Below, one piece after another: positions 1 through 64,000 of a DNA stretch of 64,000 bases (positions are counted from its first letter, which is position 1; every line of letters starts with the position of its first letter). The stretch spans positions 5,339,501-5,403,500 of the forward strand of contig NC_084936.1 of the NCBI RefSeq assembly GCF_958298935.1. Reading direction: 5' to 3'. Under the pieces are notes generated by a model that did not search any database, was not told where the DNA came from, and was given only the letters and a program-made list of their open reading frames with translations. Origin of the DNA: Phragmites australis. Taxonomy: Eukaryota > Streptophyta > Magnoliopsida > Poales > Poaceae. Made by a program: the position numbers and the translations under genes.

Positions 1-1270
1 ATCTTTTTACTTTTTCGGATTACTATATATTAAATTGATTCTATATATGTAAATCACGTGTGCAACTGCTAGAGTATAAATTATGGACCGTATTGACATC
101 TTCAGATTTCGGTATACCATGTTTGCATATTCAGATTGATCCAACAGGAGAGCTGCTGGCATATTTTTTTATTGTTTTCTCAAACATATTCTACTTCTTT
201 TTGGTAGAAAAAAGAATAACGAGCTGATGGCTAAGTCCTGGTGTGACGCGCGTTCTCACATATCAAACACTCAACGTAAGAGAATAGAAATCTTTCCCCG
301 TTCCTATGTATGAAATCGAACTTTCATGTAGAATAGAGTTCCTTATCATGAATCAGAATGCGAAGCTTTAATATTAATAAAATTATTATATACGTCTTAC
401 TATCCACAGATATGTTACTTACTATTAAAAAAAATATCTTAAGTGTTTTAAGAGTAAAGAAGTTGACTTCTCAGGTAAAGCATAATTTTGTTTTCTGTTT
501 TGCGAGCCCTCCTCGCTTATAAAATTTGATGTTATAAAATAAAACAGGTGGTTCTAAAGAGTAGGTACACACATCACTATCATAGAACAATCAGAGGTAA
601 AAAATTGACAACTTAACAATCGGCTCCAGAATACTGAACTTAAAGAGCATTAGAATGTCGCTAAAATAAAGAGAGAAGAGAAGAGAACGTTCAGAACAGC
701 GAACTAAACTGCTAAAGTGCACATTTAAACTTGAATGCAGAAGGAAGTGGATAAAATTAAAATTACTGCAGTAGGACAGGTTCTGAGTTCTGACATGCCT
801 TATGATTACATCAGCTGGACCTCAGGTACGGACACATGGTTAAGTCTCAGGTCACATTGCGATCCTGTGAACTCGTGATGAAGCAGGCACGTCGTCTTGT
901 TCTGCTGATGGTCAGCCAGCATTGTCCTTGTACCTGCACGAGATGGAGATGGGGATGGAGTGGACTAGAGCTGTCGAGCATGACCGGAGTTGGGCACGTC
1001 ACCGTAGTCGAATCCGACCGGTTTGCCGGAGGTGTGCTCCTTTTCCAACGAGATGTTCCGCCAACGCTAGAGATGGCTTGTTGGCGGCATGAGGTTGCTC
1101 CAGTGCAGACCGCGGTGGGCCAAGACGCGATAGCTATATCGAAAGGAGCCTCCTGGAAATCATTCAGTTTCGGTAGGAGAGCAAGAGAGAGAAGGAAGGA
1201 ATCAGCTGAGTAGATGAGATTGGCGGGAGAGAGTGAGAGAAGGGTCAGCTGAGGAAGCAAGGAGAGAGAA
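1..1270. other. AT-rich intergenic DNA, no gene recognised
   Basis: No domain, splice-consistent exon or terminal repeat is visible. Open frames on both strands around 840-1260 overlap each other and show no recognisable motif, so I treat them as chance. Confidence 0.5.
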
Positions 1271-1560
1271 GCAGATTGGGACTGGTGGCTCCTTTTTATT
1301 CCCTGCCGCGCCGCGCCGCGCCCCGCCCTCTGCTTGTGTGTGCCCGCCGCACTGAGCTGAGCGTCGCCTTCTCTTCTCTTCTCTTCTCCCCTCCCCTGGC
1401 CCCGCTCCTACGCTGTTCGCCGCCATCCGCCGCAGCACCCTTTTGCGACGTCGCCGTAGCCCTCTCCCGCAAGGCCGCTTCGGCGAGAAGGGATCCCCAC
1501 CTGACGAGCTCGTCACTGGCGAGCTTTGCCTCTACTGGTATTTGTAGGATCGTAAATGTC
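1271..1560. other. GC-rich island with CT-rich tract
   Basis: A sharply GC-rich patch (CCGCG repeats near 1,307-1,322 and TCTTC repeats near 1,370-1,390) sits in AT-rich DNA. It resembles a plant 5' UTR/first exon or a captured gene fragment, but open frames on both strands lack any domain. Unassigned. Confidence 0.35.
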
Positions 1561-2032
1561 AAACCAGAGAGATGAATATATGTTTTACCAAAAAAAATTT
1601 AAACAGATGATTTTTTCTTTTATCACCAAACGCATATTAAAAATCAATAGTGAAAGCAAAACTGAAAGGAATCAAGTTGTTAAAGAAATCTACAGAAAAA
1701 CATATAGCTCTTGTGAATATATATGAACACTAGTTTCTATTGGATCTCATCCCACGAGTCATTATCATAAAAAATTACAACTTTAAGGAAGGAAACCTTC
1801 AAACCAAAAAGAAAAAGCACGGTATAAAGGACCTCTCTAAAATGCATTTGTATATAAATTTTATACCTCTAACAATAAGAAGATTGACTTCTTAAGTGCT
1901 GAAAAATCAGCTAAAAAACCAAAATAAAAATTGCATTTAAAAGGAAAAAAACTCATACCAAAACAAGTAACCAATAGAAAAAGACTTAAAAAAAAAGATG
2001 AATACAAGCATGAAAGGAAACAGTCTCTTCAT

Positions 2033-2452
2033 TTTATCCAGAGGACAACTATTTTTTCGATAGATTACATGATAATTTTCTAAAAAAAACTCTCACCTAT
2101 TACAAAGACTAAGCTATTATTTTCGCTCCTCTAAAAACTATCTCTTAAGGCTCAAATAGCTAGCTCACACTCATTTCATCCAGAGGACAACTATTTTTTC
2201 AGTAGATTACAAGATAATTTTCTCACAAAAAACTCTCACCTATAATAAAGACTAAGCTATTATTTTCGCTCCTCTAAAACTATCTCTTAAGGCTCAAATA
2301 GCTAGCTCACACTCATTTCATCCAGAGGACAACTATTTTTTCAGTAGATTACAAGATAATTTTCTCACAAAAAACTCTCATCTATTAGACTAAACTATCA
2401 TTTCCGCTCCTCTAAAAACTATATCTTAAGGCTCAAATAGCTAGCTCACACT
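2033..2452. repeat. Tandem repeat, three copies of a 142-bp unit
   Basis: The string GAGGACAACTATTTTTTC starts at 2,041, 2,183 and 2,325, a constant spacing of 142 bp. Each unit ends with GGCTCAAATAGCTAGCTCACACTC. Units differ by a few substitutions and short indels; the third has an internal deletion. No coding capacity is seen. 1,571-2,032 upstream and 2,453-2,720 downstream hold nothing I recognise. Confidence 0.9.
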
Positions 2453-2721
2453 CTTCCAACAGTCTTACATCTCTATTTATATGTCTTGGGAGCTTTCTTG
2501 GATGCCAAATTTTCTTGTTCCAAAAATACGTCTTGTTTACAATAGCCTCCTACTTACCATCTGGGCATTTTAGTTCATTTTTTGCTCCGTCCATCGAACG
2601 GTCATGACGCCTTCACGATTTAGCTTCGCCTCGATGCAAGCTTCACGATGATGCCACGTGGATCCTGTATTACGATATTAACAGTTGGCAAGTCTCTCCC
2701 ACTCCTAATCTCCCGGGCCAT

Positions 2722-3640
2722 CTTGTTACTTGCACCGGCATCCCTTTCACTTGACATCGTCAACACGTCGACTTCATCCATCTCCTATGCTTTGCTCGAC
2801 CTCCACATGTACTGCTAGTATCACATTTGACTTCGCTCGGCCTCCTTAATTGTCCAGTATCAAGCATCCCGCTTAGCCTCGATCCCGCCGTCGATCGTCA
2901 AGTTATATCCATCACCTGCACACCATAAGACAAGCAAACATATATCTCCAAACCATCTCCAATTAATCTAACTCAAGAATTTTTAGTTGCCAATACAACC
3001 TGCAGAAATCATAAATACCGGATGTTCCGGTCTACACACCGAAACATCCGGTGTGTGTAACGTCCTATGATGTTTGTGCTCTTCACCGGAACATCCAGTG
3101 TAACTTCCAGAGTACTCACCGTAACTTCTGATGTTTAGTACAGCACATAACCCTTCAAAAAATTCTTCTCAGCAAGAAATGATCTGGCGTCATCACCGGA
3201 ACTTTTGGAGTACTCACCGGAACTTCCAGTATCAACACCGAAACTTCCAATGTTCAATACAGCATATAACCTTTCAAAAAAAATTCTTCTCTGCAAAAAA
3301 TGGTCCGACGAGCACAAAACCCCAGCACCGGACCTGCTGGTGAGGACCCGAACTTCTGGTTTGTACAATTTTCCTGAAATCAGAGCTAAAACTTCAAATA
3401 CAATTTTCTCTCCAACTTTAGTTAGACAAGATCACAATTGCAATACATAGACACTATTATGCAAACCCAGAAATTATTAAACCAAAACAACAAATTTATT
3501 AATCACTCATCATAAATAAAATCAAAGTATATTTCAACTTAGTTTCTCAATCTTCTCCTTATGACTGCATTGACAACCCTCAAAGCACAAATAAATTAGT
3601 TTGAAGAAGGCACAAGAAGCTTATCCAGGTGAAAAAAACT
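2722..3640. repeat. Direct repeat copy A of an unknown family, with CCGGA/TCCGG palindromes
   Basis: Shares long collinear stretches with 4,911-5,640, including CTTGCACCGGCATCCCTTT, CAACACGTCGACTTCATCC and AAGTTATATCCATCACCTGC. At 3,015-3,360 there is a cluster of imperfect palindromes such as CCGGATGTTCCGG and CCGGAACTTC. Both copies have the same orientation, but clear TG...CA ends, a primer site or coding sequence are missing, so I do not call them LTRs. Confidence 0.75.
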
Positions 3641-4910
3641 CGAAAAAGAGCAAAAACATGTCACTTAGCATAAGAAGATTGCAAAAGCTTGAAGAAAAGC
3701 ATAGACGCGCCAAAAACACAATAAAAGCTCAAATATGCATAATATACAGAAGATGCTCCCTCTTGATGAATGCACATATTCATTTTAGCGCATTTTCTCC
3801 TTTTTTCATTCATTTACTCAAGATTCTTTGTGTATATCATTTTTTCCCTTTATCAATGCAAACATCAAGGACAAAAGCACCATTTAATGCATGAATATGC
3901 TATTCTAATGAGTTTTCACAAGTATACCACAAAATATTTGAAATTGCTAGAGATATCAAAGAGCTATGGATAGTAGAATGTGAAGCTCACAAACGCACAA
4001 AAGACTCAAAAAGATACAGTGTCATAAGAACATAAAGCTAGACAAGCTAAATGGAAGAATTATTAGCGTATTTAAGTTCATATAGCCGAATCATGTTAAA
4101 AATGATCACCACATAAGCATCTACTCATGCCGAGGCAATACAAGCATTAAGAACTAGCCAACTTCAATCTCAAACTAGGCAAACTAGCATTCATGATAAT
4201 AGACTTTGCAAATGCTCACATATTAAACTAAGATTTAGTTAGATCAAGCGATTAAAAGACGTAACACTGAGGCACATTTCTTTGTTTTTCTTTTTATCCT
4301 CAAGTTGTCTTTTATCCAAACGAAGTATCGCGCGACTAGATATGACAAATATCTCGAGACTTCAAAACAACTATATTGGATTATATTTTAGCACATGAAA
4401 CTTGATTTCTCAATATTATTCAAATTTCATAAATTATCAGGTTTTCACATGATCAAGTCAAATAGTACATTTGCGACACAAGAAACACATGTTCCCCTAA
4501 TGTTTTATCATGAGCTAAACATTTTACAAAGATAAAAAATATAATGCAATATTCTCTAATCCACTATCTTAAGCCAAGAAGTCTAGAACAAAATATTCAT
4601 CAAACTAGTCTCAACACAAGCATTGACTAGACCAAAGCAATTACAAACATAGTGACCAAAAATATAGCATTTCATAGTCTATATGATTTATAAAATATAG
4701 TCTATATGATTTATAAAATTGTCAAAATTTCATTTTTAGAAAAGCTAGCTTGCTTGAAATGTTTCATGTCAAAGCATTAAGATAAGTCTAAGATTAAAAG
4801 TTTGCTCTGCATAACTAATCAACTTAATCCAATTCAAGTCTAGCAACAGAAAATGCTAAAGATATACAAGTCAAAGCTCAACTACTATGATTATCTTACA
4901 AGTCAAAGCT
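3641..4910. other. AT-rich spacer between the two direct repeats
   Basis: No coding domains. A short local duplication (TCTATATGATTTATAAAAT, about 4,678 and 4,699) is present. It could be the interior of a non-coding element flanked by the two repeat copies, but nothing decides this. Confidence 0.4.
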
Positions 4911-5640
4911 ATCTTATCACTTGCACCGGCATCCCTTTTGCTTAACTTCGTCAACACGTCGACTTCATCCATCTCACATGCTTTGTTTGACCTCCACGTG
5001 TACTGCTAGGATCACCTTTGATTTTGCCTGGTCGCCTTGATCGTTCGACACTAAGCATACTGCTTAGCCCTGATCCCGTTGTCGACCATCAAGTTATATC
5101 CATCACCTGCAAACTATAAGACAAGCAAACATATATCTCCAAACTATCTCCAATTAATCTAACCCAAGAATCTTTAGTTGTCAATACAGCTCGCAGAAAT
5201 CGTGCACACCGGATGTTCCAGTCTGCACACCGGAACATCCGGTTTAACTTCCGGTGTCAACACTGAAACTTCCGATGTTCAATACAGCACAGAACCCTCC
5301 GAAAAATTCTTCTCTGCAAGAAATGATTCGGTGTCATCATCGGAACTTTCGGTATCAACACCGGAACTTCCGATGTTCAATACAACGTAGAACCCTTTAA
5401 AAAATTCTTCTCTAAAAGAAATAGTCTAGCGTGCACAAAACTCCAGCACCGGACCTTCCAGTAAGGACCGGAACTTTCTATGTGTATAATTCTTCTAAAA
5501 TCAGAGATAAAACTTTCAACATAATTTTCTCTTCAATTTTAGTTACACAAGATCATAATTACAATACATAAACACTCTTATACAAACCCAGAAATCATCA
5601 AACCAAAATAACAATTTTATCAGTCACTCATCTAAATAAA
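4911..5640. repeat. Direct repeat copy B of the same family
   Basis: Collinear with 2,722-3,640 at clearly less than full identity (many substitutions, and shorter in its second half). It has its own palindrome cluster at 5,205-5,480, e.g. CACCGGAACATCCGGTT. Similarity fades after AATCACTCATC/CAGTCACTCATC. Confidence 0.75.
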
Positions 5641-5684
5641 CCTACTAATAGTATATTTGAACGCAACATATACAGACGTATGTA

Positions 5685-5790
5685 CTTTTAAAATCGGTGG
5701 ACACCAGAGCCGAGCCTGTGATTTGAACTCGTAGGCTGGATGCATGCACGCTTGCACTGTTAGCCATCTCGACGAGGCCTCAACTCGCAG
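5685..5790 (-). repeat. Possible SINE fragment (tRNA-like B box)
   Basis: On the minus strand the segment reads GTCGAGATGGCTAACAGTGC and then GAGTTCAAATCACAGG. The latter resembles a Pol III B box (GGTTCAAATCC), as in plant SINEs. No poly-T/A tail or TSD was found. Confidence 0.3.
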
Positions 5791-8310
5791 CAGTACCTCG
5801 CGGATACACCGTCGCTAGCTTGAATTGCAGCATTGCGCTTCTTGGTCTCGCGTGAGGTTTGTGGAACAGCTTGATCGACAGCACAAGCATCGCTGCTGCC
5901 CGGATGGATGGACGGTCCAGATCGATCGCACATCGAGTAGAAAAATGTACTACTCGATCTCTAGCCATCTAGGGACCTGTATTCGTCCAGTGAAATCGGT
6001 GTTTAAACCAAACAAGAAAAATGATATTGCTAAATCATTGATTTTGTGCTAAGATGCTCATGTACTCATTGCTTTTGGATTAATAAAGGAAAAAAACGAG
6101 GTTAATTGAGCAGGCTGAAAGCCATGGTGAAGGTTAGCTTTAGCAGGCCAAAGCCCAAACCAAAAGGGCGCGTGTTTTTTGTCTTCCCCTACAAGGATCG
6201 TGTTTCTTTTCTCAGCACCGTCACTTCGCTGACTAAAGGTGACCAAGTGATCCAGATAAAACGGATCTGGCACCGGACACGGTCATTTCGGACTAGTCTA
6301 GACATGGCAGTTAACGGGTTAGATCGGCGATGGCTCGGGCTGTGTTTGGGTCGGAGCAGTGACACGATGGGTCGATACGGTATAAATTGTTTAACTGTTT
6401 CTACTTTTTAATATCTCATATAATTTATTTAAATTTAATATTATATAAGATATGTAGTTTAATAGTACTGTATTTGACTCCCAAACAAAAGTTCGTATGT
6501 TCGATTTTAAGTAAAAATAAGTTTTTTTGATTTTTTTTTAATTTTCTACGGACTGACGGATCAAAAATATCATCGGACCTAGCGTATTACGGGCCGGCAC
6601 GGCATGACCCGTTTAGCTAACGAGACTAAACGAATCGTACCTAAATAGACCGTGTCTCAATGGTACATACCGTATCAGATCGGACCTTTCAAGCTTCGCT
6701 GATCAGCTCCATGCATGTGAAAAGCAATGCAGCAGAGTAGTTTAGTCATGCACGATCATGTCAGCAACATTTCACCCTGCATCAGATGCCTGAACCATAG
6801 AAGTTGGATTGAGCTCATTGAAGCCACAAGCGAGTCATGCACTTGTTCAACGTCCTATGCCAATCCAATCCGTCCATTTTTTTTAGTTTTTGTTTGCGCT
6901 CGATCGAGTGGCAGAAAAGCACGAGCTTCGTTGAAATTGATAGAAAGGATAAGCTAGAGTGGACTAATATCATTTTATTCAGCAAGTTTAGTAACAGTTA
7001 ATATCATTTTTATTTTTACAGTCGGATTCCCTTCTCGAGACCTATATTGAAGATCTTAAGCAGAGAATGTCCAAGGATCGAATTCCGGACCAACAATATC
7101 ACATCAGTACGTTTTACCAATGAGCAATCACTCACATACTGTTTATATCATTATCAAGCCAGCGACGAAGGCAGATCAACCAAATAGAAGAACTCTTCTA
7201 TTTTTTTTATCTCTTTTTCTTTCTCTCTGTTGTCCTCCTCTCTCTTCTTGTCCTCCCCCTTCTCTTATTCTGTGCTCTGACATTTTTGTAGGGTTTTTTT
7301 TGCAACAAAGTCAAATTTTTAGGTTTTTCTTGCAACAAAACAATTTTTGAGGAGAAAAGTCAAATCCAAATGACTTTTGAGAGGTTTTTGTATTTTTTCT
7401 GGCTGCAAATGACATATACCTACTTTTGTCGATGGTCCAACTGGTCTCAAAAGCACGAGCTTGGTTGTAAGATGCGATGGAACGCAATAGAAATAGAGGT
7501 CGGTCTCATGAGTGCACGGTGAAAGAAAGGTCAGATTCTCCTTTTTACAAAAGCAAAAAAGGGAATTTATATAATTCCCGAGCTGGGTACAATCTTAAAG
7601 AAAAGAATGCTAAAGAAAAAGAGATGCCGTGTGGATATATCGGAATCTCGAAAAATAAAAAAAAAATAAAGCAGATCCTTACGAAGCCCATGCCCGTACA
7701 GGGTAAGGACACTTATTCCCATGCAAAAAAATTCTTTAGTAGAGTGGAAATTTATATATACTAGCTAAATATTCATGCATCGTAATAAAATATAAATATT
7801 GAACATGATAACATTAAGTATAAATTTAAAATGTAGAGATGTGAATGCGCCATAGAAACACACCGAACGAATATATCGGAAGAGATGCCGTACTTTGATT
7901 TTTGATGGAATTCGAAAAAAGATGAGTATATTATATGCTAATTTTTCTTTTAATTTTTTTTTACTAGTAAAATAAGTTTTATATCTGTAATTGGTAACGA
8001 GACGAGAAAACTAGAGGAAGAGTGAATAAAATAATAAGTAAATTATTTAAATTTTAGATGTTTTTATAAAATAGAAGAGAGTAGGAGGAAATATAACGTG
8101 AAAATCTAACTCATGTTTTATACCGTAGACACTCGGAACGAGGCAGTGAAGTGAGACTCAAGAGTCGTTGACCGGATCCCACGTGGAGTCAGGACTAGAG
8201 CTGGGCTGGGCTAGGACCGTGGGGCCGGGCCATGCAGGCTGAACAGGGAACGCCAGCTTTGGAGCCCTTCCCGACCGTGTTTGCACGTGTTGGTTAACGG
8301 CGAGCACCTA
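5791..8310. other. Intergenic DNA, repeat-derived in part
   Basis: No gene supported. The stretch near 6,580-6,610 (CGGGCCGGCACGGCATGACCC) resembles GC-rich ends seen in many grass transposon fragments. A CT-rich low-complexity tract lies at 7,195-7,280. Confidence 0.4.
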
Positions 8311-8318
8311 CTTGATCA

Positions 8319-9467
8319 TAGGGTTGTAAATGCTTTGAAAACTAGCCGAAAACTATAAAAACAGTCAATTCGATACGCATCGAATTCTAAATTCGTCCGA
8401 TTTTTAATTTAAATTTAAAAAATTACAAAAATTACAAAATAATCACAACAAATTCTAAAAATACTAGCGACAATTCTAAGATCTTTTGTGATATTTTTTT
8501 TCAATAATAATGTCCTTGGCATCATATCTCAGGGAGAGAAAGTTTGAAAAAAAAAAGAAAAATGTGCAGCTCTTTTATTAACTCACGTTAAGGAAAATAT
8601 TAACATGCAAATATATATTTTTTGTGTAGGGTGTACCTTAAGAGAATCAATAAAATTAGTTTCACTTCATTTAGAGTTTTATTAATTTCTCTATAATTTT
8701 TACAAAATTCACAAGTATAAAGTGAACATGTTAATAAATAGCACTGTAATTAAATTTTTTTATGTCTATCATTATTTTTGCTAAAAAATCATTGTTTAAG
8801 TAAACTAATAAAAGTTGTTTTCGGGGTGTGATGGATTAATTATGAATTAATCTAGTTGCAACACATTTACTAAATCCTACACATTAAAATAACTATTTTA
8901 TGATTTCATGCATTTTTAGAAGATAGAGAATCATGTAAGAAGACTAAAAAATTGGTTTCAAGATTTTTGGATTAGCAAATAATTAACTACGTATTTAACT
9001 AGGTTTAGAAAATAAATTTTATCATAGAAAATACAACTTTTTTATGAGTATAAATACTTTTATCATGTAGATCATGTTACAAGAAAATCAACAAAATTTG
9101 TTTCACTAGATTTAAAGTCAAGATGAATTAGTTTCGATTTTACAAGGTTGAGCTATTTTTTGGATTTTCTTGAATTTTACTGAAATTTGATAAATCAGAA
9201 CGGTTTTGATGTAATTCGAGCGGTTTTCGAGCACAAATGAAATATAAGAAATGTAGTCAATTTTCGGTAGAATTTGGTTGGTTTGTAGTTGGATTCGATC
9301 GGTTATCAAATGGTCGATTTGGCCGAATTTTGCCTCGGTTGAACCAATTTGATCGTTTGAATTCATCCAAATTCTCACCGAATTTCCACCGCATTTTCCG
9401 ATATTTGTGATAACCGTGAATTCGCCACCTAGCGAATTCCGACCCTCCACGGAATTTGCCAACCCTG
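8319..9467. mobile_element. Non-autonomous hAT-type element with 8-bp TSD
   Basis: The left end reads TAGGGTTGTAAAT and the right end AATTTGCCAACCCTG, so the termini are inverted (TAGGGTTG / CAGGGTTG). They are flanked by CTTGATCA (8,311-8,318) and CTTGACCA (9,468-9,475), an 8-bp TSD with one mismatch. The 8-bp TSD and CAGGGTTG-like ends fit the hAT superfamily. The 1,149-bp interior is AT-rich and encodes no transposase, so mobility would depend on a protein made elsewhere. Subterminal CCGAATTT/CCGATTTT motifs may be transposase-binding repeats (inference). Confidence 0.8.
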
Positions 9468-9475
9468 CTTGACCA

Positions 9476-10434
9476 TCGCGGTGAATATTGATGCCGCTGC
9501 ATCACAGCAAATGGCGGCCCCATCTCTACTAATTACCCCGTTCACTCCTCTACATTCCACTATCCTCAAGGTCCATGGTAGTCTGCCTTCTCGCTGCCCT
9601 CCTTGTTCTTCTTGTGTCACAGGCCAACTGCGTTTTATTGCCACCGTCACGTGAAGCCAAGCACTAACAACCCCGTGAACCAACGTTTAGGCTTCATCTA
9701 GCCATTTTGCAAGTTATCTACGGCCTCCTTTACTATAGTTGCGACTAAACAAAAGACAACTTATGAGTAGAACTGTAGATGGGGCGGGTTGTGGCTGCCC
9801 ACCCCCCATCCGCATTGTCTGCAAGTTTTTAGCGTGCCGATGACAACCCGCATTCATGTCCGCCCAATGGTGTGCGGGTTTTTGGCGAGCCTACCAAACA
9901 GGCGACCAACTGAATGTAAACTGGGTTCATGGGCTATACCTAAAGGTACGATTTGCTTCCCCTCCTCTTTCTCGTACATAGAATAGGAGCACTCCCAAAT
10001 CCCCATCTATCTCCCCCTCAGATCTCATTGATCTAAGGATAGCAGTTCCCTTATCGGGTTAGGTCTCTATAGATTTCAGATCTAGCAGGAACAGGCTCGG
10101 ATGGAAAAATAGCGCCATGAAGCTATCAAGTTACGCCCCGATTCTAATCAGGTTCGAATCTAAGTCTGTTTTTCACCTGCGAGGCCATTGAAACCCAAAA
10201 ATATATAGGCCATTGCCAAATCCTGGCCCAGTAGTCAAACTCCGCTGGCCCGACCGCCCGTCTATTACCTCGCGCCACGTCGCCGCTACTGCTAACCCTA
10301 GCTCCCAGCATCCCACCAGTTTCCCGTGACCCTGACTCACCCACCCTGCGTCGAGCCACCGACAGATCTACCGAGGAGCGACGCAAGCGAGCGGTGACTC
10401 GTCCGGGCGCTCAGCATCGACGGCACGTCTGGGG
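9476..10434. other. Intergenic DNA, possibly the 5' part of an old hAT element
   Basis: Contains GC-rich strings such as GGGGCGGGTTGTGGCTGCCC (9,780) and GTGCGGGTTTTTGGCGAGCC (9,871), like those at ends of some plant hAT elements. A hAT transposase remnant lies beyond the Ty3 insertion at 20.2 kb, so this could be its severed 5' flank. No coding frame is recognisable. Confidence 0.35.
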
Positions 10435-10439
10435 CTCTG

Positions 10440-10817
10440 TGTCATGACCTGAAGGTAACTGTTGGGCGAGCTAATGAGTGACACACATCTCCAGATGGAC
10501 GACTGTGAACTACTCTAGCTACGGAAGCTAAACTTCAGTTAAATTCAGTCATTAGTTATTTTGTTGGACAGTTATAGTTCTTAATTACTGTTACCGCGTT
10601 GTAATTTCCAGACCTTAATTTGGCTGGGCTGTTAAGATATATTTGGAGGGTGGTGGACAAAGGAAATCATCCAACTATTTTGCTTGTAGCAGAATCACCA
10701 AACATGGATGGGGAATGAATTCGTCCGTGGGATTCTTCCTCCGAAACCCCTGTTCTTCTTCTGAATTTCTTCTGTGATGTGAGATTCTTGGGTTGTTGAG
10801 CTCATGTTCAATTAGCA
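10440..10817 (+). repeat. 5' LTR of the Ty3 element
   Basis: Starts TGTCATGACC and ends ATTAGCA; collinear with 18,576-18,959 over its length. The tail differs from the 3' LTR (TTCAATTAGCA against TTCGATCAGGTTTGACA). The following AATTGGATCATCGG is a poor match to the initiator-Met primer site (TGGTATCAGAGC) and may be a decayed one. Confidence 0.85.
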
Positions 10818-11054
10818 GCGAATTGGATCATCGGTGAGGGTTGTCCAACAACTGTTTGGGCGTAAAATTCTGGGAACCGAGTTTGATTCGTTCACGGAGA
10901 AGAAGGAGATGAGCTGGATTAAGACTTGTGTTGCCTGGATCTTCCAGGTGATAAAATCCCTTGGTCGATCTCCAGCTCGGGTGGCGGAAGAATCGTGGAG
11001 CAGATCTGGATTGGGGATGAGTAATCCGAACCAAATCTACTTCATTCAATCGAC

Positions 11055-12482
11055 ATGACGCGAACCACCAAGACTACAGCAGCAGCAGCATCTGCGGCTT
11101 TGACAGCAACAACGATGGCTTCATCCACAGCAGTGCTCGTTAATCCTGAGGATTTGGCGACGCTGGACGGCTCTAGCATGGGTTTCGTGGAAACCATGCA
11201 AGATGAGGTACTTGATCTAAAATCCCGGCTAGGAAATGTTGAGATCCACCTCTCATATATGCGTGAGATGATCCACAATATTCAGTTATCCATGTTGAAG
11301 AGGCCACACGGTTCTAAGAGTGATGTTGACCATGTGGGGGTTAGAGATCCTGAGCTTGAGGAAGTAGTTGAGGTTTTGAGCAAGGGTAAGGGGGAGAAGA
11401 ACACTGGTAACAATAGTCAGAACTTGTTTGAACCTATTGTTAATCATCACAGCCCTTCACATGGTTACGTTTACACTGAAATTCCACCTAAATATGGTAC
11501 AATTGCCACAAAACATGAGTTTGAGCATGCCAAGGCTACACACTTGCATAACCCACAATTGAATCGTCAAAACCAATCCTCCTACATTCCTCCCCATGCT
11601 AGAGGCCATGAGTTTCAGAGACATGGTCAGAGCTGCCAAAATTACAACTACAGTCAGAAGCAAAGTGACAACATGTTCAGTCTTTCAATTTCCAGATCCG
11701 AGATTGATTTTCCTTCCTTCAATGGGGATAATCCAGTGGGGTGGACCGGACAGTGTGAGGTATTTCGATTTAGCCTCAGTTCCTCAGGAGTTATGGGTAT
11801 CACTTGCAACATTACACTATTCTGGAAGAGCTTAGCATTGGTGGCATAGTTTGAGGATGTCTGCAAAGCACATGAGATGGGTTCAGTTTTGCACACCTGT
11901 TTGTAATCGCTTTTCTGAGCATAGCATGTTTGACATAGTGGAGGTATTTCATTCACTCACTCAAGAAACAAGTGTGTTTGCCTATATAGATAAATTTGAA
12001 GAGCTTATGGCAGGAATGCAAAGGCAACATCTTGGCCTCCAGGAGGATTATTACATTAGATGCTTTATTAAAGGGCTTAAAGATCAAATCAAGCATTACC
12101 TGAGGCCTCACAAGCCACATAGTATGATTGATGCATATGGTATTGCAAGAGATATGGAAATAGCTGTTATAAGTAGGAAATCTGGCTTTGTTGGGTCAAA
12201 CTCCATAGCAAATCCTCATTCTCTAACTCAATGAGCCAACGAAGCATTGCACCAGCTGCTAAATTGGAGGTGGTCCAAAAGCCTGAGAGGATTCCAGCTA
12301 TCAATACTAGGCCCAAGGAGCCTGGAACATGCTGGAAATGTTATGCTCCTTGGACACCCAAACATAAGTTGAAATGCAAGTTTTACCAATCTTCTGCTCA
12401 TGCTATGATTATGGAGCCAGATAAAATTCAACAGCAAGTGAAAGAATTTGAGGAGGAACAAACCTATGATCAGGAATTATAG
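11055..12482 (+). pseudogene. Ty3 gag region, frameshifted
   Basis: The first frame opens at ATG 11,055 and continues to 11,849. A collinear gag sequence then continues in other frames at 11,596-11,835, 11,851-12,234 (with the conserved FHSLTQETSVFAYIDKFEEL-type region) and 12,231-12,482, so there are at least two frameshifts. The zinc knuckle is recognisable as CWKCYAPWTPKHKLKC near 12,331, and it lacks the usual His spacing. An in-frame TAG at 12,480-12,482 separates it from the protease frame. Gag would form the particle core in a functional element; this copy cannot make an intact product. Confidence 0.85.
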
Positions 12483-12503
12483 CAACAAACCACTCCTGAA
12501 CTG

Positions 12504-14073
12504 ATGCAAATATCCAAGCATGCAGTGTCAGGTACCAAAAGTGTAGCAACTTTCTGTCTACCTTTGACTGTGATGGGCAAAAGAGCCATAGCACTAGTGG
12601 ATAGTGGGAGTACCCACAGCTTCATGGATGTAACCTTTGCAAGTAAGGCTGGATGTCAAATTCAGCATACACCATTACATGCAGTCACTGTTGCTGGTGG
12701 AGGGGAGTTGCATTCTGGTGGGCACATTCCTCATTGCTCCTATCTTGTCTACAAGGAAAAAAATTCTAGCCCTTTACAATTGCTTGAGCTTAAAAGCTAT
12801 GATATCATTCTAGGGTGTGATTGGATATACAGTCACAACCCTATTGGTATTGATCTCAAGGAAAGACTACTGACAATTACTAAGGAAGGGAGCAAAAGGG
12901 TATGTTTCACTGACTGTTATAAGGAGGGTTGTGGCAGTGAATTAGCAGCTCAGAAGTTTGGCAAGCTGTTGTGTAAGAGTGTTATGGGATATATATTCCA
13001 TATCAAGGTGGAAAATGCTAGTAACTCGGTGGGGAGCATTCACAGAAAGGAAATCGATGAGATTTTGGAAAAATTCAGCAATGTGCTTGCTGAACCTGAT
13101 GGGTTACCCCCTGATAGGAAATGTGTGCATTCAATTCCTTTGAAGCCTGGAAGTGAACCACCAAATTTGAGACCATATAGGATGCCTCATCATCAAAAGG
13201 ATGAGGTAGAGAAACTAGTAAAGGAGATGATGGAACAAGGCATTATCAGACCTAGTGAGAGTCCATATTCTTCCTCCTCCATTTTAGCAAGGAAAAAAGA
13301 TGGCTCATGGAGGTTTTGTGTTAATTATAGGCGGCTAAATGATCTAACCATTAAGAACATATTCTCAATACCTGTAGTGGATGATCTATTTAATGAATTG
13401 AATGGGGCCAAATATTTTTCAAAACTAGACCTCAGACCAAGGTTTCACCAGATTCTTACGAAGGAAGGAGATATCCACAAAACAACATTTAGAACACACT
13501 TTGGACACTTTGAATTCTTGGTGATGCCATTTGGGCTTACAAATGCACCAGCCATCTTCCAAGCTATGATGAATACTGTTTTTGCTGATCTACTCAGGAA
13601 GTTTGTGCTCATATTTTTCAATAACATCCTAATGTATAGCCAAACTTGGGAGGAACACAAGAAGCGCCTAAATATTGTACTGCAAGTACTAAAGGAAAAT
13701 AGGCTTTCAACAAAAAGAGTAAGTGTGTATTTGGGGTGCAACAGATTGAATATTTGGGTCATGTAATTCATGAAGGTGAATTGTCTACAGATCAAACAAA
13801 GATTGAAGCTGTGGAGAAGTGGCCTATTCCTAATAATGTTACTGAGCTCAGAGGGTTCCTAGGTTTGGCTGGGTATTATAGAAGATTTGTCAAGAATTTT
13901 GGAGTGATATGTAGGCCAATGCATGACAGGCTGAGAAAGAATTCCTTCCAGTGGAGTGCTGAACAAACCAAAGCTTTTGAGGAAGTGAAAAGGAGACTGG
14001 TTACAGCTCCAGTTCTTGCTATACCAAATTTCAACATACCATTTATTTTGGAGACAGATGCTAGTGAAGTGCT
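12504..14073 (+). pseudogene. Ty3 pol part 1: protease and reverse transcriptase, start of RNase H
   Basis: The protease active-site motif ALVDSGSTHSFMD is near 12,592. RT follows with the conserved region around 13,140-13,700. The catalytic position that is normally FFDD/YVDD reads FFNN (about 13,615), so both metal-binding aspartates are replaced. A one-base frameshift near 13,715 moves the remaining RT into the frame of 13,736-14,110. RNase H starts (FILETDAS) and is cut at 14,073 by foreign LTR sequence. The enzyme would copy element RNA into DNA; this copy cannot. Confidence 0.9.
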
Positions 14074-15708
14074 TGAAAGTGCATCTAGGTCCCTTGTGGG
14101 TTTTGGATAATTGATGACAAGCGATTAAAGGGATTAATGGTTTTATCAAGTGTATGGACATGTGTTAGTCCCGTTGAAAAAGGATAAAATATGTCTACGC
14201 CCCTCAAAAAGAAAGAAGAAGTGACATGAAGAGACTCTTAGATTCCAACTGTTTTTAAATTTGAATTTTGAGTCTTAGGAATGTCGTACTATTAAGAGGG
14301 TTGCTTTTTGTAGTTTTGGTAGTGTCTCAATGCTCAAAGTGCTTTATGAAAACCAATTTTTGAGAGACACCATCACTCACGAACACCGGGATCAAAGGGC
14401 TGTTTTGTCTGGTTTCGGAGTCTACAGACTGGTCCGGATACTCCGGATTTGGTAGGTGTTCTGGAGTCTCCGAGTGAGACTCAGTGAAAAGCTCTCGGTT
14501 AGGTGTTATTTCTGTGCCCAGAGTCTCCGGGATGGCCCGGATACTCCAGACAGTTCATTTGTCCCGGATACTCCGAGTGAGTCTCCGTGAAGAGCTCTCG
14601 GTTAGGATTTAATTTTAATTCCCCGAGTCTCCGAGTTCATTCGGATACTCCGGATGCTGTTGAAGTCCCAGAGTCTCCGAGTGAGACTTCGAGATAGGGT
14701 CTCGGTTAGCGAAGGTTTTTACCCGGAGTCTCCGAGGTTTGATGCTCCCGGATATTCCAGGCATCCTCCGAACTTGAGTTCTAGCTGGTTTTTCTCTAAG
14801 TGTTACCCGAAGACTCCGGGTGAACCCGGATACTCCGGATCAGTGAAACGGCTAGTTCTGACAGGTTATGTGCGCAGTTTTCTGTGCAACCCGGAGACTC
14901 CAAGTCTGCCTGGTTTGCATAGTAACAGCTAGTTTTTGAGGGAAGAGTATAAATACCTCTTCACCCCTCTCATTGAATTCTTGCTGAACCACCAGCTCAT
15001 TTACTCTCTCTAGTGCATTCAATAGCCTTCCCAACTCTCTAGTGCTCAATCTTTGCAAAGTATTGAGAGTTTGATTTGGGGAGTGAGATTTTGAGCAAGA
15101 GAGCAAAAGAAACCCTTTGAGCATTTGAGTTCTTGCCTAGCTGCAAAAAGAAATATTTTCTCTTGAAGCTTTGTGCTTCTAGACGGCAAGAGGTCACCCG
15201 TAGAGCACCCAATGGCTGTGGAGTGCCATGGGGAGTTTGTATTACCCTCAATTTGAGTAAGATCCCTTGCTTGATCTTTGTGGTCACTTGGGAGAGGATA
15301 AAGTTGGAAAAGACCTAGCTCTTTGTGAGCTCCTCAACGGAGACGTAGTCACTTCTTTGTGAGGTGGCCGAACTTCGGATTTAAATCTTGTCTCCATTTA
15401 AATTCTTGCAAGTTATTCATTCATATTGCTATTTGAGGATTTGTCTCAAATTTATTGCTTGCGAGTATTTAATTGTACCTCTATTGTTTAGTAGAATATA
15501 TCCATCTTACAGTCACTGTGATAGCTCATAATCTCTAGTAGAATCTCTTAAGATTACTTAGTTTTCGAAGGTTCTATATAGTCCGGATAATCCAAGTCAA
15601 TTCGGATACTCCGGTACTCAGAGTATCCAGAACTGCCCGAAGTCTCCGGACCCTGTTTAATCTGCTGCTGAGTTTTAATTTTCAGAAATGACTATTCACC
15701 CCCCTCTA
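14074..15708 (+). mobile_element. Copia-type LTR nested in the Ty3 element, right end clipped
   Basis: Starts TGAAAGTGCATCTAGG and runs to CTATTCACCCCCCTCTAGTC, the boundary sequences I associate with a widespread grass Copia LTR. A TATAAATA box at 14,948-14,955 fits an LTR promoter. The stretch 14,390-14,900 and 15,570-15,650 is packed with CCGGATACTCCGG-like palindromes. No Copia coding sequence follows, so it is a solo or truncated LTR. Its last few bases appear missing where it meets the next element. Confidence 0.7.
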
Positions 15709-16896
15709 GTCCCCCGAGGACCCACTGAAGGAAGTTCCGGGAGAGAGTGCTCGGGGCTGCGAGCAGCGGCCCCCGAGCACTCGGTTCCCCGAGGATCCGT
15801 ACCGTCAAGACCGGGAGAGAGTGCTCGGGCCGTGGACAGTGGCCCCCCGAGTACTCGGTTCCCCAAGGACCAAGGAAGGGTGTTCTTGGGAGAGAGTGCT
15901 TGGGGAGGTGAACAGTAACCCCTGAGCACTCGGTCCCCCGACGACCTAGGAAGCCTCTCCGTCAGTGGCCCCCACAGGGGTCCAGCGATGAGGTGTCAGC
16001 AGGTGAAAGGCCCGAGGCCGCATTTAAGAGCGCGCGTGGCCTGTCACCTCCAACTGCTCCCGCCACGCTCAGTGTCAGTTCCTGCCATATTCTGGCAGAA
16101 GGGCATGGGGACATTAAATGCACGGGTCCCATCCCGCGCCATCCGGCGCGCCTCGGGATAACGTCGCAAGGCCCGAGGTGTTCCGTCTACTGCGTTGCTG
16201 TGGCAGGCGAACAAGACCGGGCGGGCACGCCGGGCCGCTCTGCGGCTGCCCGGTGGGCCCTCTCCACAGCGCCCGTTGCCAGTGCCATCATGACGACTGA
16301 TGACCGGGCGCGGGGCGCGTTTTCAACCCCCGTCACTTCGCACAGAGGCTATGATGACGCCCATTCCATTTATGGTGCTTTGGAACTCGTGCCCTCCCAT
16401 TCGGGGCACGCTACCGCCGGCGGGTATTTAAAGCGGCTGGCAGCACGGACAAAGACAATCGGTCTTGGAAGCAAAAAAATCTCGGCAAGGGTTGAAGAAG
16501 TTAAGGAGGTAGAGAGATCGAGAAGTCCAAGAGCACCCAAAGCCAACAGATACACACAGATCGAAGAACACCTTCGTACGCGCATAGAAGCCGAAGAACA
16601 AGGAGCCCCAGGCTCTAGGATAGACAGACATTCTTGTAACTAGCACATTCCTAAGAGACATTCTCAAGACATTTATAGCATCCACACAGGAGTAGGGTGT
16701 TATGCCTCCGTGCGGCTCAAACCTGTCTAAACCCCCAGTGCATTTACTTCATTCCGCACTAGATCATTCCACCCCGCCAGCCATCGCATTTACATCCATT
16801 TATTTCTCCAGCAAACTTATTCATAATCATCCTCCCGGCCAAATCTCTAAAAAGGGGTCCCTCAGGATCCCTGCGACAGGAGTTAACCCTCCGACA
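15709..16896 (+). mobile_element. Truncated LTR, same family as the solo LTR at 50,082-51,827
   Basis: The right end (GCGACAGGAGTTAACCCTCCGACA) is the inverse of the left end at 50,082, and the interior matches the reverse complement of that LTR. A TATTTAAA box lies at 16,425-16,432. The left terminus (TGTCGG...) is missing. At 15,720-15,950 there are about three copies of a unit with GGGAGAGAGTGCTCGG and CCGAGCACTCGG, related to the 73-bp repeats at 51 kb. Confidence 0.8.
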
Positions 16897-18513
16897 GAGT
16901 CTCAAGTTCATTACTGAGCATAAAATTTCTGAAGAAATTCAGCACAAGTTGATGTTAATGCTTTTGCGATTGGACTATTCCATTGAATACAAGAAGGGAA
17001 AAGAGAATAAGGCAATTGATGCCTTATCAAGAGTTGAACACAATGCATGGCCATCATTGTGGTTCAACCTTTATGTATTCAAGAGGTGATTAACAGCTAT
17101 ACTAATGATCCCTACTGTCAATGACTTTTGGCTCAATTGGTTGTGGCACCTGATGCTGAATCTGGGTACATCCTAAATTTTGGAGTCATTAGGTACAAAG
17201 GTAGAATTCACATTGGTAAGGACATTTCTTTGCAAGGTAACATACTGAAGGCATTACACACATCTGCAATTGGAGGGCATTCTGGTATTGCTGCTACATA
17301 CCAAAGGGTAAAAAGAATCTTCCATTGGGTTAGACTCAAGAAGTCACTTGAGGACTATGTTTCAACTTGCCCTATATGTGAAAGAGCTAAGAGTGAACAT
17401 TGTCACTACCCTGGACTGCTTGAGCCACTACAGCTACCTGACATGGCATGGACCCACGTTACCATGGACTTCATAGAAGGGTTACCTAAATCTAGTGGCA
17501 AGGATGTGATATTGATTGTGGTGGATAAGTTTACAAAATATTCACACTTCATTCCATTAACACATCCATTCACAGCTCGAACGGTTGCCCAACTATTCAT
17601 AGATAACATTTTCAGAATGCATGGAATGCCTACTTGTATTATGTCTAACAGGGACATAATTTTCTTGAGTGATTTATGGCATGATATGTTCAAAACCTTG
17701 AAGATATCTTTGAGATTTAGCTCGGCTTATCATCCCCAAAGTGATGGGCAAACGGAAAGAGTGAATCAATGCTTGGAGAGCTATTTGAGATGCATGACTT
17801 TCTCTGAACCTAGAAGGTGGTGCAGCTGGTTGGCCTTGTCGGAATGGTGGTACAACACTAATTATCACACCTCGCTGAAGTGTACTCCGTTTCAAGCGCT
17901 CTATGGTTACCCTCCTCCCCTCATTAGTGAAATTGCCATACTAGGTCCTGAATCTCCTGCCAAGGATTTTTTGGATGAAAAACAAGGAATGATTCAACAG
18001 CTGAAAGAGAACTTGCCATATGCGCAAGCTAGAATGAAGAAGTATGCTGATTTGAGGCGTACTGAGAAGGAATTCAATGTTGGAGACACGGTTTATCTCA
18101 AGATGCAACCTTATAGACAGACTGCGTTCAGATTGAGGAATTCACTTAAATTGGCAACCAAATACTATGCCCCCTTCTTAATCCTGCAGAGAATTGGTAA
18201 GGTGGCTTATAAGCTCCAACTTCCCTCGACTGCACAGATTTATCCTGTTTTTCATGTAAGCCAGCTTAAAAGGCATCTGGGAGATCGAGCTATTCCTAAT
18301 GAGGACTTACCACTTGTGGATGCACAAGGGCGTATTAAGATATCACCGGTTGTTGTCCTGGAAACCAGAGCTATACATAGGAATGAAGTACCTGTCACAC
18401 AGTGGTTGATCCAATGGGAAAATATGCCCCTTGAGGATGCTACTTGGGAGGACAAAACATTCATCAAGATTTCTTTTCCAGGATTTTATTGGCGCACAAT
18501 CAAGACATGGTAG
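16897..18513 (+). pseudogene. Ty3 pol part 2: RNase H tail, integrase and chromodomain
   Basis: Resumes within RNase H (SLKFITEHKISEE, then IDALSRVEH near 17,020), so roughly 70 codons of RNase H are absent between the two halves. From 17,128 one open frame of 461 codons holds the HHCC zinc-binding region (HTSAIGGHSG ... CPICERAK), the integrase core and a C-terminal chromodomain (WLIQWENMPLEDATWED). The second catalytic Asp of the DDE triad, normally SDRD, reads SNRD (about 17,650); the Glu in QTERVN is kept. In functional relatives the chromodomain guides integration into heterochromatin. Confidence 0.9.
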
Positions 18514-18575
18514 CTTGAAGTCTTGACAATGTTGCTGAAGCTTGAGGACAAGCTGTTTCTTCAGAGGGTTGCATT

Positions 18576-18959
18576 TTTCATGACCTAAAGATAAATGTTG
18601 TGCGGGCTAATGAGTGACACACATCTCCAGATGGACGGCTGTGAACTACTCTAGCTACGGAAGCTAAACTTCAGTTAAATTCAGTCGTTAGTTATTTTGT
18701 CGGACAGTTACAGTTCTTATTTACTGTTACCACATTGTAATTTCCAGACCGTAATTTGGCTGGGTTGTTAGGATATATTCATAGGGTGGTGGACAAAGGG
18801 AATCATCCAACTATTTTGCTTGTAGCAAAACCACCAAACATGGATGGGGAATGAATTCGTCCCTGGGATTCTTCCTCTGAAACCTTTGTTCTTCTTCTGA
18901 ATTTCTTCTGTGATGTAAGATTCTTGGGTTGTTGAGCTCATGTTCGATCAGGTTTGACA
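18576..18959 (+). repeat. 3' LTR of the Ty3 element
   Basis: Collinear with 10,440-10,817; the initial TG has become TT. It ends TTTGACA directly before the TSD copy CTCTG. Confidence 0.87.
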
Positions 18960-18964
18960 CTCTG

Positions 18965-20215
18965 TCTGGGACATCAAGTGTTCAAGACACTGCAGATCAC
19001 CTTGGGATTCAAGCACGTATTGGCTTCATCCGCCGTGTCTGAGGCTCTAGGCATCGGCGTTGGCAGCGCGGGCACTTGATGGCTCAGGCATTTGGTGGTT
19101 CGAGCGCTCAGCGTCGTGGGCATGAGTGACAGTAGTCCTGTGCTCAGTGCTCCTCTAGTGATCCAGTCGACTAGTCCCCCTCTGATATATAGGTAAATGC
19201 AGCAAGTTGTTGTCGTAGATACATAATACATACTGCTGACAGTTAGCATCATTTGATTATCTTGAGCCGCCAATCTGAACAGATCAAGAAACTACTAATC
19301 TCTTAGTCAACCAATCTAGTATGGATTATCTGGTACAATATATTAAACTGACAAATCAACCCAGCAAAATGTAAAGAGTGGCACCTGCCTGGTCTGGACA
19401 TTCTTCTTGTTCAGGTATGAGCCTTTTCTATTCAGGATTGGTGGCATCTTTTGTTCAGATCAAGGTGTAGCACTGTAGCAGTGTTAATTTAAGCATGCGC
19501 TTGGGCAGATGGTTTTAGGCGTTAGTCTAATCTGGTTTGCAGTTTGGTGTCATGTCACGCAGCTTTAACCTAGGAACAATATTTTCTCTTTGTAATCCAA
19601 AGTGCAGTGGGAGCATTATAGAACAATATTGATGAGATGCTTCCGAGTGAATGCTTTTTTCCATTTTGTTAGTTTGTAGCACTTTTCACCGATGAACAAT
19701 ATTGCAAGATATACCAATTGTCAGGCCTCTTGTGAATGTTTTTTATCTGAATTTATTTATGTGGTCAGTCTACACTCTGTATATTATATTCACTATTCAG
19801 ACTGTAAGCATAGCTTAGAGGTTAGAGCATTCTTTTCTAGTTTGCAAGAATTGAGTTTTGCCTTCAGTCAGCAACCATTTTAGAAATGCCATATGAATTG
19901 TTCTATTAGGCAGTTGTGTTCTCTATGCAGGAAGTTGTATGCCATTTTTCTTTGTATTGCTATATGAACAGATTAGCATAATTGACTTCATTGCTTTGAG
20001 ATAACATGCTAGGTGGAGTAAAATAATGTCTTACTGGTCTAGTAGTAGCATCTCTTGGTGTTATTCACACAATATTTTCTTCTTTTAATGATTAGTATGA
20101 AATCTTTCCTGCTGTCATCGAATTGAGCAATTTCATTACACTGTAAGTCTATAAAAAGGTGCAATTGAGCAATTCCATTACACTGTTAGGATATTGTGTA
20201 ATTTTTTCAGCTTGA
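18965..20215. other. Intergenic or intronic DNA before the hAT remnant
   Basis: Moderately AT-rich with no convincing coding frame. It may be 5' UTR or intron sequence of the adjacent hAT transposase remnant, continuous with 9.5-10.4 kb before the Ty3 insertion (inference). Confidence 0.4.
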
Positions 20216-20990
20216 TTGGATTATTTGGATATGTCTACTCCTGATACTAGTGGGTCACGTGCAGGCAGTGCAGCAGCTACTGGAACTCAATCTAAGTTGG
20301 TAACTCAACAAGAATCTCAAGGTATTGATACTATTGATGTGAATGTGATAGAGATAGATGATGGTGTTGTTGTTGATAGTAAGAGGAAATTAAAATATGT
20401 AGTCTGCGAAGAGTTTGATAGGATTTCAAGTAGGATGTGCATGGAAAGCTAAATGTATGTGGTGTAAGAAACTTCTAGGAGGAGAGACAAGAAATGGGAC
20501 CAAACATTTGCATGGCCATCTTGAAATTTGTGAACATCGGCAAGTTAGAAAAGGTTTAAAATAGTCCTCTTTGAAATTATCAAAAAAATCAAGACGAGTT
20601 AGTTGTTGTGGAAAAATATGCATTTGATCAAGATGTTGCTAAGAAAGAACTTGCATTAATTACTTGTGTGCATGAGTACCCTCTATCTATGGTGGAACAT
20701 ATATACCGGCTTTCGCAAATTTTGTGCCACCTTCTAGCCATTGTTTAAGGTTGTGTCCCGGAACACAATAAGGAAAGACATATTGGATATGTTTAACATT
20801 CAAAAGCTCTCTATGATAGAAGCACTTATGTGCATGTAAACTTGCTCTCGAGCCGACATGTTAGGTAAGTAGTTTACATGTGTATGCAAGTTTGGTCTCT
20901 TATGTGTATGCACTGAGTCTTGATTTTTGAACATTGTGTTAATAGGCTTGCAGTCCACCTTTATTAACGCGTTGGCAACTTGTCTTGAGG
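20216..20990 (+). pseudogene. hAT transposase remnant (BED zinc finger, N-terminal part)
   Basis: An opening frame (MSTPDTSGSRAGSAAATGTQ..., 20,231 on) is followed after a frameshift near 20,430 by a BED finger: WCKK...TKHLHGHLEIC (20,455-20,535). Collinear hAT sequence continues, with stops, through KKELALITCVHEYPLSMVEH (20,640-20,700) and a segment like RNTIRKDILDMF (20,760-20,800). The RNase-H-like core and C-terminal dimerisation domain are not seen. In live elements the BED finger binds element DNA. The remainder to 21,790 holds no feature I recognise. Confidence 0.75.
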
Positions 20991-22346
20991 ATGAAGAGGA
21001 AGAGATGGTAATATCATATAATCATTTTTGTAAATTGTAGCTCATACTTAACACTTGTGTTGTTGTGGTCTTTGTTTGTATGAGGAACTTGATTCAACTG
21101 TTGTTCATTAACTGATCATTTGTGTTGGTGGCTTGGTGCTGCTCAGCTAGTGCATGGTGCTTGCTTCTATTGCAGTGCTGAAACATTGCCTAGGAACTTG
21201 TTGTTTTGATGTTGAATGGTGCTTGTTTGCTGCTGCCTACTAGTGCTTGAGCATGCATGTCAAATTCAAGTTGTATTACTGTATGTGTTATTGTTCTAGA
21301 CTAGTTTCTTTTATTGTTTGGAACTGATGTGATGTACTGCTGTCGTGTTGATGACCTGATGTGCTAGACTTTGTGAGTTTGTGACAAGACTTTGTGTCTT
21401 TGTGCTAGACTTTGTGAGTTTGTGATAACGGACAAGTCCTATTATTTTTTCTTTTAAGATTATGTGATTCTGTCATGGTTCATCGTTAGGAAGGTGAGTT
21501 TGAGTTTGTTAGTTTATGACAAGCCATATTATGTATGTGTTTTCTGGTACAATAGTATGTGTGTGGTTGATTTGCAATATTTTGGAAAGATAAACCTTGT
21601 AATCTATTAAAACATACAACAGTATGTATGTGGTTGATTTGCAATAAATAATAATAAGCATTCATGGGCATTTGGATGAATTTTGTATATGTTTGAATTC
21701 AAATTGAATTGAAAGAAGAATATCACATAAAATGATAAAAATACATATAAATGGAGCATTACAAAGGAACTCACTTTTTCTCCATATAATCTAGGGTTGA
21801 AAACGGTCGGAAACGATCGAAATACGCTAAAACCGTTTTCATTTCCGTATTTTTTTTCTCGGAAACGAAATCGGTAGTGGTAATGCCGAAAACGAATATG
21901 GTATCGGTTATATCGGAAAATCGAAAATGATATTATCGGATCGATAATATGTCGATTTCGATCGGGGATCGATAATTCTGAACGAAAACACCAAAACATA
22001 GCTCACAAGTTATACATCACATACGACAAGTTTAATGAAGTCATACATGACATGACTATAATCGACATGAGTATATGTTATATCGATACATCTTTTATGA
22101 TAAGACAATTATTAATTGACAAGCAAAAGGATAAAAATCTCCATATAAGCGTAAATGTTTAGCACAAGAATTTAAGTTTCCATACAAGTAGTCAAGCATA
22201 ACACAACCTCGTCACAAGGATTAAAGTCTCCATACAAGCGCAACACTAAGTCTCCATACAAGTTTTGTCCATACAAATATTATTTGACCAAGCACAACAC
22301 AAACTCATCACTTTTGAATTTCCTCTTTCTTCACTTTTTTGGCGGC

Positions 22347-24831
22347 CTACAGCTCAACCTCAAGCTCATCATCATCACTTGCCAAGTCTTCATCCTGTTG
22401 TTTTGTAGGAAAATTATTCAATTAACCTCCAGCAAGTCTTTTTGCACAAATGAGAACAGAAAATAGTAGTTGTACAATTTATATTTTATACCTCAAACAT
22501 CAGATTATTAGCAACAACCTCAAGAATATCAAGATCAACGACCAATGACGAAACATTCTTAGAACCTGAAATGTCAAGGCATGTACATTAGTAAAAATGT
22601 GAAGACTTTACATGAGTAGAAGTTTAAATTGTCACCTTTTTTTTGCTGCAGCTATCCAATCTTTAGTGCAAATCAGTGCTTGTACCATCTCAGGATCAAG
22701 ACGAGAACGATATGGATCAACAACACGGCCACCAGCACTAAAAGCCGATTCATAAGCTACCGTTGACACTTGCATGCAAAGCACATCACGAGCAAGCAGC
22801 CATAGAATAGGATACTCATCCCTCTGACCCTTCCACCATGCTAAAATATCAAATGTATGATAATTGGCTTTGGTAACCTTTAATGGTGGTTCAGCCAAGT
22901 ACTTATCCAAGTCGTTTGCATCATCATGTAGGTCATGTGTGTCATATAGGTAGCTATCAAGTTCCTCATCTACCGTGTTTATAAACAAATCTGCCTCTGT
23001 TGAAGGTGCAGGTGCTTTACTCTTTAAAGATGAAGGATTACTAGCAGCATAGCATTCATACATGTTCCTCATAACACAATTAAATTTGTTAAGTTCATCT
23101 TGATAGGAATTTTTGTACACCCTCCTTATGGAAAATTCTACAATTTTTCTCTTGAACCTAGGGTCAAGAACACTTGCAATAGCAAGAGCAACATTGGACT
23201 TCTTCCAATACTTCTCAAACTTAGAACTCATAGAGGTTGCCATGCTACTAATAGTAGGATCATCACTATGACACCAATCAGTTAGTAAAAACTTAATCTC
23301 ACAGAAGTCTTTGAAAAATAAGTTTGCAGTTGGATATAATGTACCAGAAAATAACTCAGTGAGATCAGAGAACTTTTTCAAGCATGGTAAAAGAGATTTT
23401 GCCTTCTCCCATTCTGCAGAAGAAGGAGCAATTTTCTCATACCTACCACGTTCGCAGGACATGAGCCTCTCAAAAGCAATCCTGTAATATAAAGCATCCC
23501 TCAACATGGTATACGTTGAATTCCACCTAGTAGAAACATCAAGTGAGAGGCCCGACTTTGTGTTCAATCCACACTCAGTAGCACACTTTAGGAACTCCTC
23601 CCACTGCAATGGAGAACCCTTCACAGCCACCACAAATGCTCTAATATTCTGAATTGACGATGCAATAGCACTCATACCATCTTTAGCAACCAAATTAAGA
23701 ATGTGATTAGCACATCTCACATGAAAAAAATAGACCATCACAAATTAATGGACAATGCTTCTTGAGTCCTAAGATGACATCCTTAACAGCAACTTCATTT
23801 GCAGCAGCATTGTCTAGAGTCAAAGAAAATATTTTCTTTTCGAAGTTCCATTTCAACATACATGAACTTAAGGTATGAGACATATTCTCACTAGTATGTC
23901 GTCCTGGCACATGGAAGAAATTAATAATCCTCTTCTAAATATGCCAATCATCATCTACCCAATGGACAGTCACACACATATACCCCTTATTCTGATTTGA
24001 TATCCACATATCCATAGTTGCACTCAAGCGGCATTGAAGGGTTTTAAAATAAGCATACATCTTATCCTTTTCTTGCAAATAGAGGTCCATTATATCCTTT
24101 CTAACAGTGATACGAGACTTGATAGGAAAGTTTGGACGCAGGGATTTTATAAACTCAACAAAATATTCATGTTCAACTATGTTAAAATGATACTCATACA
24201 TGATTATTGCAATGTATAACTTCCTCAAACTAACTTCTTGATCATACTTGTATGGTTCAATAACTGTCATACCTTTCTCATGATCAGTTTTTGATTTGAG
24301 TTGTTGCTGGCTTTTAACAATACTGTGATAATGCTTTAGATGACTCCAAAACCCTGTGGTTCCTCGATTACTCTCAGCTTTACCTTTGCTGGTTTTGTTA
24401 TTACACCCTTTGAACTTACATTGTGCCCATAACTGATCAACCTGCTTGCCATTCTCCTCCACTGTCACTGTGTACTTGGTGAAATACTGCCATACATCTG
24501 ATGTGCTCTTCTTTTGCTGTTTCAAAGGAGGTTGTCCATCATCCTCATGGTCCACATCAATGATATCATCGGCACTTGCACCCACTACACTTGTACTCGC
24601 ACTTGCACTTGTAGCTGACACCACTTTGTTCTGAGTTCCTATCATCCATTGATAGACAATTGAAAATCAGCAAAGCAAATGAAGTATGAGTTGATGAATC
24701 TGCAATTGAGGTTGTAATTGATTATTACCTACAAGCGAGTTCTGAGAGGAAGTGGCGGTAGCATCACGAAATGGGGGCGGATCCATGACCGTGCGCTGTC
24801 GGGAAGTCACTTCTCCGGTAGGTGGTTTCAT
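22347..24831 (-). pseudogene. hAT transposase (zinc finger BED, RICESLEEPER-like), broken
   Basis: Read on the minus strand: exon 1 24,831-24,729 (ATG at 24,831), exon 2 24,638-22,636, exon 3 22,565-22,492, exon 4 22,394-22,347, all with GT/AG borders. Exon 2 carries an acidic start, a BED-type finger (CKFKGCNNKTSKG...HLKHYH), the RNase-H-like core (LTLDNAAANEV, CANHILNLVAKDG) and the C-terminal dimerisation domain (ILWLLARDVLCMQVSTVAYE, SAFSAGGRVVD). Lesions: an in-frame TAG at 23,935-23,937; a frameshift at a 7-base A/T run at 23,724-23,730; and an 8-A run at the exon 2 end that puts exon 3 out of phase. All are small, and two are homopolymer slips, so the copy is young or partly an assembly artefact. 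Confidence 0.9.
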
Positions 24832-25596
24832 CTAATGAAAGAAACCATTCAGAATGAAGATACTTTCAAGTTAAGTAAACACACATAACATAGGTCATGT
24901 AACATAGGTCAACACAGATGACCACCAGATCCATCCACCCAATATGCATCCATATGCAAAGATCAATCTATTATGGTTAAAATATTGAGTATACAAAAAT
25001 AAATAGATACATCTACTGATCTACATAACATAAGCCATATGGAAGGAAAGACCTGGAAGCATAAAAAACAACATGTTCACTAAATTATGCATAGCACATT
25101 TCAAACTATACAAATATTCAAGTTATAATATGGGGAAGAAACAACAACTATAGGATCAGATCAACACTCATAGTATGCTTCCATGAACACATCTACTATT
25201 AGCCTATTATAATTAGAATTTCAGGGCTTAGGTGCTAAGTGCTCAGGCGCTCAGCAAGTCAGCATAGACGAGTACAAGTACATGAAACCACAACTAAATT
25301 CACAAATGGACCAGTACGAACTACTCCAACAAGACCGGGATAATTTTTATTCCTTAATCTAAAAAAAAGCAGAATAAAGGTTCTATTTAAGCCTATGATC
25401 TGATCACAATTTCCGATCAAATTCAATACTTCCTCCTGCATCGTATATCTCAGCAACTAGCCAACTATACTCTTTAGAGCAAAATCATCAATGAAGAAGC
25501 CACCGTGATGGACACCGCCACACCGGGCAACCTGACCACCTTCAATACTTGGCCTTCGACTCCGGACCACTCCTTCTCGATGGCCACCAGGCTCAC

Positions 25597-25770
25597 CACG
25601 ACGGAGGAGATGTACTGGGTGGAGGAGATGCCGGCTTGAGAAGATGCACTGGGCGGAGGAGACACCAGCTTGAGAAGATGCACTGGGCGGAGGAGACACC
25701 AGCTGGAGAAGATGCGTCGAGCGGAGAAGAGGCGCCGGTTGGAGAAGATGTGACCGCCGGAGAAGATGTG
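25597..25770. repeat. 34-bp minisatellite in the hAT 5' region
   Basis: The unit ACTGGGCGGAGGAGACACCA + GCTTGAGAAGATGC recurs about three times near 25,613-25,715 and continues in degenerate form (GGAGAAGATG repeats). It creates long GC-rich open frames on both strands (25,457-26,105) that are low-complexity and not credible proteins. Confidence 0.75.
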
Positions 25771-26351
25771 ACGGGCGGAACCGCGGAGGAGCTGGATGCC
25801 CCAGGCGGAGGAGCCAGATGCGCCGGGTGGAGGGGCCGGATGCGTTGGGCGGAGGAGCTGGATGCGCCGGCCGGAGAGGATGCCCCGGGCGGAGGAGCCG
25901 GGCAGTGCGGCGCAAGTCGGCAAGATGGATCCAGAATCGGCGGCTCGGCGCTGGGTTTTCGCGTGACGGCGTGAGGACTGAGGCAGGCGTGCGTGCACGT
26001 GAGGCGTGAGGGTTTCTCCGACGGAGCCGGTGGCTGGGTCAGTGTTTGTGTTTCTGTGGCCGTGAGCCCATTGGGAGACGCCGGATCCAATAACCGAAGG
26101 CCCAAGTACTGAAGTGAAGTGGGCTGATAAATTTCGGTAAATATCGAAAGCTATATCAATTTTTTTCGAAAAAATCAGAAAACCGACTAAACGGTCGGAA
26201 GTGCCTCAAACCTATTCCATTGCCATTTCCGGGACATTTTACCAATACCGATACCGATTCCGAAAATTACCGATTTCGAAAAATACGGTCGGCAGTTTTC
26301 GAAAACGGCCCCCGGTAAATCGGAAATTTCCGTTACCGTTTTCAACCCTAG

Positions 26352-27292
26352 TTGGAAATAAAGTCCATCACATAAGCAAAATATTAGTGAATTTTTCCAT
26401 ATTCTTGGGAATTTATTTGAGACTCTTAACAATTATTACAAGTTATAAAAGTAGATTTTTTTGGAGAATTTTAGTTTAAATTTTACATAGTCTTTTTGGG
26501 TGACTCCAATTAAAATAGGTTGCACATGAATTATAAAACACGTACAAAAAGATTTAGGATTTTTGGAGCAACAGAAACCATTGTTTTGAACAGCGGGCCC
26601 ACCAGCCATCGTCTGTTTAGTTCGTTTCGAACCGGAGATGGTGAACATCTACTGTTCACTGCGGCTAACTGGTAGTAGCGAGCGAGGCAGAGCCGATAGG
26701 GAGGAACCAAATTTGGCGAGTCTGATAGGGAATTGGTTGGAGGCTTTTTTTTTTTTACCAGCTCGGCAAATTTGGCGATTTCTCGGCAAATTTGGTGATA
26801 GCGAGCCCTTTGCCGAGTCAGTTGGAGATGCTCTAAGTCCATGTAAATATTTGAATTCAAGAGGACTTATCCTACTTTACTCTTTCACCTAAGTGACGGC
26901 CTAATTGGGATTTGTGTATGTTGTGGAGGCGGGAGAGAACTATATATATTGAATGTATTTTTTACTCAACTTTTAAAAGAAGGGAAAACACTTTTTTCCT
27001 TAAAATTAAGTTAAAAATGTTAATCCATAATAGGGAACCACAGCTTTACATTTTTGCAATTCTAGATCTGTGCACTATTAAACTGTGAGTGAGTCTGCGC
27101 TGTTAACTTGCCATTGTGGGAGTAAGATGGGAAGCTTCATGACCTGTACCTCATAGGAACTATGAGAATCTCTCTTGTGGTGCAGCACTAAGTCAATACC
27201 CACTTCCTCCTTTCCTCCCTTCTATATTGTTGCAGCAGTAGTTTAGGGTATCAAATTTATGATTTTGTTGCTGACTTTTTTATTTTGTGCAG
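26352..27292. other. Region between the hAT element and the kinase pseudogene
   Basis: No coding exon seen. In a complete SERK gene the signal peptide, leucine zipper, LRR and proline-rich exons would lie upstream of 27,293; none is recognisable here. Confidence 0.55.
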
Positions 27293-29049
27293 GGAGTAGT
27301 TCCTCTAGTACTGGAGCAATTGCTGGTGGAGTTGCTGCGGCGGTGGCCTTGCTATTTGCTGTTCCTGCAATTGGTTTTGCATGGTGGCAGCGCAGGAAAC
27401 CACAAGAGCATTTCTTTGATGTACCTGGTAAGTATTCAACAGCAGGAGAATTACTTGGAGAATAACATGAATCAACTTAATGTGAGATTTCTAATGTAGC
27501 AGCCGAGGAAGATCCAGAGGTCCATCTTGGCCAGCTTAAAAGATTTTCACTACAAAAACTACAAGTTGCAACGGATAGCTTCAGCAATAAGAACATCCTT
27601 GGTAGCGGTGGATTTGGCAAAGTTTACAAAGGAAGGCTGGCAGATGGTTCATTAGTCGCTGTTAAGAGACTAAAGGAGGAACGGACACCTGGTGGGGAAC
27701 TACAGTTTCAAACAGAGGCTGAGATGATTAATATGGCTGTACACTGAAATCTATTGCGCCTTCATGGATTATGTATGACACCAACAGAAAGGTTGCTTGT
27801 GTATCCATATATGGCTAATGGAAGTGTTGCATCACGTTTAAGAGGTACTCTGTGTTGTTTACTCCAGTCGTACAGCCTTTTCTTTGTATCTTTCAGTTTG
27901 TTATACTTTCTTGACAACAATATCAGACTGTAAAAATATTTATTACTAGTTTTATTTTGTAGAACGGCCACCATCTGAACCTGCACTAGATTGGCAAACA
28001 AGAAGAATGATTGCATTGGGTTCTGCCAGGGGCCTGTCCTATTTACATGACTATTGTGATCCAAAGATTATACATCGTGATGTCAAAGCTGCGAATATTT
28101 TATTAGATGAAGACTTTGAAGCTGTAGTGGGGGATTTTGGTTTGGCCAAACTAGTGAATTACAAGGATACCCATGTAACTACTGCTGTTCGTGGGACAAT
28201 TGGCCACATCGCACCTGAATATCTTTCAACAGGAAAATCCTCTGAGAAGACTGATGTATTTGGATATGGAATTATGCTTTTGGAGCTTATTACAGGACAA
28301 CATGCCTTTGATCTTGTTCGCCTTGCCAATGATGATGATGTCATGCTGCTTGACTGGGTACTTGATTAATGCAATTTCCTCGGTTTAAATTGCAACTAGA
28401 TATTCATGCCTTTTTGTGGCTTGATACTGTGCTGGGGTTGGTTGCTCACTTTTGCTGTACAATTGTCAAAAATCTGTCAATCGCTTCATCCGATAGCAAA
28501 TGATTCATCGCAAGGGTCTATGAAAGAAGATATTATTTCTGAATTGGTACAATGTTTACAGCTAAACTAAGCATATGGTTCAGCAGCATGTCTTTGGATC
28601 GTTCTTTTTGTCAACATCTTGATTTTGCTTGTACAGGAGTTGCTTTTTTGTGATAAAACACCTGTTTTGACTGGCAAGTTAATAGTGAGTTCATATGCTT
28701 TGTGCAGGTCAAGGGATTACTCAAGGAGAAGAAATTGGAGAAGTTGGTTGACCCAGATCTGCATGCTTACATTGACGTTGAGGTGGAGTCGCTGATCCAG
28801 GTCGTGCTCCTTTGCACACAGGGCTCCCCAATGGACCGGCCTAAGATGTTGGAGGTGGTGAGGATGCTCGAAGGTGATGGTCTTGCCGAGAGATGGGAGG
28901 AGTGGCAGAAGGTACAAATAGTACAGCAGGAGGTCGAGCTGGGTCTGCATCAAAACTCAGTGGATTCTCGACTCAACCGACAACCTCCACGCGGTGGAGC
29001 TGTCAAGGCCGAGGTGATGATAGCGCACTCACGATTTTGTAAGGGGTAA
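27293..29049 (+). pseudogene. SERK/BAK1-like receptor kinase pseudogene, ectodomain missing
   Basis: Exons 27,293-27,427, 27,500-27,844, 27,963-28,357 and 28,708-29,049 have GT/AG borders and join in phase. They encode the Ser-rich juxtamembrane linker and transmembrane helix ([20 protein letters not shown]), then the kinase: glycine loop [60 protein letters not shown]. These are hallmark SERK sequences. SERKs are plasma-membrane co-receptors for brassinosteroid and immune receptors. The pseudogene call rests on three defects: no LRR ectodomain exons, a TGA at 27,745-27,747 where SERKs have Arg (AVH-R-NLLRL; CGA to TGA), and a frameshift near 28,965 that replaces the usual C-terminus, still readable in another frame as [15 protein letters not shown]. 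Confidence 0.9.
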
Positions 29050-30037
29050 TAGTGATGTGATGTGTATCAATCATCCTACTTGAATCTCCATTTGTTCATA
29101 TCAATCGATGGGGGAAGGTGTAGTCAGCCACGAAACGCCCTTGACTTTCCTCCTTGATGTGCGGCAATGGACATCCTACGCGAGAACAGCAGAGCCCAAG
29201 GAACTAGTATGCTGCACCAAGGCTCTTGTATTTGTAAGGTGGGAGCGAGGTGCTGTGGCTATCTGCTGAGTCTGCGATAATTGTTCTGACAGCTGACATC
29301 AAACTATTTTGTACCAAGTGTAAGGATGGAACTGAACCTGCGGAATCGTTTTGTATCTCCCCTCCTTTGGAAGGATCGGATGATATAGCTGTACCTATCC
29401 CGTTTGTAATTGGACTGCACTGGCTGCCAAAGGTTAAATCTTCAATATTCGAATTGTAGCATTCTGATGGTTGCAGTTGTCGATTTGGGGTGTCCCAGTT
29501 TTAAATTGAAGATGTTCAGCATAGTGATCGAGTCATTCTGGCCTAAAACGTTGTGATGGTGACGATTATTTCGGTCGATGGAGATAGGAGGCATGTGATC
29601 TTCCCTGAATTATCAGGGAAATTTGGGATTTTGCCACTCCTGTGGTTGCCGCTAGCTAAAATGCCATCGGTGAATACGACTTAAAATGCCACTCTGAAAT
29701 ATCGGGCGTTTCAATTTTTCTCTCTTGCTCTGAAATCTGACCACGAATCCATGAAGAGCGTTCTTCATTGTCTCATTTGATATGTTTGCGAGACATCGAG
29801 TGGTATATATGCTAAAGCGACTATATTTGCAGCCTCCAACATTCGAATTTGGATCATTTTGGAATTTGAATCGAAGCTTCAACATTCGAATCGAACCGTT
29901 CCTTGTCTTCCGTTGTACGGCCGGGATTTTTCCTCCCCAAAACCCCGCAAGCAGGAGAGGGTTCTGCCCCTTCTGCCCCGCCGCCGCCGGCCGCTGGCCG
30001 TTGTCTCCCGGCACAGCCATAGCCAGTGAGCCGCCCC
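29050..30037. other. Intergenic region and 5' UTR of the CRM-domain gene
   Basis: 29,050-29,460 is probably degraded 3' sequence of the kinase pseudogene. From about 29,890 GC content rises towards the start codon at 30,038. No convincing TATA box. No other gene seen. Confidence 0.5.
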
Positions 30038-31959
30038 ATGGTCCTCCCGGGCCTCCTCCTCCGCCGCGCCGACGCACCTCTCCGCCCGCCGTACCGCTAC
30101 CTCTCCCGCCTCCTAGACCGCTACGGCTTCGTGCCCCCGGCCTCCCTCACCCACGCCCCGCGAGAATCCCCCGACGCCGCCGCCGCCAAGAAGCGCCGGG
30201 CCAAGAAGCCGCCCTACCGCCCGCCGTCCTCGCTAGACCGCGGTGGGCGCCCGCCCGCGCGCTCGGACCTTCCCTTCGACTTCCGCTTCAGCTACACCGA
30301 GAGCACCCCGGGCTCCAAGCCCATCGGGCTCCGGGAGCCCAAGTACTCCCCGTTCGGCCCCGACCGCCTCGACCGACCCTGGACGGGCCTCTGCGCTCCC
30401 GCCGTCGACGCCACGCTCCGCGACGTCGCCGCCGAGGACCCCCTCCCCGACGCCGAGAGGGGGCTGGAGGAAGCCCGCCGGCGCGAGCGCGAGCGCGTGC
30501 TCGGCGAGCCGCTCACCCCCGCCGAGCGCGCCTTCCTGGTCGAGAAGTGCCAGAAGAACCGCACCAAGCGGCAGATCAACCTTGGTAGGATTTGGTTTAT
30601 TTTGCTGGAGCAAGAACAGTGGTGAATTTGCCAATTTTTGGGTACATTCCAAATTGGCGTGATGAATGATGTTGATTCATTTGGTTGATTTGTTGTAGGG
30701 AGAGATGGGCTTACTCACAACATGCTAAATGACATTCACAATAACTGGAAGAGCTGCGAGGTGGTCAGGGTAAAATGCCTTGGTGTGCCGACGGTTGATA
30801 TGCAAAATGTGTGCCATCAACTTGAGGTAGGATGCAAGTTTTGCATTTTTAGTCATTGGGTCGACCCATAACTCACTCAGTTGAACTAAAGATACACTTC
30901 CACCATGCCAAGTAGGGATGCAAATGAACTAAAGTAGTGACCTAGAACTACCGATTGGGAATTGGGTACCCACTTGCATCACTAACTTGAGGTAGCTACA
31001 TGTCTCTAGTCTCCAAGAAAAAAAAAGCCCTCTTACTTCAGTTGCAGACTATATGAAGTATATTGACTAACATTTTAGGAGATCATATTTTGATGTCACT
31101 CATGTTAGCATTGATTTTCATGTAGAAACCTGATTACCTGAGTACTGTTACTTCTTTTCCAGGATAAGACTGGTGGCCTTATCATCCACAGGCATGGTGG
31201 TCAGTTGATACTGTACAGGGGTAGGCATTATAATCCAAAGAAAAGACCTTCAATTCCGTTGATGTTATGGAAGCCAGCTGAACCTATCTACCCGAGGCTA
31301 ATCAAAACAACAATAGAAGGGCTGACAGTCGAGGAGACAAAGCAAATGAGGAAGAAGGGCCTACATGTTCCTGTTTTGACGAAGCTTGGTAATCATGTAC
31401 CCCCTTTTCTGCTTAGGTATATGCATGGTAAATGCATGACTAACAAATCATCCTATTTCACAGCAAAGAACGGATATTATGCTAGTCTTGTGCCAATGGT
31501 TCGTGATGCCTTTCTGACTGACGAGTTGGTTCGAGTAGATTGTAAGGGATTGCCAAAAAGTGATTATCGGAAGATTGGAGTCAAGCTCAGAGTGAGTTTA
31601 TCGTATGGGTTGATATTAAAATTGCATATGTGATTTGAAGATGATTTATAGTAGGATATACTAACCACCCTCTTATTTTGGTGCAGGACCTTGTTCCTTG
31701 CATTCTTGTCTCTTTTGACAAGGAACAAATTATTGTTTGGAGGGGAAAGGATTATGATGGAAGCTTACAAGATCATACGCAAAAGTCATTCCCTTCAAGT
31801 ATTGTCTCAGATTGTGCGTCAGTAAAGAAAGAGAATGGTCATCAGGAACAAACATCAAGTGATTGTTCTTCTGATGAGTGTTCTGGGACCAGTAGCTCTG
31901 ATGAAGCACCAGATGACAAGTCTGTCATTTCTGACCTGGACTCTTCTAGGGCGATCTGA
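30038..31959 (+). CDS. CRM-domain splicing factor, mitochondrial CRS2-associated-factor type
   Basis: Exons 30,038-30,584, 30,699-30,826, 31,163-31,388, 31,464-31,591 and 31,687-31,959 give 433 residues with all phases matching. The Arg-rich N-terminus ([20 protein letters not shown]) suits an organelle targeting peptide. Two CRM RNA-binding domains follow, about residues 165-260 ([20 protein letters not shown] ... [18 protein letters not shown]) and 285-370 ([13 protein letters not shown] ... [15 protein letters not shown]). The tail is acidic and Ser-rich. CAF-type proteins act with CRS2-like partners in group II intron splicing; the sequence is closest to the mitochondrial class (mCSF1-like). 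ATG 30,038 is chosen because the in-frame upstream codon at 30,026 is GTG. The 75-nt segment 31,389-31,463 keeps the frame open if not removed (see findings). Confidence 0.93.
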
Positions 31960-32752
31960 CATAGAAATCCACAAAGTTGCCATGTCACCAGAGTGTACAA
32001 GCTTGTGTATTATGTATTCGTGTTAGTTATCTTATATCGCCATTGCTATGGCAAGTTGTAGGCCTTTTCTTTTTTCTATCATTCATGACTAGTTCTGGCA
32101 AATTTATGATTTTGTTCACGTCCTATAGACAATAGTTGCTTGGATGGTACAGGCACATCGCACAATTGTAGCTCGAGGCTCCAGCAGTTCAGTAATTGGA
32201 GGACTAGAATGTTGTTATTTTGCTGACCACAAATTATACAAACCTCATTTGACTTTACCCAAGAACGTCATGTAAAGCTCAATGAACAATGATTTAACAA
32301 TGTTATCCCGTCTTATATGGCCCTGGAGGTGCACTTGAATTTTGGCTTTGTTCCACTGACGATTAAATTGTTTAGTCTTTTCTTATTCTCTCTTTTTTTT
32401 GAATTTATATCTGGGGAACTGGCTATTCAAAAAGAAAAAAAGCTGGGGAACTGGAAAGGAGCTTTACCTAGGTATTGTATTATTTCACTTGTGGGATTCG
32501 TTCTGGCTTTAATCAAGAAGACAAGAAGAGGGAATTTCTCATTGGAGAGTTAACACGTTCTATTTCTTGTAAAATTCCAGTGAAAACTATGTGCTGCAGG
32601 CAGGGCATGGCAGGGCAGGGCAGAGCATGTTTTGAGCTTTAGGCAGCATGCACGGTCCTGAATATGGTTCTTGCATCACTACATTTCTCTGGGTTCAGGG
32701 CGAGAGGAGCATCACTAACAGCAAGTCAACAACTCAGGATCAAGCAATTCAG
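31960..32752. other. 3' UTR of the CRM gene and spacer to the microRNA cluster
   Basis: AT-rich sequence with no further domain. The open frame at 32,317-32,553 has no recognisable motif and is probably chance. Confidence 0.55.
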
Positions 32753-32867
32753 CCAAGGTGAGATATTCGAGGAAAACAAACTAGACATCAACACAGTTCA
32801 TATGATCATATCTATGTCTATCTGACAGAGTGACTCGAGTTTGATTTCCTCCAATTCTCACGTTTGG
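32753..32867 (-). ncRNA. MIR2275: MIR2275-type hairpin, distal unit of the cluster
   Basis: On the plus strand TGAGATATTCGAGGAAAACA (from 32,759) faces GAGTTTGATTTCCTCCAATT (from 32,838) across a loop of about 55 nt. CCAAG/TTTGG extend the base of the stem. Read on the minus strand, the 3' arm (32,780-32,759) ends in TTTTCCTCGAATATCTCA, the miR2275-3p pattern with one C-to-G change in the middle (CTCCAATATCTCA is usual). The 5' arm gives a GAGAATTGGAGGAAATC star-like sequence. Confidence 0.82.
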
Positions 32868-32909
32868 GAGACTGCATCTCGGCGATATACTTAAAACCTC
32901 CTGAAATGG

Positions 32910-33001
32910 GCCATTCGAGGTGAGATATTAGAGGAAACTGAACCTCCTTTCTTTTCTTTCCATGGATGGTTCAGTTCCCTCTAATCCTCATTCCTAATGG
33001 C
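32910..33001 (-). ncRNA. MIR2275: MIR2275-type hairpin, middle unit
   Basis: GCCATT (32,910) pairs with AATGGC (32,996-33,001), and TGAGATATTAGAGGAAACTG (from 32,921) pairs with GGTTCAGTTCCCTCTAAT (from 32,968). On the minus strand the predicted 22-nt mature RNA occupies 32,942-32,921 and contains GTTTCCTCTAATATCTCA, which as I recall is identical to a maize miR2275 member. The loop is short (about 25 nt) and the stem is the most compact of the three. Confidence 0.88.
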
Positions 33002-33052
33002 ACATAGGTAGTTTATCTGTTCATGCTGCCTGTAGCCACCAGGCGATCGACT

Positions 33053-33153
33053 GAAGGTGAGATATTGGAGGAAAACAAGCTGATCAGTGATCATCGTCGA
33101 TCCATTACAGAATCTGATGATCAATCGGTTTGTTATCCTCCAACTCTCACTTG
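33053..33153 (-). ncRNA. MIR2275: MIR2275-type hairpin, promoter-proximal unit
   Basis: AAGGTGAGATATTGGAGGAA (from 33,054) pairs with TTGTTATCCTCCAACTCTCA (from 33,130). On the minus strand the predicted mature RNA lies at 33,079-33,058 and contains GTTTTCCTCCAATATCTCA. The other arm carries AGAGTTGGAGGATAACAAAC, the expected 5p sequence. Three units in 400 bp, all in the same orientation, suggest one polycistronic precursor. The family produces 22-nt RNAs that trigger 24-nt phased siRNAs in meiotic anthers (known). Confidence 0.88.
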
Positions 33154-33272
33154 CACCTCACAACTAGCTTGCTAGTTGCTACAGCAGTTGGGAATGGAAA
33201 GAATGGAGACTAGCTATCCAGATGCTACCCTGCTTTAAGTTGTGAAGGAGTTGCTATGCAGTTGGACCCAAA

Positions 33273-33279
33273 TTTATAG
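33273..33279 (-). promoter_or_regulatory. TATA box for the microRNA precursor
   Basis: On the minus strand the sequence reads GGCTATAAATTTGG, a good plant TATA box, about 120 bp upstream of the first hairpin. Transcription would start near 33,245 and run through all three hairpins. A GAA-repeat (33,288-33,308) lies just upstream. Confidence 0.55.
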
Positions 33280-33309
33280 CCATCTAGAGAAGAAGAAGAA
33301 GAAGAAGAT

Positions 33310-33750
33310 GGTATCCTGCAGAGCTCCAAAACCAGAAGGAGCATCCGTTTCTGTTATACCTGCCCTTTCATGCCGATTATGCCTTGTCCCAGCACTGTTA
33401 AAAAGCTGCAAGACATGGCGCCTTGTACTGTGTACTGGTGTTCTCTTTTCATCACAGATCAAATACTCGAAGGACGAAAATAGAGGGTCGAATACTCGAA
33501 GGTCTTTAAACCTGCAAGCACGGTTCAAGAGGCCTCTGAAGTATGAAGCCGGGTTCTGATGTGCTTAACTTTGGACGAGGATCCCTGTTGTAGTGCGCCG
33601 TCGTTGACCCATGCATCAGCGAAGAAGTCACCGTGACGTCGACGTCAGGGGTCTATATCCCTTAACTTTGGTTAAGTGGTTCAAATGAGTCCGAAAGTGG
33701 TTTTGACCAACACTGGACGTTGGTGTGGAGTCCGACTCTGAATCCGCTCT
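33310..33750. other. Spacer between the divergent microRNA and RING promoters
   Basis: No gene supported. It must carry the upstream regulatory regions of both the minus-strand microRNA cluster and the plus-strand RING gene. Confidence 0.45.
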
Positions 33751-33800
33751 CGGTTCCGACTATGGTTTACACACGAAGCACTTTCGATCCAGGAGCTCTC

Positions 33801-33809
33801 TCCATATAT
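33801..33809 (+). promoter_or_regulatory. TATA box of the first RING gene
   Basis: CCATATATTTG lies about 75 bp upstream of the ATG at 33,880. The same block, with TATATATTT, is repeated in the promoter fragment at 36,975-37,160, which supports its role. Confidence 0.5.
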
Positions 33810-33879
33810 TTGTTCCATCCCCTCCGTGCCAGCCACTCCGCAAGATCGACCACGTACAACTACACTGCACGCAATCGGC

Positions 33880-35238
33880 ATGGGAATTCTTTTCGACGTC
33901 GGTCCATCGGAGACTCGATCGATCTCGCAGGAGTGCCACCGCCTCTGCTTCTCCGGGTTGTCCCTGGTCGACCCGGCCACCGCCGGCGGCCAGCGGGTGG
34001 TGAACGTCTGGGCCGAGGCCGAGGGATGCGAGGCGTACGCGATAGGGACGTTGTCGGAGGAGGAGCCCATCGTGGCCTTGCCGCCGGTGGTGTTCGGCGT
34101 GGAGTCGTTCTTCCTGCGGCACGACTCCGTGGCTGCCACTGTCCGGTTCTACGGCACCGTTCTTGACCCGCCGCCGCCTTCGGATGGCGAGGAAGAGGAG
34201 GCCGTTCTTGATGACGGCGAGGAAGGGGAGGCCGTTCTTGACGACGGCGAGGAAGAGATGGCCGACGAGGAGGCGGGGGTGGAGTACGAGCTTCTCAGCG
34301 AAGAGGACATCGCGGAGCGTTACGACAGCGACAACGGCGAGGACGAGGACGGCGAGGAGGAAGATCGGCCCCGCAAGTTCAGGGACGGCGAAGCGGAAGG
34401 GGAGAGCAGCAAGAGGAACAGCATCCCACTAGTCGCTGCTCCGGCCGGGAGCGTCGTGCCGGAAGGGGAGTTTCTCGGAACGGCGCGGTTCGCCATTGTC
34501 GAGAACACCGCCGGCTTCATGCGGGTCGCCGCCGCCGAGGGCGGCGAAGGACAAGGAGGCAACGAGATCCTCGTGCTGTACCGATACACCCGCTTCTCGA
34601 GGACGTGGAGCGGACGACGAGGCGTGGAGGAGTGCAGGAGGACGAAGCTGCACTGGCTCCGGTTTGCCGTCCCGGCCGCCGGCGACCTGGCGAGCTCGCT
34701 GGCGTGGGCCGGCGCCTCGCTGTCCCCGCTGATTTACCCCCGCCTCTTCCGCCGGCAGCTTCAAGACCTGTGGTCAAGGCTGACAGTGCCAGCGATGGTT
34801 AGCAGCATCCCGTCACGAACCGCACGCCTCCAGGTGATCGTGGACGTGGGCATCCTCCGGTGCGAGGACCACACGCCGGAGCGCATGGAGCACATGTTCG
34901 GCGCGTTGGAGGGCAAGGTGCATGAGGCATGGCCCGAGTACTACCACGTCTGCAAGGAGCTGCACCTGCCAGAGCCGGTGCGGCACGAGGAGGGCAGAGA
35001 CGAAGACGGCGCGCGGCTGGCGAACTGGAAGAGGGTCGCCGAGGAGTGCTCTGTTTGCTTGGAGCTGCTCGAGCGCGGCCTGGCGGCGTGGCCGGGGTGC
35101 ATGCACGTATTTCATGGCGCCTGCTTGGAGAAGACGCTGGCGGAGAGCGAGATGTGCCCGCTGTGCCGGGGCAAGCTGTCAGAGATAATCAAGATGCATC
35201 ACCAATCTGCAGCATTAACAAGTGATCGAGTGATGTAG
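33880..35238 (+). CDS. RING-H2 finger protein, single exon, 452 aa
   Basis: GC-rich intronless gene. The N-terminal 100 residues form a conserved region of unknown fold (VVNVWAEAEGCEAYAIGTLS), followed by a Glu/Asp-rich linker (EEEEAVLDDGEE, repeated), a conserved middle (FAIVENTAGFMRVAA; YRYTRFSRTWSGRRGVE) and a C-terminal RING at residues 390-429. The RING has spacing C-x2-C-x13-C-x-H-x2-H-x2-C-x10-C-x2-C, i.e. RING-H2, so it is probably an E3 ubiquitin ligase. No signal peptide or membrane helix. The longer open frame starts with GTG at 33,826; ATG 33,880 is the first Met. A paralogue lies at 44,019-45,410. Substrate unknown. Confidence 0.87.
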   Translation: MGILFDVGPSETRSISQECHRLCFSGLSLVDPATAGGQRVVNVWAEAEGCEAYAIGTLSEEEPIVALPPVVFGVESFFLRHDSVAATVRFYGTVLDPPPPSDGEEEEAVLDDGEEGEAVLDDGEEEMADEEAGVEYELLSEEDIAERYDSDNGEDEDGEEEDRPRKFRDGEAEGESSKRNSIPLVAAPAGSVVPEGEFLGTARFAIVENTAGFMRVAAAEGGEGQGGNEILVLYRYTRFSRTWSGRRGVEECRRTKLHWLRFAVPAAGDLASSLAWAGASLSPLIYPRLFRRQLQDLWSRLTVPAMVSSIPSRTARLQVIVDVGILRCEDHTPERMEHMFGALEGKVHEAWPEYYHVCKELHLPEPVRHEEGRDEDGARLANWKRVAEECSVCLELLERGLAAWPGCMHVFHGACLEKTLAESEMCPLCRGKLSEIIKMHHQSAALTSDRVM

Positions 35239-36517
35239 AGAAACTTTGGATTTGATTGATGATAAGGACATGTTATGTTGGTTCTCTTTCACTAGCAGTT
35301 CATTGTAACAAAATCCCTGTGTTTGTCCAAAGGGAAACTGTCGATTATTGGAGTACACTTGTAAGCATTACCTTTACCTTCATTTCTTAGCAGAGAATTA
35401 TTCTCCTGTTGTACGTCAAACAAGAATTTAAAGAACATCATATGTAGTCGCTCCATTTTATTGATGATTATGTGTACAACTTGAGAACCCTTTATTCTTA
35501 TATTAATAAACATTTAGTAAGGACCTCTTTTACATGGATAAGTAATATAAGACTAAATTTTTTAGCACTAATAGGCTTGAAGACCTATGCCCCAATAGGC
35601 CTAGATTAGGTTAAAAGTCCACATTAGATGGACCTATAGTTTAACACTCCTAATTTTATAAACTATAAGAAGAGAAGAACGGTAGATAATGATCAATTAA
35701 TGGGAACGTTCAAATTCAATAGCCTCTCTTGACGAGATGCAAGATTGTAAATTACTGAATGTTTTTTATTCTCCACCGCTATTCCATCCCTTGCATGTTC
35801 AAGGGCGAGTATTTGGAAAAAAAAATCTATGGAGCGATGCTTCAGCAACCTCCTCCTACAACACCACTCGGATGGGGCCACGTATCCACTTGTCAAGATC
35901 TCAAAGCTAGCAGTCAAGCGAGCCAAGCCTTTTATGTTCCCACCCGCGAGCCGAGCTGTTCATAAAAAATAGGAAAGGAGCTCGTGCTCGCTGGCTTTGA
36001 GATATTCACATGCGGACATGTGGCGTCCATTCGGTGGTGCCGTGGGAGGAGGTTCCTGTAGCACCACTCCATAATTTTTTTTCAAGTATCTTTTCAGTTC
36101 TACATCCCAAAAACAAAACATTGGTATTCATCCATAAGAAGATAATGAGAAAAAAAATCAGATGTATATAGATGGTTTCCGGTGGCTTGGTAAGGCGGCA
36201 AGGAAGGTGACCAGGTGAGCGCATGCAGATTTACCAACACAAACAAGAGAATTTTTTTTTTGTCAAATAATACTAGTCGTAGGCCAGTGGCATCTCAACC
36301 AACGCGCTTGCTTTTTTTTTTTACTACAATGTGTAATTTTGACCCACGTGCACCATTCAAACAACTTTTATGATATATTTGAGCAATTGTCAAAATCTAT
36401 GATTTGGATATACCCCGCACAATTTGTTGTACTTGTGGTGTATTTTTACTTGAAAAATATTGCTTTTTAACACGTCTAATCTAGGTGGGAAGGAGAGGAT
36501 GGGGGAAGGCATGCCAT
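35239..36517. other. Intergenic DNA
   Basis: AT-rich; no gene or terminal repeat recognised. Probably includes the 3' UTR of the RING gene in its first 250 bp. Confidence 0.5.
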
Positions 36518-36780
36518 TGTTGGAGTTTGAATTATAGATAAAGTCGAATTGTAGAGATAAAGAAAGAGTTGTTGTATGTCTCGGTAGTTTAAACCGAGTA
36601 GTTAGCTGGAGATAGATTTTATCTCTGGTTCAAATCGAGTCTCTCAGAGTTTGTAACAACCATGTCTAGGGGTGTTTCCCAGTGTATAAATACATCACAA
36701 CACGGCCTGAAAGGGTAACACGCTTCACAGTTTTTTATAGCCATAACACCTAAGCAAATTCAATTACACAACTGAGAATC
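36518..36780 (+). mobile_element. Possible short solo LTR (Copia-like)
   Basis: Starts TGTTGGAGTTTGAATTATAG and contains GTATAAATACATCACAACAC (36,684-36,703), a TATA box at the expected place. The right end is uncertain (near ATTACACA) and no TSD was confirmed. Confidence 0.4.
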
Positions 36781-36974
36781 TAGTTTAGGATTTAGCGTGC
36801 AATTCGTTGTCAGAAAAAAATAAGCAGGGAAACAAATATGTGTAGAATAGGATTTCACTGAACAAATGTCTGGAATATGCTTTCACTGATTCAGAAGCGT
36901 GATCTAATACTATGGTTCCATTTACCCGAGTCTGAAAGAGTATGGGGGATCCAACCGAGCATGGTTTACTCCCT

Positions 36975-37160
36975 CTCGATTCGAAGTCCGTCTCGACTAT
37001 GGTTTACTCGCGAAGCATGTGATCGATCCACGGAGGTCTCTCTATATATTTCGACATGCCACTCCACAAGATTATCACAACCGTACTAATCAGCGTGATA
37101 CTTGACTTGTTCTACTACTCGTCGATCCACCGGAGACTTCCGATCGATCGGAGGCAATCG
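36975..37160 (+). pseudogene. Promoter and 5' leader fragment duplicated from the RING gene
   Basis: Collinear with 33,735-33,925: CGACTATGGTTTAC, CGAAGCA, TCGATCCA, TCTATATATTT, CCACTCC.CAAGAT and CGGAGAC are kept in order. The copy stops just after the start-codon region and its ATG context is destroyed, so only the promoter, leader and a few codons were duplicated or survive. Confidence 0.7.
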
Positions 37161-37179
37161 ACTTGTTCTACTCCTCGTC

Positions 37180-37700
37180 GATAGTGATGGATCTAGGAAT
37201 AATTTTGAGCTAGGGCAGAGACACATAGTCTAATTAAAGAAAAATAGAAGGTGGGATTATATACTTTTGTCCATGTAATGTGGAATGACACTACATATAC
37301 ATTTCGCAGATGATTTCTCATGTTGTAAATGATACTTTGCTTATTCTAAAATTGTTTAACACTAATGCAGTTGAAATGCAAACATATAGACAAATCCCTA
37401 AATAAATTTTGTATATGATACATTTATGACATGTTACCTTTTAATAGTACATGATGAAACCATATAGACTTAGAGCTCTATTCTAATTTCTAGTTGGTGC
37501 TGGTGTGGGGAGGAGGTCACCCCTATTTATACTTGTCCTTTAGTGCAAGACATTTAGAATATTGCCATGTGGTACATTCCACACACTTCTTACAAAATAT
37601 CCTAATTCTATTTTTTTCATTTTTATCTAAAATATAGATATTTCCTACCATGTAAAGTATGTATGTTCTACACATCTCTTTACTTTGCCATGAAGCATGG
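37180..37700. repeat. Dispersed repeat related to 42,475-42,560
   Basis: AATAATTTTGAGCTAGGGCAG...AGACACATAGTCTAATTAAAG here matches GAACAATTTTGAGCTAGGAC...AGACAAAGAGTCTAAGTAAAG at 42,495. The family is not identified and the ends are not defined. Confidence 0.45.
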
Positions 37701-37708
37701 CAACTTGT

Positions 37709-40700
37709 CACGTCCTAAATTCCATAATTACGTGATTAAGCTTAATCATGCATTATTAGCATCATAATTAATTTTGAGGTAAATTATTTTGGCGTACTAG
37801 AGCACTTCGTTTAAAAATAATTGGATGAGAGAAAGAAATTCGGGAGAGAAAAGAATTGAATTCGTAGTTAAAACGGACTCTTTCTCTAACACGTGGGCCC
37901 CACCGGAGTGGGCCAACCACCCCATTCTCTCTCCCTCTAGAGTGGCAGCTCACTCTCTCTCCCTCTAGAGTGGCAGCTCACTCTCTCTCCTCCTCACTCT
38001 CCCCCACGCCACCCCACCATGCTCCCGTCCCCTCTCACTCTCCCTCTCACTCCCTCTCTCTTTTCTTCCAAAATTCGAGCTCAAGAGAGGGATTTGAGAT
38101 GAGTACGTGGTATCATTGCAATCACAAGCTCATGAGCTATCCATCCCACAATTCATTTTTGTTTTCCCGAAGGATTTGAGCCGGATTTGGTGTCTTTTGG
38201 TGTTTAGGGTTGAAATGTGAAGAACACCGGACTTCTTCGCCTCCCGAGCTTTTCCCTCCGTTTCCTCCTTCAATCGGTGGTCCACAACCTCGGTAAAGGC
38301 CTTTGGGTGAGTCCCCTAAACTCCCATGGCAAGAATCCACCTTTTAGATGGTTGGATTTCGGATTTTGAGCTAGGGGTTTGAAGTTCATGAGTTCTTAAT
38401 GAATTAAAAGCAATAGCCGAGTTTTGGTCGATTTTGGCATATATATGTTGTCCTACGCAGTAGAGGAAGTCAATGTGATACTCTAGGTCCAAGTCCGCAC
38501 TCTAAATGTCACCAAAATCGTCACCAGTGAGCTCCCAAAGTGCCCCCGGCGACTCCCAGCGGTCTGACCGTCACCCCAAGGTCAGTCAGACCGCCAGGGG
38601 CCAAAACCCTCTGCATGGGGGCGGTCTGACCACGTTTCCGGCGGTCTGACCGTTGCATACCCGGGCAGCACAGTTACTGCTTGCTGAAACTTGTAAAATT
38701 TATAATAAATTCTCTGTAGCTCCAAAAATTATGAAACAAATTTTGTTGGTTTCATAATAACCTACTCTACCTATTAAAAATATCCCCAGCTATGAAATAA
38801 TGAATTAAATTTATGAGATTAAATAATTAGGTTAAAGCTTCATTAATTTACCGTTAATTCATCATAAGTCCAAAATTGATGAATCCAATTTTGCTAGTTT
38901 CCTTATGACTTGTTCTATCGATGAAAAATGTTTTCATCCATTATATGCATATTGTGGCATATATTTGCACTTCATTCATACTCATTGCATTGCACGCATT
39001 AATCTTTTTAGAGATCGCCGAACCAACGATCCTAGCGAGCGAGGTCGATCCCGAGGCGCTGCACCTTTGTGAACCAGTGCATCAAGGCAAGCATGTATCA
39101 TATTGAACCCTATCGGTTGTATTGAATGAAGTCTAAATATTGATAAATTATGCTTATGTATAGGTTTGCATGTATAGGAAGTCAATGTTGGGTTTTGATG
39201 AGTAGATCCTATGTTGAATTACATTGTCTCTACCTTGATGTATTGTTGATCCATATCCTTGTAGCCTAGGTTTAATCATACTAAGGTCTAACTTAAAAGT
39301 AATACGAGATGCTTAGCAATGCATAGGTCATTGGTAGAAATCGAGCGGTGGAACGTCCCATCGTTCGCGAGTTGTAGGTTAATTACCTTCACAATGATTA
39401 CAATGTTGGGTCGATGATGTTGGTTGGTCGAGTGGTGAGTATGAGACGAGATGTGGACGGTGTTAGGGGTGTCATCTGTCCTCAAGGAAAATCCAGGGGT
39501 AGTTTGGGAAGGGAACCCGGACACCGTTGGCTGCTTGCATCGTTTAAGGCCGATCGTCGGGGTAGTTGGCTTTAGCACTTACCTTACTCACCACATGCCG
39601 ATCTAATGGTAAGGCGAGCCGAATACCTTCGCAGCTGTGGCTTTGTGGGGCCTGAACAACGACGGTGTGAGCAGGCGGGCTTGTAAGCGGTACTAATTTG
39701 CTCCGGGAGTAGTTCTGGTACCGCCACACCGAGCGTTGCATGTCGCACACGGTTGGGGCTAGTCGGGAAAGGTTAACACGGGTACCCCCTTGTGTGCACT
39801 TTAGCGGGTGGCACAAGCCGTATGGTCCCCGAGTCGTGTAGGTCCAGGAGTATCTCCCTGCAGGGTGTATAAACAGTTTGAACTGCCGCACTCTCGGTCA
39901 TGAGCATGCTATTGTTTCATTTGCACCCGGTCGTAGAGTTCTCGTGGTTGGTTCGGTTGTATGGTTAGGATATGTGGTTTGTGATTCGAATATGTGGGAG
40001 GTGGTGGAGATGGTACTTGTTATATATTGATACTAATGTGGTTTCAGTTTCATATGATCAGTTGGTAGTTGCAGGGTAATTTCATATATATTGGTTAAGT
40101 TAGTTGCTCACATATATGTCTAGGTTGCTTACCGCATATGTTTTACTTAATCTTGTGGCCTAGTCTTGCTAACATCTCAATACATAATTCTTGGAGTCGG
40201 AATATTATATACCCATATTGTGTAAGACTTGCGAGAGGGTGCTGCCCTTAAGTTGATGCAGGTTCACAGGTCGGCGAGGAGGGGGCGGTGTTTGGCTACT
40301 TTGTGCCTGCTGATCAGGGTGGCGGGCAGGAGTAGCACATTCTACTCCGAACTCAGTGTTCTGGTATGGAGCCTAAGGGCATGTGGCTCTATATTATTTT
40401 GTTGTATAGCTTTTAGTCTTCCGCTGCTTAGTTCTTTTGTTGGTTAGGAGTTGATGGGTTTTGTCTCCTCCTAGCTCTCTTTTGCTGTAAATTGTGATAA
40501 CTTGTTGCATGCTTAAGAACTTGTAATATAATGTTAATTACCCGCTCTTTCTTAAGCTTTGTTGTGATGTACATGTTGGGAAGACGTGTGTTCCGATCTT
40601 AGGCACAAAACACGTGCCGAGACTACCGGGATGATATTCTGGTTAATCATCGAGGTTGTGATTATGAATAATGATCCTCATGGTGATTAATTAGAATATT
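37709..40700 (+). mobile_element. LTR-like sequence of a Ty3 retrotransposon, about 3 kb
   Basis: TGTCACGTCCTAAATTCCAT at 37,709 resembles the start of long plant Tekay/Del-type LTRs, and the end near 40,600-40,700 (GACTACCGGGATGATATTCTGG) resembles their 3' part. No gag-pol is present. Near 38,553-38,660 GGTCTGACC palindromes recur four times. The right border and TSD are not established, so this could be a solo LTR or a fragment. Confidence 0.45.
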
Positions 40701-41592
40701 GTTTGGATGGGCCAGCTGAGTGGCGCGGCGTGACGACGGGGCTGTGTGCATGGCGCGGGATGGTGAAATGACAGCGCAGCGTGGTCTCGACCGGCGTAGG
40801 AGTCCACAACGGCAGAAGGGAGAACAAGGAGGGGAAGTAGCGCCGGAGAGGAAGGAGGCCAACTGGGTTGGCTCAGTGGTGGCGTGTTGGCCGGTGTGGT
40901 GCGGAGGAGCGATGTGGTGCACGAGCGGGCTGGGGACAACGGGCCCAGTCAAAATCTTTGACTGCGACAAGGCTCCTGCTGACGTGCACACTGCCACGAT
41001 GGTGCTCTTGGCCACCGGCAAATGGCGATGCCAACCAGTTGTGGGAGGGTGGCACCAGCATCAACACCTCACAGGGAACTCAGCTAAGCAGGAAACAGTT
41101 GTCCGGCTTGGCCAAAAGATGGCCATCCATGGCACCGTGGCGCTTGACGCAAAAGGAGATGTGCGCCAGCATCAGGCTAGAGCAAAACCATCGTGCGTGG
41201 AAGGTGTAGCAAGGATGCTCGGTGCTCACCATATTCATGGACCCAAGAGAGGAGCAGCAGACGGATGACGCGATGGTGAGGGGTGGAGAGATTGGCCGAC
41301 CCCGGGGAAGAAGATGTCGCGGACTTGAATCCAGCTCGGGAAAACATTGGCGAGTCTTTCTGCGCTCTCCCTCTTGCTCCTCGCAGCTCAGGGTTCGCAG
41401 ATTCAGTAGCAGCACTTCGGATTTAGCGGTGGCGCGTCAGGATTCGACGGGCGGCAGCTTGGTGCGCTGCTCTCTGTGTCTGCCATGAGGGAGAAATGAG
41501 AGGGAGGGAGTGAGAGGCGTTGGGAAATGGAGCTCGGCAAAGAGGCATGCATGGCAGAGAGAGCAGTGTGTGGCAGTGACGGGGAGGACAGC

Positions 41593-41671
<79 letters not shown>

Positions 41672-42130
41672 GTGAGCGCAGGCCGAGCGGCTCGGTAGGG
41701 AGGTCACACGGGAGGACATGCGGTGAGACACGCCAACAGCGTGTTGGATGGCTCAGCTCGGTGGCGCAGAGGAAGGCCACGACGAAGGGAGGTCGCATGG
41801 GCTACTGCGCGCACGGTGGCAGTGCGCATGACTGCAGGGCGTAGGATGGCGATGTTGAGGCTCGAGGCCGTGCGGACGTCTTTAGCAGTGACATTGGCGG
41901 CACAAGGGCAGAGGTGGACGGGAGAAGAAGCAGCAGAGGAGAGAGAGTGAGGAGGAAGATGATGATGTGGCCACCACATGGCAAAAAACCAGGTGATGTG
42001 GCATCCACGTCATCAAAACCGCTTAGGGAAACCACTTCAGGGGTTAAGTGATCCGGTATTGAAACTTTAGGGGAGTAAAACAAACCATTTAATAGTTCAG
42101 GGGGTTATCCGGACATACACGATAGTCTGA
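40701..42130. other. GC-rich repeat-derived region
   Basis: Many overlapping open frames on both strands reflect base composition only. The right part (42,025-42,150: AAACTTTAGGGGAGTAAAAC, TCCGGACATACACGATAG) resembles termini of DNA transposon families common in grasses. Not assigned. Confidence 0.4.
41595..41669. repeat. (GA)n microsatellite, about 37 units
   Basis: An uninterrupted GA dinucleotide tract of about 75 bp. It is read as Arg-Glu or Ser-Leu runs in spurious frames on both strands. Confidence 0.97.
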
Positions 42131-43085
42131 GAGAGTAAAATGGACTTTTCCCTAAAAAAATTGAACGAAATCTTCCAACAACTCCGAAACGAAAATGAAT
42201 AGAAAGCAAAAAAATCGCTGCAATGAGAGCGGTCATATCTGTGATGAAGGGCAGAGATGTAGACGGATTTGCGTTCCACCATTGACCCTCATGACGTCTA
42301 GAAATTCTACACAAAACCCTTGTGCCCTCAGCCCGAGGTGCATCAACCTCAAGCCACTGCCTTGTCATCCCTTCTTCAACTCGGCAACTCCCCATTGGTT
42401 ACCTCCACCTCGATCTAGGGTTTGGGCAGCCCCGTCTCATACCCTCACCTTTCTCACCGCGACGCTTACCACCTTGGCTAGTGACGAATACAAGAACAAT
42501 TTTGAGCTAGGACGGAGACAAAGAGTCTAAGTAAAGAAGAATACATCAATAACAAAGAGAACATATTAATTCTCCAATAAAAATACAACAAAAAAATATG
42601 AACCTATAAAATAAGCAAAGGTAAATATAGATGTATTAGTGGTGGCAACAATATTTTTTTTACTAAGGTACAATAAATATTGTTGCTAATGGTAATACCA
42701 TATTAAAAATTAGAATATACATGAAACTTAAAACAATTTAGATATATTACCAACAATGTACAATGTGGCATAGTATGCGTTTTTGAGTTAAATGTTTAAG
42801 TATAATTCCACATATAGATTGAATATTTAATACTATAATCAGGAATGTAATATTTCAATGACAACATGCAATGTGCCACAACTTAATCTTTCATTAAGAA
42901 TTGCTGGAAAATTTGGAGGGGTTCCAAAAATTTGAATTTGAGTTTGTAGTCAAATTTGAAATGTGAATTTTTATGGAAAAAGAAAGGAAAAGAGAGAGGA
43001 AATAAAGGCAGCGATTGGATTAATGGCTACTCCAGCCAATACCGAGCAGCCCATTTAGCCCACTCGGTTGCTATTAGGTTTCCCA
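42131..43085. other. AT-rich intergenic DNA
   Basis: No gene recognised. It includes the second copy of the 37,180 dispersed repeat at 42,475-42,560. Confidence 0.45.
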
Positions 43086-43637
43086 AGAAGGATTTTTATA
43101 TTTTTATATTTTTAAAATCAAAAAATTATAAAAATAGGCATCTATTTAAAAAAAATTGTAAATCCAGACGTCGCCTGTTGTAAGGGTGACACCGTATTTA
43201 TAAATAAAAAACATATCATTCTATTACTCTCAAAATTCAAAACACTATCACAATAGTAATGCAAAATTATGAAAACAATGTATGATGTATACGATGCTAT
43301 AATCTAGCTCTCCAAAAAATTTCAACTCAAACAAATACCTATACAATGAAAAACAAAAAAGACAAATTTTATCATACAAAGACACTGTGTGCAATGAAAT
43401 TTGTCTTTCTTATTTCTCATTGTATAAATCATATTTTTGTTTGTAAATTTTTGGAGAGCTATAGCATAGTGTCCTCTACACCATCATTCTTTCAGAATTT
43501 TTTATGACAATTTCAATAGTATTTTGAATTTTGAGAGCAATAAAAAAAATATATATATTTTTAAATGAGTCGTCCACAACTGAAAATGTGTCCTCAACTG
43601 GATTTTTTTTGCTTCGAAATATAAAAATAAAAAAATT
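43086..43637. repeat. Foldback (MITE-like) inverted repeat
   Basis: The left arm (ACTCTCAAAATTCAAAACAC near 43,227; CTAGCTCTCCAAAAAATTT near 43,304) is the imperfect reverse complement of the right arm (GTATTTTGAATTTTGAGAG near 43,519; AAATTTTTGGAGAGCTATAG near 43,445), centred near 43,390. The outer ends, GGATTTTTATATTTTTATAT and TATAAAAATAAAAAAATTCC, also pair. The arms diverge at many positions, so it is old. It lies about 400 bp upstream of the second RING gene. Confidence 0.75.
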
Positions 43638-43703
43638 CCAGACGAGGCGGCGGTCGTGCGGCGGCGCTCGAGAACGCCCGCTTCCTGCGCCATGTTCGCC
43701 CGG

Positions 43704-43754
43704 CGGACTCGGACTCGGACTCAGGACTCGGACTCGGACTCGGACTCGGACTAG
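43704..43754. repeat. GGACTC hexamer array
   Basis: About eight copies of the 6-bp unit GGACTC with one A insertion, between the foldback element and the second RING gene. Confidence 0.9.
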
Positions 43755-44018
43755 GTGGCGGAAGAGGAAGCGTGGAAGCCGGCGGACCCGGCAGCTCCTC
43801 TTTAAAAACGGAGCTCCTCCTCTTTGTACCCAATCTGCAACCTCTTTCCAGCTCGATTCCGTCGCGGTTCACCTCGTCTCCATCTCCGACAGGCGCCGGC
43901 GCGTTCCTCCTGCTCGTTCCGCCGCCGGGACACCTCGGGCAGCAGCCCCTCGACCTCGCCTCAGTGGTGATCTGCCACTGCTCGTGGATCCATAGAGACG
44001 CATGATCAATCGGAGACA

Positions 44019-45410
44019 ATGGACGAAGAGGAAGAGGAGCCGTTTTGCAGCGGCGTGTCGGTGCGTGTGACCCTGCCGGAGGGCCAACGCATCTGCATCG
44101 TTTGGGCTTCCCTGTACATCGACCCGTCCAGCGCCTACGCTCAGTACGCGGTGGAGGTCTGGGCTGAGGCCGGCCGCGAGACGCACACTATCGGGACCTT
44201 GTCACTGGAGAAGCCCGACGTGGCCGTGCCGCAGGTGGTGCTGAGCGACGAGTTCGACCTGTGCCACGACTCGCCGGACGGCACCGTCCTGTTATCCTTC
44301 CACGTTCTTGGCCCGCCGCCCCCGGACACCGAGCAAGAGGAAGCGGTTCTTGCTAATGAAGTGGAAGAGGATGGCGACTCTGCTGCTGATGCGCCGGCGT
44401 GGGATGGAGAGCCGACCGTCGAGGCGGGAGTGGAGTACGAGCCTCTCGACGAAGACGACTACGCGGAGCTTAACGACAGCGACAACGAGAGAGACGAGTT
44501 CGCCAACTTATACTACTGCTTTCTTGGCCCGCCACCCCCGGAGAGCGAGGAAGAGGAAGCGGTTCTTGCTGACGACGAGGATGAATACGAGGACGAGGAT
44601 GAATACGAGCCTCTCGACGAAGACGACTCCTCCGCGGAGTGTAATGACAGTGACAACAGCGAGGACGATATACGGCATCTGGAGTTCCTTGGGCCGGCGC
44701 GGTTCGCCGCCGTCGAGAACACCGCCGGATTCATGCAGGTCGCCGCCAATGCCTCCGGGGGCCAAGAAGGCAAGGAGATCTTCGTGCAGTACCGGTACAC
44801 CCGTTTCTCGTGGACATGGAGCGGGCGTGGAGCCGTGGAGCCGTGCACGACGACGAAGCTCCTCCCCCTCAGTTTCCTGGCCCCACCCGCCTGCGATCTG
44901 GCGACCTCCTTGACATGGGTCGGCTCCTCGCTGGGCCCTTTCATCTACCCCGGCCTCTTCCGCCGGCAGCTTCAGGAGCTCTGGTCAACCCTGGTGGCGC
45001 CGGCGATCGACACCATCTCCCCACAAGCCTCGCACGTCAACGTGACCGTGGACGTTGGCATCCTCCGGCGCGAGGACCACACGCCGGAGCGCATGGAGCA
45101 CATGCGTGGCGCTTTGGAGGTCAAGATGCAGGAGCCGTGGCCCCAGTGCTTCTACACGCACAAGGTGCTGCACCTGCCAGAGCCGGTGCGGCCGGCGAAG
45201 CGGAGGAGGGTCACCGAGGACGAGGAAGAGGATGATGAGTGCTCTGTTTGCTACGAGCCGCTGGAGAGCAGCGTGGTGGCGTGGCCGGGGTGCAGGCACG
45301 TGTTCCATGGCGTGTGCGTGGAGAAGACGCTGGAGAGGAGCGAGATGTGCCCGCTGTGCAGGCGCAGGCTATCAACAAAACCAAATGCATCCACATTAAG
45401 TGTCGAGTGA
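44019..45410 (+). CDS. RING-H2 finger protein, single exon, 463 aa
   Basis: Paralogue of 33,880-35,238 with the same order: N-terminal region (AVEVWAEAGRETHTIGTLS), acidic linker, conserved middle (FAAVENTAGFMQVAA; YRYTRFSWTWSGRGAVEP; FIYPGLFRRQLQELWS), REDHTPERMEHM box and a C-terminal RING at residues 408-447 with identical C-x2-C-x13-C-x-H-x2-H-x2-C-x10-C-x2-C spacing. The acidic linker is internally duplicated (LGPPPP..E.EEEAVLA ... EYEPLDEDD appears twice), unlike its neighbour. KRRRV just before the RING could be a nuclear localisation signal. ATG 44,019 opens the frame. Probably an E3 ubiquitin ligase; target unknown. Confidence 0.87.
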   Translation: MDEEEEEPFCSGVSVRVTLPEGQRICIVWASLYIDPSSAYAQYAVEVWAEAGRETHTIGTLSLEKPDVAVPQVVLSDEFDLCHDSPDGTVLLSFHVLGPPPPDTEQEEAVLANEVEEDGDSAADAPAWDGEPTVEAGVEYEPLDEDDYAELNDSDNERDEFANLYYCFLGPPPPESEEEEAVLADDEDEYEDEDEYEPLDEDDSSAECNDSDNSEDDIRHLEFLGPARFAAVENTAGFMQVAANASGGQEGKEIFVQYRYTRFSWTWSGRGAVEPCTTTKLLPLSFLAPPACDLATSLTWVGSSLGPFIYPGLFRRQLQELWSTLVAPAIDTISPQASHVNVTVDVGILRREDHTPERMEHMRGALEVKMQEPWPQCFYTHKVLHLPEPVRPAKRRRVTEDEEEDDECSVCYEPLESSVVAWPGCRHVFHGVCVEKTLERSEMCPLCRRRLSTKPNASTLSVE

Positions 45411-46116
45411 TGTAACAAAATCTTATTATTCGGATTCGATCCATGATTCGGATGATTAATTCAGTGCTGTTTTATTTTCAATCTGTGATTTTGGGAGAAT
45501 TCAATGACGAATTCGTCTAGCTGTATGCCGAAGCATCGGTCCAATTATACCTGTGATACATGGATAGCAACTTAAGCAAATAAAATTATGATTCAATAGA
45601 AATTGCAAACAGAGCAAATGACCAAGGTACATCATGTCGTCCACGCTGTTTCAAACCATTACAAGAAATCAAAGAGAGATGCAATTGCAACGCTCCAAAA
45701 GGAAGCGCAACTACTTGGATATTACAGCAGCGCTTAGTCACTGTTCTCTGAACGGCAACACGCCGAGTGGAACAATTATCTTCAGGCAGAGCGCCACGAC
45801 AGAATGACAAGGAACATTATTTACTAATATTCAGTTTTTATTACCTGTAGTCTGTACAGGTGGGGGCAAATTTCGGAAAGTTGATACAAGCACCTCACAT
45901 TTACAGTTTACAGACACTGCACAGCACGGGTAGTAACCTACCTAATAGTAATGCACCAGCCTCCTTTAGTCCTTTTATGTATCAACTCAGCATACACAGA
46001 ATTTTCCGGGCGACAGCCAAATACAAGAACGGGACCAAACAGAACTGAACAAGCGACATTGTAGAGACTTCAAGCTTATGCTGAAGAACTAATTCGCAGA
46101 CCACTAGTTTCCACAC
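45411..46116. other. Convergent 3' region of the RING and IST1-like genes
   Basis: The two genes point towards each other here. No additional gene; both 3' UTRs and terminators must lie in this interval. Confidence 0.55.
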
Positions 46117-48947
46117 TCAAGGTTTTGGTGACGAGAACAGGTTGGGATAGGAGAAATATGGATCGTCCTCCAAAGAAGGAGATCTCTGAGGCATATGAGA
46201 AGGCACATAGTGCTGTGTATCATTGGTAAAGGAGTCCTTGTGATCAAATACTGGTTTCTGCGTCACCTCAGTCTGATGTTGGCCTTCCTTTTGGACACCA
46301 TCGCCGTACTTCTCATAAGCCTTGGCACTCTTCTTTAGATCTGCAATGCGCAGTTGTGCTAGGTTTGCAGCAGCACGAGCCGCTGATGCGGCTCGCTCTG
46401 CTGAGTCAGCAGCTGTCTGAGCAGCAGATAATACGTCGTCCAAGTCTATATTTGGCCCACTCTCAGTAGGAGAGGTTGCGTGTACCTGTTCTGGTTGTTT
46501 CGAGAACATGTAATCAGTAGGAGGTACCGGAGGTGGGGTCACTTCATCAATTTTCTTCGTGAAGATTTCTGGCTCTGTTGGCCTCACTGGAGGAGATGGA
46601 GAAGGTGAGGGAATTGACTCGGTTTTCTCCGTCGAAGAAGTTGCAACAACTGGCGGTGGAGAGGCAAAAGGAATAAATTGCTTCTTTTCATTTGGCAAAT
46701 CTGGTATATTTGACTGAGCAGATGGTGCAGAAACTAGATGTTCCAAACTTTTCATCTGAATCCTAAAAGGACCATCAGCTGTTGGATTCACTTCCAAGTC
46801 GGTAGGATTTGAAAATTCATGAGGAACTGACTGTGAGCTTTGAACATGTGGACCAATATCTGGGGTTGATGGTGCATCGGAAGGTGGACGAATTGCAGCT
46901 TTTGGGACTTCAGGCAAATCCAGTGACTCAAGACCTGTATCTGACTCATAGTCTTCATCAGGCTGCTCCGCAGCACTTGCAGCTACTGTTTCCTCGTGTT
47001 TCTCCTTGGGAAGAGGCAGCATGGAACCATTGAAGTAGGTTGGTCCATTCTAAGAACAGAAACATTGTATCAAAAGTGAGACTCGAATTAATGAACTAAC
47101 CATGGTTTCTCGTAAGTAAATATTTACCAATAGATCTGCATGAGGTTTCAGAAATTCTGTCTCCGTCTCTGATGGATCCCAATCAACTTCATGCTCCTCA
47201 GCGATCTCTTTCAGCAGTTTCAGCTTTGCATCAACAGGAGGAGGGCGAATAGAAAGTAGTTCAATTATCTGCAGCAGTATTCGTTCTGATATGTTATGAA
47301 CAATCAAACTGCCAGAGAACATGATTGAATTACTTCCAATTAAAAGTGTCATATGACCTGCCGATTGACCCCACAATCTGGCATCAGCTCTGAAGCTGCA
47401 GCAACAAACTCCTTCCCATATTTAGTTGCAAACATCATTTGAACTTGCATCAGTTCAGGAAGATCTGCACACCTTGGAGAAGCAAAACAGATGCTGGATA
47501 TTGCTTCTTTGAGATCAATAGGACATTCCCTGAAGCAGATAAAACAACAAAGAAACACAAATCAGCCACATTCATCTGCAAACCTACAGAAATATTGCAA
47601 TAAGTTAATTACAATTTTTGAGTCACAAAAACAGTTTATCAATTATATCAACTAATGTAGCCCTTTTTATTTAAGAGCTGAATCAGTATCTCCCACATCA
47701 TTTTTCAAGAGGATACAGCTTAATAAAAAAAATTTGCAGAGAAGCAAAAAAATATTAGTTAGTGACATCCTGGGAATTCAGACTAAGAAAGATTTGTGCC
47801 TAAAAAAACAAATAAAGAATATAAGAAGGCAGAGGGTACAAGAATGAAGATCCTTTCCCCCTGTTGGTTAATGTACATAATAAATTGAGGCTTAGGGTCA
47901 AATTTCCTGCTAGATATACATGTTTCAAACATACGGGTTGGCCTATCATGGAACAAACACTGCCGTAATCCACTATAGTGGTGAAGTAAGGTTATGTATG
48001 ACAGTTAGAAATATGGAAAGTCATGCACTATACAAATACTAAAGAAAGCTACCATTTTAAAGTTAAATAACGGTGCCACTAGTGGCACGTCATGTTGAAC
48101 CGCAAATTAGCAACCGACCGATAACTAATGCGAAATTACAGTGACCGATAATTTTATTACGTGAAACAAATAAAGTGGTTGCCTCAGGACGTCAAATTGA
48201 ATACAACAAAAAAAGCACCTCGAAAGTTCTTGGCCAGTGAAAGTAAAAGTCACTAGAAATCCCAACCGGGTGCTGCTGCTCCAGCATACTATGCCATGTC
48301 GAGGGGCAATTAAGCAACTAGTTGGGATTGTAATGCCCATGATCCTTAAATCGACAATTGAGCACATAAACAAGGTAATAACATCTGCAGTTACGAGTTG
48401 TGATGGAATAAAGAGAGGAACGAACTTTTGCGCCTCGATGATGGGCAGGCGGACGGCGACGAGCTCGCAGAAGAGCTCGAGGATCTCCTGCGCGGCCATC
48501 ATGTTCTCCTCCCGGATGATGTGCTCCACCTGCAGCCGCAAGCCAATTAGCAAAGCCAAAGTGCTCACCCTAAGAAGGAAAGAACCAAACCCTACTCCAA
48601 TCCAAGCAAATCCCCCACGCATGAGAGAGTCCGCACCCTGATGCGCGCGGTGGCCTCCTGCCCCGCCTCGAGGAGCTTGGCGATGTCCCTCCGCATCTGG
48701 CGCAGCTGCAGCTCCCGCCTGTTCCGCAGCAGCTTTATCCGCGGGATCGTCAGCTTCAGCAGCGTCTTGCTGCTCACCAACAGGTAACAAACCCCAATCA
48801 GAACCGAAAACCAAGCGAATCAAACCAAGAACCCCACCATGCCCACGAGATCCCCAAGAAACCGCGAGTGCGCGCGTACCACTTGGCGCCGCGGAAGCCG
48901 CCGCCGCCGCCTCCTCCCTTGCTGAAGAACGCGTCCAGCATCGACAT
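46117..48947 (-). CDS. IST1-like protein (ESCRT-III associated regulator of Vps4), 516 aa
   Basis: Minus-strand exons 48,947-48,880, 48,769-48,637, 48,529-48,426, 47,529-47,358, 47,268-47,128 and 47,049-46,117 join in phase. The start MSMLDAFFSKGGGGGGFRGA is typical of plant ISTL proteins. The IST1 helical domain covers about residues 20-175 (KLTIPRIKLLRNRRELQLRQ; IREENMMAAQEILELFCELV; CPIDLKEAISSICFASPRCA). A long Pro/Ser-rich acidic tail follows, with an Ala-rich helix at about 411-447 (QTAADSAERAASAARAAANL). IST1 proteins bind ESCRT-III and Vps4/LIP5 in multivesicular-body sorting. The third intron has an unusual donor (AAAA/GTTCGT). No break is seen. Confidence 0.94.
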
Positions 48948-48999
48948 GGCGCCCGCTCAATCGATGCAAGCGAGGCAGCTGCTTGGTCGGGTGTTCAGC

Positions 49000-49014
49000 G
49001 GGGGGGGGGGGGGG
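49000..49014. repeat. Poly-G tract (15 G) in the IST1-like gene 5' leader
   Basis: A 15-base G run about 55 bp upstream of the ATG (C run on the coding strand). Length is likely to be polymorphic or uncertain in the assembly. Confidence 0.9.
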
Positions 49015-50076
49015 ACTCGATCTAAATGGCAGAGGAGAGGCGATGGAGAGCTGGAGACGATGATGAGGTGGAGCCGTGTGGGCGGCCGCGGCGACGTCGG
49101 CCACCAGGTCGGTGTGCGCGTAGCACGCGATGGGGCACCTGCTCCACCGTGAGAGGGATATGGGCCGTCCGTCTCGGACACGTGGATGGCTGGCCGGGGA
49201 GACTTTTTGGCTTTCCTTCGCTCGAAAGGAAACGAATTATTCCATCTCGACATCGGACGGCCAGGATTGGTTTAGTACGTGTACGCTTTTTTTTTTTTTT
49301 TTGCTTTCAAAGATGTCGCTGTTTATTTTATTTTTTAATTTTTCTTTCAAATATCGGAGTCGGACGGCCACCACCTTGAGTAGCTTCTCGACATTGGCCT
49401 GCACACACCTGCATTCCTGCAAAGCAAACACACAAATACTTCCGACAACAATCACCCGTCCAGTAAAGGAAAGAGAACATATCCGACAAGATGTCTCAAA
49501 GTATTATTATCATTCCACATAATACTCCAGCAACTCTCGAACGCCCAATTCTCATATACATCTTTAGACATTCCAGTCCATATTACAATTACGACAAGCA
49601 AAACTAGAAAGTTATATGGACAATATCCCTTCCAGATGTATCCTCATTTCCATAAAGGTGGTGTTGTTCCTCCATCACCAAATAGCTCAGAACATAGCAA
49701 TACAACATTCAAATCCTTAGCTACTAATGTAGCCCACCCATGTATGGCTACAACAGATCTGGTCAAATGGGTCATCCGGCCCAACACAACATGGGCCCGT
49801 TTAGGCTCGGTTGGCCCAACTAACTAACTGGGTCGTATCGTGTTGTTCCACGTGTCTGAGGCGTAGCTCACGACACGGCTCGTGAAGCACAGTGTTGTGT
49901 CAGGTGGCGGGGTAGGGGTGGCTGAGAGGGGGCGAAGGTGGGGTGAGACTGAGTGGCCGAGCAGCTGGGCCGAGGGCGAACGGGGCAGAGTGGCCGAGGT
50001 GAGGCAAGGGCCAAGTGAGGGCGAGGCGAAGCGGCCGGGTAGCGGGGCAGGCCGTGACCATGCATGGGCCATCTAA
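49015..50076. other. Intergenic region upstream of the IST1-like gene
   Basis: No gene seen. It holds a T18 run (49,288-49,305) and a GGCCCAACACAACATGGGCC-type patch near 49,778, similar in style to the repeat at 6.6 kb. Confidence 0.45.
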
Positions 50077-50081
50077 GTTGG

Positions 50082-51827
50082 TGTCGGAGGATGAACTCCT
50101 GTCGCAGGGATCCCGAGAGACCCCTTTTTAAAGATTCGGCCGGGGGGATGATCCTGAACGAGCTCGTCGGGGAAATAAATGGGAACGGAAATAAATACAG
50201 TGGCTGGTGGTGGGGGATGATCGACCTAGTGCAAAAAAGATGGATGCACCGGGGTTTAGACAGGTTCAGGCCGCACGGGGGCGTAACACCCTACTCCTGT
50301 GTAAGTGCTATATCTTTCCTTGAAGGGAATTCTTCAAGGATGTATCTGGTTACAAGGGTGTGCTGTCTACAGAGAGCTTGAGGCTCCCGTGTTCTAGCTT
50401 TGCTCGAGCTTGTTTGTGATGTTCTTGTTCTATCGTCTCGTCTTGTCTTGAACCTGAACCTTTTTTACCTGAATCTCGAACTGGGGCTCGCTTTTCGTCT
50501 GGGGTCTGGGGGGCTTTGACAGGGTTTGGCGGGGTGCTTTTTCCGGGTGCCTTTATGTGTTCTCCATCCTTTCCTTTTATAGGCGCGCCGACCTCGACTT
50601 ATCCTGAATGGGAAAGAGGGGGCGTGAGTGCCAAGGCGCCACGGAGAAAGGCGTCATTATTCCGTCTTGGCGAAGTGACAGGGGCGGTGAAAAAATGCGG
50701 CGTGCATCCGACCACCCGCCACTGTGGATGTCCTCCGGCGCCATTAAGAGGGCCCACCGGGCAGCCACAGAGGTGCCCGGTGCGCCCACCCTGTCTTGTT
50801 CTTCTGCCAGGGCAGGGTGGCAGGCGGAGCGCTTCGATTCTGGCAACGTTATCCCGAGGCACCCGGATGAAACGGGACGGGACCCATGCATTTAATGGAC
50901 CCACGCCCCCCTGCCAAAGCATGGCAGGGTCTGATACTAGGGCGTGGGCAGCTGAGAATGTCAGGATGTCAGGCCGCGCGTGCCTATTAAATGCGGCATT
51001 AGGCCTTTGACTGGCTAACACCCCGCCGACGGGACCCTTCGGGTCATCGGACGATCTTGCGCGAACCTTCGGGGAACCGAGTCCTCGGGGGCTGCCAAGT
51101 GTAGCCCTGAGCACTCTCTCCCGAGCACTTCGGTGAGACCTTCGGGGAACCGAGTCCTCGGGGGCTGCCACGTGCAGCCCCGAGCACTCTCTCCCGAGCA
51201 CTTCGGTGAGACCTTCGGGGAACCGAGTCCTCGGGGGCTGCCACGTGCAGCCCCGAGCACTCTCTCCCGAGCACTTGGGGGAAACCTTCGGGGAACCGAG
51301 TCCTCGGGGGCTGCCACGTGCAGCCCCGAGCACTCTCTCCCGAGCACTTGGGGGAAACCTTCGGGGAACCGAGTCCTCGGGGGCTGCCACGTGCAGCCCC
51401 GAGCACTCTCTCCCGAGCACTTGGGGGAAACCTTCGGGGAACCGAGTCCTCGGGGGCTGCCACGTGCAGCCCCGAGCACTCTCTCCGGAGCACTTGGGGG
51501 AAACCTTCGGGGAACCGAGTCCTCGGGGGCTGCCACATGCAGCCCCGAGCACTCTCTCCCGAGCACTTGGCTGTTTGGATCATCGGGGGACTACAGTACT
51601 CGGGGGTAAGTGAGAACCCTTCCGAGCACTTCCTTCCCGGTACTTGGACTCTGCGGATCATCGGGGAACTGGGGTGCTCGGGAACCAGAGGCTGCGGCCC
51701 CGAGCACCTTCTCCCGGGACTTAGTTTCTTCTTATCCTGCAGGGTGGACCTCGCGGGATGGTGACACGTGGCGGATGGCCGGCCCGGTCTCAGGACTCAG
51801 GGACCCCTGGTTCCTAATACACCGACA
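50082..51827 (-). mobile_element. Solo LTR of a Ty3-type retrotransposon, TSD GTTGG
   Basis: Begins TGTCGGAGG and ends ACACCGACA, with GTTGG on both sides (50,077-50,081 and 51,828-51,832). No internal coding region. TATAAAAGG on the minus strand (50,573-50,581) sets the transcriptional direction. CCGGGGTTTAGACAGGTTCAGGCCGCAC inverted near 50,250 matches the R/U5 style of this family. The same family supplies 15,709-16,896. Solo LTRs arise by recombination between the two LTRs of a full element. Confidence 0.9.
51055..51581. repeat. Seven tandem 73-bp repeats inside the solo LTR
   Basis: GGGGAACCGAGTCCTCGGGG starts at 51,071, 51,144, 51,217, 51,290, 51,363, 51,436 and 51,509, exactly 73 bp apart. 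Each unit has a 10-bp inverted repeat (CTCGGGGGCTG / CAGCCCCGAG) around CCACGTG. Copies are nearly identical except the first (GCTGCCAAGTGTAGCC) and last (CACATG). On the minus strand they read through as a repeated peptide, which I consider incidental. Confidence 0.97.
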
Positions 51828-51832
51828 GTTGG

Positions 51833-53422
51833 GTTGTGCAGTGCCGACACGGTGTGCTGCACACTCAATCTAGGCATGGTCCGACGCCTCGTACCATATC
51901 TGAGCCATGTCTACAGTGACATGTCTCATGTCAGTTCAGTAGACACGACCTATTTAAACAGCTTTAGCCTACCGAACAAGAAAAAGAAGAGGTGGTCAAT
52001 ATTTTTGTCCTTGTCACAAAACATCTCCTGTCACCTTTCCACCCCTTCTCAACATTTGATCTCAATAGTCAGAGTTTTTCTATTGTTAATAATCCATGTG
52101 AAAATTCCTCAACTTTGTCTTTCAGAACTTTTTTTCTTGCAAATTTTCAACATGCGCTTGTAACTCGCGCAAGCCTTCATAATTTTTGCAGGAATTTGTT
52201 GGATTATGATCGCTACAATCCTACTCCAAACAGCCAGACAGGTTATACTGTTATAGTTCTAGGGTGCGGTTGTTGTGCCCTGCTGCGAAATTCAGTTGAT
52301 TATGGCATCTTCAATAGTTCAAATGCCACAGCAACCTCACAATTCACGATTACCTGTTACGAAACTGAAAATATATACACACGTTTCAAAAGTCACCGCG
52401 ATGCATAATGGTGCTTGATGCTTCTAGCGTAAATGCACAAGGAACATAAAATCGCTTACCAAAGGGAAGAGAGGTCACAATAAAGTAGCTCATGAACTCG
52501 CTCAACATGCTTGCCGACAATGTAGCTCGGCAGTGTTGTTGCCGGGTATTCCAGAATGTATTGAGCATGTAGAGCTATGAGATTGTAACGCTACTATTTT
52601 TAATTAACATATAGAACGATTTTATTCGCCAAAAAAATCTCGAACTAGACTGTTCGAGATGTAGTATGGGAGGCTGCACGTCCTCAACCTAGCATCAATC
52701 ACCAACAATGAAAGGGTGGTGAATACGGAATAAATTAGGAACCACCTCTTTATACGGTGGTGAAGGCATGAGAATACGACTCCACCAGGGTTCAAATCTT
52801 AATTTTTGTGTGTCACCTTTTAATCGCAAAAAATACAGAATAAATTAGCTCAAAGGAAAAAAAGATAATACCTTATGCTAAACTGTGTCATCCCTCGACC
52901 AACATAAACACAGCTTCACCAACTGCGATGACAAATGTTAGGCCTCACTGGAACAGACCAGGTTGGGAAACTAACCTAATACACCAGCATGCTGAACAGG
53001 TCTTATGAACAAAACAGCATGCTTTGGCATTGCTACTTTCCTCTAGATTAAGTCATCTCAGACAGAACAGATCCTACTGAGAACCTAACCCCCAATACAA
53101 CCTAAGTAAAACTACACCGCTAGTGGCTAGTGCACATTCCAACAGCTCCAGGTCGCTGCCAGCGCGTCTTCAGTCTTCGCTCTTTTGCTGCTGCAACCAA
53201 GAAATGGGCGTGTGATCCTGTCGGGATTGGGCGTGGCGCACTACCACTTCAAGCTAGACTACCACTTCAAGCTAGACGATCCTGGAGTTGCAGTCTGTGA
53301 TGGCTCAAATCCACCACATTTCATCAGAACAGAGGGTCCTGATTGCACCGGTGAAGTTGTACTTTGCAGCAGGCAAATATGTGCATCTGGCCATGTATAG
53401 GATGACAGGATGTCTGCGGAAA
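51833..53422. other. Intergenic DNA downstream of the organellar polymerase
   Basis: About 53,190-53,422 is probably polymerase 3' UTR. A segment at 52,745-52,830 with CCAGGGTTCAAATCTT resembles a Pol III B box and may be a SINE relic (weak). No other gene. Confidence 0.45.
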
Positions 53423-56400
53423 CTATTTGGCAGCATACCAGCTCTTTGCACACTTAGCGTCAACAGCCAGGTCGACATTCAGGATGTTTGTTCCATAGAA
53501 TGGTTTGGACATACACTCCACCACTATGGCCTTGGCTGTTTCAGCAGATTCTGTAGGCCCTTCCAGTATCACTTCATCATGCACCTGACAAATGCAGACA
53601 TTGCAAATAATGTTTAAATTCACATTCAGACCAGGAATAGAATTATGTTGAAGGAATCAATGAGAACAATTAAGAGTGTTGTTATTGAATATGTCATAGT
53701 TGTTTGTTGATTTCACTTTTGTTTAGATCAAAGAAACCACGAACAGTGGCTTGCCCTGTTATTAAGCGGTACAGGTACCAGTGTCAATCAACCTAACTAC
53801 AATGCTTAAAACAAACAGAAAATAAACCTGTAACAAGAGTCTCCAACCAAGCTCCTTAAGACGGGTATTTCTTTCAATCTCAAGCATTGCACACATAGCA
53901 ACATCTGCTGCACTTCCCTGTGGATCAGAGAGATACTGCACATATTAAAAACTGAAGATCGAGTTTGAGCACCATAATTATTGAGCTACATTTAGTAGGA
54001 CGTACCTGGACTGGTGCATTTATAGCAGCACGCTCAATATGACCTCTTTGACCAGGACCTACATGAGCCATCTTAGGAAAACGGCGTGAGCGCCCGAGCA
54101 AAGTGTAAACTTCATACTTCTCATGTGCAAGCCCCTTCTGCCTCTTTTGCCAAGCTTTAACTTCTTTTCTATCTCTATACCAGAGCTTGAGTGTATCCCT
54201 TGCCTCCTTAACAGAAACCTGGGGCATAACTCTGAAACTGGTTATGACACACATTTTTTAAGAATTTTGTACTGTAGCGAGTACAGACAATTGAAGGAAA
54301 AAACAACTAGAATACACTGCATAATAATAGAATTGACAATGACATCTAAGTATCTAAAATGCTAGAAATTTAAATACAGAGAGCTAATTTTCCATGTATC
54401 TCACAAGTTGGCAAAAAAGAAACTAAACGCAAACAAAGCATCCTCAGCAGCAGGACTCAGATCAAGTTATGAAAACTGCCATAGCACCCATCTATTGTTG
54501 CCTTGCTGGGTGAGTTAATGTGTAATGCGTAAAAGATTTACATCCGTTATCATTTTTGGATCAAACTTTATTTGGTGTAATCACCAAATGATCCTCCAAG
54601 AAGCAAAATGGTAATTTCCTCAGGATTTTTTAATCATGTTTCAGCTTTAGTTTTTGCCATTGGGTGGGCAGAGGAAAATTCATGCTACGCAGAGGAATAC
54701 GGACGAAATGACAAAAGTGGAACCATCATATTTGTCGATACACATGATAAAAAAAATATTCACTAAAGTCAATTCTAAAAAGAAATGATCAATTACTAAT
54801 CAAGTAATTTCCTGACATACTTTGATCACATCATTGACCCAACTATCCTAGTTCAAAATGCAGATGTAGGCTGGTAGTAATGAGTTTCATACCTTCCAAT
54901 CCCGAGATAGCCCAACAGCTGTCTTTCCGTATGCAATGGAAAAATTAAGCATTTTAGCTTTCCTCCTCTCAGCGCCAAAAGCATCCTAAAATCAAAAACA
55001 CTAAATTTGATTCAACTCCATCATAATTAGCATAGTATTTCTATTTCATGCTCTTATGTGATTCTGTAAAAATCAACGTACATATATCTCCTTAATCACA
55101 TAATATACTATAATACTAACAGCAGAGCATGAAGCATTTAGCGGACTAAAAGTGTAACAGAGAAAACTCCTGCTCAATAGCAATTGATGAAAAAAATTGG
55201 ATGTATCTTCTCTGTGAAAATACAAAGTCAGTGTCCTAATAAGCAATGTACAAGGGTACCTGCCCTTGCAAAAACTTATTCCTGTTATTTAAGGTTGACT
55301 ACTGAGGATGCGCGGGCTCAAATATTTAGAGATAAATGTTGTTCAAGAACACACACATGCAATACAATTATGGCATTCTTGGTTCGAGGAATGCCCCATG
55401 CTAGGGTGAGTGGATCCATCCTGATAGAGTGGAATTCAACAACTTTTGTGCAATGGAATGGGCTATCCAACAAATTTTGTGGAATGACACCATTCCACAA
55501 GCGAAATAGCATTCAGAAGTTCAAAAATCCCAAAAGTACAGGAATGATATATTCCTATATCATTTTTTTAAAAGGAAATAATAATTTGATTGAATGAACT
55601 ACAAACTGGGGAGATTATAATTGCATCAAAGTGCAATAAACAGATATGATCAAATAGAAGCCTTAAACAATTAAAAAATCACGCATAACTTCTAAGAAAA
55701 AATGATGCTGTCAAAACAACTAGTAGCACTTGAAGTACCTTCAATAGCGGCACTGGAGATTTCTCTTGACCAGGTTGAGGGTGCCATTCAAGAAGAACTT
55801 TCTTTTCATGAACAGCATCACGGATGTGCTGGTACATATTCATGGCTGTCCTAGAATGGAAGTCGCCACCAGCCTTGAAAGCATCCAACATGCTTTTACA
55901 ATTAGTAAGATGGGCTAAGATCCTCAGCTCCAGCTACATTAAAACATGCCTTTAATAAGAGACTAAGAGTGAAATTGCTTAGGCAATTCAAGGACAAAAA
56001 AATTGACTATTGAGCACTAGTAACCACACCTGACCATAATCAGCAACAATAAGAGAATTTCCTGGAGCTGCAACAAAAGCTTGGCGAATCTTATACCTAT
56101 CCTTTTCAAGGGCAGGTTGATTCTGCAAGGGAGACGTATTGAGTTCAATAAATAATATTGACCGAAAGAATAAAGTAATACTTTAGCAGTTAGCAATATT
56201 TACCAGATCTAAACTATATTGCAGCTAGAATTAAACCATTTGCCACTTCTGGAGCTAAAATAAAATTTATCAAGTGCCCAGATACACATGATTATGAAGC
56301 ATATAAGTAGCTGCTGTTCATTACGTAATGAAGATTTCAATGTGCAACCTGAGGTTTACTCTATATAATGAATAGCGAGGTATGTAAAAAGTGAGCTAGG

Positions 56401-59400
56401 TAGGTTCATGATTTGTATCAGATTTCTATGGAGCATTTTATTTATATTGCCACTGGGGAATGCTGAAGCCTGAGGCTACAATCAGCATAGACATTACACA
56501 TAACACATCCATTTTGGACCAAGACCTCTGTGAAACAGCTGCTTTAATACCAGTAAGCAAAAGTTGCCAATGTCCATTTGATTATTTTCTTGAATAAACT
56601 TGTAACTACCACTTGTTTGTCTTTTTCATCCTTTTCTTGTACAGTGATATATCATGCGCTTCATAACAATCCAGAGATGGTGATTCAGAAAAGCTCTTTA
56701 AAAATCCCACATAAACACAAAAGATGATGCATACCTGTAAATTTGGTGTTCGTGCTGACAAGCGTCCTGTCTCAGTATTGATATTTAATGAACAGTGAAT
56801 GCGCCCCTCCGTACATGATATATGATCTCCCTATCATGGAGTAAGGGAGTTTTTTGATATACAACACATGGAAACACTTTGCAGTTGAATGTAGTTAGCT
56901 AAGCGTAACTGGTATCCTGACAAAAGCTAGCAGAAACACATAGTAGCAATGGTCTCACTCACAATCCACACTAAAATGTCTCGGCATGATCATGGTAGAA
57001 TCAAAGTATAAAAAAAATATACAATCACACGAATAACTGAATGCAACCATTATTTTGCTAAAAACAAATTTACAAACAAAAATAATCCAAACCATCTAAA
57101 ATTCTAACTTGATGGTGCAGACTGACACGTTTTGTGATGCATGCTGTAGCTTTCAGTTTCACAGCACACAATGCATAAGCATTTTGAGCTGGGAGCATGC
57201 AGCACACCAGCAAAACCTGATTTGCATTGTCAGTAAATGCCAGACATGCTGTCTCAAGGTACGTACGACAACTCATAAGATCAGCTGGCTAACCTGCAAG
57301 GGAAGAATGAAATTGGATATCAACGAGTCGATAGAACATATTTCACATAAAGCTGCAATTGCATGGCATGCTTCCTTTCCCTTCTTTCCTCCACCAAACG
57401 CTTCATATGATGTTCCATATGAGGAATTTTCATCTATATCCAGCTCGGGATCTTCTGAACCACCGGTATCTTCGTCATCCCCTTGGTTATCATCTATTGT
57501 GTAAATATGTTCCGTGGGTATTTTACCAGCCAAACTTCTCAATGCATCCCCACTGACTGATGGCCAGCCACTCGGGGTGAACATATCGATTTTCAGATCT
57601 TCCACGATGCTGCAAAGTTTGATTGTGCGATACTTTGAAGTCTTATTGCCATCTGCAGCTACACTTTCTTCATTTGGTACTTTAAAAGTTTTACTCAGTG
57701 GCCAAGTTTCACCAGATTTATGTCTGTTACAAAGGCAACAAAGTTAACACTTCTAGGATTTATATAGAAGCGATGTGAAAGAAAGCTTCAGTTACCAGTT
57801 TCCTAGGTTATATGCACAATCAATTACTAGAAATACAAACGAAAAGCAAAAAGATTCAGTTTACTTCTTCCTTGGATATTACATACACAAAATGATTAGC
57901 AGGCACAGGAAAATTCAGTTTCCATTTTCCCTTCTCGCTCTTAAAAAGATTGTGGATGCTCTCATAACTGGATAAAGGCCAATTACCATCCAGCTTAGGG
58001 CACTGGGCCATGTATCCCTCTGTGCATAATGTTAGGAATAACTTGTATTCAATAGTAGCTCCTAGGGGCAATATATAGAGTACATAAGGGAGTATATGAT
58101 AAAGACCTAACCTATACATAATGGATAAGGACTCTATATTCCTAATACCACCCCCCCCCCCCCTCAAATGCAAGGCGTATGGGGTATGCAACAACGTTGC
58201 ATTTGAAAGAGATAACACTAAGCAATAAACTTAGACTAATACATCCAAAAATTGTCTCGTCAAAGCCGTCATAGAGTGGAGTCTTACAATTCTGTCAAAT
58301 CAAGTCGAAGAAGTGCTAAGCGAAGTACGGGAGTAGAGTCGTGATGATGACAACAAAGAATGTCCTTGGTCGAGAATCGCAACAAAGCAACGACGAGTAG
58401 AAAGACAACAAAAGAAGTGGTCACTAAAGCTACGGAAAGACCAAGATGACAAAAGAATACCCTAGACCAAGGTGATGAGTAGCAAGACAACAAAAGAAGT
58501 TGCCACTAAAGCTACTAAAAGATCTATATGGCACTGTCGCAACTGTAACGATAGGAAAGATATAGACTTATTGACGAAGGAATATGTAGACTCACACGGC
58601 ATAGATGAACTCAAAGAGAGACAGAAACTTGGAGAGACAGCGGAGTTGCAAAAACTCTAATACGAGACTAAGATACTAGCAGGCAGCAGTGGGAAAACAA
58701 AGGCTAAAAGCTAGACACAAGAGCACCCAACAAAGGACCCATAGTACCAAATCACAGCCTAGCACAGCAGCAAAACCACCCAAAGACTAGGACAATAGCA
58801 GCGGTAGCACAAAAAAACACTAGCAAGCAGCAACAAAACAAAAGCTAGCAAGTAGCAACACGCAGCACGCCAGCAAGACTAAGCCCAAGCACCAGAAGCC
58901 CATGAACCATCGCCAAAAGGTAGCCTATAGCAGTTGGCTACAACCACCTAGCATTAACCGCCACAACTAGACCATGGATACATGGATAAACGACTCGACT
59001 CAACCACACCTCATACCACCATCTTATTTCAAAGCGAGTGAAAGCGACCCATGCGGACACGACGACCCAACAGAACGGATAGATCTAGGAGAGCTGGCCG
59101 CAGTCAGCGATCTTCACCTCCTTAGAGACCTGCCCGAAGACGACGTGCTTGCCTTCAAGATAGGGGGTGGGTACGGTGCAGATGAAGAACTGGGACCCGT
59201 TGGTGTGCCCATCATTGGCCATGGAGAGCATGCTCGCGCTCGTGTGCTTGCGCACGAACTTCTCATAGGGGAACCCCTGCCTAGCTGATCTGGCGACAGA
59301 TCCTAGCCGATCAATCCGCTTTAGGCGATTCGATTGGGCAAGCGTGGGCGGCGCTGGGAGGCTGGGTGACGCGGTGGGTAGGGGCACCGAGCAAGAGCGG

Positions 59401-62400
59401 GCAGCATCGGATCAGGACTGGCCCTGAGCACCCGAGCGGAGGGGCTCGGTCGGTCCAGAGCAGAGACGAAAGGGGGCAAAGCCGTGACAGGGCAGGAAGC
59501 AGGACCAGACGACGTTGGAGTCCGCGACGGCACGACAGGCAGGGGTTGGACCGGCGAAGACCAGCACCCATAGCAGGCGACCAACCGAGGCGGTGAATAG
59601 AAGGTAGAGGTCGGGAGTCCGCCTCAGACGTCGGACATGCGAACATCCGATGTGGCCTCGACAACAGGTGGGCAAGCAACTGAGGCGGCCGAATGGGAAT
59701 CGGAGCTGGCAAGCGCAGGAGCACACGATCCAAGTGACGTGGTTGTGCAGAGCCAGCGAATCGGAGAAAACAACGACAGGATGATGGACTAGATCTAGAT
59801 CTAGATCAAGAAAGAGAGAGGGGGAGCCAGCCGACGAGAGGGTGTCGACGACGGGTTAGATTGGATCAAGACAAGTTGCGACGTCCAAAAAAAGAAAACC
59901 TAGATGTGATACCATGTTAGGAATAGCAACTTGTATTCAATAGTAGCTCATGAGGTCAATATAGTATAGGATAAGAACTCTAACAACATATACGTAATGG
60001 ATAAGGACTCTATATTCCTAACACATATGAATTGTGGTCAAAATAATGTGTTCTACAACAAATCACTACCAAAGTTACTATCGTTTTTCATAAAGATCCA
60101 AACATGAAGTGCACTCAAGAAGATACCATAGCAAAAAGGTATATGGAAATCAAGAAGGCTTTAATGAAGAGATCAGTACAAGATAGTACCTATTTTCAAT
60201 GCCACCAAATAGAAGTTGGCGAATTTGAGTATCGCTATTCACATTCATATACTTGGCATCAGGACAATATTTAGATGCCCATTTCCGAAACTTATCTGCA
60301 GCTACTTCTCTTTCAGCAACAGCAGCTTTTTCTATCTCTGAAAGGTAAGCACGATCAACAAGCATTCCCTCTGTTTCCATCTTCACAAGAAGGGCACCGA
60401 AGGGACGCCAATACTCTTCATAGAAATCGTACATCGTTCCCCTGGGGCAACCATCAAAGATCCATTCCTTTGTTTCAAGCTTGCTTTTTAAGCTCTCATA
60501 AAGCCTCAATGTACTCATTGAATCTAGTGAAGAATAACAGATCCACAACTCTCTGTCTTCCCTTTGTAACTTTTCGACTGGCTCAATAGATATGATTTTC
60601 CCTTCAGATCCATCTTTTCTAACTTTTTTCCTACCAAAGATGGTTTTCATTGATGTCTTTCCAGCATAAGGTAAATCCTTTGGAACAGCATCCATGACTC
60701 TATGATCATTTGTAAGTCCTTCAAGTGAATATCCACCATCAGTTCTCCTGGACGAATCCCAAAGGCGTGCAAGATGCATTGTATCAGCATGAAACCCATC
60801 AACCTTGATTCCATGGTTCTCTATGACATGGCTATCAAAGCTATAGTTATGCCAAACCTACATGATCAAGAGAAAGTAGATGTTCACTTCAGACAATTCA
60901 AGAAAAACAAAGCTAAAAATAGTTGGTATGCAATGGCTTTGGCGGGTAACCAGGTATGGTTTTGCTGTTAGAAAGCCTGCAATTTTGTCATGTTGACAAT
61001 CTTGTGAAATGGTTAAGGATAAAATAGTGAAGAACATCCAATTTGTTTCAAGTATAGTTTGAACAGTAAATAGAGCAATTCAGAAAGAAGTGTAGAAGTC
61101 CAATTCCAAACAACATATAAAAGGAGAAAAATAGCCATGAAGTTACTCCAACATGAAGAGGAAAAGAATTGCACCTTCTTGATGGATGGATCCTCAAAGA
61201 AAGGAGCAAACTCCATCAGGACATCCCTTCCACCATCCAGCACATCCACCCAAATGCAAGTTTTGCCATTTCCAAAATCAGCCACTTGTGTATTAGAATT
61301 TGATGAATATATACTAAAGCATATTACTTCTCCATGACCAACTGGTGTCTCTTCTTTGACAACAATATTTGCTACCTGCACAAAGATTATACTCCAATAA
61401 TTAAAACTAAGTTTACTTCTGAGAATAGCTTGCTATCCTAGCAGTAGACAATGAGCATATTAGCTCATGCAACTAAGAGAAGTCGATACAGACAACAATC
61501 TTCAGCATTACTCGTGACATCTGACTTAGATTCTTCCATTGGCTGCGGTAGATTTTGGTACATTCATGAGGAACATAGACCAAACGCTTGGGGTCAGCAA
61601 ACGACACTTCAGAATTAAACAACCTATCACCTTCAGAAATAAGCTTCTTGTGATAACTATGAAATCGGGACAAACACGGGATGTAATACATGGCAGATGA
61701 CACTTCACAGTAAAAGGGCGTTACTCAACAAAACCTAATACTTATAAACAATGGAATATTTTGATGTCTTTGTAAAACAAATGGTGCGCCTTGGTGAATA
61801 AGGATGGACAACACAACCACTCTATAGGAAAGCAAATAAATCAAGCAGGGTTCTTTTTACCTCTGTGTCGCATGCATGAATAAAGCTCTTGTACTTTGTA
61901 GTAAGCAATTGAGCAGTGCTCCTAGCTGACTCAATATTGTCAACTACCAAAACTTTGTCATAGATGCCAGCAAGCGCCTTCCGTGCATTTGCAGATTCCT
62001 TGGACAAAGATGCTTTAGTTGAGAAAGATGGAACCACCTTTTTAGTTATGAGTTTATGCTCCTTTTCATCATCGACATCATGAGCCTTATCATCGAGCTC
62101 CAAAGTTGCCTCTGTATTAGAGATATCAAGCGGAAGATCCTCCGCCGATGAACAATCACGCCAAGGAATCTCCACCTTAGAGCCACTAGGCATGCTCAGT
62201 TGTTTCACACTATTATCAACAACATTAATCGGGGCTGACACAGATCGCGCAGGCTGATTTACCATACTATGCTTGACCAGTTCTGCATTGTCATGTCTAT
62301 TTACAATTGACTTAGATGATACATGTTCTCTTAGATTATGCAAGGAAGGGTAGTTTAAACCCCTGTGATCTTCTGAGAGTTCATTCTGTAGGTTTCCAGC

Positions 62401-63282
62401 CCGTAGAGGAGTGGTGCCCTTATAGATATTATTTGTGACATTGTTGACAGTTCTGAGATAAAATAGCCTCCTGCTCTCCTCCACCCATTCTTGTGCACTG
62501 TTTTGCACATTTAAGTTGGCATAGAGTCTAAGCTTGAAAGCACTGCTTCCTCTAACTCCCATATCTGAGCTATGAGAATAGTCTTGCCTGTCAGCCAGAA
62601 CGATTACCAAATTTAGAAAGCACCAAAGCAAAGTGAAATTCCTAAGTACTGCAAGACAGCTAAAGGGGAACATTTCAGGGAGTGTGAATCGCTCCAAGCT
62701 TAAGTGGACCACTATTAATCAGGCAGTGCATGGACATGTTCAAACAGTAATGAGGCTATAGAAGGTGACACCGTGTTCCCTTGCCTAACATAAGTAATGT
62801 CAATCGACACATCCTCTAATCAGTTGACAAAGACTGTATTTACATTAACCCAAACATGGGGCTATTCAGTTCGAATCGAAAGAGCAGGCCTCCTAGGACA
62901 ATATTAAGCACAGCGATAACAACATGGAAAACGTAAATCCACCTAGGCATTTGCCAGGACATCACCCTCCGCACCTAGAATAGCATGCATATCATTTCCG
63001 GCAGAGCTAAGCACCACCTCCACAACCTCCTCTTTCCATTCTTCGAAGGGGACATCTCAACAACCTCCCAAAGGCCGCAACGAAGATTGAATAATTGAAA
63101 CGCAACACAACACAAAATAAGAATGAATAAATCTCTGATCGGCGCCACGGCGACTACCTCCTGCATCCGGATAACGCCGGGGGCGGCGAGGGGCGGCGCC
63201 GGCGTCGAAAGAAGAAGGGCGAGGACGACAGCCACGGCGGCGCCGAGCCTGGGCACCGCAGCAGCGGGGCCGGCGCCGCCAT
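53423..63282 (-). CDS. Plant organellar DNA polymerase I (POP type), 1,030 aa, 12 exons
   Basis: Minus-strand exons 63,282-63,158, 62,587-61,861, 61,375-61,175, 60,857-60,190, 57,723-57,294, 56,830-56,735, 56,122-56,030, 55,933-55,739, 54,985-54,893, 54,218-54,006, 53,917-53,828 and 53,584-53,423. All borders are GT/AG, phases match and there is no stop. The Arg/Ser/Pro-rich N-terminus ([20 protein letters not shown]) is a likely transit peptide. The 3'-5' exonuclease domain spans about residues 270-520 ([33 protein letters not shown]). The family-A polymerase domain spans about 690-1,030, with motif A DYGQLELRI (777-785), the O-helix [16 protein letters not shown] (852-867) and motif [11 protein letters not shown] (978-987). 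It replicates and repairs mitochondrial and plastid DNA. Intron 4 holds a retroelement. An upstream ATG at 63,420 is possible but less likely. Confidence 0.95.
58030..58147 (-). repeat. 3' LTR of the intronic retroelement
   Basis: 118 bp, ends TATTCCTAATA, next to the C-run (58,149-58,165) that forms the polypurine tract on the minus strand. Confidence 0.82.
59085..59290 (-). pseudogene. Captured cyclophilin (peptidyl-prolyl isomerase) fragment
   Basis: Minus-strand frame with [37 protein letters not shown] and VVFGQV, which are signature cyclophilin sequences, and ending IADCGQLS, the common cyclophilin C-terminus. About 25-30 residues between VVFGQV and IADCGQLS are missing, and the N-terminal half is absent, so no active isomerase is encoded. 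It lies wholly inside the short LTR retroelement, which indicates transduction of a host gene. Confidence 0.85.
59915..60023 (-). repeat. 5' LTR of the intronic retroelement
   Basis: 109 bp, ends TATTCCTAACA; compared with the other LTR it has several substitutions and short indels, so the insertion is not recent. Confidence 0.82.
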
Positions 63283-64000
63283 GGACCCCACGAAGTGCCT
63301 CAGCTTGGACGCGGCTCCTCTCCTCCCCGCAGCGCCGGCGCCAACCCCGCCGAGACCGAAGCCGCTGGGCGCCGTCCTGCGCGACGCGAAGCGAAGCGCG
63401 CGAGCGGGGTGGAGGGACACAGGACGCGTGTCTAGAGCTCGCGGCGGGACGTGGCGGGCGTGAGCATTAGAGCTCGGGCGCGAGACGTGGAGGGGAGGGG
63501 CCTATTGGGAAGGCCGGCGGAGCGGAAGCGGTGGCGGAGGCGGGGGCGGTGGGGAAGGGGAGGCGAGAGCTGCGGGGGTTTGGGGGCGACGAAGGGGGAC
63601 GAGGGTTTAAGCGGCTGGTGACCTGGTGGTGGAGGTGGGCAGCGGCGAAACCCGTCTCCGTGGCTGGAAGGCGTGTCTCCACTACGGTAGCAGAAGACGT
63701 GTCTCCACTACGGAGGCAGAAGATGTATCAATCAGTTGGTGACTATACTGGAACTTTTAAGTTTCAGTTGATGTATTGCAGGGACGGAGCTGGAATTATT
63801 TTATGGGGATCCAACACAAGGTTATCACTTATATAATGTAAAAATGCAATGTTTGCCTTTGTTGTTTTTGGGTAAAAAACTGTATAGTCATATAATGTAC
63901 CAAAATTAGTAAACGCGTGTTTACGACTTATCTTTGGTCAAACTAAAATAATCCAGTCTAGCTAAATTCCCAAAAATTAGTAGTCAATAGTTGTTAAAAT
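63283..64000. other. Promoter side of the polymerase gene and flanking DNA
   Basis: 63,283-63,640 is GC-rich and holds the 5' leader. At 63,668-63,715 a 27-bp unit (GTGTCTCCACTACGG...AGCAGAAG) is repeated twice. The last 150 bp are AT-rich with no feature. Confidence 0.45.

Follow-up and report, generated by a model that had tools for sequence, protein, structure and literature searches.

We conclude, with a probability of about 0.94, that the window (the whole 64,000-nucleotide stretch of DNA analyzed, C16:5339501-5403500) carries one Pol II gene, on its minus strand, whose single primary transcript would hold three MIR2275 stem-loops and give 22-nt miR2275s that trigger 24-nt phased siRNAs (phasiRNAs). 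The family match, the stems and their bulge, the compensatory changes between arms, the promoter elements held in common with other loci and the excess of target-like sites were each observed directly; transcription as a single unit, processing, the stage of expression and the triggering of phasiRNAs are what we infer. The published role of the family and the target-like sites in the genome suggest that this is a working reproductive small-RNA locus.

In the proposed pathway, the TATA box (Table 1) would direct a Pol II primary transcript from the minus strand that probably starts near 33245, about 30 bp downstream of the box, and that would hold the three stem-loops in series. DCL1 would cut a 22-nt miR2275 from each 3′ arm, and an unpaired A17 would account for a miRNA of 22 nt against a star of 21 nt. 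This would give three 22-nt miR2275 forms, with ends predicted from structure and family. Once loaded into Argonaute, these forms would cleave 24-PHAS transcripts, which are non-coding, in anthers at early meiosis, and RDR6 and DCL5 would turn the cut transcripts into 24-nt phased siRNAs.

Table 1. Coordinates of the hairpins, the promoter elements and the genes on either side (positions in the window)
Feature	Position	Strand	Evidence or detail
CRM-domain gene, CRS2-associated factor 1 (mitochondrial) type, not in the cluster	30038..31960	+	five exons, Pfam CRS1_YhbY 120 bits
Hairpin 3 (MIR2275, G13 variant)	32750..32870	-	predicted 22-mer 32780-32759, star 32858-32838
Hairpin 2 (MIR2275)	32911..33000	-	predicted 22-mer 32942-32921, star 32988-32968
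Hairpin 1 (MIR2275)	33048..33159	-	predicted 22-mer 33079-33058, star 33147-33127
TATA box (CTATAAATTTG context)	33272..33278	-	unique TATA[AT]A[AT] on the minus strand in 32700-34500
Conserved promoter block AATCGGCATGAAAGGGCAGGTATAACAGAAAC	33347..33378	-	upstream alignment with other MIR2275 loci
RING-finger protein reading frame, promoter side, divergent	33880..35238	+	Pfam zf-C3HC4_2 and zf-RING_2 over cut-off

Three hairpins of the MIR2275 family

An earlier note on this DNA had described three inverted repeats with a common arm, and the window indeed holds exactly three occurrences of the arm core TGAGATATT-N-GAGGAAA, at 32759 (C), 32921 (A) and 33058 (G). When up to three mismatches were allowed, one further place resembling the core was found at 36371 (3 mismatches), giving four in the window against a shuffle mean of 0.84, with 1 of 100 shuffles reaching four. 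The predicted 22-mers of hairpins 1, 2 and 3 read CTTGTTTTCCTCCAATATCTCA, TTCAGTTTCCTCTAATATCTCA and TTTGTTTTCCTCGAATATCTCA, and all three lie on the minus strand at precisely the coordinates that the note had given. In each hairpin the TTTCCTCCAATATCTCA core is on the 3′ arm, exact in hairpin 1 and differing at position 13 in hairpins 2 and 3. The three loops fall within ~410 bp on the same strand behind a single TATA box, and the precursors are 90-121 nt long. A search of the window for more MIR2275 copies or target sites found none beyond the three arms, the nearest other sites having 6 mismatches in 22 or 3 in 17.

The hairpins were scored with the Rfam MIR2275 model RF03896, for which the gathering cut-off is 60.5 bits, and E-values were taken over the whole window. 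On the minus strand hairpin 2 scored over the cut-off (64.2 bits, E 3.2e-10), and hairpins 1 (58.9 bits, E 7.1e-9) and 3 (50.1 bits, E 1.2e-6) scored below it, so that a default Rfam listing would hold hairpin 2 alone. The match covers the full length of the model, positions 1-95, in all three. Scores on the plus strand were 31.3, 39.9 and 39.6 bits for hairpins 1, 2 and 3, leaving the minus strand ahead by 27.6, 24.3 and 10.5 bits, respectively, and besides these six matches (three hairpins on two strands) the best in the window had an E-value of 0.3. Two other candidates were rejected as far too weak: MIR6440 scored 24.3 bits over hairpin 3 against a cut-off of 95, and L31-Firmicutes 23.1 bits at 32687-32709 against one of 33.3.

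Folded on the minus strand, hairpins 1, 2 and 3 gave energies of -45.9, -46.1 and -41.9 kcal/mol (z -4.84, -7.75 and -4.82). The comparison with shuffled sequence that the note had proposed thus favored every hairpin, each folding better than 200 of 200 shuffles, and the minimum-energy fold of a 561-nt minus-strand transcript retained all three (z -6.88). The plus strand also folds strongly (z -6.38, -6.36 and -3.01, with 0, 0 and 2 of 200 shuffles as good), and therefore fold energy alone cannot assign the strand and other evidence is needed.

For the duplexes, the miRNA was set at the predicted 22-mer with 2-nt 3′ overhangs. In the resulting folds the star is 21 nt and A17 of the miRNA is unpaired in all three hairpins, a 22/21 duplex with a position-17 bulge that agrees with the 22-nt length proposed earlier. 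Each duplex has one asymmetric bulge, and the unpaired miRNA bases number 3, 1 and 3 in hairpins 1, 2 and 3; A17 is the sole one in hairpin 2, and hairpins 1 and 3 have two extra each. The Axtell and Meyers 2018 criteria for miRNAs are said to allow up to 5 unpaired miRNA bases, up to 3 of them in asymmetric bulges, and a precursor below 300 nt, and the predicted folds of all three hairpins lie within these structural limits. A review ties 22-nt miRNAs from bulged precursors to the triggering of secondary siRNAs (PMC4211545, in the part consulted).

The two arms have changed together. Between hairpins 1 and 2 the star differs at 8 positions and the miRNA at positions 1, 3, 4, 5 and 13, and at four of these five (3, 4, 5 and 13) both arms have changed with the pair retained. 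Identity between miRNA arms is 17/22 for hairpins 1 and 2, 20/22 for 1 and 3, and 18/22 for 2 and 3. The loops align at 18/47, 33/61 and 19/57 columns, less than the miRNA arms do.

Related loci, promoter and neighboring genes

A search of the genome (848,066,252 bases in 28 contigs) with the Rfam MIR2275 model found at least 14 distinct hairpins on two contigs, drawn from 23 matches; this is a lower bound, as the best 61 of many candidates were scored. Eight of the 14 exceed the Rfam cut-off on the sense strand. The hairpins fall into six loci: the window (3), C16:1.52 (3), C18:1.40 (3), C16:4.35 (2), C18:2.82 (2) and C16:4.50 (1). Taking in each hairpin the 22-mer nearest to zma-miR2275a-3p, we found C at position 13 in ten hairpins, T in three and G in one. 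The unpaired base was at position 17 in 11, at position 18 in 2 and at neither in 1, and the star was 21 nt in 12 of the 14. In a tree of the 14 hairpins, the second hairpins of both C16:4.35 and C18:2.82 cluster with hairpin 2 (96/99). The first hairpins of these two loci and the hairpin of C16:4.50 cluster with hairpin 1, more weakly (83/88). The order of first type and then second type is identical in the window, C16:4.35 and C18:2.82. All five other loci carry the same hairpin family as the window, although a G13 hairpin occurs in the window locus only.

To compare promoters, we aligned the 700-base stretches that precede the first hairpin among the six loci and a relic at C18:2734836-2734870, with 20 shuffles per pair. 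The window sequence scored 47, 63, 145 and 66 against C16:4.35, C18:2.82, C16:4.50 and the relic, where the shuffle maxima were 24, 29, 26 and 24. No similarity was found to C16:1.52 or C18:1.40 (19 and 19 against shuffle maxima of 23 and 30), which have another promoter in common (TATAAAAGGGCAG). Accordingly, three of the five other loci carry the promoter block and TATA context of the window, whereas C16:1.52 and C18:1.40 differ in promoter, and of the six hairpins in these two loci five have GG at positions 4-5 of the miRNA. The common block was read as AATTGGCATGAAGGGCAGGTGTAACAGAAAC, and in the window the block lies 69 to 100 bases above the TATA box; the sequence around the box is also common to the window and the similar loci. 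As a genome-wide pattern with up to three mismatches, the block occurs at three places, all of them MIR2275 loci, and the reversed pattern at none; the pattern misses the window copy, which has one extra base. In all six loci a TATAAA precedes the first hairpin by 53 to 181 bases, as one likewise precedes the arm of the relic, and some loci have additional TATA-like motifs farther out.

A block and TATA box common to MIR2275 loci support transcription from the minus strand. Duplication of the whole gene would also leave a common promoter, so that sharing of the promoter is by itself no proof of function. Taken with the Rfam match and the compensatory arm changes, the common promoter elements uphold the family, strand, arm and cluster arrangement that had been assigned from the letters. 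We also counted E-boxes as a check for the expected bHLH control. There was one in the 601 bp above the TATA box (~2.3 expected) and four in the 700 bp above hairpin 1 (~2.7 expected), and enrichment was clear in neither stretch. For rice, PMC5825165 reports, in the part consulted, that EAT1 is not enriched at the promoter of pri-miR2275b although this promoter has E-boxes.

The relic retains the 5′ arm of hairpin 1 along with the promoter and TATA box. No 3′ arm core (up to three mismatches) was found on its strand in 10 kb, and a 2-mismatch match to the core lies on the opposite strand ~3.8 kb off. Since this locus has been reduced to a promoter and one arm, copies of the window gene can be lost. 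A relative of the RING gene adjoins the relic in two pieces ~7 kb apart (L025 4230-4900 and L042 6057-6937, within C18:2.726-2.735 Mb), and the sequence beside the second piece has, by eye, the look of a copia-type transposon. The relic was considered as a possible homoeolog of the locus in the window; a tblastn search over the 30 kb around it turned up no CRM gene.

The cluster had also been described as lying next to a splicing-factor gene, which fits the CRM domain of the gene in Table 1 and the presence among its relatives of CRS2-associated factor 1, whose name is that of a splicing factor. This gene runs toward the cluster, convergent with it, and has GT-AG-type splice junctions as read from the sequence. 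Relatives of its protein include 'CRS2-associated factor 1, mitochondrial', with 85% identity in rice and 74 to 88% among the grasses listed. In a protein tree it groups with Stipagrostis, Paspalum, Urochloa, Miscanthus, Eleusine and Eragrostis (93/84), which we take to be PACMAD grasses; it is nearest to Stipagrostis, a placement that is not firm, and with identities of at most 90% it has no close neighbor in the tree. On the promoter side, the RING-finger frame lies ~720 bp from hairpin 1. This frame and a second at 43971-45407 (+) form a related tandem pair, and a third copy of the RING 5′ leader was seen by eye near 36950-37110.

Elsewhere in the window, a broken retroelement at 11025-18510 (+), presumably of Ty3 type by its domains, has aspartyl protease, reverse transcriptase, RNase H-like, integrase zinc-binding and Tf2-1-like SH3 domains in separate frames, with an integrase core match below cut-off. 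A hAT transposase with BED zinc finger, RNase H-like and dimerization domains lies at 22635-24666 (-). The end of a protein kinase gene, which we assume to be SERK-like, is at 27950-29046 (+) (Pfam Pkinase 88.8 bits on the first piece), and an Ist1 domain match at 48128-48994 (-) scores 34.6 bits against a cut-off of 33.6. A DNA polymerase A domain match over cut-off at 53928-54257 (-) and a weak 3′-5′ exonuclease match under cut-off at 60153-60857 (-) are on the same strand and may perhaps be exons of one organellar DNA polymerase gene. Two simple repeats were noted, a perfect (GA)37.5 run at 41595-41669 and ~7 tandem copies of a 73-bp GC-rich unit at 51064-51570 (97% matches).

Target-like sites and the G13 variant

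Targets were sought first as an exact 17-mer. Outside the hairpins it matched exactly at five places in the genome. The variable base was T at four of these, two of which belong to copies of a single repeat, and A at the fifth, so that neither G nor C occurred there. Mismatches were therefore allowed, and the pattern TGAGATATTGGAGGAAAACAAR was searched genome-wide with up to three of them, with the reversed pattern as control. We found 102 target-like sites, compared with 17 in the control. Among the 100 sites listed, 9 are MIR2275 arms (at least 9 of the 102) and 91 are non-hairpin sites, of which 22 fall in C12:30.08-30.50 Mb (10) and C19:0.957-1.44 Mb (12). An even spread would place ~0.13 sites in this 1.2 Mb rather than 22, the boundaries of the groups having been drawn after the list was viewed. 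The remaining 69 sites are dispersed, and chance may account for many of them.

We suggest that the C12 and C19 groups are probably clusters of 24-PHAS loci. The surroundings of four of the 22 sites were read, and the longest open stretches in them were 151 and 154 codons from stop to stop. In rice, 93 of 101 24-PHAS loci have a miR2275 site and many of the loci cluster, according to the part of PMC5825165 consulted. At the base facing miRNA position 13, 19 of the grouped sites carry G, two carry T and one carries A, and none has C. The search pattern itself had G at this place, and any other base left room for only two further mismatches.

Hairpin 3 is the one copy in the cluster that departs from its relatives. 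Its miRNA differs from that of hairpin 1 at 2 of 22 positions, 1 and 13, and G at position 13 occurs in it alone among the 14 hairpins found in the genome. There it forms a G x G mispair, as the star keeps the G whose partner in hairpin 1 is C; the change thus sits, uncompensated, in the miRNA arm of hairpin 3. It is possible, although we consider it rather unlikely, that hairpin 3 of this true MIR2275 cluster is decaying or gives no useful miRNA, leaving hairpins 1 and 2 alone functional; such decay would be a variant within our best explanation and not outside it. The lowest Rfam score in the cluster, the uncompensated mispair, a branch that is long in the tree of the 14 hairpins (0.39, where the median is 0.087; placement unsure) and the loss of hairpins at the related C18:2.73 locus all fit decay. 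However, the stem of hairpin 3 remains strong, with no shuffle in 200 as good, its position-17 bulge is intact, and its miRNA is still that of hairpin 1 at all but two positions.

A further idea, which we regard as doubtful, is that hairpin 3 makes a G13 isoform of miR2275 with shifted specificity, which would use G-U pairing to reach 24-PHAS sites with U opposite position 13. Two target-like sites with U (T) at this place lie 817 bp apart in the C12 group, at 30489560 and 30490377, and by a simple pairing score of our own (lower is better) both favored hairpin 3 over hairpin 1 (2.0 against 4 and 5.0 against 7). Over the 22 grouped sites, hairpin 3 pairs better at 3 and hairpin 1 at 19; the third site that favors hairpin 3 has A, and there hairpin 3 ties with hairpin 2. 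For the G13 form we hold decay to be likelier than a shift in targets; otherwise hairpin 3 would be a working, slightly altered copy. If the shift were true, a single cluster would serve more than one set of phasiRNA loci.

Alternative readings and known MIR2275 systems

Two readings would take the locus out of the MIR2275 precursors altogether. One is transcription from the plus strand, or an inverted repeat that serves as a source of siRNAs or as a 24-PHAS locus instead of a miRNA precursor. The plus strand does fold strongly, and its transcript would contain three miR2275-complementary sites. On the other hand, Rfam favors the minus strand in all three hairpins, the TATA box and conserved block that point to the minus strand are common to other MIR2275 loci, and the miRNA arms have been kept (17 to 20 of 22) better than the loops, which together make this reading very improbable. 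The other holds that the hairpins are chance inverted repeats or a repeat derived from a transposon. Transposons are present in the window, but the Rfam E-values stay between 1.2e-6 and 3.2e-10 over its whole length, the 848 Mb contain 12 exact copies of the arm core, of which MIR2275 hairpins hold 7, and the family was found in none of 14 control genomes of undisclosed make-up. The genome-wide search contradicts a chance or transposon origin, and we give it a negligible probability. A minus-strand MIR2275 gene with three stem-loops is the reading that we retain.

As such a gene, the cluster resembles the known MIR2275 system (RF03896, with miRBase families in rice, maize and other grasses) in the model match, the predicted 22-nt 3p product, the AATATCTCA 3′ end, the asymmetric bulge and the tandem hairpins tens of nucleotides apart, and it differs in the G at position 13 of hairpin 3. 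We searched literature main texts for the 22-mers in DNA and RNA letters. That of hairpin 2 matched one paper, where it is identical to Eragrostis curvula reads in a row for zma-miR2275c-3p, whose printed database sequence differs (PMC6852985, in the part consulted). Those of hairpins 1 and 3 had no match in the main texts, the only part of the literature searched, a result that does not make the two 22-mers novel. The hairpin 1 22-mer is one base from osa-miR2275d and one from zma-miR2275a-3p, as both are printed in the same part of PMC6852985.

The sections consulted of PMC6367383 describe conservation of polycistronic MIR2275 between eudicots and grasses and report precursors with two or three stem-loops in litchi and up to six within ~1 kb in strawberry, carrying several miR2275 variants. 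The window cluster, with three loops in ~410 bp and a probable common transcript, is the same in kind as those precursors. Foxtail millet also has miR2275 clusters (PMC9121102, in part). Cleavage of 24-PHAS transcripts by miR2275 and the production of 24-nt phasiRNAs by DCL5 in meiotic anthers are described for the family in the consulted parts of PMC6367383 and PMC5825165, and the former states that miR2275 starts a pathway whose loss causes conditional male sterility in maize.

We conclude that the cluster is an ordinary, well-formed member of the known miR2275 gene family with one slightly unusual copy. Little here is new, as the cluster is what the literature predicts, G13 being the odd point. 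With its clean cluster, a minimum of 14 hairpins, a common promoter block and probable 24-PHAS groups, the genome of Phragmites australis is a usable case for the study of how trigger copies and their targets may change together after genome doubling.
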